From positions 1-48,793 of IMG/VR virus record IMGVR_UViG_3300021962_000174: a stretch of 48,793 nt of DNA, one strand, 5' to 3'. Shown in pieces: positions 1 through 48,793 of this stretch. The first letter of the stretch is position 1, and each line of letters starts with the position of its first letter. The stretch comes from a virus. The translations under genes were made by a program, and so were the position numbers. A model generated the notes under the pieces. The model had not been told where the DNA came from, searched no databases, and saw nothing but the letters and a program-made list of their open reading frames with translations.

Positions 1-2952
1 TGATGTTCCTGTGGCACCAGATGAACCAGATGTTCCCGGATTTCCTGTGGCACCAGATGAACCAGATGTTCCTGTGGCACCAGATGATCCTGATGTTCCT
101 GTATCTCCGGATGAACCAGATGTTCCTGTGGCACCAGATGAACCAGATGTTCCCGTGGCACCAGATGAACCAGATGTTCCTGTGGCACCAGATGAACCAG
201 ATGTTCCCGGATTTCCTGTGGCACCAGATGAACCAGATGTTCCTGTGGCACCAGATGATCCTGATGTTCCTGTGACACCAGATGAACCAGATGTTCCTGT
301 GGCACCAGATGAACCAGATGTTCCTGTGGCACCAGATGATCCTGATGTTCCTGTGGCACCAGATGATCCTGATGTTCCTGTGGCACCAGATGAACCAGAT
401 GTTCCTGTGGCACCAGATGATCCTGATGTTCCCGTGGCACCAGATGAACCAGATGTTCCTGTGGCACCAGATGATCCTGATGTTCCTGTGGCACCAGATG
501 AACCAGATGTTCCATTAGCTCCAGAAGTTCCTGATGAACCTGAAGTTCCATTGGCTCCAGAAGTTCCCGATGAACCGGCTGCAGAAAGCCAAGTTGATCC
601 ATTTGAACGGTATATGTTACTATCAGCCGTGTTGTAATAAATCCCACCAATAACAGCAGACGGACTTGCAGAATATCTAGGTATTTGTAATGATCCAGTC
701 AAATCCATAGAACCAGTTATTTGGTGACGGTCATCTAATGTGTTTCCTAATTTTGTTGATCCACTTTGAAATAAAATTGAAGCAGAAACAAATTCGGTGT
801 GATATTCTTCTGCAGTTAATCTACCAGTAATAACTGCATTACCTGTTACAGTAAGAGTTGAACCATCAAACGTTAAATTTGTTTCAGCTACCGCTGAATT
901 TACGGTTCCATCCGAAGTAAGTATTCTATTATCAGCTGCATTTGAAATTGTTGTAAATCCAGTTCCACTTGTTCCGGATGAACCAGATGTCCCACTACTA
1001 CCGTTAGCACCAGATGTTCCAGAACTTCCACTTGTTCCGCTGTTACCAGAAGTTCCTGATGAACCATTAGCGCCTGATGTTCCACTACTACCAGAAGTTC
1101 CTGATGAACCGTTAGCACCAGAAGTTCCTGAACTACCATTTGCACCAGAAGTTCCTGAACTACCATTTGCACCAGAAGTTCCTGATGATCCTGATGAACC
1201 GTTAGCTCCAGAAGTTCCTGAAGAACCATTAGCACCAGCTGTTCCAGAGGAACCCGAGCTACCATTTGCACCAGAAGTTCCTGATGATCCTGATGAACCG
1301 TTAGCTCCAGAAGTTCCTGAAGAACCATTAGCACCAGCTGTTCCAGAGGAACCCGAGCTACCATTTGCACCAGAAGTTCCTGATGATCCAGAAGTTCCAC
1401 TACTACCGGAAGTTCCCGATGATCCTGATGTGCCCGATGAACCGTTGGCACCAGATGTTCCACTACTTCCAGCAGTTCCGGATGTCCCACTTGTTCCAGA
1501 TGAAGCTGCGGTATAACTGGTTCCGTTTATTATCAGATTGCCAGATATATCAATAGATCCAGTAACACCGTATGATGCATTTAATTGTTTGGTGTTTATC
1601 CAGTTAGAACCATCATAATATAACAAATCGCCAGTTAATGGTGCAGGAACAACAACATTTGCCAAATCATCTAAATTTTGTAAAGCAGCACCACCGCCAC
1701 CAGCAGATGTTGTATTTCTAAATGTTCCGGCTTGAATAAATTTTGCATCATTTGTATTGGATAAATCAGTTGCATTACCCTTAACAATAATATATCCGAG
1801 AAAAATTGCCTGTGATAATGTATTTTGTATTTCTTCAAAGTCTTCAAATGCATAATTTTGAAGAGCAGTTGCAATAGAATTGTAAAGTTCTCTACCATAA
1901 TATACACCAAGTGAACCGGTTGAACCAGGAAAATAAAATGCCCTTTGAACTGTAACTGATCCACCAGGAACGGCAGATAATCCAGTTGGTGTAGAAGGTG
2001 TGTTGTAGTTACCAACATCAAGAACATTAGTTCCAGTTTGTGTTACAAATGATGATCCAGATTTATAGTATCTGAATAGTGTTGGTGCATTGTAAGCACC
2101 ATCAGTAATATATGAAGGTTTATTTGGATTATTTACATAGTTTCGACCTAATGCAAATGCCGTACCAGATGATCTATTTACTGATAATGATGAACCGCTT
2201 GCAGATAATGTATGGCCTCCAATTTTTATTGGACCAAATGAACGGATAAATTCATAGGTTTGTTGTGCAATAGCATATGATGGAACTGTAAATGTTCTTA
2301 CTTGATTTATATTAGTTCTATTTGGATGAACAATCGATCCAACTTGAATAATATAATCAAACTCGCCATTTGTTGGTGCAGTTACCGATTGTAACAAACT
2401 TCCTGAAGCATCTATGGTGAGCCAAGTTGTATCTGCAGTTGCTAAATTTGTTATCGATTGATTGGTAAAATTCGGCCAAGTAACATAGCTTATAGTTGGT
2501 ATAGGTTCTACATTCGGTGTTGCATTCATATTAACTATCAAACCTGATCCAGAACTTACACTAAAAGTTGTTCCACCAACAGAACCACTAACTATTCCAC
2601 CATAAAGAATACCGGTGTATAAATTTCCCTCTAACCAACGAAGACGAACAGTATTTGTATATGGTCCGTTGTATTGTGTAAAATACAAATCATTAGTTGA
2701 ACCACTTGTGTAGATGTATGAAGCAGACTTGTCTGTTGGTATTGTCAATCCTGAAACCGGTGACAATCCAAGATACCCAACTATGTCTTCACTTCCAGTA
2801 ATGAAAAGACTACCGGTAAGATATGTTTGACCAATTAGTGTATTTGATCCAGTTGTAAACAACGAACCAGAAACAATAATACCATTCGATGCAGTTACAG
2901 ATGAAAGATGTGCCCGACTTCCACTTACTATTATTTTTTTCCAATTAGACAA
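1..2952 (-). CDS. Collagen-like tail fibre protein, 3' end outside the window
   Basis: This is an open frame of 984 codons that runs off the left edge, so the C-terminus is missing. No in-frame ATG precedes the conserved N-terminus. I chose the TTG at 2952 because it is preceded by GGAG with 7 bases spacing and gives MSNWKKIIVSGS, which matches MATWKKLIVSGS of the gene at 8143-9417. Residues 1 to about 480 are globular and fibre-like. About 484-660 are Gly-X-Y repeats rich in Ser and Thr. About 660-790 form a second globular part carrying the motif LDDRHQITGS, also repeated in the gene at 9441-10982. From about 790 to the edge there is a second Gly-X-Y block built on a 27-base DNA repeat. Triplet-repeating glycine indicates a collagen-like trimeric stalk. 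The likely role is host-binding fibre; the receptor-binding tip is probably beyond the window. The upstream neighbour is a glycosyltransferase, 46 bases away. Confidence 0.85.
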   Translation of the reverse strand, partial: MSNWKKIIVSGSRAHLSSVTASNGIIVSGSLFTTGSNTLIGQTYLTGSLFITGSEDIVGYLGLSPVSGLTIPTDKSASYIYTSGSTNDLYFTQYNGPYTNTVRLRWLEGNLYTGILYGGIVSGSVGGTTFSVSSGSGLIVNMNATPNVEPIPTISYVTWPNFTNQSITNLATADTTWLTIDASGSLLQSVTAPTNGEFDYIIQVGSIVHPNRTNINQVRTFTVPSYAIAQQTYEFIRSFGPIKIGGHTLSASGSSLSVNRSSGTAFALGRNYVNNPNKPSYITDGAYNAPTLFRYYKSGSSFVTQTGTNVLDVGNYNTPSTPTGLSAVPGGSVTVQRAFYFPGSTGSLGVYYGRELYNSIATALQNYAFEDFEEIQNTLSQAIFLGYIIVKGNATDLSNTNDAKFIQAGTFRNTTSAGGGGAALQNLDDLANVVVPAPLTGDLLYYDGSNWINTKQLNASYGVTGSIDISGNLIINGTSYTAASSGTSGTSGTAGSSGTSGANGSSGTSGSSGTSGSSGTSGSSGTSGANGSSGSSGTAGANGSSGTSGANGSSGSSGTSGANGSSGSSGTAGANGSSGTSGANGSSGSSGTSGANGSSGTSGANGSSGTSGANGSSGTSGSSGTSGANGSSGTSGNSGTSGSSGTSGANGSSGTSGSSGTSGTGFTTISNAADNRILTSDGTVNSAVAETNLTFDGSTLTVTGNAVITGRLTAEEYHTEFVSASILFQSGSTKLGNTLDDRHQITGSMDLTGSLQIPRYSASPSAVIGGIYYNTADSNIYRSNGSTWLSAAGSSGTSGANGTSGSSGTSGANGTSGSSGATGTSGSSGATGTSGSSGATGTSGSSGATGTSGSSGATGTSGSSGATGTSGSSGATGTSGSSGATGTSGSSGVTGTSGSSGATGTSGSSGATGNPGTSGSSGATGTSGSSGATGTSGSSGATGTSGSSGDTGTSGSSGATGTSGSSGATGNPGTSGSSGATGTS
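2..505 (-). repeat. 27-base in-frame minisatellite inside the fibre gene
   Basis: Eighteen consecutive units fill exactly 504 bases: sixteen of 27 bases and two of 36 bases (29-64 and 200-235), which carry an extra 9-base insertion. Each 27-base unit encodes nine residues of the GTSGSSGAT type on the minus strand. Two alternating unit endings (gaacca and gatcct on the plus strand) give a higher-order pattern: the block starting at 29 resembles the block starting at 200, 171 bases apart. All unit sizes are multiples of 9, so gain or loss keeps both the reading frame and the Gly-X-Y phase. Confidence 0.95.
1162..1389 (-). repeat. Exact 99-base tandem duplication in the fibre gene
   Basis: Bases 1162-1260 are repeated identically at 1261-1359, and a partial third copy follows to about 1389. 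The unit encodes 33 residues of Gly-X-Y sequence, so the frame is kept. The identity of the copies contrasts with the diverged repeats around them, so this duplication is recent or is maintained by gene conversion. Confidence 0.93.
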
Positions 2953-2983
2953 CAGGAAACTCCATGATTTATATGAATACTGC

Positions 2984-2991
2984 TATAAATA
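2984..2991 (-). promoter_or_regulatory. Candidate promoter element TATTTATA upstream of the fibre gene
   Basis: On the transcribed (minus) strand the octamer TATTTATA lies 32 bases upstream of the TTG start at 2952, in the short gap after the glycosyltransferase stop. The same or a near-identical element occurs at similar distance before the starts at 9417, 10982 and 31525. It is the reverse complement of the T4 late -10 element TATAAATA, so a promoter role is only a suggestion. AT-rich DNA makes chance matches common. Confidence 0.28.
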
Positions 2992-2998
2992 TAAGATT

Positions 2999-5092
2999 TT
3001 ATAGTTTCAATAACTTTTCTACATGGGGTTTTACCATGTCAAATGTTATTGTTTTTGTGCACTCAAACTGTCTTTCAGTTCCCTTGTGTTCTGGACACCA
3101 ATTCCAATCTCCTCTATCAAAAAGGTGTTTAGCAAAACAACCATGGCATACATCTTCATTTATTATACGAACAACATCTGTTTTCATTTCATTAAATGGT
3201 TCCGAAAATCCACTAATCAATACCATAGGAACATTTAATGTCCAGGCATACCAACTCAATCCACTACCAATACCAACAAACATTTTTGAACCCTTTAATA
3301 TCGAACCAATTTCTTCCAATGATTTATTGTTTATTTTGATAACCCCTTCTGGCTGTTTGTTGCCCATGTACCCATCTTCTTCTTTTGATAACAAATAAAC
3401 ATCATATCCTTGTGATTTTACATAACCAACTAACTCTTGCCATCCAGTTGGATTGTTCCAATACTTTGCCTGAGCGGTTGAATGTATTGCTATACAGATA
3501 TATGGTTTATCGGATTTGTATACCGGTAGGTCTTTTACTTTTGGCTTTATTTCGGTGTATTCCAATCCAAGAATATCGGTAATAGTTTGTTGTAATGGTA
3601 TTTTATGTGTTTCATTTTTATTCATATTAAAATCATAACCGTTATCCATGTTAAAAAACCAACCTATTTTATACGAAGCATACAAATCTTTTATTATACC
3701 AACGTCATCTACAAAATTAATATCAGAATAAACATCTCTAAATAAATTATTGTGAAACGTAAAAACGTATAAATTACAATCATGTTTTTTCTTAAACTCT
3801 TGAACATATGGTATCCACGCAAAAGTGTCACCTATTGATTTTGAGTCAAAAAATATCAAAACATTTTTATCTTTTAAATTCATTACGTGTTCGATTGTTT
3901 TTCCATTTGGTTCAGTTACAACAATTTTCCAATTGGTAAACCATTTTCTATTTGGTTTTGCCCAACTATTATTTTTTATAGTTGTTTCATATAATGTTAC
4001 GTTTGTATCGGTATCTATAAATTTAATATCATACTGTATTGGTTGTTGTCCATTTATGGTTACACAACTACCGTCTGTAAACGATATGTTTACTGTATTT
4101 TCGTTTTTATTCTTTCTAACTTTTTCATAAACATGCAATACTGAACTTTTCATTGTTCTCTTCAAAATATCATCATAGATAAAATATAATTTAGATACTA
4201 CCGGTTTCCAATAAAATTTTTTAACACTATCTATTGTTTTATTTCTTTCTTCTGTGTAGTTTTCAATCACATACTGTATTTTTTTAACAACATCATCCAC
4301 ATCTCTTTTTACGGTTGTTGTGTGTAAATCACCAGAGCAATCAGTGGTTATTACGGGCAATCCAGAAGCAGCGGCTTCTAATATAGTTAAGGGTGGATGT
4401 CCAGCTTCAATACTTGTTGCATGAACCAATATACTATGGTTTTTATAGTTTTCTATCAACTCATCATCTGTTAAATCATATTTTACAGTAACATTTGAGC
4501 TTAATAATTCCGAATACTTATCAAAAAAATCTTTATTATTTTTTGTTGGACCTACTACTGTAATTGACATATTCAATTTTTTTGCAGCTTCAATTGCATA
4601 TACAAACCCTTTTCTATCAAAATTAGTATCGTGTATTAAACCATTGTTACCAACACACAGTAATTTTATAGGTTCACTTTGTATATTTTTGTAAAAATGA
4701 TCTACCCTAACGCCATGTTCTAAATAAACCGGAATACCATCAAAATATTCTATTAAATACTTTGCAGGAACTATTGCAGTTTCTGCCAATTTCATTGCTA
4801 ATAAATTATCTCGGTACAATTGTGTATCCTTACCCGCAAGATAAACATGATGATCATGACAAGTGTATACATATGGTATACCCATACTATACAATTCTAA
4901 TGCTTGATTCCAAGTATGTACATGAACTATATCATATTCACCCTTTTTTATTTCATTCATATATGGTATATCAACTTGATGTCCAAGTTTTTCAAGTTCT
5001 GTTTTATATTCCCAAATTATTTTTTCAACTGCACCCCAACCATTTGGTGGGATCGGAAGTAAACCTAAATGTATTTGTGCAATTTTCATCAT
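2999..5092 (-). CDS. GT4 glycosyltransferase fused to a TibC/BAHT-type O-heptosyltransferase
   Basis: The product has 697 residues. Residues 1-315 form a GT-B fold glycosyltransferase of family 4 type: it has an N-terminal Rossmann start (KIAQIHLG), a glycine loop (PPNGWGAVEK) and the donor-site segment TILEAAASGLPVITTD with Glu239. Residues about 330-408 form a beta-rich domain. Residues about 409-697 match the autotransporter strand-loop-strand O-heptosyltransferase family (TibC-like): LIFFDSKSIGDTFAWIPYV, then GIGSGLSWYAW and LISGFSEPFNE. A four-cysteine finger (Cys649, Cys652, Cys666, Cys678) fits the iron-binding motif known for TibC. Members of that family move heptose or another sugar onto Ser of adhesins. 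Two Met codons stand at the start; the second (5089) is better spaced from AAGG. The gene lies 10 bases behind another glycosyltransferase and directly before a Ser/Thr-rich fibre. That fibre is the inferred acceptor; the sugar donor is unknown. Confidence 0.88.
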   Translation of the reverse strand: MMKIAQIHLGLLPIPPNGWGAVEKIIWEYKTELEKLGHQVDIPYMNEIKKGEYDIVHVHTWNQALELYSMGIPYVYTCHDHHVYLAGKDTQLYRDNLLAMKLAETAIVPAKYLIEYFDGIPVYLEHGVRVDHFYKNIQSEPIKLLCVGNNGLIHDTNFDRKGFVYAIEAAKKLNMSITVVGPTKNNKDFFDKYSELLSSNVTVKYDLTDDELIENYKNHSILVHATSIEAGHPPLTILEAAASGLPVITTDCSGDLHTTTVKRDVDDVVKKIQYVIENYTEERNKTIDSVKKFYWKPVVSKLYFIYDDILKRTMKSSVLHVYEKVRKNKNENTVNISFTDGSCVTINGQQPIQYDIKFIDTDTNVTLYETTIKNNSWAKPNRKWFTNWKIVVTEPNGKTIEHVMNLKDKNVLIFFDSKSIGDTFAWIPYVQEFKKKHDCNLYVFTFHNNLFRDVYSDINFVDDVGIIKDLYASYKIGWFFNMDNGYDFNMNKNETHKIPLQQTITDILGLEYTEIKPKVKDLPVYKSDKPYICIAIHSTAQAKYWNNPTGWQELVGYVKSQGYDVYLLSKEEDGYMGNKQPEGVIKINNKSLEEIGSILKGSKMFVGIGSGLSWYAWTLNVPMVLISGFSEPFNEMKTDVVRIINEDVCHGCFAKHLFDRGDWNWCPEHKGTERQFECTKTITFDMVKPHVEKLLKL

Positions 5093-5101
5093 ATAACCTT
5101 T

Positions 5102-7132
5102 TTATTTAATTTCAAATAACCCTTGTTCTCGTATCTGTTCGATGTTTATGTTCTTAAATGCTTTAATTACACTATCGTCATTAAGTATTTTCAAAAATAT
5201 ATCATAGGTTTTATTTTCTTCACATTTAAAAAATTTTGTATCAGTAAATGTCTCGTTACTATCTATTGGTTTTTTGAAAGAGGGTATACGATGTTCTACT
5301 ATTAAATTATTCTGATAGTATACTTCCCATTTGTAGTCAAATGATAAATCATTCTGTGATTTGTAAAATAAAACAACATTATTTTCATCCTTTGAATTTT
5401 CAACCGGTAAAATTGCAGAATATTCAGTTTGACTGCTTGTAAAACTTTTTGTAGCAGTATTTTTTGTATAAGATGAATTAAAGAAATCTAATTCAGACAT
5501 ATTTTCAATTAAAATTTCATCCAAGTTATTTTTAAATACGTTGTAGTATAGATTTTCTAAACCATTTGATTCCGATTGATGTTTAATTACAAAATTTTCA
5601 TATTCATCTACCGAAATTATATTTTCCATTTTATCTAAATAAAATTTTGGTTTTGTAACAAAGAATACGGTTTTTAAACAATTTCCTTCCAATTCCTTTG
5701 TCATCAAGAAAAAGGCATTTTTGTTACTGTTTTTTAAACGTTCAACACATTCTATCAATTTTTTTGAGTCTATTTCGTCAAGTATTACGTCAAAATTCAT
5801 AAAAACAACATAGTCATATTTTAACATATTTGCCAAAGAAACACCTGCAAAAATATTTTGATGAACCGCTGAACCATGATAACCATTATTTTTACTTGGT
5901 CTTAATTTTACTAAAACTTTAGCATCATACATTTCCATCCACCATGTATCATAAAATGTATGTGTTGTTAAAACATTGTTTGAATCATAAAAATAATAAT
6001 CTACACAATCCATTATTCTTTTTTCTGCAGAATAATGATCTGCACATATAACAGGATAATTTGTATATTTTTTTATAGCATTTACACACTCGATTGTTTT
6101 ATCTTTTGTAAATTCACTTTTAGAATATGTTGAAATTGCAATAGCAACTTTTTTTTCATCAAAATAATTCTTTTGTAAATTCAATTTGTTTAATATCTTG
6201 TTCACATTATCATCTAAATCATTAAAATTCAAATAATCAATAATATCATATTTGTCATACATTCCCAAATAAACCGGCAAATTGTATATTAAAGATGGTA
6301 TGCTGTAACCGATTGCCTCTCTTATCACAAGTGGACTTGTTTCTTTATCATTATCATTTCCTCTCGAAGTAAATAAAAATAAATCCATACAAGAATAAAA
6401 TATATCAACATCACCACGCTCACCCCAAATTTTTACATTATCTGGTTTATCCTTTAATAATGGTTCCCAGTAAGTATAAAAATTATCTGCCTGATTTCCC
6501 AAAAAATGAAATTGAACTGGTTGGTCTAACATTTTTTTAGCATATTCAAAAATTTCTGCTTGATTTTTTCTTGGAGTAAAGAGACCAACGTTTAGAATAT
6601 GTTTTATATTTGGATCCAATCCTAACTTTTTTAAAGTTTCATTTCGGTTAGCACGTTCTTTATACTCAATATCATATTCTACAAGAGTTATTGGTATATT
6701 TAATTTTGAAAATTCTGCTCGTTGATATTCAGATATGAGAGCAAAATAATCTGGAAAAAATCTTTTTTGGGATGAATTAAATGACGAGTCATGCGATGTT
6801 TCGACTATTTTATATTTTCTATCAACTGAATATAAACTATCCGCAATATCATTTGACATGAAAAATTCTGGCATTTCTTGTAAATGAATGATGTCAGGAT
6901 TTATTTTATTTATTAAGCTAAACAGTTTTTGTTTATCATCATCCAAACAATGAAACTTATTACCCAATAATTCTTCTATTTGTTTTCTTTGAATAATAAA
7001 TGCAGGTGCTATCATTGAATACTCAATACAATAGACATCCACTTCATCTTTTATTTTTTTAATGAGGGATAATGTATATTGTGGTAGACCACCCGTTGAA
7101 AGATGTGGCACAATAAACAAAACTTTTTTCAC
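5102..7132 (-). CDS. Multidomain glycosyltransferase
   Basis: The product has 676 residues and starts with GTG (7132), preceded by AAGG with 7 bases spacing. Residues 1-320 look like a GT-B family 4 glycosyltransferase: VLFIVPHLSTGGLPQYTLSL at the N-terminus, NVGLFTPRKNQAEIF near 181-195, LFTSRGND near 253-260 and SPLVIREAIGYSIPSLIYN near 266-284. Residues about 328-530 look like a second transferase domain, with an ISTYSK start and a VVFMNFDVI segment that resembles the acidic metal/sugar-nucleotide site of GT-A enzymes. The last 120 or so residues look beta-rich and may bind sugar or acceptor. It ends 9 bases before the start of the TibC-like glycosyltransferase, so the two are probably co-translated and act in one modification pathway. 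Phage or host target and sugar are not shown by the sequence. The GT-A assignment is weaker than the GT-B assignment. Confidence 0.82.
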   Translation of the reverse strand: MKKVLFIVPHLSTGGLPQYTLSLIKKIKDEVDVYCIEYSMIAPAFIIQRKQIEELLGNKFHCLDDDKQKLFSLINKINPDIIHLQEMPEFFMSNDIADSLYSVDRKYKIVETSHDSSFNSSQKRFFPDYFALISEYQRAEFSKLNIPITLVEYDIEYKERANRNETLKKLGLDPNIKHILNVGLFTPRKNQAEIFEYAKKMLDQPVQFHFLGNQADNFYTYWEPLLKDKPDNVKIWGERGDVDIFYSCMDLFLFTSRGNDNDKETSPLVIREAIGYSIPSLIYNLPVYLGMYDKYDIIDYLNFNDLDDNVNKILNKLNLQKNYFDEKKVAIAISTYSKSEFTKDKTIECVNAIKKYTNYPVICADHYSAEKRIMDCVDYYFYDSNNVLTTHTFYDTWWMEMYDAKVLVKLRPSKNNGYHGSAVHQNIFAGVSLANMLKYDYVVFMNFDVILDEIDSKKLIECVERLKNSNKNAFFLMTKELEGNCLKTVFFVTKPKFYLDKMENIISVDEYENFVIKHQSESNGLENLYYNVFKNNLDEILIENMSELDFFNSSYTKNTATKSFTSSQTEYSAILPVENSKDENNVVLFYKSQNDLSFDYKWEVYYQNNLIVEHRIPSFKKPIDSNETFTDTKFFKCEENKTYDIFLKILNDDSVIKAFKNINIEQIREQGLFEIK

Positions 7133-7159
7133 GAAACCACCTTTATATTTTAGATAATA

Positions 7160-7903
7160 CTATAACCCAAATTCCGATTTATCGAAATTGTAATTTTGTA
7201 GGACTTCTGCCGAAGTTAAACTTCGATTGTAACAATATACTTTAGCAATTCTACCGTTAAGAAGATTTCCAACACCAAATGATGCAATGTTTGTAGAATT
7301 ATTACCGGTATGGGCAGTTTTTTGTGCAGTATATGTGCTGTCTTGTGCACCATTGATATACAAAACCATACCATCACTTGTATTAAATGTTAGCGTTGCA
7401 TTATACCATGTGCTTAAACTAATTGTTGCAGTTGATGGATAAACCGTATAACTTGCCCAATTGGCATGACCACAATATAATTTAGTTCCACCGGCCATAA
7501 ACATAAAATGTCCACCCGTTGCAGAACTAACTAAATTATTATCGGCATAACCATTCAAATAAAACCAAACTGATTTTGTGTATGTTGTTGTTGTTAAAAC
7601 AGCACCACTACCAGTTCCTCTTTGTGTTGATCCATTAAATGTAAAATATGACGGTGTTCCTGAAGTATATGTTGGGGAGTTTACAAGAGTGATATTTTGT
7701 TCAGTTCCTGCAATATCTGTCCAAGTTGTTCCACTTCCACCGTAAGATGTAGCATTTCCTGCATCCAATCTTAATGTAAGACCATCTGTGACGAGGGTTG
7801 ATGCTTCTGTCTGTGATTGTGTTAAACTAAAACCACCCGTATTAGTGTTTTTACTAAAAGTTAATCCACCATTACCACCACTATTTGATAGTGTCAAACT
7901 CAT
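7160..7903 (-). CDS. LamG/concanavalin-like lectin-fold structural protein
   Basis: The product has 247 residues. Residues 1-35 are a low-complexity lead rich in Gly, Ser and Thr. Residues about 36-240 fit the LamG-type jelly roll used by sugar-binding and decorating proteins: LTLRLDAGNATSY, then TKSVWFYLNGY, STWYNATLTFN, MVLYINGAQDS and the closing strand GRIAKVYCYNRSLTSAEVLQ. Phage proteins of this kind are usually fibre tips, capsid decorations or glycan-binding tail parts. The ATG overlaps the stop of the preceding small gene by 4 bases (ATGA), which suggests translational coupling. Its place between fibre genes and glycosyltransferases suggests an accessory fibre or decoration, but which virion part carries it is inference. 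Confidence 0.75.
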   Translation of the reverse strand: MSLTLSNSGGNGGLTFSKNTNTGGFSLTQSQTEASTLVTDGLTLRLDAGNATSYGGSGTTWTDIAGTEQNITLVNSPTYTSGTPSYFTFNGSTQRGTGSGAVLTTTTYTKSVWFYLNGYADNNLVSSATGGHFMFMAGGTKLYCGHANWASYTVYPSTATISLSTWYNATLTFNTSDGMVLYINGAQDSTYTAQKTAHTGNNSTNIASFGVGNLLNGRIAKVYCYNRSLTSAEVLQNYNFDKSEFGL

Positions 7904-8079
7904 TGAATGTATAACTGTTGAAGTTTGTAAACAAGATCATATACAACTTGAACTTCTTTGCCCTTGAATGTGCAATCTGAAACTAACTTTAATAAAAATT
8001 CCAGCTCCTCCTTTGAAAAGGGAGGAACTGGATTATTTTCTCTTTGTTTTAATGAATTTTCTTTATTTACTAAACCCAT
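7900..8079 (-). CDS. Small helical protein of unknown function
   Basis: The frame can be opened at 8103 (67 residues) or at the ATG at 8079 (59 residues, starting MGLVNKENS). I prefer 8079 because AGG lies 7 bases upstream of it, while nothing like a ribosome binding site precedes 8103. The product has a charged N-terminus and a C-terminal amphipathic stretch (FSKEELEFLLKLVSDCTFKG). I do not recognise a family with confidence. It overlaps the LamG gene by 4 bases, so it is probably made together with it. Small proteins in this position in tailed phages are sometimes fibre chaperones, but nothing here shows that. Confidence 0.6.
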   Translation of the reverse strand: MGLVNKENSLKQRENNPVPPFSKEELEFLLKLVSDCTFKGKEVQVVYDLVYKLQQLYIQ

Positions 8080-8142
8080 AATGTAACCTATAATTTTTCG
8101 CATAACAAATATAATGATTTTTAATAATATATCAAAGCAAAA

Positions 8143-9417
8143 TTATGACCAAATCCAAATATCACCGGTATCGGTTTGAACACCTACTGTTCCATATCCA
8201 GTTGCACCGCCGTATTGTGGTTGAGCGGGTTGATTACCGGTTGTCCATTGTTGTATTACACCCATGTAAGCATCAGGAACTATGGATGTTGGTGTATTTT
8301 GAGTTGGATCGAGATTGTTTTGAAGTGCCCAACGGTCTGCACTGGCATCAACACCAAGCGCATATCCAGTTGAAGCGGCCTGTTGAACAACGATACCACC
8401 ATCTGTATTGGTATCCGATCCGGATGCAAACAATGCCCACTTATCTTCAACTGTGACGGTTGTTGTATCTAATACAGTATTTGTTCCATTTACAACCAAG
8501 TCTCCAGTAACAACAAGTTTATTATTTACAGTTGTTGTTGATGCACCACCACCTATATTAACAGCAGTTGCACCAGTTGTACCAACATTAATAGTTGTTG
8601 CATTTGTTGTGGCAATGTTAAATGTTCCGGCAGTTGTTGTAATGTCACCACCATTAACATTGAGGTCACCTGTTAAAGTTACATCAACAAATTGTGGACT
8701 ATCTCCTGTTTGAAGACCAGTATCAACATCTGTGTTCACACCATTGATTGTTGCACGAACTGTGCCTTGTGATGGTGAACTGAACGATGAACCACTAACT
8801 GTTCCAGTTGGAAGAGCAGATACAACACCAGTTGTAAATGTTTGTGAAGCAGTATCAAGTGTAATGTTTGGTGTGCTTCCTTCACCACTTGTTGCAGATG
8901 ATACAAGAGCACCAGATGCAGATACAGTAGCAACATAATTACCAGTTGTGTCTGTTCCAAGAGCAACAGAATTAGCTTGTATTGTTGCAACGCCAGTTGA
9001 TGCATCTACAAGAATATCACCACTTATTCCTGCATAAGACGATGAATTGAAAAATGTTTGTAATGAACCAGAATTAACAGAAAGACTATCGGTTCCTTCT
9101 ACTGATAAACCACTACCAGCAAGGTCTGTTAATAAGTTACCGTATGTTGTAAATGAGTTTGTTCCATTACTTGTGAAAAATTTATCTGTATTTGATAAAT
9201 TTGTAATTTCATTAGTTGGAAATGTTGCAGTTGCAGTAACATTTGTTAATCCAGTACCATCACCAGTAAATGAACCCGAAAAAGAACCTGATAGTCGGGT
9301 ATTGGCTACTGATGGTTGTATTTGTTGGTTAGAACCGACTAGTATACCACTTGATGCGGTTACCGCCGATAATTCAGCTGAACTGCCCGATACTATAAGT
9401 TTTTTCCACGTTGCCAT
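8143..9417 (-). CDS. Repeat-rich tail fibre/adhesin protein
   Basis: The product has 424 residues and an ATG start with GGAG 8 bases upstream. It begins MATWKKLIVSGSSAELSAVT, the same N-terminal signature as the long fibre at 1-2952, so this segment is probably a shared attachment domain. The body is beta-rich and full of Ser, Thr, Gly and Asn, with segments such as FTGDGTGLTNV and LTGDLNVNGGDITTTAGTFN that resemble the head-to-tail strands of phage fibres and of intramolecular-chaperone fibres. The C-terminus (about 325-424) is richer in Trp and more globular: EDKWALFASGS, then DRWALQNNLDP and a final TGDIWIWS. That makes it a candidate tip. No enzyme motif is visible. It lies downstream of another repeat fibre, in line with a set of alternative or stacked fibre parts. 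Confidence 0.75.
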   Translation of the reverse strand: MATWKKLIVSGSSAELSAVTASSGILVGSNQQIQPSVANTRLSGSFSGSFTGDGTGLTNVTATATFPTNEITNLSNTDKFFTSNGTNSFTTYGNLLTDLAGSGLSVEGTDSLSVNSGSLQTFFNSSSYAGISGDILVDASTGVATIQANSVALGTDTTGNYVATVSASGALVSSATSGEGSTPNITLDTASQTFTTGVVSALPTGTVSGSSFSSPSQGTVRATINGVNTDVDTGLQTGDSPQFVDVTLTGDLNVNGGDITTTAGTFNIATTNATTINVGTTGATAVNIGGGASTTTVNNKLVVTGDLVVNGTNTVLDTTTVTVEDKWALFASGSDTNTDGGIVVQQAASTGYALGVDASADRWALQNNLDPTQNTPTSIVPDAYMGVIQQWTTGNQPAQPQYGGATGYGTVGVQTDTGDIWIWS

Positions 9418-9440
9418 TTAATTCTCCAAATTTGAGTTGT

Positions 9441-10982
9441 TTATATGAATAAATATAGATTACTTCCTGAAATCACTAAACTACCTGTTGTATCTAACAC
9501 AGGTAATTGATTTGTTGTTGGTAATACAAACTTACCTTCAACATTGAGACTACCACTAATATAAGCAGATCCAGTAAATACCATTGTATCTGCATCAAAA
9601 ATTGTGCTACCGGTTACGGATAATGAGCCCGTAAATTGATGCGTGTCATCCAAAGTATCACCAAATTTTGATGATCCGGATGCATAAAGAGTTTGTATAT
9701 TTACCACCGAAGATGAAACCACATATGTTCTTGCGGTTATCGTTCCACCAACCAAAAGGTTTCCATCAAAATTACCATTTGTTGCATATAGTGTATTAAA
9801 TCTTGGTGAGTCACTTTCAGCTAAACCCAATACTCCTCTTTGACCAGAACCAGAAATTATGTTTGTTCCAAATAAATGAGAAAGAGTTTGTGTTGATGAC
9901 GATACTATTCCACTTGGTTTGCTTAATATATTATCCCAATAAACACTACCACTCAATTCACCACTTGTAACAAATCCTAATGTACTAATTTGTGCTGATG
10001 ATGAAATTGCACCAGCAAATATACCACTAAAAAGTGGAGCAGTAATTGTTCCTTGTGATGTTAATGAACCGCTTAAAAATAATGAACCAGTAAATTGGTG
10101 TGTATCATCTATCGTGTCACCAAATTGTGTTGAACCGGATGCCTTTATAGATTGTATATCAACTATGGATGACGATACTACATAAGTTCTTGCAGTAAGA
10201 GTTCCATCAATAAATGCATTACCGTCTATTGTTAAGTTGCTACCAGATATGTTACCGAATACAACATTATCGGATGTTCCTAATCCAATAGAACTTCTTT
10301 GATTGGAAGAAGAAACTATACCTGTTCCACCCAATACTTGAACTGAACTTGATACAATTCCACTTGGTTTATTTACAATTTGTTCCCAAACACTTGAAGT
10401 AATAAACCCAAAATTTTGTATTTGTTGTGATGATGATATTGTTCCAGCAGCAACAAGATTAGTCAATCCACTTCCGTCACCAACAAATGTTCCATAAACT
10501 GATCCAGATACAAATACTGAACCAGTAAATTGATGTGTGTCAAGTATATCGTTGCCAAATATATTTGAACCACTGCTGAAAGATTGTGTTACACTAATTA
10601 CCGATGAAGATATTATTAACTGTCTAGCAGTTAAATCACCGGTTAGAATAAGGTTGTTAAATGTTGGTGAGTCTGTTGTAGCAAGTCCAAGAACTCCCCT
10701 TTGAGCAGAACTCGATATAATACTTGTTCCAACAAGATGTGTTAATGTTTGTGTAGAAGATGATACAACACCACCACCTAATGCAGACGGTGACAAATTC
10801 TTTAATTGTGAACCGTCACCTTTGAAATAAAAGGCATCTACGGTTCCAGATACAGCAAGTAAAGTAACAAGAGATCCAGTTCCGTCAAGAAGTGTTGAGT
10901 CATCAACAGGATCCGTTTGAAGCAATCTATAATAAGACTCGGAAACAAATAGATTGGTTAGGTCTCTTTGTGTACTTGGCAA
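9441..10982 (-). CDS. Fibre protein built of three 150-residue repeats
   Basis: The product has 513 residues. An in-frame TAA lies directly before the TTG at 10982, and no early Met follows, so TTG is the only reasonable start; GAGAG lies just upstream. Three diverged repeats of about 145-154 residues are visible, each with LTAR or ITAR (near 117, 262 and 416), a VSSS strand, an SGS..FG turn and DTHQFTGS (148-155, 293-300 and 446-453). Between them lie second-tier motifs such as GIVSSS and QRGVLGL. The DTHQFTGS module also occurs once in the long fibre at 1-2952. The composition (Ser, Gly, Thr, Val) and lack of catalytic motifs fit a beta-structured shaft. The N-terminus (TQRDLTNLFVSESYYRLLQ) is the only part that looks helical and may be the attachment end. 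Confidence 0.75.
   Translation of the reverse strand: MPSTQRDLTNLFVSESYYRLLQTDPVDDSTLLDGTGSLVTLLAVSGTVDAFYFKGDGSQLKNLSPSALGGGVVSSSTQTLTHLVGTSIISSSAQRGVLGLATTDSPTFNNLILTGDLTARQLIISSSVISVTQSFSSGSNIFGNDILDTHQFTGSVFVSGSVYGTFVGDGSGLTNLVAAGTISSSQQIQNFGFITSSVWEQIVNKPSGIVSSSVQVLGGTGIVSSSNQRSSIGLGTSDNVVFGNISGSNLTIDGNAFIDGTLTARTYVVSSSIVDIQSIKASGSTQFGDTIDDTHQFTGSLFLSGSLTSQGTITAPLFSGIFAGAISSSAQISTLGFVTSGELSGSVYWDNILSKPSGIVSSSTQTLSHLFGTNIISGSGQRGVLGLAESDSPRFNTLYATNGNFDGNLLVGGTITARTYVVSSSVVNIQTLYASGSSKFGDTLDDTHQFTGSLSVTGSTIFDADTMVFTGSAYISGSLNVEGKFVLPTTNQLPVLDTTGSLVISGSNLYLFI
9448..9455 (-). promoter_or_regulatory. Candidate promoter element TATTTATT before the fibre gene at 9417
   Basis: On the minus strand TATTTATT lies 31 bases upstream of the ATG at 9417, within the last codons of the preceding fibre gene. 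Spacing and sequence match the element at 2984-2991 closely, and both are followed by a similar TTCATATAAA stretch. The assignment is tentative. Confidence 0.22.
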
Positions 10983-11010
10983 TTATTCTCTCTCATAGTG
11001 TGTATGTCTG

Positions 11011-11035
11011 CATAAATACATTCTCACTATAAATA
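11011..11035 (-). promoter_or_regulatory. Two candidate promoter elements in the 66-base gap before 10982
   Basis: The gap between the collagen-like fibre stop (11049) and the TTG start at 10982 holds TATTTATA (11028-11035) and TATTTATG (11011-11018) on the minus strand, 46 and 29 bases before the start. This is one of the longer gaps in the window, and no hairpin was seen in it. A late promoter here would let the downstream fibres be made independently of the 5-kb fibre gene. The assignment is tentative. Confidence 0.28.
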
Positions 11036-11048
11036 TGTAAAAGATTTT

Positions 11049-14000
11049 TTATCCTAATACAATTACAGTAAACTCCAAAACAGTGGGTATATTAGCAAAT
11101 ACTAATTCTATATTATCGTTATCTGTATGTGTTGCTGTATAAGGTTCAGTTGCATTTCCAGGATAAAAAATTTCCTCATTTCCACCATTTTCACGAATAC
11201 ATACCATTACATTTTTAGTACCAAATGCATGATTTATTGCAAACGTATCATCTACACCATTGCCAATTGAAACAGTGTATTTTGAAAATGATACTCCACT
11301 TGTTCCATTATTGCCAGAAGAACCAGATGTTCCCGGCGTTCCTGGATTACCCATTCCTCCTGATGAACCCGATGAACCAGATGTACCCGATGTCCCAAAT
11401 GTTTGACCAGAAGAACCAGCAGTACCATTTTGACCAGATGATCCAGATGTTCCTGTTGTACCTGAAGTTCCAGATGTACCCCTTGATCCAGAAGAACCCG
11501 CAGTTCCAGATGTACCATTAGTTCCAGATGTTCCAGAAGTTCCAGCAGTTCCAGATGTTCCAGCAGTTCCATTTAAACCGTTTTGTCCATTTGATCCAGA
11601 TGTTCCATTAGTTCCTGAAATTCCCGATGATCCAGAAGATCCATCGGATCCGGAAGAACCGGAAGTTCCAGCATCACCTTTTATTCCAGAAGATCCCGAA
11701 GAACCTGTAGATCCCGAAGAACCCGTAGATCCTGAAGAACCGGCATCTCCTGTCCTTGCAAACGATACTATTATAGAATCTCCTGATGAAAATGTACCTG
11801 ATCCAACAACATGACTTACGACTAATTTTGTATATCCAATTCCACTTAAATTATTTGATGTTATATTAAAAACTACAAATGTAGATGAATCGTATTCTTT
11901 AAATATACGAATAGTACCCTTTACAGAAGTTGTAGAGTCATCCAAAGCAGCAATCCATGTAGATGCAATATTTGTTCCACTAAAATTTAAGTCATCTATA
12001 AAAATTCTATCAACACTGCTGTATGTTGTATTATTGAATTTTAAATTTCCATTTAGAGGATCAGTATCGTCTGTATTTGTATTAAATACAAATTTTTGAC
12101 TGTTACCCCCAAATAGTCCAGATGATCCAGCAGTTCCAGAAGATCCTGATGAACCAGATGTTCCAGATGAACCAGATGATCCGGTTGTTCCAGATGATCC
12201 AGATGTACCATTATTTCCCGAAGATCCTGATGTTCCGGGAAGACCAGTATCACCTTTTCCTCCTGAACTACCAGATGATCCGTCTGATCCGGATGACCCG
12301 GATGTTCCGTGTGAACCAGCTGTTCCAGATGTACCGTGTGAACCAGCTGTTCCAGATGAACCAGATGTTCCACCTGTTCCAGATGATCCCGATGTTCCAG
12401 ATGAACCAGATGAACCAGATGTACCAAATGTCCCGTCAGTTCCAGATGAACCAGATGATCCACCAGTTCCAGATGAACCAGATGATCCCGTTGAACCAGA
12501 TGTACCATTTGTTCCAGACGTTCCGGTTGTACCATTAGTTCCAGATCTTCCACTTGATCCAGAACTTCCATTTTCACCAGATGATCCAGAGGAACCATCG
12601 GATCCAGAAGAGCCGGAAGTTCCACCTGTTCCAGATGTGCCAGATAATCCAGATGTGCCAGATGATCCAGATGTGCCAGATGATCCAGATGTGCCAAATG
12701 TCCCATCGGTTCCCGATGAACCGGCTGTTCCACTTGTTCCGTTTACTCCAGATATTCCAGAACTGCCAGAAGTTCCATTAATTCCAGATGTACCAGATGT
12801 ACCAGATGTACCGTCTCTTCCACTTGTTCCAGAACTCCCATTTTCACCAGAAGATCCTGATGATCCGGATGATCCATTTTGACCAGATGTTCCACTGGTT
12901 CCAGATGATCCAGCAGTTCCAGATGTACCGGATGATCCAGATGTTCCCGCATCACCGGTATCTCCTTTTATACCAGATGTTCCAGCAGTTCCAGATGTAC
13001 CGGATGAACCGGATGATCCAGATGAACCATCAAATCCAGAAGTTCCAGATGTTCCATATGTTTCACCTGAAGTTCCAGCAGTTCCAGAACTTGCTGATGT
13101 TCCTGAAGTTCCTGCATTTCCAGTGTCACCTTGTGCACCATTTGTTCCAGATGTACCATTTTGTCCGTTTGTTCCAGATGTACCATTTGTTCCGGATGAA
13201 CCAGATGTACCAGATGTGCCAGATGATCCAGATGATCCAGCAGTTCCTGAAGTTCCAGCTGTACCAGTTATTCCAGCTAAAGATATTTCCCATAATGAAT
13301 ATGTACCACTACCAACACTTCCATCTATATTAACTACAAGTTGACCGTTTCCACTATTATATGAAGTAACTACACCGGACATTCTATTATTAGAATCATA
13401 TGCAATCATAATAACTTGACCGGTGATGTAAGACAATCCAGTTTCTACTGTAAATGTTTTTGATCCAGTTCCAATTGTATTAGTAGTAGTTGATGACGTA
13501 CTGTATTTATCGCCAGAAAATCCAGATGATCCTGTACTTCCACTTGATCCAGAAGTTCCTGATGTCCCATTAGTTCCAGATGTTCCATTAGTTCCTGAAG
13601 TTCCCGATGATCCAGAGGATCCAGAAGATCCAGAAGATCCTGATGTTCCTGATGATGCACTTGATCCAGATGATCCAGCAGTTCCAGATGATCCAGTAGT
13701 TCCAGATGTGCCAGATGTACCGGTGGTTCCAGATGTACCGGTAGTTCCAGATGTTCCATATGTTTCACCTGAAGATCCAGCAGTTCCAGTAGTTCCAGAT
13801 GTACCGGTAGTTCCAGATGTTCCAGATGTACCGGTGGTTCCAGATGTACCCGATGATCCACTGGATCCAGCAGTTCCTGAAGTTCCAAATGTGCCGTCTG
13901 ATCCTGATGAACCAGAAGATCCTGATGAACCAGAAGATCCTGAAGTTCCAGAACTTCCACCACTTCCTGATGTTCCATATGTTTCACCTGAAGTCCCAGC

Positions 14001-16322
14001 AGTCCCTCCTGAACCAGTAGAACCTTGTTCTCCTGAACTTCCGCTTGATCCAGATGTACCGTTTGTTCCAGATGTTCCATATGTTTCACCAGATGAACCA
14101 GAAGATCCTGATGAACCAGAAGATCCTGATGAACCAGAAGATCCTGATGAACCAGAAGATCCAGAAGTTCCACCGGAACCAGCTGTTCCGGATTGACCTG
14201 ATGATCCATCGGTACCAGATGAACCCGATGTTCCACCTGAACCAGCTGTTCCTGATTGACCAGATGAACCGTCAGAACCAGAAGATCCAGATGAACCATC
14301 TGATCCAGAAGAACCATTTGAACCATTGGCACCAGCTGCACCAGGAGCTCCTTGAGCTCCAGAAGTTCCTCCGGTTCCAGATGAACCATTGGCACCAGGA
14401 GAACCACTAAGTCCAGATGTTCCATTTGAACCATTTGAACCGGTAATAGCGCCAGCTGCGTTATGGGCATATGAAGCAGTAATTGCATATCCAGATGTTC
14501 CAGCAACGGAACCTGTTAAACTTCCATTAAATTGACCGCTAAATGATCCAGTAAATCTACCACCATTGATTGTAGTATCACTTCCTGCAGCATATAAGTT
14601 ACCGCCAACAAATGGTATTCCAGTTTTAATAAAACTTCTATCTGCAGGATTTGATTTGAAATCAAAAAATTCAAATTTAAAATCTAGGTATTCATTGCGA
14701 TGAACATTTTTTATTGGAACATATAAAGTAGTATTACTCGGAGAAAACCCTAAATCTAATTTTTCTTTGATAGATACATCAGATATTGCAGCTTTGTCTC
14801 GCATCAAAAATTTTAATATACCATTACCGCCAAAATTTGGTACTATTGAAATAGAATGATTAAATACAACAGCTCCATTTGTATTTGCAGTTGGAACTTC
14901 TCCCAAATATTTACCATAAGGTGTATTATTTACAAAAGCACTACCAGAAATATAAACTGCAATTTTTTGTGCTCTTGTATCCTGTACTGGTGTTCCCAAA
15001 AAGTAATTAAATGAAAGATTGTAAACAGAGTTTGCAACAAATTTTGTTGCATAACTGGATGTTTGAACGAGCAGATGGTCTTGATTACCAGAAAGAGTAT
15101 ATCCAGTTGAAGGAACTATTTGTATTCCATTTGGAATAAATTGTGAACTTGTTACTTTTGTACCACCAGGAGCACCATTTATGGCCTCAACTTTCCAATA
15201 ATTTACAGGATCAATTGATGATGTGGTTGTTGATCCTGAAACTGTTAGAGTTATTTTGTCATCAAAAATACCTAAAGGATTTTCAATTAAGTTATTATTT
15301 GATTCTACTAATATGTTTTTTGGATAAACCTCACCATCATATGCTAATTCAAATTCACTTGATGGTCTAAATGAACTTTTTGTGTGAACTTTTACTCTGG
15401 TTACTTTTCCAGTATCTACATCTAAATTTGTAATGTCTATTTTAGCGTATGGTTTAAGATTTTCCGTTATTATTCTTTGTTTAGAACTTTCATTATATTC
15501 AATCACATACTGTTGTTGTTGGATTGATGTAACTGGTTTTAATAATCCTCTATCTCTTCCTGATGATGCGGTTACAAACATTCTGTCTGCAAGGGTTAAT
15601 CTTGCTGGAGCACGAAATGACGTAACAGAAGTTTTAAATGGTTGATCACCGTATGCTCGTGATCCAGATGGAAATACTAATTTTGATAAAAATGGAAAAG
15701 TTACAGTTCCACCTTTCATTTCAGGTTTAAATAAATTTTTACCGTCAATTAATGAAACAGAATCTGCATTATATGAATAAGATCCAGTCCCTCCCAATTT
15801 TTTTAATTTACTAGCATCAAATTTTTCTTCAATTACATAAGAAGAAATTTCAGAAATATCAAACGTAGGTGTTCTTGTAAATATGATCTTCGAGTCATTT
15901 TTTTCAAAAGAATTTAAGTTCATTCTATGAATATACTTAAAATTTCTAGAAACTACTTCATTTCTTGGAAGACTTTTTAATGATAAATCGTGGGATGCAG
16001 TTCCTACAAATATGATACTAATTTCCCCAATAACATTTATATCATATATGTATATTGATAGTATTCTAGATCCGTCAACATCCAATTTATTTGTGCTTTC
16101 ATAATAAATTGTTCTGCCAGTATTAGAAATAATATCAATTTCTATTGGAAAATTTGAAGATAGGTATTTAAAATTTGGCTTGTATGTGAAGTAATTTTTG
16201 CCAGATTTTATTAAAGTTTGTTTTGCAGTTACATTGATAAAATTTGGAGAGTTTAAAGTTTTGTCTTCAAACCTTGTACGCACTCTACCTAAATTTTTAC
16301 TTTGTAATTCTCGCCTTATCAT
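11049..16322 (-). CDS. Giant collagen-like tail fibre protein
   Basis: The product has 1757 residues, with ATG preceded by GAGAG. Residues 1 to about 625 are a non-repetitive, beta-rich N-terminal region that ends in short GSF/GSL strands (about 595-615), probably the baseplate-proximal attachment. Three Gly-X-Y blocks follow (about 628-935, 1016-1400 and 1522-1675), made almost only of Gly, Ser, Thr and some Ala, Asn, Asp. They are separated by two globular inserts (about 937-1016 and 1402-1522) that have strand-rich sequences such as [20 protein letters not shown]-terminal globular domain (about 1677-1757) contains [20 protein letters not shown] and may nucleate trimer formation or bind the host. 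Collagen-like Gly-X-Y tracts are known in phage fibres as trimeric stalks. The lack of proline in the repeats means stability would have to come from other features, possibly Thr/Ser glycosylation by the transferases at 2999-7132 (inference). Confidence 0.87.
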
Positions 16323-16333
16323 TTATCTCTCTA

Positions 16334-19300
16334 TTATGTCTCTATTTTAGAAAATCCATTTTCTTTTTTAATCTCAATATGATTATCAACCATGTCACGA
16401 ACACTATCTATATGTGATATAAGTATCACGAACTCAAATTGTGTTTTCAAATACTCCATGAACAGAGAGAAGTTTGCCATTACCGTTGGATCGAGAACAC
16501 CCAATCCCTCGTCTATTGCAATAAAGTTTGGTCTTGGTAAAGACGAAACTTGTATCAATGCTGTTCTTATTGCAAGTGATGAAATAAACTTTTCCATTCC
16601 ACTTGACAATTCCAAATTCCAAAAACGGTCATTATCATATACAATGTATGTATTGATACTCTTACCGTCTGTATCAAACAAAACTTGAAAATCTACAATG
16701 TTTGCCAATATATTATTAGTTTCCTCTTGAATACTTGGCAAAGCATTACTTATCAATTCATACGGAACACCGTTTCTGTTTACTGCTTTCAAATAATAAT
16801 CGTATGCTTCATATTCTTTTTCAAGGTCTTTCAACTTTTGTATAGATACCTCACATTCGTCTATTACTTTCTCACTAACCTTTACATTACCACTATACTC
16901 TAAAATGTTTTCATCAATTTTTTTCAATTCAAATTTTGATAGAGTATTCTTTTCATTTTCTAATTTATCAATTTCTGATTGAATTTTATTATTTTGATTG
17001 ATGGCATCTTCATTTTCTTTATACTTTTCAATCTGATTATCTATGTTACCAATTTCATCTTCTATTTTTTTCTGTTCTTCTTTTGCAGAAAATATCTGTT
17101 TTTCTATCGAATATATTTGTTTCTCATATTTGAAAGCACTATTTTCAATAGAATGTAATTTTTCCAATTCAGAGTAAACGAATGAATTTTTTGTAAATTC
17201 ATCATTCAAATCATTCAATTCAAAATTTAATTCATCTCTGTCTTGTTCAAATCCCCAAATTTGTGATTTTGCTCTTTCTGCATCCTTAACAAAAACATTA
17301 TTTACACAGAACTCACAGTTTGGATCATACTCATGGTCTTTCAAATTATCAATTTTATCTTGACAATGTTGGACTTTTAACTTTACACTACGCAAATCAG
17401 CTTCAAGTTCTGTTATTCTGTTCCTAACAATATCAATTCTTTCTTTACTTTTCATAAGAGTTTCTTTATCAAACTCTTTTGCCAATCCAATATACTTTGT
17501 GTGTGATGTCTTAGCATCATCTAATTCATCTTCCAATGACTTTATTTCATTCGATAAATCATTACTCTTTCTATCTAATAAATATCTCTTATCCAATAAT
17601 GATTGGACAGATTTGGAAGAAAAATTGTCTGCAATCGGTATTAGTTTTTTATTTAATTCCGAAATAGAAACGGTTAATTTTTCAATTTTTTTCTCAATAT
17701 AACCCTTCTGGTCAGTTGTTTCTTCCAAAAGTATCGTATTTGATTTATGACTACCCATTGCATCGGACAACTTCGTAGAGTAATCATGTTTCTTAAATTC
17801 TTTTACTAATGCCTGCAATCCCTTTACTTCATCAGTAGCAATACTATTTAGTTCCTCGAATAGATTTAAGTCAAAGAATTGTGCTAATAAATCCTTCCTA
17901 TCCTTTTGTGCCTTGTCTACAAAGTTTGTATTATTACCTTGCAGTGACATTGCAGTTAGGACAAAATCATCATAGTTCCCAATATACTTCCGTATGGCGT
18001 AATTAGTTCCGTCACGGTCTTCGCCATTAAGTGATACCAAGTCACCGTTTTCTTCATACCAAAAATCTACATTAACTTTTACATTACCCTTCTTTTCTTT
18101 TGTAGCAACTCTCTTTATGTAAAAGTTTTTTTCACCAATCATAAAATGCAGTTTACATTGAAAGTTATCTTTCTTATTGTTCAAAACTTGTGCCGCTTTG
18201 AATGTCCTTGAACACTTATCGAAAAGACAGAACATAATTGCATCAAGAACAGAAGACTTACCACTTGCATTTGGTGCGAACAATCCATATATGCCATTCA
18301 TTCCATCAAATTGTATTCTATTTCCCTTTCCATATGAAAACATATTTTCAAATTCAAATGAAATTGGTTTCCATACAAGATTACGAACTACATCACTTTC
18401 GGATAATTTTGTATTTACATTTCTGTTAATACCTCTAATCTTTTCAAGTATGTCATCTGTTACTCCAAACTTATCGTTTACATAATCAGTAATCAATTTG
18501 TTTTGATATTCTACATCACGAATTTTACCAATAGGATTTACTTTTGTTTGAACATTACCATTGCTTGAACCAACAAGGTGTTGTGTTCTAATATCTATCA
18601 CATTTGTCAATGACTTTAATTCAGTCATTATTTGATTGACTTCTGAATGTGGTGTGTTTGATATACGCAAACGAATTGAATTATACTTTGTCCACTTTGT
18701 TGGCAATTTTTTAATTTTACCGTTTTCAACATCAATTGTATGATAAGACCAATCATTTTCAATCTCTATGAATTTTGATTTCTTATTTTTAATGTCCCAC
18801 TCAATAATGCCATGAACTAACCCCTCACCATAATTTTGTTGTATGAGTGAACCGGCATAAGCAAACTTTCCATCAACATCAAGGTATTGAAACTTATGAA
18901 TATCTCCAAACATCCCATAGTCAAAACCATCGAACATTTCAATCTTAACATCATTGTGTTTCATAAGAACGCCCGCATCAGTTGATGCCCTATCAACAGG
19001 TCCGTGATACAATACTATTTTTGTTCTATCACCTTGAACATTATTTGCTAAAATAAAGTCTTTTGGATTTTCATAAACAGAATTGAGAACAAAATCAACA
19101 TTCTCCAATGAGTATACACCGCTTTGTTTTAGATAAAATAATTCATTCATTTCACCATTTATCAACGAAACAATCGGTGAAAGTGCATCCATTCTACTCA
19201 TATTATTTAAGTTACAATCGTGATTACCAGCAATCAAAATAGTTGGTGCAATCTTGGAAAGAGTGTCAAGAAATTCTGTTACCATATCAACAAGTTCTGG

Positions 19301-19513
19301 TGTCATGTCTGTTTTAGCATGAACAATATCACCGGCAAGATATATTATAGTATTTTTATTTTCTTCTACTTTACTTTTACAAATATCATAAAGTTTTTGA
19401 AATACGCTGCGATATTCTTCATGTCTTTTCAGATTACGAATGTGAACATCAGCAATATGTAATATGGTATCAACACGGGAAAGTCCGCCTGCCCATAATG
19501 TTTCTTTAAGCAT
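16334..19513 (-). CDS. Mre11-Rad50 (SbcD-SbcC, gp47-gp46) fusion nuclease/ATPase
   Basis: One polypeptide of 1059 residues carries both halves of the recombination nuclease. The N-terminus is an Mre11/SbcD metallophosphatase: DVH (22-24), GD (61-62), GNHD (96-99) and a later GDIH. From about 385 an SbcC/Rad50 ATPase begins, with Walker A APNASGKSS (about 412-420), long coiled coils (about 590-940), a zinc-hook CEFC (about 733-736), signature LSSGMEK (about 969) and Walker B FIAIDEGLGVLD (about 996-1007). T4 and most bacteria encode the two proteins separately. The complex processes double-strand ends for recombination-dependent replication and host DNA breakdown. The start overlaps the primase stop by 8 bases, with AGAGG 7 bases upstream. 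All key residues are present, so the enzyme is probably active. The frame is continuous, with no sign of a stop between the halves. Confidence 0.95.
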   Translation of the reverse strand: MLKETLWAGGLSRVDTILHIADVHIRNLKRHEEYRSVFQKLYDICKSKVEENKNTIIYLAGDIVHAKTDMTPELVDMVTEFLDTLSKIAPTILIAGNHDCNLNNMSRMDALSPIVSLINGEMNELFYLKQSGVYSLENVDFVLNSVYENPKDFILANNVQGDRTKIVLYHGPVDRASTDAGVLMKHNDVKIEMFDGFDYGMFGDIHKFQYLDVDGKFAYAGSLIQQNYGEGLVHGIIEWDIKNKKSKFIEIENDWSYHTIDVENGKIKKLPTKWTKYNSIRLRISNTPHSEVNQIMTELKSLTNVIDIRTQHLVGSSNGNVQTKVNPIGKIRDVEYQNKLITDYVNDKFGVTDDILEKIRGINRNVNTKLSESDVVRNLVWKPISFEFENMFSYGKGNRIQFDGMNGIYGLFAPNASGKSSVLDAIMFCLFDKCSRTFKAAQVLNNKKDNFQCKLHFMIGEKNFYIKRVATKEKKGNVKVNVDFWYEENGDLVSLNGEDRDGTNYAIRKYIGNYDDFVLTAMSLQGNNTNFVDKAQKDRKDLLAQFFDLNLFEELNSIATDEVKGLQALVKEFKKHDYSTKLSDAMGSHKSNTILLEETTDQKGYIEKKIEKLTVSISELNKKLIPIADNFSSKSVQSLLDKRYLLDRKSNDLSNEIKSLEDELDDAKTSHTKYIGLAKEFDKETLMKSKERIDIVRNRITELEADLRSVKLKVQHCQDKIDNLKDHEYDPNCEFCVNNVFVKDAERAKSQIWGFEQDRDELNFELNDLNDEFTKNSFVYSELEKLHSIENSAFKYEKQIYSIEKQIFSAKEEQKKIEDEIGNIDNQIEKYKENEDAINQNNKIQSEIDKLENEKNTLSKFELKKIDENILEYSGNVKVSEKVIDECEVSIQKLKDLEKEYEAYDYYLKAVNRNGVPYELISNALPSIQEETNNILANIVDFQVLFDTDGKSINTYIVYDNDRFWNLELSSGMEKFISSLAIRTALIQVSSLPRPNFIAIDEGLGVLDPTVMANFSLFMEYLKTQFEFVILISHIDSVRDMVDNHIEIKKENGFSKIET

Positions 19514-20465
19514 ACAATATCCTCTGTTTAATTATATCATAACTGTCTGTTGGTGGTGTTACCGATTTCAAATTTGAAAAATCTTTGAAACCCATTTCAT
19601 TTATATCTTTGCTTTTCATTTGAACAATAGATACATTTATACCTTCTGAAATTAGTGAAGACGATATTTTTATTGCATCCGAATAAGCATCGTTGTCAAG
19701 TGCAACAATTACTTTTGGTGGTTTACGCAACAAAATCTTTTCTCGAAGTTTTGGTTGAATGATTTTGCCGAAGAGTGGAACTGCATTATATCTTGCCGTG
19801 ATTGCATCAAATACACCTTCAACAAGTGTAACAGGTTCATCCCAATCGATAAAACATTCAAAACCAATAACATCCTTACTCCATTTTGGATTTTTATATT
19901 TTAGGACATCTTCTTCAAAGATAGAACGAGAAACAAAAAAGTTTAGGTTGAAGTTTTCATCATAGGATGGAACAATTATTCTGCCAGAATAGTTACCGTT
20001 AGGACAATAGCCAATCCCATAACGAAGTATATCAGTTCTACCAATTCCTCTTGATTTTAAGTAACCCAATGCTTGTTTCATTTGCATCTTTACTTGAATA
20101 TCTTTTATTTTTGGGTATTCGTATAAACGGATGTATTCTTTCGGTAAAACTAATTCTTCTTTTGTTTCAGTTTTATTCTTTATGTATAGATTTTTTGTTT
20201 TGAGAATTTTATTGAGGTCATCGAGATATTGTTTACCAGCTTTTACTTTTTTGAAAAGTGAAACTATACTTCTACCTTTAGCATTACTAACCCAACAATG
20301 CCATGGATTTTCACCGTTGTTATTTACAGTCAAATCTATTTCGAGTTTTGGTTTGTAATGACTGATGAACGGTGAAAAAAACGAATAGTTGTTGCCAGAC
20401 GTTCTTCTACCTTTACCAAGAACTTTCTCAACGAGAGACAATAAATCGTAGTTTATCATAACCAC
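19506..20465 (-). CDS. DnaG-type DNA primase (gp61-like) with decayed zinc site
   Basis: The product has 319 residues. The start is GTG at 20465 or the ATG two codons on (20459); neither has a strong binding site. The TOPRIM fold is clear: VTLVEGVFDA with Glu216, VIVALDNDA with Asp257 and Asp259, and KDINEMG with Asp288 as a further acidic residue. Residues 134-182 (LGYLKSRGIG to FFVSRS) match the DnaG catalytic core. The N-terminus resembles a CHC2 zinc finger in layout (FFSPFISH, then WHCWVSNAKGRS), but two expected cysteines are Ser, so zinc binding is doubtful. The role is synthesis of RNA primers for lagging-strand replication, with a helicase not seen in this window. The family usually needs the zinc domain for template recognition; its loss is shared by some TOPRIM proteins that are not primases, so a divergent role is possible. 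Confidence 0.85.
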   Translation of the reverse strand: MVMINYDLLSLVEKVLGKGRRTSGNNYSFFSPFISHYKPKLEIDLTVNNNGENPWHCWVSNAKGRSIVSLFKKVKAGKQYLDDLNKILKTKNLYIKNKTETKEELVLPKEYIRLYEYPKIKDIQVKMQMKQALGYLKSRGIGRTDILRYGIGYCPNGNYSGRIIVPSYDENFNLNFFVSRSIFEEDVLKYKNPKWSKDVIGFECFIDWDEPVTLVEGVFDAITARYNAVPLFGKIIQPKLREKILLRKPPKVIVALDNDAYSDAIKISSSLISEGINVSIVQMKSKDINEMGFKDFSNLKSVTPPTDSYDIIKQRILYA

Positions 20466-20484
20466 ACTTCATGTAAAATAATAC

Positions 20485-20515
20485 TTGTAACAAATATAAG
20501 AAAAATTTGCTACAA
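20485..20515 (-). terminator. Hairpin directly after the endonuclease I stop
   Basis: Eleven-base arms at 20505-20515 and 20485-20495 pair on the minus-strand RNA with one G-U wobble and a 9-base loop. The hairpin touches the stop codon of the endonuclease gene and lies before the primase start. There is no clear U-tract after it, so it is at best a weak terminator. An RNA-processing or translation-control role is equally possible. Confidence 0.35.
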
Positions 20516-20923
20516 TTACAAGCACTCTTTTAACCACTCCTCTGGTATTTCTTTCTTTGCCCAACGCCACCCTTTTTTATCACAGTATTGAGCATAGGTT
20601 GTTTTACTACCCTTGTATAGTTTAGCATTAGGATTTTGAAATACAAAACGAATATCTATATCAGGATATTGTTCAAATATCAAATCAAATTTTAATCGGT
20701 CTGTCTTTACCCATCTACCCTTTGTTTCGATATACATTTTACCGCCAATCATTTTGTTCATAACAAAATCTGGAGTGTAATTATGTTTAGTTTCTGGTTG
20801 TATGTAGGATATTTTTTCACTTTCGTATGAGAATGATTTGCCATTTTCCTTCAACATATCATTTACTTTATCTTCCAACCCACTACGAAACCCATGTTTT
20901 ATTGCAACTTGATTTCTACGCAT
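20516..20923 (-). CDS. T7 endonuclease I-like Holliday junction resolvase
   Basis: The product has 135 residues, close to the usual length of phage endonuclease I (T7 gp3). The catalytic signature is intact: RSGLEDKV with Glu17, YTPDF with Asp52, and YIETKG with Glu66 and Lys68. These match T7 Glu20, Asp55, Glu65 and Lys67. A C-terminal aromatic/basic segment (YCDKKGWRWAKK) may contact DNA. The family cuts four-way junctions and branched DNA, resolving replication and recombination intermediates before packaging. The ATG overlaps the preceding structural gene's TAA by one base (TAATG), so it is translated with that gene, yet its function belongs with the primase and Mre11-Rad50 genes that follow. 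T4-like phages normally use endonuclease VII (gp49) instead, so this is a non-T4 choice. Confidence 0.93.
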   Translation of the reverse strand: MRRNQVAIKHGFRSGLEDKVNDMLKENGKSFSYESEKISYIQPETKHNYTPDFVMNKMIGGKMYIETKGRWVKTDRLKFDLIFEQYPDIDIRFVFQNPNAKLYKGSKTTYAQYCDKKGWRWAKKEIPEEWLKECL

Positions 20924-22806
20924 TAAATGTCAAACCTTACAATAAAATTCATATCAACATCATCTCTTTTTGCAGTTGGATTTGCTAATTTTGCAATAGC
21001 AACTAATTCTTGTTCATCGTTATACAAACCAATTGTTGTTATGTATGGATTAAAATAAGATCCAGTTACATAATCTTCTATTAAATGTGAGTCACTATCT
21101 TTATCTTTTCGTATACTTGGATTTTGTGTAAAGTTAAATTCATGTCTACGAATTTTACAAATAATTTCATGTTCATAAAATGTAACTTGTGATTTAAATT
21201 TTCCCTCAAAACCATAATCTGTTGTATGATAATCAAAATTACCATTTTTTCCAAGTAAAGCATTATTATATTTTGGTCTTGGATCAGATATTGTTATTAT
21301 ACCTTCATTGTAAAAAACATTACCAACACGTCTTGATTGATAAGCATAACCATATTGATAATCATTATCATATAAATTTGCAACATCATTTGAGTTTAAA
21401 AATTTATTGTAAACTCTTATTTCATCTAATTCACCGTGATAGGATGAACTAGTTGTTCCATTACCTGCAATGTAAAAATTACTATCGTTTCTGGTACCAG
21501 ACAATACGGGTAAATCTTGACTAATATCAAGTGTTCCGTCAACCCATATTTGCAAACAACTTGCTGATTTTTGACAGACAACATGATGCCAAGAATTTGG
21601 TGTTAATGCACTTGAACTAACTTCATTTATTCTATTTAATGATTTTTGTTTAAATATTATTTTATTGGGTTCTTCGTGTGTGTAATTTGTTAATGTTATA
21701 TCAAAAGGATATTGATTTATTGCTTTTTCAACTTCAAATGTTTCTATTTTATTTTTTACATTGACACCATCTGACGTAATTTCAAATATATCAAATGGAT
21801 TATCAACTTTACTACCTTGTTGTAAATAATCTTTGTATGTTACATAATTTTTTGTAAAAATATTATTGTATGTATTTACTATATTTGATTGTGATACTGG
21901 AAAATTTAACCAAAAACTAAATGCAAAATTTTCATTTTTTCCAAAATTAAATCTATTTTTTTCTTGAACATGAAAATATGAACCAGTTAAATTTACAGAA
22001 ATTCCAGAAGATGCACTAATATCATTTAGTGGTATTCCAGAATTGTAAGATATTGTTTTAAAACTACTACTTACAATTTTTACTGTGTTTTCTCTGATAG
22101 AATAATCAATTACATAATCGCTTCTTTTTTTACGAAAATCTCTTTCACGGTATTTTTCGTTAAAACCAACATAAAATATTAAATTATTTCTATCAATAAT
22201 TTTTGTAGGATCTATTGATGTGTCTAACATATTACCATAACCATCATCGACTAATGTATAATTTAACGATGAAGTTGTAATGTTCATATGTTTTATTTCA
22301 ATACTTTTTTTGTAAATACCTTCACCTATACATGAACGTGGTATAACAAGCATCGAACCAGACTCGGATAAAGATTTTTCTAGAGTATAATCCAAAACAT
22401 AAGATGAAACTTTATCAGTTTTATTGTAATCCGTATAATAATTATGATCCAAATAATACCACAATAATTTTGGATCTAAACTTTGTGATAAAAAAGGTCT
22501 TTGATACAATGATGATGAAATGTTTACAACATTTCCAAAATATTTATGATTTTCTGGATATAAAAATCTATACGGTTCAATTTTGTGATTACCATAGTAA
22601 TTTATACTTGAAGTATTTGTTGTAAATTCCCAAGTTTTTTTTACAGTAATTGGTCTAATTGTATAATCACCAGACTTTAATTTTTTTAAAACGTAATTTG
22701 CTCCAGTACCATCAACCATAAATGGTTTATTTGATACAACATTACTTCCAAGTGTAACAGGAGGTTGTTGTGACATTGCATTTGATATGTCATTGGGTGT
22801 ATCCAT
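20923..22806 (-). CDS. Structural protein with LamG domain and shared C-terminal module
   Basis: The product has 627 residues. The N-terminal 280 residues are not recognised. Residues about 290-480 form a LamG/concanavalin-like jelly roll: FAFSFWLNFPV, then SWHHVVCQKSASCLQIWVDG and the closing strand GELDEIRVYNKFLNSNDVA. The last 90 or so residues (HEFNFTQNPS, then ITTIGLYNDEQELVAIAKLA) match the C-termini of the four genes upstream (22809-30836), which makes it the fifth and most diverged member of that array. The rest of the shared module is missing or replaced by LamG. The lectin-like domain suggests glycan or surface contact; the position suggests a tail or baseplate-associated protein. 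It starts two bases after the preceding stop and overlaps the endonuclease gene by one base. Confidence 0.75.
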   Translation of the reverse strand: MDTPNDISNAMSQQPPVTLGSNVVSNKPFMVDGTGANYVLKKLKSGDYTIRPITVKKTWEFTTNTSSINYYGNHKIEPYRFLYPENHKYFGNVVNISSSLYQRPFLSQSLDPKLLWYYLDHNYYTDYNKTDKVSSYVLDYTLEKSLSESGSMLVIPRSCIGEGIYKKSIEIKHMNITTSSLNYTLVDDGYGNMLDTSIDPTKIIDRNNLIFYVGFNEKYRERDFRKKRSDYVIDYSIRENTVKIVSSSFKTISYNSGIPLNDISASSGISVNLTGSYFHVQEKNRFNFGKNENFAFSFWLNFPVSQSNIVNTYNNIFTKNYVTYKDYLQQGSKVDNPFDIFEITSDGVNVKNKIETFEVEKAINQYPFDITLTNYTHEEPNKIIFKQKSLNRINEVSSSALTPNSWHHVVCQKSASCLQIWVDGTLDISQDLPVLSGTRNDSNFYIAGNGTTSSSYHGELDEIRVYNKFLNSNDVANLYDNDYQYGYAYQSRRVGNVFYNEGIITISDPRPKYNNALLGKNGNFDYHTTDYGFEGKFKSQVTFYEHEIICKIRRHEFNFTQNPSIRKDKDSDSHLIEDYVTGSYFNPYITTIGLYNDEQELVAIAKLANPTAKRDDVDMNFIVRFDI

Positions 22807-22808
22807 TT

Positions 22809-25742
22809 TTAAATTAACCTAACTCTAACTTGAAAAATATATTCTGTGTTTATATCTTTTCTTAATGGTCTGTGTGTATTTCCAACCGCAACCAAATCAC
22901 CTGTTCTGTTGTATAAACCAACTGATGTTATGTATGTAAATGGTGTTAGTATTTGAAAATTCTTTAAAGAACCACTGTCTTTTGTATATGTATAATTATT
23001 TGTATAATTAAATTCATCAGTTTCAACACGGCATACATAAGTTTCTCGCATATATTCTTCCGTAGACCTTCCAAACCAAGAACCACTAGTTGTTCTCATT
23101 GGATTTGGAGAACATGATCCACTAATAGATAGTAACAATTTTCTACTGTTATCACCATCAATGGATGCAGTAACAGTATTAAATGAACATGATTGATCCA
23201 ACATTGTTCCATCTAATACTATGACGCCATTTTTTGGAAACACTATTCCCCATGCTTCTTTGTTGTTATCATCGTATGCACCTTCTTGTATTGAACCAGA
23301 TATTAAATAATAGTGATCTTGTATGTAATTTACAATACTTTCACTTTCATCAACATCATTACTGTCATCTATTAGAGTATAAATTTTTCCGTTTGTATAA
23401 TCTACTTGAAAATTACTTCCAGTGTTTATCAATTGATTTGAACTTGATGATAAAGGACAGAATGTAATTTGTATGTTTCCGGGATCAATTCTATCTTTAA
23501 TATCTTCACTATTAAATTCAATTACATAAATGTAATCTGATGTTTTACCGTCTTTAAACTTAAATTTACCTTCCGTTGTTCCCATATATTCAAGCATATA
23601 TCTTCGATAAATACTTTTTGAAGGCAATATATCTATATCATCTACAATGTAACTTGATCCAGACCCGTCAACATGACCAAACGCTAAATCAAATCTATGA
23701 TATGCATTTGAATTTGTTGGTGGTGTATCATAAACCGGAATAAAATATTTTGAGTGACTAACACTTGTAGAACCGGTGTAAAATGTTGATATTTTTTCAC
23801 CTGCACATCTAAACAAACCACGTGTTTTTAATAGTTTTATTGACTTAAAATAATCATTTGATTTTGATATTCCTTTAAAAATATAAGGTGGATCTGGAAA
23901 CCAATCTTCTGATATATCTAGATCAATAATTGGTCCTGGTTCAATAACGGGTGGTTTCAAATTATTTGTACCAACATCGTTTATTGGATCATTTACATAT
24001 CTAAATCCCTCAATTATACCAAATCTATCATAGTCTGCCATAAATCCAGCAGGAAAACCAATTATCGGGGGATAACCTCTAAATTTTGTAAAATCAATAT
24101 ATCTTTTTAATAAATTTAAAACTAATATGTTAATTGTTTTCCAACGGACATCTAATTTTTCTAATTCCATTAATCCATTTTCTATTAAAGAAGAAATATT
24201 AGTATGTTCATCATTATTGGTTACAATTTCTATTTTATTTCGTCTAAAATTTATATCCCATATTTGTGTAAATATTTGAGATGAAACTATATTATTTATT
24301 AAATTTTCATCTGTTATATTTGGTCTTTTTCTATAAATTTCTCTCGTAGATAATGTTGGTATTACAACAAGTCGTAACCAATTTAACAAATCAGTTCTAT
24401 TTAAAGTTGAAGTTGGATTTTCTTTTTGATAATCAAAATCTACTAATTGACCATAAGTTTGTATTGCATTTCTATTAGCAATAAAAGTTGTTGGATCAAA
24501 TGTATTTACACCAGAAGTTGTAATATCCAATGGCAATCTTTGGTCAATTACGGAAGGTCTAGTTGCACCGGGTGGTAAAATTGCAACATTATATTTAAAT
24601 TCTGTATCTATTACCGGTCTAAAAGGGGTAGAATTTGGTGTTGTATTTGAGAAAAATTCAATGATATTATCAAGAATTTCATCTTTAACCAAGAATACAA
24701 ATCTTGCACTTATTTGACTTTTCCATAAATCCTCATAATAATCGTCTATAACATCTTTGTAAGATCCATCTACATCTTTTGGCCATCCAGAAAATAAAGG
24801 AACATGACTTAATGCCAATTCATTTGGATAATTTTCTTGTTCTATCCATAAACATTCTAAATCATACAAAAAATCTTTTGAAATTTTTGTTTCAGTTTCA
24901 AGAAATGCCAAACTTTCTTGATCTAAAAACCCAATTTTGTAGTTATATTTTTGATATTTTCTATCACTATCATCTAATTTTAATTTTGGTGAAAATGGAA
25001 ATAAGTGATAAATATTTACGGGATCTGATGATGGGGTGTTTTTTAAAATACCTTCATTAAATTGTTCAGTTAATTTATCTAATACAATTTTTGTATCATC
25101 AGGATTTTGAGTAATTATGTTTTTTGAAGATGCAAAAAATACTTCAATGTTAGTGGGAACATTTACTGTTAATTTATCAAGTTTACCATCTATTCTATTT
25201 ACATTAAATGTAAAAGTTCTTGTTGTTGATAAAGCAAATTGATTTGCAGTTCTAACTATGTTTAAAACTCTAACAGTTCTACCAAGTAAAACAAGATTAT
25301 CCGCATTTTTTATTGCGCCAATATAACCAACATCAAATGCTTCAAATTCACTAGGACGTTGTGATGTTAATGGAGAACTTAATGTCCATTGTCCAGTAGT
25401 TGTACTTACTATACCGGGACTTACTATTAACAATAATGATCTAAATTCTTCAAACAAAGGATTTTGTTTGTAAAGATTGTTCCATTGTGTTACGTATGTA
25501 GGAATAGTTGAACGTAACCATTTTTCAAAAGGATCTTTTCCACCTTTTTTTATGTAATTATCGATGTAATCTTTTACAGTAATAGCAATTTTACTTATTA
25601 ATGTAAATTCATCTACCGCTAAAGGATTTGTTATTCTAGCAGATATATTATTACCAGCAATTAATATGCTAGTGGCTTCCTTATTATTCAATGCAACTTT
25701 ATAGGCATTTACTATGGTTTGGTTTTGAGAACTTAATGCCAT
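22809..25742 (-). CDS. Large structural protein with shared C-terminal module
   Basis: The product has 977 residues. The N-terminal 630 or so are not recognised; they are rich in Asn, Ile and Asp, mixed in predicted structure, and hold conserved-looking pieces such as DFLYDLECLWIEQENYPNEL. Residues about 637-977 are the module shared with the neighbouring genes: RGLFRCAGEK, then LAFGHVDGSGS, SIYRRYMLEYM, IDPGNIQITF, a hydrophobic segment ending in the phrase IVFPKNGVIVLDG, EFNYTNNYTYT and finally ITSVGLYNRTGDLVAVGN. This is a clear paralogue of 25760-28606, 28621-29706 and 29724-30836. The gene is close behind its upstream neighbour (17 bases). Likely a virion structural or baseplate-attached protein with a different N-terminal cargo domain from its paralogues; no enzymatic motif was seen. 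Confidence 0.75.
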   Translation of the reverse strand: MALSSQNQTIVNAYKVALNNKEATSILIAGNNISARITNPLAVDEFTLISKIAITVKDYIDNYIKKGGKDPFEKWLRSTIPTYVTQWNNLYKQNPLFEEFRSLLLIVSPGIVSTTTGQWTLSSPLTSQRPSEFEAFDVGYIGAIKNADNLVLLGRTVRVLNIVRTANQFALSTTRTFTFNVNRIDGKLDKLTVNVPTNIEVFFASSKNIITQNPDDTKIVLDKLTEQFNEGILKNTPSSDPVNIYHLFPFSPKLKLDDSDRKYQKYNYKIGFLDQESLAFLETETKISKDFLYDLECLWIEQENYPNELALSHVPLFSGWPKDVDGSYKDVIDDYYEDLWKSQISARFVFLVKDEILDNIIEFFSNTTPNSTPFRPVIDTEFKYNVAILPPGATRPSVIDQRLPLDITTSGVNTFDPTTFIANRNAIQTYGQLVDFDYQKENPTSTLNRTDLLNWLRLVVIPTLSTREIYRKRPNITDENLINNIVSSQIFTQIWDINFRRNKIEIVTNNDEHTNISSLIENGLMELEKLDVRWKTINILVLNLLKRYIDFTKFRGYPPIIGFPAGFMADYDRFGIIEGFRYVNDPINDVGTNNLKPPVIEPGPIIDLDISEDWFPDPPYIFKGISKSNDYFKSIKLLKTRGLFRCAGEKISTFYTGSTSVSHSKYFIPVYDTPPTNSNAYHRFDLAFGHVDGSGSSYIVDDIDILPSKSIYRRYMLEYMGTTEGKFKFKDGKTSDYIYVIEFNSEDIKDRIDPGNIQITFCPLSSSSNQLINTGSNFQVDYTNGKIYTLIDDSNDVDESESIVNYIQDHYYLISGSIQEGAYDDNNKEAWGIVFPKNGVIVLDGTMLDQSCSFNTVTASIDGDNSRKLLLSISGSCSPNPMRTTSGSWFGRSTEEYMRETYVCRVETDEFNYTNNYTYTKDSGSLKNFQILTPFTYITSVGLYNRTGDLVAVGNTHRPLRKDINTEYIFQVRVRLI

Positions 25743-25759
25743 AATTTCACTTTATATTA

Positions 25760-28606
25760 TTACCAATGTAATCTTATTTTTATCAATAGGTCAACATTTG
25801 GTGTTTTCATTAAAGGTCTACTTAATTTTGCAATAGCAAGTAATTCTCTACTATTATTGTATAAACCAATGGTTGTAATGTATGTAACTGGTTCGGTTTT
25901 AAAACATTCGTTACGAATTATTCCAGTAGTTTGATTTGTTGGATTAGCCAACACAAATGTAGGATTATTACTGTAATTTGCCATGTTAGCAGATACACGA
26001 ATGAAATAATGGTTTGTTGTTTTATTATTTATGTTTCTGGCTTTCATTGGATAATTTAAATCTGCTGCACCTACTATTGATTTATACAGTTTAAAAGCAT
26101 TATCTCCAGCTATATTACTACCAGTAACACTATTGAAAGAAAGTTCTTCATTTAATTTTCTGGCATCTAAAATTATCAATCCAGAATTTGGATAAACAAT
26201 ACCATATGTTTTAAATGTTGCATTTGTTTCTTCGGTTCCAATACCAGTTGAATGTGCTCCATCTGCAAGACTTCCACTTATCAAGTAATAATAAACATCA
26301 CCGTATTCATTTGTACAACTAATTTCTTCCGTTAAATCATTTGAATTGTCAATAAATGTTAAAACTTTATTTGAAGAACTTATTTGAACATTACTACCAG
26401 TAAATAAATTATTAGCATAAGCACCACCATTTAATTCACTCAATCCTATTTCAAAGTTACCTGGATCAAGTTTATTTACAATAGCATCTCTATTAAAATT
26501 AATAATATAAACTTGGTCGGATAATGTTTCTACTGCATTTTCAAAAAATCCAAATTTTGTTTGTGGTGGATCCAATGTAATTAAACTTGCTTGTGAGTAT
26601 ATTGCACGTGTTGGTGAGTCATTAGATTCATATCCAGACATTTTTGAACCGGAACCATTTACATGACCATAAGCAACACCAAAATAATTTATTCTATCAC
26701 ATTCTTCACAATCTGTTATTTGATAATAATACTCTTTTGATGAAGTAGATTGCAATGAACTTGTTGCATAACAAGTTAAAGATTGTTTGTCATTGAATAA
26801 ACCACGTATAACTTTTGTATCTCTTCCTGTTAATACATCTTTTGTATCAATTAAACCATTATACACTCTAACTGGATTATCTATACAGTGTGCAGATTTG
26901 TTTCTTCTTTTAACTTTTATTCCAGGACCCAATCCACTAAAATTATCTTTTGATAAAATTCTAAGCCCTGGAAGTCTGAACCCACCTGGAGTTTTGTAAT
27001 CTGGATATTTTATGTAACATTTTGAAGCATGAATTTCAAAACATCCACACGGATCACTTGGATCAACATATGGTTCTTCATCATCGCATTCTTCTTTCCC
27101 TATACATCCAGGAAATAATGGTTTACCTGTACTGTCAAATGCTGGACGTACATCAATAAAATCTATTTCAATAACACCGGCTTCTGCACTTGTTGGTGTC
27201 ATATTATCGTCTACCCACTTTTCATATCTTACTGGATCTTTTCCAGGACAAGTTTTTGTTACAATAATTTTACGTTCTGTAGCAATATACCGCAATCGTC
27301 TTCTTATTCTACCCTCATAACATGGTTGATCGGGTACAATAGTATACAAATTTTCGGTTACATATTCATCTGTATAGATAAGTTCACCATTTGAACTTAC
27401 TTTTTGGCGTCTTTCTACGGTTGGTTGTTCTACTTCAACGCATTCATTTATATCTTCGCCACCACAAATACATTCGCCCTTACCTCTACATCCCGATGGA
27501 TATGCATTTGCAATTCTTCTTGCTCCACTATCATCATCGGTATTTGATATGTAATCAAATTCTGGATTATTTTGTGTACCAGTTTTACTTAATCTTTGAA
27601 TTTGACCCGGTTGACCACTATAAATCGAAACACTTTCATATAATTTAAATGATTTACCTGAACTATCTTTGGATTGCATTAACAATCTATCAAGATAAGA
27701 ATTTTTACTATTGTCAAAGACATCGTTAAATCCACCTTGTGAATTACCGGCAACTGGTACACATGGTTCTTTACCAAAACCAAATCTTATATTTGCAGCT
27801 ACAGCGCCAGTTGGAGTCATTCCGGACATTATTAATGCTATTAAATCTTTACCCGCAATTGTTTGTGACATTGGAATTAAATTTCCGTTAGCATCCAATG
27901 TTCTCCATTCTTGATATGCACCAATATCAGACATATCATACCAAGATTGCCACACTGGTCTTCTACAAGTTGCTAATCCCTTATCATCGAGAGGTCCACA
28001 ATCTTCATACCAATACGATAAAATAGATTCTGCAAGAACTATTCCACTATATGCAATTCCTGATTTGAACTCTCTACGACCACTTCCCGGTCTTGTGACA
28101 TCTCCGCCAGAATCGGCTATACAACAATAATATAAATCTGCAACCAATCTACATCTTTTTACACCCGGTTCTCGTAAGTATGAAAAATCTTCATTTGTAA
28201 CATCACTATACTTTACATCTACGGTTTCTTCTCTAATATTACCCAAAGATAAAATAATAGATCCACCTTTTGTATTTGCACAATCAGTCAAAAACAAATT
28301 AGTGGTGGTTGGACCTTCACCGGGTCTATTTGGTGTAGTAGATTTTAATTTTACTAGATCTGTAAAATCACCTGTTATTGATTTATTATTTAATTGCAAA
28401 TAGTCTTTAATACCATTTACCATTGTTGTTGGATCTGATAATAAGGTACTTTTTTGAACAATAAGATTTAGTATAGAATAAATTGTTTGAGCTGCAGCAG
28501 TATTACCATTTCTTTCATAATAATCTATTGCGTCAAAATATCCTCTTAAATCGGCAAGGGTAAGCGATCTATAATCATCATCGGTAACAGGTGTTTTTAA
28601 GCTCAT
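25760..28606 (-). CDS. Structural protein with cysteine-rich insert and shared module
   Basis: The product has 948 residues. Residues 1-370 are not recognised. About 372-530 form a cysteine-rich region with short spacings (CRGKGECICGG, then PGCIGKEECDDEEP and DPCGCFEIHASKCY) that looks like a disulfide- or metal-stabilised insert, unusual for a cytoplasmically assembled phage protein. About 599-948 are the array module: RGLFNDKQSL, YYYQITDCEEC, VAYGHVNGSGS, PTRAIYSQASL, LDPGNFEIGLSELNGGAYAN, GIVYPNSGLIILDARKLN and ITTIGLYNNSRELLAIAKLS. The closest relative in the window is 29724-30836, which shares the phrase DPGNFEI.LAELNGGAYAN nearly word for word. A virion tail or baseplate decoration is likely; function is unknown. 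Confidence 0.76.
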   Translation of the reverse strand: MSLKTPVTDDDYRSLTLADLRGYFDAIDYYERNGNTAAAQTIYSILNLIVQKSTLLSDPTTMVNGIKDYLQLNNKSITGDFTDLVKLKSTTPNRPGEGPTTTNLFLTDCANTKGGSIILSLGNIREETVDVKYSDVTNEDFSYLREPGVKRCRLVADLYYCCIADSGGDVTRPGSGRREFKSGIAYSGIVLAESILSYWYEDCGPLDDKGLATCRRPVWQSWYDMSDIGAYQEWRTLDANGNLIPMSQTIAGKDLIALIMSGMTPTGAVAANIRFGFGKEPCVPVAGNSQGGFNDVFDNSKNSYLDRLLMQSKDSSGKSFKLYESVSIYSGQPGQIQRLSKTGTQNNPEFDYISNTDDDSGARRIANAYPSGCRGKGECICGGEDINECVEVEQPTVERRQKVSSNGELIYTDEYVTENLYTIVPDQPCYEGRIRRRLRYIATERKIIVTKTCPGKDPVRYEKWVDDNMTPTSAEAGVIEIDFIDVRPAFDSTGKPLFPGCIGKEECDDEEPYVDPSDPCGCFEIHASKCYIKYPDYKTPGGFRLPGLRILSKDNFSGLGPGIKVKRRNKSAHCIDNPVRVYNGLIDTKDVLTGRDTKVIRGLFNDKQSLTCYATSSLQSTSSKEYYYQITDCEECDRINYFGVAYGHVNGSGSKMSGYESNDSPTRAIYSQASLITLDPPQTKFGFFENAVETLSDQVYIINFNRDAIVNKLDPGNFEIGLSELNGGAYANNLFTGSNVQISSSNKVLTFIDNSNDLTEEISCTNEYGDVYYYLISGSLADGAHSTGIGTEETNATFKTYGIVYPNSGLIILDARKLNEELSFNSVTGSNIAGDNAFKLYKSIVGAADLNYPMKARNINNKTTNHYFIRVSANMANYSNNPTFVLANPTNQTTGIIRNECFKTEPVTYITTIGLYNNSRELLAIAKLSRPLMKTPNVDLLIKIRLHW

Positions 28607-28620
28607 TTAAATAACTCTTA

Positions 28621-29706
28621 TTAGTAGTCTAACTTAATTTTAAAAATTGATTCGTGATCAAATGTGTTTTTTATTGGTTGACTTAATTTAGCAACAGCAA
28701 GTAAATTTTCATCATCATCATATAAACCAATTGTTGTAATAAATGTTTCTGGATTACCAGCGGTTCCCATTGATGGACCCATCGTTGGATGTTTTAATTG
28801 ACCATAATTAGCAGTGTTTCCTGCATAAAAACTTGGATTATTACTATAATTGTATTCATTCCAACGGACTCTTGCAAAATAATATAGAGAGGAAATTACT
28901 TCATTTGTTCTACCTTGAAATGAATATCCTTTTGACATTGCACCACTTATTGAAGTAACTAATCTTTTATGATTAAATTCACCACTTCCTGTGTCAGGTG
29001 TTCTCATTGTTCCAAATGATGCAGAAACATCAAGTGCCATACCATTCAATACAAATATACCATTATCTGGATAAAATAAACCCCAAGGAGTTTTATCATC
29101 AGCATAAATACCATCTCCAATAGTACCACTTACTATATTATATGTTCTTCCACCAAGACCGTTCAATTCGGTTGTTGTTCCTGAAGAATCATCTATAAGG
29201 GTTATTAAACTTGCCGTTGGATTTACTGATCCCGTATGATCTAATGCAGCTATTGTTAATTGCCAATTTGCAGTATCAATTCTATCTTTAAATCTAGCAG
29301 TATTTACATTTATGACATATATGTAATTGGAAGTTTGTTCGGTTGGTTCACCATCCAAAAAAGTAAATTTATCTATACCAACCGGTAACAATAATTGTGC
29401 ATATTGAGAATAATTTGTTTTTGTTGGTCTAATATAAAGATCAGTTCCAAATGATCCGGTTGATGATCCACTTGAATCATAGTCACCGTATATTATAGAA
29501 AATTGACTCTCTGCACCTTCAATGTTTGACTGACTGTTAAACATTTCATAATAATATTCTTGCTGACTTATATTTTGAGTAGAACTGGTGTGTATTACTG
29601 TTAATGCAGCTTGATTATTAGACCAAAGTGGAGCAGTTACTACTTCTCTTTGATCAGGGTGAATGTCTGTATCTTCATTAAATGTTTTGTAGATATAATT
29701 TTGCAT
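28621..29706 (-). CDS. Structural protein consisting of the shared module
   Basis: The product has 361 residues, almost all of it the module that ends the two larger genes that follow. Visible landmarks are APLWSNNQAAL, QEYYYEMFNSQ, FSIIYGDYDSSGSS, IYVINVNTARFKDRIDTANW, LFYPDNGIFVLNGMALD, YNYSNNPSFYAG and ITTIGLYDDDENLLAVAKLS. The IYGDYDSSGSS segment replaces the AYGHV.GSGS of its paralogues. It lies 14 bases before the next gene and 17 bases after the previous one, all four reading in the same direction, so the array is probably one translation unit. Since this form has almost no N-terminal extension, it may show the basic fold. I know no biochemical function for the family beyond presence in marine-type myovirus structural regions. 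Confidence 0.75.
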   Translation of the reverse strand: MQNYIYKTFNEDTDIHPDQREVVTAPLWSNNQAALTVIHTSSTQNISQQEYYYEMFNSQSNIEGAESQFSIIYGDYDSSGSSTGSFGTDLYIRPTKTNYSQYAQLLLPVGIDKFTFLDGEPTEQTSNYIYVINVNTARFKDRIDTANWQLTIAALDHTGSVNPTASLITLIDDSSGTTTELNGLGGRTYNIVSGTIGDGIYADDKTPWGLFYPDNGIFVLNGMALDVSASFGTMRTPDTGSGEFNHKRLVTSISGAMSKGYSFQGRTNEVISSLYYFARVRWNEYNYSNNPSFYAGNTANYGQLKHPTMGPSMGTAGNPETFITTIGLYDDDENLLAVAKLSQPIKNTFDHESIFKIKLDY

Positions 29707-29723
29707 AACTTAATACTCTTATT

Positions 29724-30836
29724 TTAATATACTAATCTTACTGTTATTACCAATTCTGAATTTGGTGATTTGATTATTGGTTGACTCAATTTACCAACTG
29801 CAATTAATTCTCTATCGTTATTATACAAACCAATTGTTGTTATGTAAGTATAGGGTGATTCTACAAACATTTGATGTCTAATTTTTCCTTTTGATGACTG
29901 GTCTTGTGATCCAGTTACATATGTTGGATTATTTGAGTAATTAAATTCTGTATTTTTTACACGAATAAAAACATAGTGTGTATTTCTAACATCAACCGCT
30001 CTAGCAGTAAATCCTTCTGATTTGTGAACAGCTGCACCACTTATTGATGTAAACAATTTATATGAATTATCTCCATAAATAGAACTACTACCAACTGTGT
30101 TGAATGAAGCAGAAACATTTAATGCATCTGCATCCAAAAGTATTACGCCTCTATCTGGATAAACAACACCATAGTATTGTGGATCATCAGAATTGTAAAT
30201 ACCATTCAAAAGAGTTCCGCTGACTATATTTTTTGGAACAGAAGTTGTGTCACTAAATTCATAAAAATTTGAAGCATCATTTGAATCATCTATCAATGAT
30301 ATAACGTTTCTTGAAGAACTTATCTGAACATTGCTTCCTGTGAATACATTATTGGCATAAGCACCACCATTCAATTCAGCTAAATTTATTTCAAAATTAC
30401 CGGGATCAAGTTTATCACCAAATTTATCTTGGTTTATGTTTATCACGTAAAAATGTTTTATTTCTTTTTTGAAACCATTTGATCCGCTAATATAAATTCC
30501 TTCTTCATCTCCATCAAGACATGATAATTTGTATTGAGAATATATTGCACGTGAAGGTGTATCATTTGTTTCGCCACCCTCATTTTTTGATCCAGAGCCA
30601 GCTATATGACCATATGCAATAGAAAACATACGTTCATCTTCACATTCAAGTGATGCAGAAGACCACACTTCATAATAATATCTTTTAGACGAAGTTCCTT
30701 GTAAAGAACTTGTGTAAAAATTTAATAATTCCGCAACTTTATTGTCTTGTCCCCATAATCCTCTTGTGTAAATTGATTTCAAGTTTGTGCCAAGAGTATC
30801 GGTTATTGCGGTATTTTCTACCTGACTAAATATCAT
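29724..30836 (-). CDS. Structural protein consisting of the shared module
   Basis: The product has 370 residues and an ATG with AGGA upstream. It is the first gene of the five-member array in transcription order. Landmarks are RGLWGQDNKVAEL, RYYYEVWSSAS, IAYGHIAGSGS, PSRAIYSQYKL, FYVININQDKFGDKLDPGNF, VVYPDRGVILLDADALN, FNYSNNPTYVTG and ITTIGLYNNDRELIAVGKLS. The pattern of many alternating hydrophobic strands and conserved turns suggests a mostly beta fold. It is closest to the module in 25760-28606. A 47-base gap separates it from the upstream structural gene. It is probably a virion protein of the tail or baseplate; which part is not shown. Confidence 0.75.
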   Translation of the reverse strand: MIFSQVENTAITDTLGTNLKSIYTRGLWGQDNKVAELLNFYTSSLQGTSSKRYYYEVWSSASLECEDERMFSIAYGHIAGSGSKNEGGETNDTPSRAIYSQYKLSCLDGDEEGIYISGSNGFKKEIKHFYVININQDKFGDKLDPGNFEINLAELNGGAYANNVFTGSNVQISSSRNVISLIDDSNDASNFYEFSDTTSVPKNIVSGTLLNGIYNSDDPQYYGVVYPDRGVILLDADALNVSASFNTVGSSSIYGDNSYKLFTSISGAAVHKSEGFTARAVDVRNTHYVFIRVKNTEFNYSNNPTYVTGSQDQSSKGKIRHQMFVESPYTYITTIGLYNNDRELIAVGKLSQPIIKSPNSELVITVRLVY

Positions 30837-30883
30837 AGCTATATCCTAATTAAATTCATAAAACAAATTATCAAAATAATACA

Positions 30884-31525
30884 TTATGTTGCTGGTATAA
30901 TTGTAACAGGAACTACTAATCTTGCACCAGTATCATTTCCTGAAATAATTAATTTTGTTCTTTTTGTAGAGGTAAGAACAACTGGAGTTCTTGGAATTAT
31001 TACAGTATTTGTTCCAGAAAATGTAACAGATTTTCCTATACCAGGATCAGCAACATTTGAAAATCTAACGTATGTATTATCTAACAATGTAAAAGTATAC
31101 GATGCATTTAATGTAGTTTCTCTTGCACCGTTATTTCCAACTTGCCAAGTTTGTGGGTTTATGGCTTGTTGGATTGATGTACCAACAGTTTGACCAGATG
31201 CAATTTCAAATGTAATTTCTGTTATATTTTCCAACAGTTTAAGATAAGGAATAGAAATTTGTCCTCTATCCATTGTTACCAATTTATATTTCAATGCCTG
31301 TGTTTCGTCAGTAATTGCCTCTGTAACTGGCATGTTTTCGATAACAGTTCCAAAATAATCAATACCGAGTGGATGTGAAACATTCCATAAATCGTAATCT
31401 ACTTCATCATCTGCAAGTGCAAATTGTGTAATGTTAAATTGACTTCTACCTTTTGCTAACAATTCACGACCTTTTTTTGTTAATTTTGCATCAATCGTAA
31501 CTGTTTGATTATTCAAATAACCCAT
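30884..31525 (-). CDS. Conserved virion structural protein
   Basis: The product has 213 residues and has the strongest ribosome binding site in the structural block (AAGGAG, 7 bases before ATG). The N-terminus (LNNQTVTIDAKLTKKGRELL, then FALADDEVDYDLWN) is a signature I associate with a structural protein of marine T4-like phages; no role is established to my knowledge. Residues 60-120 (VTEAITDETQALKYKLVTM) continue that signature. The C-terminal half is strand-rich and ends in a Val/Ile-rich stretch. It stands alone between a candidate hairpin and promoter-like element upstream and the five-gene array downstream, and may be produced in larger amounts than its neighbours (inference from the binding site). 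No catalytic motif is visible. Confidence 0.72.
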   Translation of the reverse strand: MGYLNNQTVTIDAKLTKKGRELLAKGRSQFNITQFALADDEVDYDLWNVSHPLGIDYFGTVIENMPVTEAITDETQALKYKLVTMDRGQISIPYLKLLENITEITFEIASGQTVGTSIQQAINPQTWQVGNNGARETTLNASYTFTLLDNTYVRFSNVADPGIGKSVTFSGTNTVIIPRTPVVLTSTKRTKLIISGNDTGARLVVPVTIIPAT

Positions 31526-31562
31526 TGTTATACTCCTTTTTAAAACTAAACATTTTTACTAC

Positions 31563-31570
31563 TATAAATA
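31563..31570 (-). promoter_or_regulatory. Candidate promoter element TATTTATA before 31525
   Basis: On the minus strand TATTTATA lies 38 bases upstream of the ATG at 31525, in the 91-base gap that is the longest in the window. It is preceded by the inverted repeat at 31595-31621, so the gap looks like a terminator-plus-promoter junction. The assignment is tentative. Confidence 0.32.
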
Positions 31571-31594
31571 TACTAATTTTACATTTTATTTACA

Positions 31595-31621
31595 AATAAT
31601 TGTATTTTTAATACAATTATT
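31595..31621 (-). terminator. Perfect 12-base inverted repeat at the end of the 1366-residue gene
   Basis: Arms 31595-31606 and 31610-31621 are perfectly complementary around a 3-base spacer and overlap the stop codon at 31617-31619. In the RNA the inner pairs may open to a larger loop. The arms are nearly all A-T, and no long U-tract follows, so intrinsic termination would be weak. It may instead protect or process the transcript end. Confidence 0.4.
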
Positions 31622-34600
31622 CATTATTTCTATTCAAAGTTAAGTGTGGTAAATTAAACAAATCCGGAGGACATGGACGCTCTGGACATATTGCAACATT
31701 TATTATTGCGGGTTGTGATATAAATGGTTTTGATGGATCTACATAATTTAATGCTTCTGATTTGTTTTTTGAACCTTCAAAATTTCTATTACGCGTTCCA
31801 GCCGGTAAATTGTGTGGATTCATATATGGTGCACTTTTAGCTATAAATGATGAAGCCATATTTTCACTGGCACTTATTGCTGTACTATAAACCGGAGAAA
31901 AAATTGTATAATAATCATCACGTCTTGACGATGAAATTGGTAGTATATGAGCTTTTTGAACAGCTTTTATGCTTTCTCTATAATTCCAATCTTTACCATA
32001 ACCAATATTTTGTTGTAATGTTCCATCCGGATATACACTTATCCGTTTGTATAGTACAACAAATTTAACAGAAGGCATTGAACCCGTGTAAATTTTATTT
32101 ATATTTGAAACAAATTTTAATTTATCAGAAATAGTTGTATTTAAGTTATTGTATTTTGATACTAATTGTAATTTTGTTTCATCAATTAAAGACATATATT
32201 GTCTGTAATCTATTCTTGTGACTGGTTTTAATTGTAAATCATCAACTTTTTGAACTTTGTTATTGTTTAATATGTGGGTGACTGTCTTAATATCATGCTC
32301 ACCCAACAAATTATCTTTATCACCTTCTAAATTAAAATTCAAATCGATGTCATTTTTTGATAAACCAAAATTAATATCTTGTGATTTACGTATTACTGTA
32401 TCAAATCCAATGTATATCGTTGTTACTTTTTTCTCTACATTTGCATTTGGTTCAGGTAAAGTGTTTAAATCTGGTGTTTCTTTTACAAATTTATCTCTAC
32501 TTTCACCTTCAACTCCACGTAAAGCAGCAACTTTTGAACGTTCTAATACATTTGGTTCAACTACTACACCCAGTATTGGGTTTGCTCTTGCAGGTAATGT
32601 TTGTCTTATTTGTTCAAATAAACTAAAATCATATATTGATATTAAGTTTATGTAGGCAGTAAAATCATTTTTATTTGGATATTTTTGCCAATATTCTCTT
32701 GCAAACCATTTTAATTTTGGATATTCATTTTTGTACATATCATCATAAAATCCAAAATAATCGTCTATTGTAGTATGACCTATTGCCTCATATATGTCTT
32801 CATTTATTATATGTTGTGGTGAAAATGCAACCATTAACTTATTTGAATCAACGGGTGATTCATCAAATATTGATATTTCAGTAGAAACATACGGATGTAT
32901 ACCTGCATATAAAGAACTTGAATCTATTCTTGTTTTTTGTGCATACGGTGTATCACCTGCAGTAGAAGGAACTTCCATTGAATAAACTTCATATATTGGT
33001 TCCCATGATGATGAATTAAATCCATGAAATGTTGCTTTCTTTGAAGAACTATAAAATGTATTTTTCTTTTGATTAGGATGACTACTTTCTAAACTTTTTG
33101 TAACACTTGCATCAAATCTTTGCCAAAATTTCCATTGTGCCTGTAAATCATAAAATGATGATGTTGGTGTATTTCCGTTATATGATCTCGCGGACAATAC
33201 ATGATTGTTAAAAGATGCAGTTGATAGTGGTCTTGACCAATATCTTAATTCAAAAATAGATCCTGAAAGTATATCTGTTGTTTCGGAATTAGATCCTGAT
33301 CCAATGTATAACACCCCATCTCTTGTCCATCGTTCATTGTAACTACCACTAATACTACCACTAACTACAATTGAAGCAGATGTTTCTACAGCAATTTTTC
33401 CATATTTGTTTGTTTTTAATATAAAATCATAAACTTGATTTGAAGATGTTTGATCATTTCTTAAACTTCTTCTAATCATTAAATTTAATGGAACATCATC
33501 ATACAAATACTGATCAGTAATCGAAGCAGTTGCATATCCACTGCCATTTCCTAAATAAAAATAAACACTACCTCGTTCACTTTCTGTTGAATCTTTACTA
33601 ACAACAACAAACCAATCAACATTACTTCCAGAATTTTTTTGTAATAAAGTTTGGGTTGGACTTAAACCATAACCATAACTTTTTTCTGGTTCCATTCTCC
33701 AACGGAATGTTACTGTATCTGGATATGTCCATTCTCCTACATCATTATTTACTCTTTCCCAAGGAACACTTACATGATGTTGTCTTGTTGGTAAGGGATA
33801 TGTACCACCAAAATTTAAAAAGTATGTTGATTTTTCAAAATCAGCTCTAGGAATTACACCAAAATCTGCAATGTCAGGACCACCAAATTCTCGTATACTT
33901 AACATTGTTTGTGGAATACCATATGCAGAAAGTAATGCCTTTATTCCCCTCGCAGTTCCTTTTGTTTTATAGATATATGGAAGATTATTTAATATTCTAC
34001 GCCAAACTTCTTTTGTTCTTTCTTCATCTGTTAGAGTATCATATCTATTTGTTAATGTTTTTCCTGTCCATATTGGTTCACCACTTCCACTTAATCCAAG
34101 AGCATATTCCCAAAGATCTTTTGCTTGTGTGCCATGTGTTAATGTCCAACCTAAATTTTGTGTAACATTATAGACTAAATCTTGTGATAACCCGTCTTTG
34201 GGATTTTCTATTCTTGTATTCTTTTTTGTTATATGGTCTGTATACAAATACATTATGTCAAAATGTTGACCAATCATATTAACAAATGAAACATATGCAG
34301 AATTTTCACTATCAATAGATATTTCTTCTGGTATAGTTCTATTCAAAGAATTAAAATTCTTCATATCAAAATCAGTTGCTTTATCTAATAAGTCTTCATA
34401 CCAATTTGTAAATTCATTGGAAGTAACACCATACAACTTATATTTTCCAAATTTTGTATTAATGTCAAAATCACTACTGCTTACTTCGTATTTTGGATAT
34501 GGTGTAATTGATGCAGTTGTTTGGAATGTATAATTGTAACTACCACTTAAATCATAATACAACCATTTTTCAAATTCATCAAAACCACCTAATACTTTGT

Positions 34601-35717
34601 TTTTTAAGTTTCGTATATTAATTTTATTATTTACAAAAGATGCAGATACAGAACCAGTAATGTCTATTGTTGGATTCCATGCACCATGTGAAAGTGAACC
34701 AGTAAAAGATCCACTATACCCGTCTATTATAGATAATTGCGTATTATATGTTTCTATTAAGTTTACTTTGTATGCAAAGTTTTTTACTCTTTCTTCTGCA
34801 GAAGAATAAAATATAAAATTTTGAAATTCGGTAAAATCTACATTTAATTTTACAGTAGAACCAGAATCAAAAATATATCTATTTAAAATTTCTTGAGATG
34901 TTGCTACATTAGTTGATAATAAATCTGTCCATGATTTATAGTCTGTTTCCGATATTGTCCAGTAATTTGTTTCAACATCAAAATTTGGTCCTGCTATTTT
35001 ATTTGTTGGTAGTGGAATTGATGGTTGTTCAATTGAAACTATTTCCAAATATGGTTTTATTATTTCACTACCAACCCAACATTCATAAAATAGTTCTATT
35101 GTATCTGGTAATTCTTCATACAATTTAACGTAAAAACTTGTTGTGCTACCGTCTGACGTTAAATTAATAACACTAACAATTTGATTTTCACCAAAATTTA
35201 AAATAATTGGTGGTAAATATTTTTTTGGCGATAAATAATCTAGAACAAATGTTTTTAATTGTTCTAGCATAATTGGATTTTCTGGTTCAGATAATGATAG
35301 TTTTAATTCTGTTCTATCGGAAGAAATTTCAGAAATAAACATTTTTGATCCGTAAGCAGATCCTATAAAATTTCTGAAAAAATTGTATACTACCCTATAT
35401 GTAGATGGACTTAAATCTAATGTTTCAAGGTCTTTGTGTATGTCAAGTTGTATTTGTAAATTATTTGTTTCTGCCGTATTGTCTATTGTCCATGTATCTA
35501 AATCATATATTGATAATAAATGAAAAGTATTTATGTTAAATACATGCATTTCAATAGATTCAAAACCACCCGTTATTCTTTCTGTTGTATTTGGGTTTAT
35601 TTTATCAAAACGCGGAATTATTCTACGAGTTTCTGCGGTATCAATTAATCTAATACCTCTTGTAAAACCTTTTGTTGATAAAATTTCATTTATATTTTTG
35701 TAACCAAATTTTGACAT
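31617..35717 (-). CDS. Large baseplate wedge/tail protein (gp7 position)
   Basis: The product has 1366 residues. Residues about 560-612 include WRRILNNLPYIYKTKGT and the segment GIKALLSAYGIPQTMLSIRE, which recall the conserved core of phage tail proteins of the P2 gpI / wedge type. Residues about 670-865 look like a LamG-type jelly roll (FRWRMEPEKSYGYG, then GVLYIGSGSNSE and IFELRYWSRPLSTASFNNHV). Near 980-1090 helical segments such as WFAREYWQKYPNKNDFTAYI may contact other wedge proteins. The gene lies directly after gp25, gp6 and two small baseplate genes, where T4-like genomes place gp7/gp8, and its size fits the wedge initiator. Calling it the gp7 equivalent is inference from position and size; sequence similarity to T4 gp7 itself is not evident to me. 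It is the largest single baseplate candidate after the 1454-residue protein. Confidence 0.75.
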   Translation of the reverse strand: MSKFGYKNINEILSTKGFTRGIRLIDTAETRRIIPRFDKINPNTTERITGGFESIEMHVFNINTFHLLSIYDLDTWTIDNTAETNNLQIQLDIHKDLETLDLSPSTYRVVYNFFRNFIGSAYGSKMFISEISSDRTELKLSLSEPENPIMLEQLKTFVLDYLSPKKYLPPIILNFGENQIVSVINLTSDGSTTSFYVKLYEELPDTIELFYECWVGSEIIKPYLEIVSIEQPSIPLPTNKIAGPNFDVETNYWTISETDYKSWTDLLSTNVATSQEILNRYIFDSGSTVKLNVDFTEFQNFIFYSSAEERVKNFAYKVNLIETYNTQLSIIDGYSGSFTGSLSHGAWNPTIDITGSVSASFVNNKINIRNLKNKVLGGFDEFEKWLYYDLSGSYNYTFQTTASITPYPKYEVSSSDFDINTKFGKYKLYGVTSNEFTNWYEDLLDKATDFDMKNFNSLNRTIPEEISIDSENSAYVSFVNMIGQHFDIMYLYTDHITKKNTRIENPKDGLSQDLVYNVTQNLGWTLTHGTQAKDLWEYALGLSGSGEPIWTGKTLTNRYDTLTDEERTKEVWRRILNNLPYIYKTKGTARGIKALLSAYGIPQTMLSIREFGGPDIADFGVIPRADFEKSTYFLNFGGTYPLPTRQHHVSVPWERVNNDVGEWTYPDTVTFRWRMEPEKSYGYGLSPTQTLLQKNSGSNVDWFVVVSKDSTESERGSVYFYLGNGSGYATASITDQYLYDDVPLNLMIRRSLRNDQTSSNQVYDFILKTNKYGKIAVETSASIVVSGSISGSYNERWTRDGVLYIGSGSNSETTDILSGSIFELRYWSRPLSTASFNNHVLSARSYNGNTPTSSFYDLQAQWKFWQRFDASVTKSLESSHPNQKKNTFYSSSKKATFHGFNSSSWEPIYEVYSMEVPSTAGDTPYAQKTRIDSSSLYAGIHPYVSTEISIFDESPVDSNKLMVAFSPQHIINEDIYEAIGHTTIDDYFGFYDDMYKNEYPKLKWFAREYWQKYPNKNDFTAYINLISIYDFSLFEQIRQTLPARANPILGVVVEPNVLERSKVAALRGVEGESRDKFVKETPDLNTLPEPNANVEKKVTTIYIGFDTVIRKSQDINFGLSKNDIDLNFNLEGDKDNLLGEHDIKTVTHILNNNKVQKVDDLQLKPVTRIDYRQYMSLIDETKLQLVSKYNNLNTTISDKLKFVSNINKIYTGSMPSVKFVVLYKRISVYPDGTLQQNIGYGKDWNYRESIKAVQKAHILPISSSRRDDYYTIFSPVYSTAISASENMASSFIAKSAPYMNPHNLPAGTRNRNFEGSKNKSEALNYVDPSKPFISQPAIINVAICPERPCPPDLFNLPHLTLNRNNE

Positions 35718-35731
35718 TTTTTAATAAAACC

Positions 35732-36172
35732 TTATAGTGAATTATTTAAAGTATCTTTTAATACACTAGACTCCCATCTTAACGCATTTATTCTTCTTTC
35801 TAATTTCTTATTTGCAATACCAGCAGATTTGTACAAACTTTGATATTGTTGTACATCTGCCTCTAATCTTTCTATTTTTGCACGAAGTGCTTGTTGTGAA
35901 TTTGAATTTACATTTACTAAATTTTTAAGATTAGAAATATATCTAGATCCAATAGATGTGCTAGTAAATGCATCACTTGCAGCTAATCTTAATATATGTA
36001 TTTCGGAAGTAACTGCATCTTCAATTTTAGTAAAAGATCTATTTGAAACATAGTCGTAACTATCTATTAAAAATCTATCATCGGAAACATCAACTTCAAT
36101 TTTTCCAGAATTTTGTTGTGTTCTTATATGTCTAATTGCACCAACTGAATTTCTTACAATTTCATGTTTCAT
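35732..36172 (-). CDS. Coiled-coil structural protein
   Basis: The product has 146 residues. The N-terminal 60 residues appear to form strands (KIEVDVSDDRFLIDSYDYV). The C-terminal 55 or so are a strong coiled coil (ALRAKIERLEADVQQYQSLY, then NKKLERRINALRWESSVLKD). The ATG overlaps the stop of the DNRLRE-like gene by four bases (ATGA), and the wedge gene begins 14 bases after its stop, so it is embedded in the baseplate operon. A short trimeric or dimeric connector in the baseplate or at the base of a fibre is plausible; I do not recognise a named family. Confidence 0.7.
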   Translation of the reverse strand: MKHEIVRNSVGAIRHIRTQQNSGKIEVDVSDDRFLIDSYDYVSNRSFTKIEDAVTSEIHILRLAASDAFTSTSIGSRYISNLKNLVNVNSNSQQALRAKIERLEADVQQYQSLYKSAGIANKKLERRINALRWESSVLKDTLNNSL

Positions 36173-37341
36173 CGTGTTACCTTGAAATAATAATTGTTAT
36201 CAAAAATTTTTACAACATCACCATTTTCTTCTTCAACTTTTACAACTATTCTATAAAATCTTTCTGGTTGAAATGAGTTCATCCATAAATTAAAATAATT
36301 ACCTTCTGAATCACAACTAATTTTTGAACCTGTGACATCAAATGGTAATATTACTTCATCAGTATAGGCATCTCTAACTTCATAATAAGAAGATGATGGT
36401 AAATAATAATTTACAGTATGGTATGATTGTGTTGTATAATTTTTTTGTGGATATTTTTTATTAGCATATATTTTAATTTTTGCTTTTTCTTTTTCTGCAT
36501 AAAACTTTTTTAATTTTACATTTATTGATAAATCATCAAAGTTTGCAGATGACAAACTTCCAGTATTAAATACTTGATCATTCCAAACTACATTTAATCT
36601 TGGAACATAAATTGTATTACTTTCTGCACCAAAAAACTTTAAACTATTTAGTGGATCTAAAGATGTTTCTTGTTCTGTACTAAATTTTACTATAAAACCA
36701 TCATTTACTAATTTTCCAGAACCAGTTACCCATTTTTTAACAATGTCAGTAACATCCATGTATAAATCTGCAGTTTCAAAACTATAATTTTGTACACATT
36801 CCAAGTTGTCATAATTCCACCATGTACCACCACCTTTTTTGTTGTAATAAGATGATGTTACATTTACACTTAAATTTGCACCAAATAATATATTTGCATC
36901 TACCCACGTTTGTGATATGCTATCCCATTCAAATGAAGACGTACCTGGAGGTATTTCCCATTCTACTCCAGTAGTCATTGAAGTTCTATATTTCCAAGAA
37001 GCACCGTCTTTTGTTATTGGAACATGATTATATTTTCCAGTACCATTTACCCAAGATCCGCTTAAAGGATATGCATATATCGAGTATTCTTGTGGTATCT
37101 CACGAGCATCAGCAGAACGTAAAGATAGATAATACTTTGCATTCGGTGAAATTTTACCAGCATTTATATTTTGTTCTATTTCTGTAACATCAAATTTAAT
37201 CAATATTCTGCTATTATACAATGATCCAGTAATATTTTTGTATTCATGTTTTAATTCAAGAATAGAATCCATACCACTATTTAAATTTACATTTTCTTCA
37301 TATAGCGTTGTATCTTTAACTGGATATATTGAGTATATCAT
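36169..37341 (-). CDS. DNRLRE/CBM-like baseplate or fibre-attachment protein
   Basis: The product has 390 residues. Residues 1-255 follow the DNRLRE-type beta-sandwich found in surface and adhesin proteins: IYPVKDTTLYEENVNLNSGM, then SRILIKFDVTEI, KYYLSLRSADA, LSGSWVNGTGKY, and YMDVTDIVKKWVTGSG, ending in DGFIVKFS. Residues about 256-390 are a second strand-rich domain (AKIKIYANKKYPQKNY, then FYRIVVKVEEENGDV). In cellular proteins this domain class often binds or sits near polysaccharide; in phages it occurs in tail structural proteins. The start overlaps the gp6 stop by one base, which ties it to the wedge genes. It might occupy the place of T4 gp8 or gp10 (inference). Confidence 0.75.
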   Translation of the reverse strand: MIYSIYPVKDTTLYEENVNLNSGMDSILELKHEYKNITGSLYNSRILIKFDVTEIEQNINAGKISPNAKYYLSLRSADAREIPQEYSIYAYPLSGSWVNGTGKYNHVPITKDGASWKYRTSMTTGVEWEIPPGTSSFEWDSISQTWVDANILFGANLSVNVTSSYYNKKGGGTWWNYDNLECVQNYSFETADLYMDVTDIVKKWVTGSGKLVNDGFIVKFSTEQETSLDPLNSLKFFGAESNTIYVPRLNVVWNDQVFNTGSLSSANFDDLSINVKLKKFYAEKEKAKIKIYANKKYPQKNYTTQSYHTVNYYLPSSSYYEVRDAYTDEVILPFDVTGSKISCDSEGNYFNLWMNSFQPERFYRIVVKVEEENGDVVKIFDNNYYFKVTR

Positions 37342-39257
37342 TAAAATGCCCTCACTCTACCAAGAATATCATTATCTGGATATTTTATTTCAAAAATAGA
37401 TGGATCAAGTGATGGAAATATAATACCATTTTTTGTTGCACTATCCAAATCATAAATATTTTTGGAATAACCTAACGCTTGATCATATAAATTTTTAAAT
37501 TTTACATTTACAACAGTTTGGACGCCATCAACTCTATCCAATTCTGTAAATACATTACTAATAACAATTGGTTGATTTATTTGCCAACGTTTTACATCAA
37601 AATATTGTTTTAATTTATCAATACATTTCAATACAACTTCGTTTCCATTTTGATTTGGTAAAGTTATTATATCAAATTCAATACCAATATTAATTACATA
37701 TGCATCTTTTATTTCTATTGCGTCGGTAAGTATTCTATATTCGCTAAGATATGTTTTTATATTTTCTTTTGTTGCAGGATTTACTTTTGATAATTTATTG
37801 TTACTATCATATCCTAAAACATAAAATCCTAATGCCAAATTATTTTGTCTTCTATCGCTATAAAATACATCATCGTATGTTAATTGTGTATTTCGTGTTA
37901 CATATGCTTTTGCAATAGAACCATATTTTTGTGGCATACTATATGTACGTATTATGTAATCTTCTTTTGTAACTGCACGATTTTGTGAAGCAAAATAAGA
38001 AAGAGCATTTTGTCTTACTTCATTTATATCTTCTTCATTTTTTCCACCACTGGCAGGTTCAGGATTTGTAACCGCAATACTTCCTATTACTTGATTGTAA
38101 AGTGTTTCATCTAAACCAATTTTATCAAGTATTATTTTTCTTGGACCAATTCTAGTTATTGTATCCGCTGGAACATTATCATTTATACCACCACCTGATG
38201 TATAATATATTGTTAGTTGGGTATTACTTGGTGCCAATCCATAAGTTTTTGTTCTTAAAAAATTTGAAGGATCAATATCTAATGATGGAGATGTTTCTAT
38301 GCCTGTTATAGAATTACCAACTAAATCTGGATTTGGTATAAATTCTTCATCAACAACATTTGATAAACCAGGACCAAACATTACTTCATGTTGTCCATTT
38401 GAACCATATTTAACGGTAAATTTTCTAGTTATCTTTTTTAACTTTAAAAGATATGGTGTTTCATTTCGGAATGTACTTAACTCTTTATCATTTCTTGGAA
38501 TGTTTGGAACTGCGTCATATATTGTATCTTGTGCAAGATATGGAACATAATGCCACGTATTACCTTCTTTATCAGTTGCATATAAAAATTCTATTAAATT
38601 AGGATCGTCTATTACAACTTTATCGTATTTTTTTGGTTCAACAAAATTAAATTTTTGTTCTAATATTTTTCCAGAAATTGCGTTTACTTGTTTTTTTAAT
38701 AACCAAAATGTAATTTCGCCTGTGACATCATCGACTTCAAAGGGTGAAATTTCTGTGGGACTTAAACTACCACTATATTTAAAATCTAAATATTCAGTAG
38801 TTCTAAATACTGCATTATCTGTAATACCGTTTATAGATCCATCTGTTGGTAAATCAGAATATAATATCATTCCGGGTTCTATAGCAAATGCATATGCCAT
38901 ATCAGGAACAATTTCTGTTCCTTCTGTTTTTGAAGGAACTAATTGAAATACATCCATTTTTACATTAGCAGATGAATTTAATTTTGGTGTATACCCCATT
39001 GATTGTGCTATATTAAATATGTTTCTTTTTTCTGAGGCATGGAGTATCATTGACTCTTGTAAATTTACATCCGTATAAAAAGAAAGAACATCGCCAACAT
39101 AAGCAGCCATTTCCATAAACATCATACCGGGAGAAGCTTCATTAAAGTCTTGATATGTATTTGGAAAATAGTTTTTAGCAAAATCTATAAGATTTGTTTT
39201 TAATGAGTTAAAATCTCTTGAAAGATAACGAATATCTTTTTTAATCAAATCAGCCAT
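37341..39257 (-). CDS. 6: Baseplate wedge protein gp6 (baseplate J family)
   Basis: The product has 638 residues, similar in size to T4 gp6 (660). The N-terminal region DIRYLSRDFNSLKTNLIDFA, then SPGMMFMEMAAYVGDVLSFY and LQESMILHASEKRNIFNIAQ is the typical gp6/baseplate J start. The central part carries GSNGQHEVMFGPGLSNV and the segment EEDINEVRQNALSYFASQNR with TKEDYIIRTYSMP, which is the conserved J-protein core. The C-terminal part (INIGIEFDI, then FTELDRVDGVQTVVNVKF) is also typical. gp6 dimers form the inner baseplate ring that links wedges and joins gp25 and gp53. The gene overlaps gp25 and the DNRLRE-like gene by one base on each side, as expected for coupled, stoichiometric expression. 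Confidence 0.95.
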   Translation of the reverse strand: MADLIKKDIRYLSRDFNSLKTNLIDFAKNYFPNTYQDFNEASPGMMFMEMAAYVGDVLSFYTDVNLQESMILHASEKRNIFNIAQSMGYTPKLNSSANVKMDVFQLVPSKTEGTEIVPDMAYAFAIEPGMILYSDLPTDGSINGITDNAVFRTTEYLDFKYSGSLSPTEISPFEVDDVTGEITFWLLKKQVNAISGKILEQKFNFVEPKKYDKVVIDDPNLIEFLYATDKEGNTWHYVPYLAQDTIYDAVPNIPRNDKELSTFRNETPYLLKLKKITRKFTVKYGSNGQHEVMFGPGLSNVVDEEFIPNPDLVGNSITGIETSPSLDIDPSNFLRTKTYGLAPSNTQLTIYYTSGGGINDNVPADTITRIGPRKIILDKIGLDETLYNQVIGSIAVTNPEPASGGKNEEDINEVRQNALSYFASQNRAVTKEDYIIRTYSMPQKYGSIAKAYVTRNTQLTYDDVFYSDRRQNNLALGFYVLGYDSNNKLSKVNPATKENIKTYLSEYRILTDAIEIKDAYVINIGIEFDIITLPNQNGNEVVLKCIDKLKQYFDVKRWQINQPIVISNVFTELDRVDGVQTVVNVKFKNLYDQALGYSKNIYDLDSATKNGIIFPSLDPSIFEIKYPDNDILGRVRAF

Positions 39258-39787
39258 TAGTAACTACTCTGTGTATTTGGATAAATTGCACTTTCTAAAC
39301 GCATAGTACCAGTATCAGAAATAAATATACGAATGGGTAAATTTATTGGTGTTCCTGCAATATTTACTTCTAATTCAATGTTAATAGTATTAGAAGCATC
39401 TATTGTATTTCCCGCATCATCTATATTAAACTTTACCTGACATTTAATTATAGTCAAATATAATAACCATCTATTTATAGCAGTCGTAATAGTTCCACTA
39501 ACTTTTTCTTTAAATTCTTCTTCATTTGAAATATTTTCAAAAAGTAAACGTTTTAAATCTGTTCCAAATTCTGGTTGTAAATACCGTTCACCTTTTGTTG
39601 TTAATAATAATATTTTTAAATTAGTTAATACTTGTTCATAATTGGTATATGATTTGTAAAATATTCCATTGTTATTATTAAACGGGTACATTACACCAAT
39701 TGGATTATTTAATTGTTTTTCTTTTTTTAGGTAATTTAAATCACCTACATTTCCTCTTGGTCTTCTTGTAAAATTAGTTATTGCCAT
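39257..39787 (-). CDS. 25: Baseplate wedge protein gp25
   Basis: The product has 176 residues, slightly longer than T4 gp25 (132). The family core is plain: NPIGVMYPF (28-36), YEQVLTNLKILLLTTKGERY (50-69), PEFGTDLKRLLFE (72-84) and EFKEKVSGTITTAINRWLLY. The GER segment and the following FGTDL are the most conserved parts of the gp25/GPW family. gp25 joins gp6 and gp53 in the inner baseplate and triggers sheath assembly; the historical lysozyme label for this family is not supported by a catalytic site here. The order gp25 then gp6 with one-base overlap matches the T4 order. The last 70 residues are a strand-rich extension. Confidence 0.95.
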   Translation of the reverse strand: MAITNFTRRPRGNVGDLNYLKKEKQLNNPIGVMYPFNNNNGIFYKSYTNYEQVLTNLKILLLTTKGERYLQPEFGTDLKRLLFENISNEEEFKEKVSGTITTAINRWLLYLTIIKCQVKFNIDDAGNTIDASNTINIELEVNIAGTPINLPIRIFISDTGTMRLESAIYPNTQSSY

Positions 39788-39790
39788 TTA

Positions 39791-40219
39791 TCATCTCCCT
39801 TTTTTTTCATCAATTTTTTTCATAAGTGCAGAATAATCTCTTGTTAGAGCAGACATTACTTCTGTTGGTATTTCTTGTTGTGAAAATCCTTGTGGAATTG
39901 CTGCACCAGCACGTTCATACCCAAATCCTTCTGCCATATCTGCAGTAAAACGAAATTCATCTTCCATTTCATTACTTTCTTGTAAACTACGTCTTGTTTC
40001 TGCAAGAAGTTCTTGTATAGAACCAAATTCAGTTTTTTGTGTTTTTGGTTTAACAACTTTTTTTGGTGTTTGTTGTTCTTTGTAAAGGTTTATTCCATGA
40101 TTAATAGTAGAAACTGCTTCTTTTTTTGTCTGTTTTTGAGACATTTTTTTATCAAGTGCATATTCTATTTCTTCTCGTATGATTGAACGTATTTCTTGTA
40201 AAAATTTTTTTGTATCCAT
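39791..40219 (-). CDS. Small helical virion-associated protein
   Basis: The product has 142 residues, mainly helical and charged. The N-terminus (KKFLQEIRSIIREEIEYALD) is amphipathic; the middle is Lys/Gln/Thr-rich and probably flexible; residues about 66-142 (SIQELLAETRRSLQE, then DMAEGFGYERAG and MSALTRDYSALMKKIDEKK) look conserved in related marine phages. It lies between the hydrolase-bearing protein and gp25, with GAGG 7 bases before the ATG. An assembly chaperone or a plug-like baseplate part would fit, but nothing in the sequence proves either. Confidence 0.65.
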   Translation of the reverse strand: MDTKKFLQEIRSIIREEIEYALDKKMSQKQTKKEAVSTINHGINLYKEQQTPKKVVKPKTQKTEFGSIQELLAETRRSLQESNEMEDEFRFTADMAEGFGYERAGAAIPQGFSQQEIPTEVMSALTRDYSALMKKIDEKKGR

Positions 40220-40228
40220 TTTATTACC

Positions 40229-43200
40229 TCAAAGATTTTTGGATTGCATAACTGTTTGAATGTGATTTATTCTTTGCCAATATGTATTGTATACCGGAAA
40301 TTCTGGATCAGGATTTAATGTAACAAAATCAAAATATGTTTGCATAACAGGAGTTATTATCCATGGTTGTGCAATTCCCGGTTTAACTCTTGCTTTTACT
40401 GCACTTTCATTTTTATATCCTTCTGGTCTTCCTATAACTGTAAATCCACCTCTATCGTTGGATGGAGGATATCCTGAGAAGTCTCCTATATGAGTCATAA
40501 ATAGTCCCATCGTGTTATTTGAATTTCCACGTTGGCCATCGGTGCTTGTATTACCACCCAATCGCATCACATCTCCATTTATGTCTATACAAGCAACAGA
40601 CTCAACATGACCGGTATGGGATATTGTTGCTGCAGGCCAATCTATTATTTCAGGATTTAATACTTTTCGTAACAAATCATATCCAAATTGTGTTAATTTT
40701 GCAGCTACACCTTTTCCATCTTTTTGAAAATGTATTCCCTCTATAAACCATATTGAATTTATTTCATCTTTATATTGATTTAAATATTCAGGAGTTATTG
40801 GATGTTCAAAATTTTCTCTACCATGTTTTACATATGCTCGTTTGTATACTTCTCTAATTGTTGTACCAACACCACCCAAACTATCCCATTTTGATCTTTG
40901 CCATGGTTCATCTATTGTCTCTTCTAATCTAGGTCTATTTAGTGGTACACCACCATTTATTAGAGCACTTTCATTTGATTTTACACTGGTTGTACCTTGT
41001 GCATTAAATCCGCCTTTTCTTAAAAAGAAATCTGTGGATATACCACACCAATGTGGTTCATGTGCCCAATTTAAATTTATACGAGCTTTTCTATTAAATG
41101 TACCAACCATAGCATCAATACCAATTCTTCCCTTTACCCAATCTGGTGTTACGGTATGAACCATCATTAGATGGTGTTCTGTTCCAGATGATGCTAATGG
41201 TGGAAAATTACCTGTTCCTGGTAATTTGTAACGATTTACATATCCAGATTGATAAAAATTCATAATTATACCAACATCCAATAAACTTGGTTTGTAGTCA
41301 ATCGGTAAAGGCGGACCATATTCTGGAATTTTTTTTATTATTTCTTTTTTGTTTTTTTTACTTTTTATCTTTTTTATATCGTTATTATCAATAGGTTTAG
41401 AATTAGGATCAACATACTCTGGAAATTGTTCTTTAGAAAGTCTAAATTTTTTCAATAAAGTATTCCAATCTGCATTGAATGCTCTTGGAATATATTGACG
41501 TATTAAACCTTTTCCTGCAATCATATATGGAAATCGAAATTCATCTGGGGATTTTCCAGATCTACTATACTCCCATTTTATACTTTCTGGATTTGCAATA
41601 AATTGACTTTTATTTGAATTAGTTACTCTCCATATTTTATATTTAAAATTTAATGGAGGTACTACGTAATCTCCTACTTTACCTAATTTTGGATTTCCCT
41701 TTACGTCATTATCATTTAATTCCATCTTATTCAAACTGTTTTCATATCTTTTATATGAAAATGGTGCATATTGAGTATCATGCATTATTATTTTGCCAAT
41801 TCTATCAAAAAAAACAGTTACATCTCCTCCTGTCCATGCATCTCCTATATTACCAGTTGATCCGTAGGCCGGTTCATTATACTTCCAATCCGCAAGATAA
41901 TACCACCAAGGACCTCCAGAATCAGATGGTCTACTATTTCCTTTTATCCAAGTTTCTGCTGTACCTTTTGGGTTACCTGGTTTATATGTTGAACTCATTG
42001 GCCACAACCATTCCCAATCAGCAAATGTAGGAGAAGAAGTATTATCCCATCTTCTTGAATGTCCAGTACCTTGTAATACTCCTTTTCCTGCAAAAGTGTT
42101 AGGCATAGGATTTCCAGGAGGTTTTGGAATATCTCTACCTTTATCAATATTAATTGCTGCTTCACCAGCACCTATGTCACTTGAAGGATCAGTATTATAC
42201 CATGCTTTTGCTGCCTCAGCTTCTAATGCTCTTTGCAGTTGATCTTTTTTACCTTTTCCTTTTGGGTTTTGTTTTTTTTCTTTTCCCTTTCCTTTTGAAT
42301 TACCTTTACCACTATTACCACCTTTGCCTTTTCCACGCACTTCATTTTGTTTAGTTGGCGCTGGAACAGTAATTTGTTCTTTTGGTGGGGGTGGCTGTTC
42401 TTCAACCACTATATTATTGTTAGAAACTACTTCTTTGTTTTTTAATTCCTCAAATGGAACTGGAACGGTTTTTGCATCCTTTTGTATAATACCACCCGGT
42501 TCTAATTCAATTGGTATTTCAAGATCTTTAATTATCAATACAGGAAATCTATTTATTGATTCAGTTGGGATATTTCCAAATTTTTCTGAATTGTTAAATA
42601 CAATTTGTTTTAAATCTAATACTATATCGGAAAAATTTATTATTTCTTCTTTATCAGGAGTTAGAGAAACAGTATTTTCTGGATTTTCGCCACTTGTTAC
42701 TTTTGTTTCACCTTCTGGACATTCGTTATCTCCAATGTATAGACCAATTGATCCAACTAAAACATCCCTATCTGTTCTTTTAAAGTATTTTTTATTTACT
42801 AAACCAGCTTGCAATATACCCAATCTAGCATTTCCCCTTTGATATGATGTCTCACCGTTGTCACCACTACATTTACAATACTGAAATTCGTTTGGTACGG
42901 TTGCCCTATCTCTGTATGGTTCATTTACTCCATAATATATTGTTGAACCGTCATCTTCGTTAGTATAAACATCACCAATATCTGGAACAGTTTTACCAGG
43001 CATTGTATAAATTATGTATTTATCTTTTAATTCTGTTTGAGGTTGTGGATCGTCTGGTGTATATTTTATTAAATTATGATCCAATAATAATCTTGATGTT
43101 ATTAGTTTATCAATATTTTGTGTTGGTTTAGGCGATATTGGTATCATTACATTTGGAATTTTTACCATCAATTGTTCATTTTTTTCATCTTCTAATTTTA

Positions 43201-44593
43201 TTTCTGGTTTATCAACCATTACCTTCCAAAATTTTAAAGCAGTTGTTTTATCTCTTATTGGTACTTTAAACTCTACATTTTTTAATATAACAGTTTCACC
43301 ACGAACATCTGCCGTACTACCACTAGATTGTATTTCACTTGGTTGAAAATCAGCAAAAGCATACTCTTTTTCGGGTAAATAAATTACTTCATCGGATGCA
43401 ACAATTGGTGGAAGTTGAGCGTTTTCAGGAATTGGTTTTGGTGCATCTAATGAATCAATTATCACAGCAGGCATTGTAATTGATCTAAAAGTTATCGGTA
43501 AATTGTCTTTAATTTTTATTAAATCGCCAATTAATTTCATAGGTTCTATACGAACATCGTCTACAATTTCTCTTGGAGGATCTCCAGCTATTGATTGCCC
43601 TTTAACAACAAAAGGTTCCTTTATTATTTCCAAATCCGGTAATATAACTGTCCCTTCTGATCCATTAGGTATAGTAATACTGTCAATTATTATAGGTGGA
43701 TATTTTATAGATTCTATTTTTGGTCCTTGAGCACCATTTAAAAAAATATTTGCACCTTTTAATTCAATTGGTTGTATTTCAACTTTTTCATAAGTAATAG
43801 TATCACTACTACCAGTTGGTTCATTGGCGTTAGGCGGGATTGTATCCGTTTCCTTTCCAAGAACAACATTATCAGCTGTATATCTTTTTTTGCCATCGGG
43901 ACATTTATCATCACCAATATATTGAACTTCATTTCTTTGGTTTAATATCCACAACGGTTCAGTATAATCGGGTGCATAAGACGCATTTGGATCTGAAGGA
44001 TTTGGTTGTTCAGGAAATTTAACATAATATCCGGCTTCCGTAATTACTCTCGCCCTATCAACTCCTCCTCTGGGTGCGAAACCCATTCTAGCATTTGCTC
44101 TAATTTCTGCAACATTATCCGGATCTCCTTCACATCTACAAAATCTATATCTATGTTTTATTGCATTTTCATCTAATTGTTCTTCTCTTGGTAAACTTGC
44201 AATTAATGCACCTTTGTTTGCATAATAAAATTTAGCAGTATGGGGTGTTAAATCTTCATATGGAGAAACTCCTTTTTTTAACCAAATATCATAATATAGA
44301 TATGATGTTTGATCAACAGGAGGTTCTACTTCTCTTTGTGGTGGTGGGGTATTATCCACTCCAGACAAATTGTTATTTGTGTTTGGATTTGTTGGATCCG
44401 AATTTGCAAGTGTTGATACATTTCCAGTTGATGTAGTTTGTGTTTGAGGTGTTGAAGTATTATTTCTATTACTCCATTTACCAAGCAAAATATTTACTCT
44501 ATCGGCACTAGTTAAAGAAACACCCTCACTTATTAGTCTAGCTAATGTTTCTTGTGGCGTTTCTTCGCGTTGTATGTCATCTATACCGGCCAT
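40229..44593 (-). CDS. Giant tail protein with C-terminal Cys/His peptidoglycan hydrolase-like domain
   Basis: The product has 1454 residues. After an N-terminal linker (about 40-95, Thr/Asn/Pro-rich), two related cysteine modules appear: FCRCEGD...ANARMGFA...DDKCPDGKKRYT and YCKCSGD...GNARLGIL...DNECPEGETKVT. Between and after them lie Pro/Ile-rich beta segments, then a Lys/Gly linker (about 749-785). The C-terminal part (about 1030-1454) resembles CHAP/NlpC-type amidases: HEPHWCGISTDFFLRKGG with Cys1183, and HTGHVESVACIDINGD followed by LGGNTST, with His1329 or His1326. The 140-residue gap between Cys and His is longer than in most CHAP domains. Such enzymes cut cell-wall peptides. Lying right behind the spike gene, it is a candidate for the wall-piercing hydrolase that T4 carries as the gp5 lysozyme domain. 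AGGA precedes the ATG. Confidence 0.77.
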   Translation of the reverse strand: MAGIDDIQREETPQETLARLISEGVSLTSADRVNILLGKWSNRNNTSTPQTQTTSTGNVSTLANSDPTNPNTNNNLSGVDNTPPPQREVEPPVDQTSYLYYDIWLKKGVSPYEDLTPHTAKFYYANKGALIASLPREEQLDENAIKHRYRFCRCEGDPDNVAEIRANARMGFAPRGGVDRARVITEAGYYVKFPEQPNPSDPNASYAPDYTEPLWILNQRNEVQYIGDDKCPDGKKRYTADNVVLGKETDTIPPNANEPTGSSDTITYEKVEIQPIELKGANIFLNGAQGPKIESIKYPPIIIDSITIPNGSEGTVILPDLEIIKEPFVVKGQSIAGDPPREIVDDVRIEPMKLIGDLIKIKDNLPITFRSITMPAVIIDSLDAPKPIPENAQLPPIVASDEVIYLPEKEYAFADFQPSEIQSSGSTADVRGETVILKNVEFKVPIRDKTTALKFWKVMVDKPEIKLEDEKNEQLMVKIPNVMIPISPKPTQNIDKLITSRLLLDHNLIKYTPDDPQPQTELKDKYIIYTMPGKTVPDIGDVYTNEDDGSTIYYGVNEPYRDRATVPNEFQYCKCSGDNGETSYQRGNARLGILQAGLVNKKYFKRTDRDVLVGSIGLYIGDNECPEGETKVTSGENPENTVSLTPDKEEIINFSDIVLDLKQIVFNNSEKFGNIPTESINRFPVLIIKDLEIPIELEPGGIIQKDAKTVPVPFEELKNKEVVSNNNIVVEEQPPPPKEQITVPAPTKQNEVRGKGKGGNSGKGNSKGKGKEKKQNPKGKGKKDQLQRALEAEAAKAWYNTDPSSDIGAGEAAINIDKGRDIPKPPGNPMPNTFAGKGVLQGTGHSRRWDNTSSPTFADWEWLWPMSSTYKPGNPKGTAETWIKGNSRPSDSGGPWWYYLADWKYNEPAYGSTGNIGDAWTGGDVTVFFDRIGKIIMHDTQYAPFSYKRYENSLNKMELNDNDVKGNPKLGKVGDYVVPPLNFKYKIWRVTNSNKSQFIANPESIKWEYSRSGKSPDEFRFPYMIAGKGLIRQYIPRAFNADWNTLLKKFRLSKEQFPEYVDPNSKPIDNNDIKKIKSKKNKKEIIKKIPEYGPPLPIDYKPSLLDVGIIMNFYQSGYVNRYKLPGTGNFPPLASSGTEHHLMMVHTVTPDWVKGRIGIDAMVGTFNRKARINLNWAHEPHWCGISTDFFLRKGGFNAQGTTSVKSNESALINGGVPLNRPRLEETIDEPWQRSKWDSLGGVGTTIREVYKRAYVKHGRENFEHPITPEYLNQYKDEINSIWFIEGIHFQKDGKGVAAKLTQFGYDLLRKVLNPEIIDWPAATISHTGHVESVACIDINGDVMRLGGNTSTDGQRGNSNNTMGLFMTHIGDFSGYPPSNDRGGFTVIGRPEGYKNESAVKARVKPGIAQPWIITPVMQTYFDFVTLNPDPEFPVYNTYWQRINHIQTVMQSKNL

Positions 44594-44604
44594 TACATAT
44601 CCTA

Positions 44605-46053
44605 TTATGGAACAATATTATCATCAACTTCGTCATCACCTAAAATAGCATCATCTTTTTGAGCAAAATATTCATCTTCTGGTGTCAATTCAGCTTTTTC
44701 ACCCCATTCGTTAGTTTCAGGACCATCAATATCGGTTGGTCCCATTTCACCGTCATAAGCAGCATATGTACCAGTTTCTTGATACCTTCTTCCTGATGCT
44801 TGTGCTTCGGAACTTGGTCCTCCACTATTTTCATTGAGAAAAACAAGATTACTTTTTAATGTATCGATTTTATCTTTTATAGTATCTACTTCCGATGATA
44901 TACTTAAAAATTTAGACATATTCAATGGAGGTCCAGTTGTTGGACCCAATGGTGTTGGATAAGTTGCACCAACAATAGTATCTATCAAATCTGTTAATAA
45001 GGTGCATAACTGTTCTAACCAAACCATTGTTTTATCACCCATCAGTGCAGGTGAAACTGCATTTACTCCTAAATTTATTCTCTTTGCTTCTGCTTCTACA
45101 AAATTTTTGCCATCAAGTGATATTGATCCTTCAGAAGAAAATCCAACACCTCTTTTAGAAAAACCAATAATTTCATTTTCTCTTGCATTAAGAATTATTC
45201 TTTCTGAAGCAATTAATATTTGATTTCCAGCATATTGAGTATCTCTATATGAATTTATTTTTTTAGAACGGATAGATGGGTATGTTCTAGATGCAGGATT
45301 AAATCTTACCGATTGACCTGATGTTAGCCATATTGAAGAGTCATCTTTATCCGGATTTTCTATTGTAAAACTATTCATACCCTTTGGCGTAGGATTAGTT
45401 CCATTTGAAATTATAGTTATTGGATTTCCAGATGCACCTTGACCTGCAGACCAAAGAGGATATACATTAAAAATGTTTCGAGTATCGATAGTAGATCCAA
45501 AACGTATAGATTGTCCCCACCTTCCCTCAAAAATTATATCACCCGGATACGGTTGTATTGGGTAAACATCAGTTCTTTCTGGAAAATACGGATCAATTTC
45601 TTCACCCGTTAATAATCTATCTTTTGGTGAATTTGTTATACCATCTATTGAATTTTCTCTATTTTCTTGTGATGTTACTCTATCTCTTAAACTTATTGGA
45701 ATTTTTGTTACACCAGGAATACCATTATGATGAACATGACTTTGTATAGATATTGGTGCAGTATAATAATAATCTTGTGATGGTGATATTGCATTTGCAT
45801 ATGCACTTGTTGATTTTGTAATTAAAACAACTTCCCCTATAATAGGCAAATGTTTAATGTTAGAATTAAGTGGTCTTGCTTCTAAAATTGCTCCTTGTGC
45901 CATAGAACCAAATGCTCCTATTAAGGAGCATTTAATTTTATACAATCTTTGAGGATCGCGGTCAGTATAATCTACGTCTTTAACTTCCGCAGGAAAATAC
46001 TCATATTCGTATCCATCAAGTATCAGTTTTTGGGTATTGAACAGAACTGCCAA
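44605..46053 (-). CDS. 5: Baseplate central spike protein (gp5-like, OB fold)
   Basis: The product has 482 residues. The start is TTG (46053), supported by AGAGGAAG just upstream and by the lack of an early Met; it overlaps the small gene before it by 38 bases. Residues about 20-125 fit the gp5-type OB fold (RLYKIKCSLIGAFG, then PIIGEVVLITKS). The segment GDIIFEGRWGQSIRFGST (171-188) is the hallmark of T4-like gp5 proteins of marine phages. Residues about 245-340 (SGQSVRFNP, then NQILIASERIILNARENEII and GSISLDGKNFVEAEAKRINL) look like the beginning of the triple beta-helix needle. No lysozyme domain is present, unlike T4 gp5. The C-terminal 70 residues are acidic and probably disordered. The protein should trimerise at the tail tip and puncture the outer membrane. 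Confidence 0.87.
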   Translation of the reverse strand: MAVLFNTQKLILDGYEYEYFPAEVKDVDYTDRDPQRLYKIKCSLIGAFGSMAQGAILEARPLNSNIKHLPIIGEVVLITKSTSAYANAISPSQDYYYTAPISIQSHVHHNGIPGVTKIPISLRDRVTSQENRENSIDGITNSPKDRLLTGEEIDPYFPERTDVYPIQPYPGDIIFEGRWGQSIRFGSTIDTRNIFNVYPLWSAGQGASGNPITIISNGTNPTPKGMNSFTIENPDKDDSSIWLTSGQSVRFNPASRTYPSIRSKKINSYRDTQYAGNQILIASERIILNARENEIIGFSKRGVGFSSEGSISLDGKNFVEAEAKRINLGVNAVSPALMGDKTMVWLEQLCTLLTDLIDTIVGATYPTPLGPTTGPPLNMSKFLSISSEVDTIKDKIDTLKSNLVFLNENSGGPSSEAQASGRRYQETGTYAAYDGEMGPTDIDGPETNEWGEKAELTPEDEYFAQKDDAILGDDEVDDNIVP

Positions 46054-46396
46054 TTTTTTCTTCCTCTTGTTCTTCTTTAATTTCTTCTATGCCCTTTAAT
46101 AGAGCTTCTTTTTCTTCATCTGTTAAAAAAGAAGATGTTTCATCTGCTTTATTACTCATAGCACGTTGTATAACAGCTGCAAGTTTAACCAAATGTTCAT
46201 CATTCTTAACACCAACTTCCATGAAGTCCTTAATTGCTGGTACTAAAATAGCAGCATCACTTATGTTATTCAACATAGGTTTTAAGTCAGCAATAAGTAA
46301 ATTTATCTGACGATCTTTTTTCTTCTGATTGTCATAGATGTCTTTTAACAAATCAGAAAATTTTTTATTACCAAAAAGTTCTTGATCAAAGTTCAT
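46016..46396 (-). CDS. Small acidic helical protein of unknown function
   Basis: The product has 126 residues. It is helical throughout: LFGNKKFSDLLKDIYDNQKK, then INLLIADLKPMLNNISDA, with an acidic Glu-rich tail (about 91-113). The ATG lies 13 bases behind the sigma-factor stop and has no clear ribosome binding site, so translation probably depends on the upstream gene. I do not recognise a family. Its place between the late sigma factor and the spike protein, and its size and acidity, could fit either a transcription accessory (gp33-like) or a baseplate assembly factor; no sequence similarity to gp33 is evident. The end of the gene also carries the ribosome binding site and start of the spike gene. 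Confidence 0.68.
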   Translation of the reverse strand: MNFDQELFGNKKFSDLLKDIYDNQKKKDRQINLLIADLKPMLNNISDAAILVPAIKDFMEVGVKNDEHLVKLAAVIQRAMSNKADETSSFLTDEEKEALLKGIEEIKEEQEEEKIGSSVQYPKTDT

Positions 46397-46409
46397 ATGA
46401 ATAAATATC

Positions 46410-47144
46410 TTATTTGTTAATAATATTTTGTAATTGATACCATGTTAATTTATCAATTCTTATTCCATTGGTGTATTCTTTATACAATACCGAGTATATT
46501 TGTTTTATTTTTGTTATCACACTTGTAATATGTTGAGAACTAACACCTGTTCTTTCACGAACAAGTATGTATATTGCCTTTTTATTGTAATTCTCTATAT
46601 TATCTCTGGTCTTAAATAGATATAAAATGGTATCTGCAACTTGAATATCTCTTTGTTTTGAAAAAAATAAACCTAAGTTTTTTTCAATTATAGTAATAAA
46701 TATATCAATAAAATCACGTTTTTCTTCAACCAAATCCATTCTTATTTTTTCATTTACTATGTTTCGTTCAGTATCTATTGCATCAATATCTTGACTACGT
46801 TTGAAATGATAATAGTTTTTATTGTTTTCAGCAATAAGATAATTTTTAGCAACAATTGAAAAATATGAAAATGCCTTACCATTTTCTGCCTTGTATTTAT
46901 GTATTTTTTCATGTAGAAACGAAATAACTTCATGTTTTACATCTTCATGTCCTACATCAAAATTGTAAAACTTAAAACGATGTATCATTATTTCTGCAAG
47001 TTTGTAAAATGCTGGATGTATTTTTTGTGTATAAATTATATTTTTCTGTATGTCATCTTCTATTGTGTTATACAAAACTATGGCATCTTCTGTTTCTTGG
47101 GTAAAGTAAACATTTGGTTTTTTGGGACTTCGTTTTTGTTTCAT
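46410..47144 (-). CDS. 55: Late-transcription sigma factor, gp55-like
   Basis: The product has 244 residues, longer than T4 gp55 (185). The best-conserved part is sigma region 2: FDVGHEDVKHEVISFLHEKI (about 62-81), then GKAFSYFSIVAKNYLIAENN (89-108), where the aromatic and basic residues match the RNA-polymerase and -10 contacts. A Lys-rich C-terminal helix-turn-helix-like segment (ERTGVSSQHITSVITKIKQI) may be a short region 4 substitute. gp55 directs host RNA polymerase to late promoters together with the sliding clamp and gp33. AAAGGGA stands 7 bases before the ATG, which overlaps the preceding stop by four bases. Its presence at the head of the structural genes is consistent with a T4-like late programme. 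Confidence 0.9.
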   Translation of the reverse strand: MKQKRSPKKPNVYFTQETEDAIVLYNTIEDDIQKNIIYTQKIHPAFYKLAEIMIHRFKFYNFDVGHEDVKHEVISFLHEKIHKYKAENGKAFSYFSIVAKNYLIAENNKNYYHFKRSQDIDAIDTERNIVNEKIRMDLVEEKRDFIDIFITIIEKNLGLFFSKQRDIQVADTILYLFKTRDNIENYNKKAIYILVRERTGVSSQHITSVITKIKQIYSVLYKEYTNGIRIDKLTWYQLQNIINK

Positions 47145-47506
47145 AAATAATCCCTTTCAAATTTTGCATCAAATTTTGGTTTTTCAAAAATAGAACTTTT
47201 TTGGTCATCCAAAGGAGTTTCACCAAAATAAACTGCAATATCGTTAATAATATCTTTCATTTCCTTGAAAAAATATCCAGTTTCATCATCTGCTTCAAAC
47301 GCACCAATCCTATCTAATTGTCTTAAATAGGATTGTTGTGATAAAACTCTATTTTTTAGTTCCGTTAAAAATTTTTCATTTTCCAAAAGTGTATCAACAG
47401 ATGTTTCAGCCATTTCTTCCAATTTATCAAACTTCTTATACAAATTTATATTTACGTAAACCGATGCCGTTAATAAAACGGATAACAAAAGTATTCCAAT
47501 TAACAT
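47141..47506 (-). CDS. Small membrane-anchored protein
   Basis: The product has 121 residues. Residues 2-20 (LIGILLLSVLLTASVYVNI) are a single hydrophobic segment without a signal peptidase site, so the protein is probably anchored with its C-terminus outside or inside depending on orientation. Residues 21-75 are helical and may form a coiled coil (FDKLEEMAETSVDTLLENEK); the C-terminal 40 are mixed and acidic. GAGAGG precedes the ATG by 5 bases. It is one base behind the ClpP-like gene and overlaps the sigma gene by four bases. I do not recognise a named family. Spanin or holin function would need further features that are not visible, so it is left unassigned. Confidence 0.72.
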   Translation of the reverse strand: MLIGILLLSVLLTASVYVNINLYKKFDKLEEMAETSVDTLLENEKFLTELKNRVLSQQSYLRQLDRIGAFEADDETGYFFKEMKDIINDIAVYFGETPLDDQKSSIFEKPKFDAKFERDYL

Positions 47507-47507
47507 A

Positions 47508-48167
47508 TTAACCTCTCTTATGCTTTGGTGGAATTATAGCATCAATTACACCCATGTCTAATGCATCTTTTGGTGTAATATAGTAATCTTTAATGGTTAC
47601 ATTTTTCCAATAATCTTTTTCTTTGTTTGAATTTGATTTGAGAATTTCCAAAAGTATTTCTTCCAATTTTTCCATATGTTGAACATTGGCTTTCATATCA
47701 GAAGATTTACCGTAAATGTCTGAACTTATTTCGTGAAACATAATAGTGCTATATTGAGAAGCAGCACGAACACCTGTTCCTGCACAAAGAATAAGAGCAG
47801 CCGCAGACATTGCTCTTCCTCTACAAATGGTATTTACCTTTACATCGAGACTTTGAATGTAATCAATAATACCAAGTGCTTCATAGACAGAACCACCGTC
47901 AGAGTTGATAATCAAGTTAATAGGATCATTTTTATGTTCTTCCGTTCTCATATGTAGTATTGCACGAATACGTGTAATAATATCATATAAACTTCCATCC
48001 ATTATTTCACCAAATAACAATACCGATGATGCTTCAACATCAATTCCGTAATCCATTTGTGTAGTTGCTTCTTTCCATCTAACTGGAATATCGTTTTCAC
48101 TTTCTTTTGATTTATTTGTTACTAATTTTTCATCAGCAACTTCTTCACCATCATAAAAATCGTTCAT
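47508..48167 (-). CDS. clpP: ClpP-type serine protease
   Basis: The product has 219 residues. The catalytic triad of ClpP is intact: Ser121 in GRAMSAAAL, His145 in IMFHEIS and Asp194 in TIKDYY. The spacings (24 and 49 residues) match those of bacterial ClpP. The oxyanion segment NSDGGSVYEAL (88-98) is also present, and TPKDALDMGVIDAII closes the fold as usual. The N-terminal 35 residues are charged and may be cut off as a propeptide. Phage ClpP-like proteins serve either as prohead proteases that mature capsid proteins or as host-type proteolysis subunits; no ClpX-like partner is in the window. AAGGAG lies upstream of the ATG. Position next to the late sigma factor and before the baseplate suggests late expression. 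Confidence 0.93.
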   Translation of the reverse strand: MNDFYDGEEVADEKLVTNKSKESENDIPVRWKEATTQMDYGIDVEASSVLLFGEIMDGSLYDIITRIRAILHMRTEEHKNDPINLIINSDGGSVYEALGIIDYIQSLDVKVNTICRGRAMSAAALILCAGTGVRAASQYSTIMFHEISSDIYGKSSDMKANVQHMEKLEEILLEILKSNSNKEKDYWKNVTIKDYYITPKDALDMGVIDAIIPPKHKRG

Positions 48168-48202
48168 ACCAGAACTCCTTGATAAAATATGATAATGACA
48201 TT

Positions 48203-48793
48203 CTAAAAAGATATACCCCTCCTATATCCTAAATCAGGTTTAGGTGGTTCTTCATAGAATGCCCTTTGTTCTTCTTGTTGATCTAATATACCAATTTCTT
48301 CCGTATCTGCCAAAACTTTTTTTTCTTTTTTAACTTTTTTTGGTTTTATTTTTTTAATTACCGTAACTGCATCTGTTATTTGTGTTTCTACTTTTGTTTT
48401 TGGTTCTTCGGTTGGTATCACAACATCTATAACTTCTTTAACTTTTTCTTTTTTATTTGGTGGTGGACTGTTATCATCTTCCGGTGGTAAGTCCAGTTCC
48501 TTGTGACGAAGATGATTAGCTGCAATAACCAAACTAACCGCAAGTGGATCAAATACTGAAACAAGTATTAGTATAAACCAATTAACTATTATGTCCATAG
48601 GAGCACCAGTTAATCTACTTAAATACAAAAGAGGACCTATCTCTGATGTAAATGTGGAATTTTCCAAAACCAATTTTTCTTGTTCTAATTTAGCAATACT
48701 ATCAGATAAACCAATAGATTTTTGATTTAGTTCCGATATTTCTTTATTTAATGTTTGTGTTGAATTATCAACAGATTGGATATTTCTCTGCAA
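48203..48793 (-). CDS. Membrane protein with coiled coil, N-terminus outside the window
   Basis: The visible part is 196 codons; the first codon at the edge is TTG and may not be the start, so the gene probably continues to the right. Residues about 10-48 form a coiled coil (EISELNQKSIGLSDSIAKLE). Residues about 67-92 are one or two membrane segments (IVNWFILILVSVFDPLAV). The rest is a Pro/Lys/Glu-rich tail (PPEDDNSPPPNKKEKVKEVI, then KKIKPKKVKKEKKVLAD) with no fold visible. The FDPLAV hydrophobic motif is known to me from membrane proteins of marine phages without a defined function. It ends 35 bases before the ClpP-like start. Its place ahead of late genes is compatible with a lysis-related or virion membrane role, which stays inference. 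Confidence 0.7.
   Translation of the reverse strand: MQRNIQSVDNSTQTLNKEISELNQKSIGLSDSIAKLEQEKLVLENSTFTSEIGPLLYLSRLTGAPMDIIVNWFILILVSVFDPLAVSLVIAANHLRHKELDLPPEDDNSPPPNKKEKVKEVIDVVIPTEEPKTKVETQITDAVTVIKKIKPKKVKKEKKVLADTEEIGILDQQEEQRAFYEEPPKPDLGYRRGISF

Follow-up and report, generated by a model that had tools for sequence, protein, structure and literature searches.

A predicted protein O-glycosylation gene pair beside serine/threonine-rich collagen-like fibre genes in a phage genome

Two adjacent glycosyltransferase genes in the 48,793-nucleotide stretch of viral DNA analysed here (IMG/VR virus record IMGVR_UViG_3300021962_000174, positions 1 to 48,793; hereafter the window) probably constitute a late-expressed cassette through which the phage O-glycosylates its own Ser/Thr-rich, proline-free Gly-X-Y fibres, a reading to which we assign a probability of about 0.8 on the strength of gene content and comparative genomics. 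That the phage might modify its own fibres had been proposed in a preliminary description of the sequence, and comparisons of viral loci, a search that started from the fibres and a survey of bacterial genomes all lend support to the idea.

The pair lies on the minus strand in a co-operonic arrangement, with the coordinates and protein lengths originally given for it. The 697-aa protein (2999-5092, ATG start) was shown by Pfam, TIGR04414, PDB and AlphaFold2 (AF2) comparisons to consist of a GT4-type glycosyltransferase (residues 1-312) followed by a domain resembling the protein O-heptosyltransferase TibC (residues 328-697; 3002-4111, minus strand, as aligned with TibC and with 64 relatives from phages). 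The 676-aa protein (5102-7132, GTG start) comprises, according to its PF00534 match, AF2 model and Foldseek comparison, a GT4 domain (residues 1-320), a second alpha/beta domain (about 330-550) and a poorly predicted tail. Only 9 bases separate the two open reading frames, and these include an AAAAGG run resembling a ribosome-binding site, which makes their co-translation plausible. Comparison with a close relative shows purifying selection on the TibC-like domain (dN/dS about 0.14/0.88), on the GT4 domain of the same protein (0.19/0.94) and on the 676-aa protein (0.09/0.75).

TibC and AAH are bacterial autotransporter heptosyltransferases (BAHT; TIGR04414; Yao et al. 2014, PMC4358343). A dodecameric ring is characteristic of the autotransporter-modifying members. 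The presence of a domain of this type had already been recognized from the letters alone, and the match proved far stronger than could then be known: the homology is full-length, with an E-value of 5.7e-87 and a score of 292.1 bits over positions 6-373 of the 374-position TIGR04414 model, for which the curated cut-off is 200 bits. The 697-aa protein further matched PF00534 (2.3e-11), PF01075 (2.4e-8) and, in the PDB, TibC itself (4rap, E=1.8e-59). Its AF2 model, a single-chain prediction with a mean pLDDT of 88, superimposes in the TibC-like domain on 4rap/4rb4 with TM-scores of up to 0.88 (typically 0.85-0.87) and an rmsd of about 2.3 Å, and the predicted fold includes the beta-barrel, the GT-B catalytic domain and the iron-finger region, as expected of a TibC fold. 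In the alignment, the catalytic Asp (Asp422, TibC Asp110) is kept in all 64 phage relatives, as are the equivalents of the donor residues Lys543 (TibC Lys230) and Trp614 (TibC Trp305) and the four cysteines of the iron finger (Cys649/652/666/678); that of Thr539 (TibC Thr226) is kept in 63. Sequence, residues and modelled fold thus concur in confirming the domain as a predicted, intact enzyme of the protein O-heptosyltransferase type.

For the 676-aa protein, the PF00534 match (3.9e-9) and the Foldseek search with its AF2 model, in which the best matches were the GT4 enzymes BshA and HepE and which also retrieved SdgB and GtfA, point to a GT4 glycosyltransferase; no family assignment was found for its C-terminal half, which is variable among relatives. 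In 38 of 50 distinct loci this GT4 domain accompanies the TibC-like domain, encoded by a gene of its own in 28 and joined to it in one fusion protein in 10.

Immediately downstream of the pair, beginning after 47 bp with a TTG codon and cut at its C-terminus by the edge of the window, is a collagen-like fibre gene (1-2952, minus strand; Pfam Collagen 1.8e-51, PHROG tail fibre families), the product of which is a probable acceptor. Its Gly-X-Y tracts (958-1497 and 1-576), in which GSS and GTS triplets predominate, total 124 triplets with 193 Ser/Thr and 2 Pro. A second probable acceptor, likewise assigned by PHROG tail fibre families and tract analysis, is the 1757-aa fibre encoded at 11049-16322 (minus strand), with 279 triplets, 418 Ser/Thr in tracts, where they fill 82% of the X positions and 68% of the Y positions, and 5 Pro. 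The suggestion that such fibres flank the pair on both sides held for the downstream side; immediately upstream are instead a LamG/concanavalin A-like domain protein (7160-7903, minus strand; PF13385 2.6e-15, PHROG virion structural protein 1.3e-15), probably a virion surface protein belonging to the same gene string, and a fibre whose sequence is devoid of Gly-X-Y (8143-9417, minus strand), the next Gly-X-Y fibre starting about 3.9 kb away. The 8143-9417 and 1-2952 fibres have in common an N-terminal WKKxIVSGS motif, likely their common virion anchor.

The association of enzyme and fibre is not peculiar to the window. The genome contig scan relied on an alignment query, a single-protein query having given no match. 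Among 50 distinct viral loci carrying the TibC-like enzyme, 32 have in the flanks that were fetched a Gly-X-Y open reading frame with Ser+Thr at 61-98% of X/Y positions and almost no Pro, which in 11 loci starts 31-115 bp downstream of the enzyme on the same strand; the flanks of the other 18 contain no Ser/Thr-rich fibre, at least 7 of them ending within 1 kb of the enzyme. Collagen-like genes of enzyme loci are Ser/Thr-rich in 73 of 74 cases as against 0 of 93 at Pro-collagen loci, a set chosen with a Pro-rich query. Conversely, of 80 loci picked for a Ser/Thr-rich fibre only, 16 had the enzyme at a distance of up to ±10 kb, compared to 0/80 Pro-collagen control loci (p=1.3e-5) and 0/75 protease control loci. 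It occurred anywhere in the record in 27 of 79 fibre-selected records versus 5 of 50 in the comparison, and in 8 of 11 fibre-first records of at least 100 kb. Twelve long records hold both genes; the distance is within 15 kb in 8 of these (2.65 expected) and greater in 4. According to the preliminary description, the idea would be refuted if, in related phages, the pair were mostly located elsewhere than near fibre genes. It withstood this test: the enzyme accompanies Ser/Thr-rich collagen-like genes throughout a broad phage tree, and the pairing recurred when sought from the fibre side and in bacteria.

In 9 of 10 bacterial genomes carrying a relative of the enzyme, one of the 1-3 Gly-Ser/Thr repeat sites of the genome is found no more than 6 kb from its only full-length enzyme gene (0.05 genomes expected). 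The partners, among them putative secreted or lipoprotein open reading frames that carry tracts of (GTS)n or (GSS)n, are otherwise unrelated proteins whose constant feature is the tract. Since this pairing persists outside phage clusters, the clustering of phage genes cannot explain it there; enzyme and repeat gene are paired in many unrelated phages and in bacteria. No autotransporter family was among the families listed for the scanned neighbours. In a midpoint-rooted tree, read without regard to support values, TibC groups with the sequences L336 and L337 on a long branch of their own, with the phage enzyme outside it. The yardstick enzymes came from Paraburkholderia and Neokomagataea; relatives also exist on E. 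coli and Salmonella plasmids and were left out of this comparison.

Under the proposed mechanism, the TibC-like domain would act in the cytoplasm, ahead of virion assembly, attaching an initial sugar to Ser/Thr of the repeated Gly-[Ser/Thr]-[Ser/Thr] units; most likely this is heptose, supplied as ADP-heptose by the host or, in some relatives, by the phage. The glycan would then be lengthened with other sugars by the fused GT4 domain and by the adjoining GT4-containing protein, and the product may stiffen or stabilize the proline-free stalks, shield them, or both. That the sugar is probably heptose is suggested by HldE-kinase-like, HldE-adenylyltransferase-like and HldD-like genes directly behind the enzyme in several phage relatives, none of which reaches the NCBI equivalog cut-off. 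The TIGR02199 profile is unspecific, with matches in 11 of 14 control genomes, and we therefore counted only enzyme-adjacent genes checked by name. No heptose-pathway genes were recognized in the window fragment, and the GmhA-type SIS_2 family turned up in just 2 of 47 of these phages. A 'cytidylyltransferase' gene of Microcystis phage Mel-JY01 (no family match), an isolated phage that has the fused enzyme and a Ser/Thr-collagen gene, and the 608-aa open reading frames of loci L061 and L063 (terminase-like) were considered as heptose-synthesis candidates and rejected.

It is possible, if rather unlikely, that the fibres are glycosylated with another first sugar, either through a changed donor of the TibC-like domain or through initiation by a GT4 enzyme with a UDP-sugar. 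GT4 enzymes are known to start glycans in this way on Ser-rich or Ser-Asp repeat adhesins, and SdgB and GtfA are among the GT4 folds matched by the 676-aa model. TibC Arg286, which contacts the adenine of ADP and is present in the Paraburkholderia and Neokomagataea enzymes, is replaced by Ile595 in the window and by residues other than Arg in 60 of 64 phage relatives (Arg in 4), so that ADP specificity is unproven and the donor has to be deduced from neighbouring genes. The 735-kb, 636-kb and Mel-JY01 records, moreover, yielded no TIGR02199 match. Against a different sugar stand the HldE-like and HldD-like neighbours and the loss of the same Arg in bacterial relatives as well.

Other readings place the acceptor elsewhere. 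Modification of the host LPS core or O-chain, blocking superinfection, is the usual explanation where glycosyltransferases and rfaE of phages adjoin tail fibre genes, has been published for pelagimyophages, where rfaE is counted among LPS-related genes (PMC7029224), and accords with the relatedness of the domain to LPS heptosyltransferases (PF01075); it is nonetheless very improbable here, as a protein O-heptosyltransferase with an iron finger, rather than an LPS enzyme, is matched much better than anything else, the gene sits among virion genes, and the pairing holds in bacterial genomes outside phage clusters. We regard as similarly improbable that the true acceptor is either the LamG protein or the fibre encoded at 8143-9417, with the Gly-X-Y fibres merely sharing a host-recognition region. 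Known BAHTs do act on beta-helical autotransporter repeats (PMC4358343) and not on Gly-X-Y tracts, and a non-collagen fibre is nearby both in the window and in Mel-JY01; the tract is, however, the one constant partner in bacteria, and loci of Pro-type collagen fibres are without the enzyme within ±10 kb. Glycosylation of modified DNA bases against restriction by the GT4 proteins, a commonly proposed role of phage glycosyltransferases according to work cited in PMC12619734 and PMC10202952, is hardly to be expected of a pair with the TibC-like architecture of a protein glycosyltransferase and a gene order linking it to fibres, and we noticed no gene for base modification in the family matches of the window.

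Glycosylation of the phage's own fibres, our preferred reading, would not be the first case of virion glycosylation. Phage-encoded glycosyltransferases of mycobacteriophages modify virion proteins, namely capsid and tail tube, according to articles citing Freeman et al. 2023 (PMC12619734, PMC10877033); the virion targets proposed here would differ in being collagen-like fibres, and the enzyme in being TibC-like. New here would be the class of enzyme, its acceptor and how broadly the pairing occurs. In contrast to TibC and AAH, the window enzyme is phage-borne, members of its family are fused to GT4 or other domains, phage enzymes fall outside the autotransporter clade and have mostly lost the adenine-reading Arg, and in place of an autotransporter a Gly-Ser/Thr repeat protein recurs as the partner. 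GtfA and SdgB, GT4-fold enzymes that hyperglycosylate Ser-rich repeat surface proteins (Ser-rich-repeat adhesins and Ser-Asp repeats, respectively), resemble the modelled GT4 part of the 676-aa protein; to our knowledge, their systems include neither a TibC-like domain nor a collagen-like acceptor. A mechanistic precedent, in an animal protein and through another enzyme, is the cuticle collagen of the worm Riftia, in which glycosylated Thr rather than hydroxyproline is described at stabilizing Gly-X-Y positions (Mann et al. 1996, as cited in PMC11766948). We found nothing in the open-access literature linking collagen-like proteins to these heptosyltransferases. Tentatively, and with somewhat more doubt than confidence, we propose that 'collagen-type' TibC relatives and Gly-[Ser/Thr]-[Ser/Thr] repeat proteins form an undescribed, widespread module of phages and bacteria, in which heptosylated Ser/Thr would replace proline/hydroxyproline in triple helices and provide phages with glycosylated collagen stalks. 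Its carriers would include a 735-kb phage genome, the largest described in 2020.

When phages encode glycosyltransferases next to fibre genes, the enzymes are usually taken to be directed at host LPS or at restriction; our findings suggest that, for one large class of them, the fibres of the phage itself are the likelier target. This would offer a testable answer to how almost proline-free stalks with several hundred Gly-Ser/Thr residues are kept stable, would add viruses and a new acceptor to the range of a protein-heptosylation family so far known from adhesins, and may provide a compact enzyme set for producing glycosylated collagen-like polymers.

Both glycosyltransferase ORFs of the preliminary description are present where it had placed them on the minus strand (676 residues, 5102-7132, and 697 residues, 2999-5092), and they are indeed adjacent, with 9 bases and a ribosome-site-like AAAAGG between them. 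Comparison with a 76%-identical relative indicates purifying selection on both, and a collagen-like fibre gene (1-2952, minus strand) starts 47 bp past the 697-residue ORF, the second of the pair. Every recognisable gene of the 48.8-kb window lies on the minus strand, including those for a head maturation protease, baseplate wedge proteins and DNA enzymes, with a run of fibre genes at the end. Long ORFs of up to 1454 residues at 22809-35717 and 40229-46396 (minus strand), located amid structural genes, had no PHROG match, and those scanned against Pfam had no match there either. A gene adjoining the fibre gene at 11049-16322 (16334-19513, minus strand) encodes a 1059-residue fusion of an SbcD-like phosphoesterase (PF00149, residues 16-207) and an SbcC-like ATPase (SMC_N from residue 388).

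The N-terminal part of the 697-residue protein is a GT4 domain. Its C-terminal part matches TIGR04414 (TibC/AAH protein O-heptosyltransferases) over the full length of the model at 292 bits (cut-off 200). Against the PDB it matches TibC (E=1.8e-59), on which an AlphaFold model superimposes with a TM score of 0.87 and an rmsd of 2.3. Asp110, Thr226, Lys230, Trp305 and the four iron-finger cysteines, which TibC was shown or proposed to need by Yao et al. (PMC4358343), correspond to Asp422, Thr539, Lys543, Trp614 and Cys649/652/666/678, and these catalytic or donor residues and cysteines are nearly invariant across 64 phage relatives. The enzyme is by sequence and fold a member of the BAHT (bacterial autotransporter heptosyltransferase) family, although the tree, its partner gene and the loss of donor residue Arg286 (Ile595 here; Arg kept in only 4 of the 64) place it outside the autotransporter-modifying group.

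The 676-residue protein combines a GT4 domain with a second alpha/beta domain without known family. This GT4 domain also occurs in the fetched locus, mostly within 5 genes, in 28 of 50 distinct viral TibC-like loci and is fused to the TibC-like domain in one polypeptide in 10 more; the two genes belong together as a linked pair. Since other domains fused to or neighbouring the TibC-like domain vary, FkbM methyltransferases among them, we infer a constant starter accompanied by variable finishers. In relatives, two neighbours of the enzyme contain PF13640, a 2OG-Fe(II) oxygenase domain; collagen prolyl hydroxylases belong to this class.

Recurrence beside collagen-like fibres in related phages, the check proposed for the gene pair, was borne out for the TibC-like enzyme from both directions, in locus sets of at most the best 80 matches whose related records are not independent. 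Thirty-two of the 50 enzyme loci contain a nearly proline-free Gly-X-Y gene with Ser and Thr at 61-98% of X/Y positions; in 11 of them it follows the enzyme gene on the same strand after 31-115 bp. At least 7 of the loci without one stop less than 1 kb from the enzyme. Conversely, the enzyme lies within 10 kb on either side in 16 of the 80 best-matching Ser/Thr fibre loci, as against none of the 80 best-matching proline-type collagen loci, drawn largely from other phages, and none of 75 protease loci. In whole records it accompanies the fibre in 27 of 79 (8 of the 11 of at least 100 kb) and the protease in 5 of 50. Within the window's own phage group (50 records picked by protease), the fibre, called at 20 or more pattern hits, occurs in 8, the enzyme in 5 and both in 4 (p=0.0014). 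Glycosyltransferases and fibres might merely share one phage host-recognition region; this objection is removed by the same pairing in bacterial genomes. Four of 14 genome-collection loci (three viral-looking, one divergent) were set aside before the pattern was run; the ten remaining genomes (2.6-9.2 Mb), each with one full-length enzyme relative, contain the strict Gly-[Ser/Thr]-[Ser/Thr] pattern at 1-3 sites per genome, and nine of them have such a site no more than 6 kb from the enzyme gene (0.05 genomes expected), the distance being at most 1.2 kb in eight. Among the partners are ORFs of Methylobacter, Methylomicrobium and Polaromonas for putative secreted proteins or lipoproteins that bear (GTS)n or (GSS)n tracts. 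ORFs of this kind adjoin a stand-alone TibC-like gene (L245 11139-11447, L246 11211-11912, L251 11288-11914, L242 8935-9798), apparently an unnamed bacterial glycoprotein module.

Genes directly behind the enzyme in several relatives resemble HldE and HldD (L050 11484-12986, L051 5711-8060, L056 7409-8546 and its companion L057, L060 11149-11538). Heptose-7-phosphate kinase (TIGR02198) scores 115-122 bits against 46-52 for the next distinct family; heptose-1-phosphate adenylyltransferase (TIGR02199) scores 100-109 bits against 60-74 for the next; and ADP-heptose epimerase (TIGR02197) scores 191 bits against 34 for the next distinct family. Each is the best match for its gene, and all stay under NCBI equivalog cut-offs. 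Some relatives also have genes for a small cupin and an APS-kinase-like protein there. Because of these neighbours, ADP-heptose is the most likely donor despite the Arg286 loss; the window fragment shows no recognisable heptose-synthesis gene, and the donor would therefore come from the host here.

Phage enzymes are reported to glycosylate the capsid and tail tube of mycobacteriophages (Freeman et al. 2023, as cited in PMC12619734 and PMC10877033), and pelagimyophage glycosyltransferases and rfaE, often close to fibres, were interpreted as LPS-modifying (PMC7029224). The open-access literature yielded no paper connecting TibC-like enzymes with collagen-like proteins. By the search used, relatives of the TibC-like domain occur in only 4 of 50,697 annotated phage records: two of 735 kb, which in 2020 was the record size for a reported phage genome (PMC7162821), one of 636 kb, and the isolate Microcystis phage Mel-JY01 (PP395634.1), where the gene is annotated 'methyltransferase FkbM'. 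Mel-JY01 also has a large, largely unannotated Ser/Thr-collagen ORF (2-3052, plus strand), across which antisense ORFs are annotated (1-651 and 739-2298, minus strand), probably an artefact of repeat DNA.

Most likely, then, the TibC-like domain would place heptose on Ser/Thr of the Gly-Ser/Thr-Ser/Thr repeats late in infection, the GT4 domains would lengthen the glycan, and the glycosylated fibres would be assembled into the virion. In a worm cuticle collagen, glycosylated Thr takes the helix-stabilising role (Mann et al. 1996, as cited in PMC11766948); by analogy, glycosylated residues might stabilise the helix of the phage fibres, and the glycans may also hide them.

Follow-up and report, generated by a model that had tools for sequence, protein, structure and literature searches.

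A single-chain Mre11-Rad50 fusion of the R555 type encoded in a phage genome fragment

The window analyzed here is a 48.8-kb fragment of a phage genome (48,793 nucleotides in full), and a gene on its minus strand joins a nuclease of the Mre11/SbcD family and an ATPase of the Rad50/SbcC family in one polypeptide (Table 1). A first-pass annotation, made from the sequence alone, had stated that the motifs of both proteins follow one another in a single continuous frame of 1059 residues, and we found every motif that it named, in this order: DVH (residues 22-24), GD (61-62), GNHD (96-99), the Walker A motif APNASGKS (413-420), CEFC (733-736), LSSGMEK (969-975) and the Walker B motif FIAIDE (997-1002). 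A Shine-Dalgarno-like AGAGGA stands 6 bases 5' of the ATG, and the opposite strand carries many stop codons over the same interval. Profile searches divided the protein cleanly in two, with PHROG matches to SbcD over residues 16-321 (2.2e-25) and to SbcC over residues 373-1058 (3.6e-47), and Pfam matches to Metallophos (1.7e-12) and SMC_N (5e-11). An AlphaFold2 model of the full chain, built from an input alignment of 49 sequences from the window and fetched contigs (mean pLDDT 82.8, pTM 0.48), matched solved structures of the SbcC head (7yzo, Z 30.5) and of the SbcD nuclease and capping domains (7dog, residues 15-313, Z 24.8; 4m0v from E. coli, Z 23.8), the two SbcD matches taken together reaching from residue 12 to 313. 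In the protein a short linker joins two complete halves, Mre11/SbcD and Rad50/SbcC, the latter with a CxxC hook.

Table 1. Coordinates of the fusion gene, its parts and other genes of the window
Feature	Position	Strand	Size or residues	Basis or remarks
Two large glycosyltransferase-type proteins	2999-7132	minus		adjoin tail-fiber genes
Collagen-like tail fiber	11049-16322	minus	1757 aa	downstream of fusion; very long GSSGTSG repeats; Collagen Pfam 6.1e-99
Mre11/SbcD-Rad50/SbcC fusion gene	16334..19513	minus	1059 aa	one frame, ATG start
Rad50/SbcC half	16337..18376	minus	residues 380-1059	profiles, alignment, model, structure match
Linker, Mre11 helix-loop-helix to first Rad50 strand	18377..18409	minus	residues 369-379 (~11 residues)	model
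Putative Mre11 C-terminal helix-loop-helix	18410..18514	minus	residues 334-368	model helices 334-348 and 353-368
Mre11 nuclease and capping domain	18578..19513	minus	residues 1-312	profiles, alignment, model, structure match
DnaG-like primase (DNAG_N and Toprim; TIGR00646, MG010-like)	19506..20465	minus	319 aa	overlaps fusion gene by 8 bases
T7 gp3-type endonuclease I (Holliday-junction resolvase family)	20516..20923	minus	135 aa	Phage_endo_I 3.1e-46; phrog_945 7.1e-47
ClpP-like protease	47508-48167	minus		matches phage head maturation protease families

The N-terminal part of the protein has the fold of an Mre11 nuclease with its capping domain, which reaches residue ~312 in the model. Four of the five motifs that characterize Mre11 (DxH, GDxx[DH], GNH[DE], H and GHxH) are present as DxH at residues 22-24, GDxxH at 61-65, GNHD at 96-99 and H170, and are invariant or nearly so in the 120 homologues described below. 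The fifth reads G-D-I-H (residues 203-206) rather than G-H-x-H, with Asp204 in place of the first His in all 120. His65 of GDxxH is kept in 119 of them, and His24 of DxH has been replaced by Gln in ten, including loci L034 and L035, giving DxQ. With an Asp in the fifth motif throughout the family and a Gln in DxH in some members, neither the specificity of the nuclease nor even its activity can be taken for granted. Of the protein's features the Asp204 substitution has been explored least, and it offers a concrete, testable difference from the enzymes that have been studied.

The Rad50 half contains a complete bipartite ABC ATPase, with a Walker A motif in which Ala instead of Gly takes the first position, the signature and Walker B motifs, the D-loop (D1008) and the His switch (H1034). 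Its N-lobe begins at residue 380 in the model, and its C-lobe follows an antiparallel coiled coil whose arms (~550-725 and ~740-911) flank the zinc hook formed by C733 and C736. The coil comes to ~360 residues in total, in agreement with the ~350 first estimated. Its shortness had also been remarked on, but the Rad50 half, at ~678 aa, lies within the range of split phage SbcC proteins (560-694 aa), so that the length of the coil is ordinary for a phage SbcC.

Between the two halves the model contains a pair of helices that, by their position, we assign as the probable helix-loop-helix of Mre11, the element expected to bind the Rad50 coil; just N-terminal of them lies the only low-confidence segment of the model, a flexible stretch at residues 315-325. 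An internal start yielding a free Rad50 was considered and rejected because residues 355-390 contain no ATG, GTG or TTG codon from which a separate Rad50 could begin at the junction. Values of dN/dS at the junction (residues 321-385) range from 0 to 0.12 between close pairs and point to purifying selection on this region.

How common are such proteins? In viral contigs, a scan with the single protein as query found 48 loci, and one with an alignment as query found 573 or more stretches that match. From both scans and deposited phages we collected 120 full-length fusions in one frame, some loci of the two scans being the same contig fetched twice, so that distinct contigs are somewhat fewer than 120. 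Their identity ranges from 38 to 98%, except for one at 26%. Invariant in all 120 are D22, D62, N97, H98, H170, D204, H206, K419, C733 and C736, as are S971/G972 and D1001/E1002 in all 117 whose sequence reaches them. The SbcD profile search missed two relatives in which the alignment clearly shows an Mre11 half, and an absent profile match is therefore not the absence of the domain. Among genome contigs, the single-protein query gave no matches and the alignment query nine loci, mostly on short MAG contigs that are possibly misbinned phage. The first-pass annotation had proposed a search for such single chains and allowed that many previously described fused homologues would make the protein ordinary; such descriptions exist, as set out below, and ordinary is what it proves to be.

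Fusion had been presented as unusual against the two-chain systems of T4 (gp46/gp47), SbcCD and cellular Mre11-Rad50, but fused homologues were described in 2011, when Yoshida, Claverie and Ogata reported them in Mimivirus (R555) and Bacillus phage 0305phi8-36, with further examples in bacteria, Clostridium and Deferribacter plasmids, slime molds, a moss and algae (Virol J 8:427; PMC3175470). The same authors argued that the Thermotoga complex could accommodate a fusion if the linker had 9-12 residues, recorded in R555 both GDxxH and an Asp at the position of Mre11 His206, and found R555 homologues to be abundant in aquatic viromes, where their scaffolds also carry phage primases and endonucleases equivalent to gp3 of T7-like phages (PMC3175470). 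The gene in the window is an R555-like single-chain fusion, a type already described, and the novelty that had been implied is not supported. As in the other R555-like fusions, Mre11 is N-terminal and Rad50 C-terminal in one frame, both motif departures of R555 recur, and the linker, measured from the last helix of the helix-loop-helix to the first Rad50 strand, is within the R555-type range. The neighbors named for the aquatic relatives, a phage primase and a T7 gp3-type endonuclease (which we take to be endonuclease I), are likewise both present, and an aquatic viral origin is common to these relatives and the window. R555 itself differs in its length of 1351 aa and a coiled coil of cellular rather than phage length, and in that its host is an amoeba whereas that of the window phage is presumably a bacterium. 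In a search of viral predicted structures, the top matches were DNA-repair proteins of giant viruses that are as long as a fusion (Tupanvirus A0A6N1NVE8, Harvfovirus A0A3G5A2X2 and one of Yasminevirus), which are 20-25% identical over the whole chain.

Five isolated or complete phages in GenBank carry fusions: Mel-JY01, phiLo, RHph_Y65, 1.031.O and PAU. The nearest isolated relative is that of Microcystis phage Mel-JY01 (WWT39521.1), a fusion of 1066-1067 aa that is ~48% identical over the whole chain and has all the motifs, although it is annotated as 'AAA domain containing protein' without mention of Mre11. The same primase lies upstream of it, with one small gene between, and a GIY-YIG-type gene is found upstream where the window has its T7-type endonuclease I. 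In the complete 190-kb Mel-JY01 genome SbcC and SbcD each have a single strong match, both in one frame, and no second, split SbcC/SbcD copy was found in it, only two weak SbcC matches at model positions 473-792; the fusion evidently replaces the split pair rather than supplementing it. The single-chain proteins of Thermus phage phiLo (866 aa), Rhizobium phage RHph_Y65 (959 aa), Vibrio phage 1.031.O (1054 aa), Sphingomonas phage PAU (gp288, 1301 aa) and the 735-kb phage LR756501 (1202 aa) are distant from that of the window, with ~25-30% identity where aligned.

T4 gp47/gp46, like the homologues in Herelleviridae, T5 (D12/D13) and cyanophage, are the same two enzymes with the same presumed job, a coil of phage length and a CxxC hook, but are encoded by two genes rather than one. 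The split SbcD proteins of T4, cyanophage S-CAM9, SPO1-like phages (Herelleviridae) and Enterococcus phages have GHxH where the window family has GDxH, whereas a T5-like D12 (Vibrio phage VspSw_1) has GDLH and so shares the Asp. In a concatenated tree, the fusions of phiLo, RHph_Y65 and 1.031.O grouped with split T4-like pairs, and with the arbitrary root of this tree at least two fused lineages were interleaved with split ones. Fused and split proteins are therefore not separated into two groups in this tree, and the fusions are not a single clade, in agreement with the earlier study (PMC3175470); two fusions may have occurred, or one fusion followed by later fissions, as both fit the arbitrarily rooted tree.

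A primase gene lies upstream of the fusion in 125 of the 126 related loci that have at least 1.5 kb of upstream sequence, usually overlapping it or within tens of bases. The further surroundings of the fusion gene in the window are tail and baseplate genes, and the T7 gp3-type endonuclease I gene sits within the structural module of a large phage with baseplate-wedge genes of the contractile-tail type. RecA is encoded by all five large relatives tested (Mel-JY01 and four others); for further recombination genes the evidence comes from such relatives, as the window covers only a fragment of its own phage. PADLOC matched the protein to the Lamassu defense ATPase LmuB (3e-31), but the match is confined to the Rad50 half, as expected from the shared SMC/Rad50 fold, and with a primase, a T7-type endonuclease I and a collagen-like tail fiber (all profile matches) as neighbors, rather than the Lamassu partners LmuA/LmuC, we rejected this candidate on context.

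What, then, does the protein do? The overlap with the primase gene, the adjoining gene for a T7-type Holliday-junction endonuclease and the presence of RecA in relatives make end resection its most likely role. We consider it probable, at about 0.82, that this is a single-chain, R555-like Mre11-Rad50 nuclease of a large tailed phage that, like T4 gp46/gp47, resects ends in support of recombination-dependent replication and repair; the T4 proteins are regarded as the principal enzymes of resection (PMC3016280), and SbcCD belongs to the core of jumbo phages (PMC7824862). By analogy with the known structures of Mre11-Rad50 and SbcCD, two fusion chains would dimerize through their Rad50 ATPase heads and their Mre11 phosphodiesterase domains, ATP would shut the heads on a DNA end, and hydrolysis would give the two-metal Mre11 site access to the DNA, while the cysteine hook, located where the short coil turns back, could tether partners through zinc. 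The enzyme would in this way resect the linear phage genome at its double-stranded ends, and RecA could use the resulting 3' single strands to drive recombination-dependent replication and repair. Fusion would hold the Mre11 helix-loop-helix beside Rad50 and secure co-expression of the two halves, and the gene order suggests that the fusion, primase and T7-type endonuclease genes form one presumed operon. We found no biochemistry in the literature for any member of the fusion family.

A bolder proposal is that the fusions of aquatic viruses are a functionally distinct type, in which the altered metal centre (Asp, with a DxQ sub-lineage) shifts cleavage specificity away from that of T4 gp46/47 and SbcCD and the enzyme makes up a module for replication restart through direct coupling with the neighboring primase and Holliday-junction endonuclease; we regard this as unlikely. 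It is also improbable that the main role of the same protein is to degrade host DNA, or unmodified competitor DNA, for nucleotide supply: the T4 record does annotate gp46/gp47 as needed for both recombination and host-DNA degradation, but the adjoining primase and Holliday-junction endonuclease genes and the RecA of relatives speak for replication and recombination, and the two roles are not mutually exclusive. Could the Mre11 half be weakened or non-nucleolytic, leaving a chain that acts mainly as an ATP-driven clamp or tether of DNA ends? The Asp at a canonical metal-ligand His and the occasional Gln in DxH would fit, but Asp is itself a good metal ligand, every other metal-binding residue is invariant, the T5-like D12 has the same GDxH, and the Mre11 half is under strong purifying selection (dN/dS ~0.03-0.08 in close pairs), so that we hold this reading to be very unlikely. 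Last, an assembly or annotation error merging two genes, which the first-pass annotation had named as what would undo its claim, found no support and is for practical purposes excluded by the one-frame homologues on more than 100 independent contigs and in annotated, deposited phage genomes, by continuous purifying selection across the junction and by the lack there of a start codon for a separate Rad50.

Single-chain Mre11-Rad50 proteins are, then, spread widely among viruses and were already in print in 2011, and our finding mainly corrects a misconception; the window repeats the earlier picture (PMC3175470) with a full-length gene. Having an isolated relative in Mel-JY01 and a short coil, the fusion family would lend itself, as a convenient single-chain model, to structural studies of Mre11-Rad50. 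The further suggestion that fusion fixes a 1:1 stoichiometry adds little, since the canonical Mre11-Rad50 complex is already M2R2.

One homologous gene is itself interrupted. In the 484-kb genome of an uncultured phage (LR756508.1, locus L062), an insert of ~0.9 kb at ~5683-6598 splits the fusion gene right after GDIHK; it contains a 305-aa, Cys-rich, HNH-endonuclease-like ORF in a different frame, and the fusion gene thus spans three frames. The insert looks like a homing element or intron, but Rfam returned no match, intron or other, at this locus or in the window.
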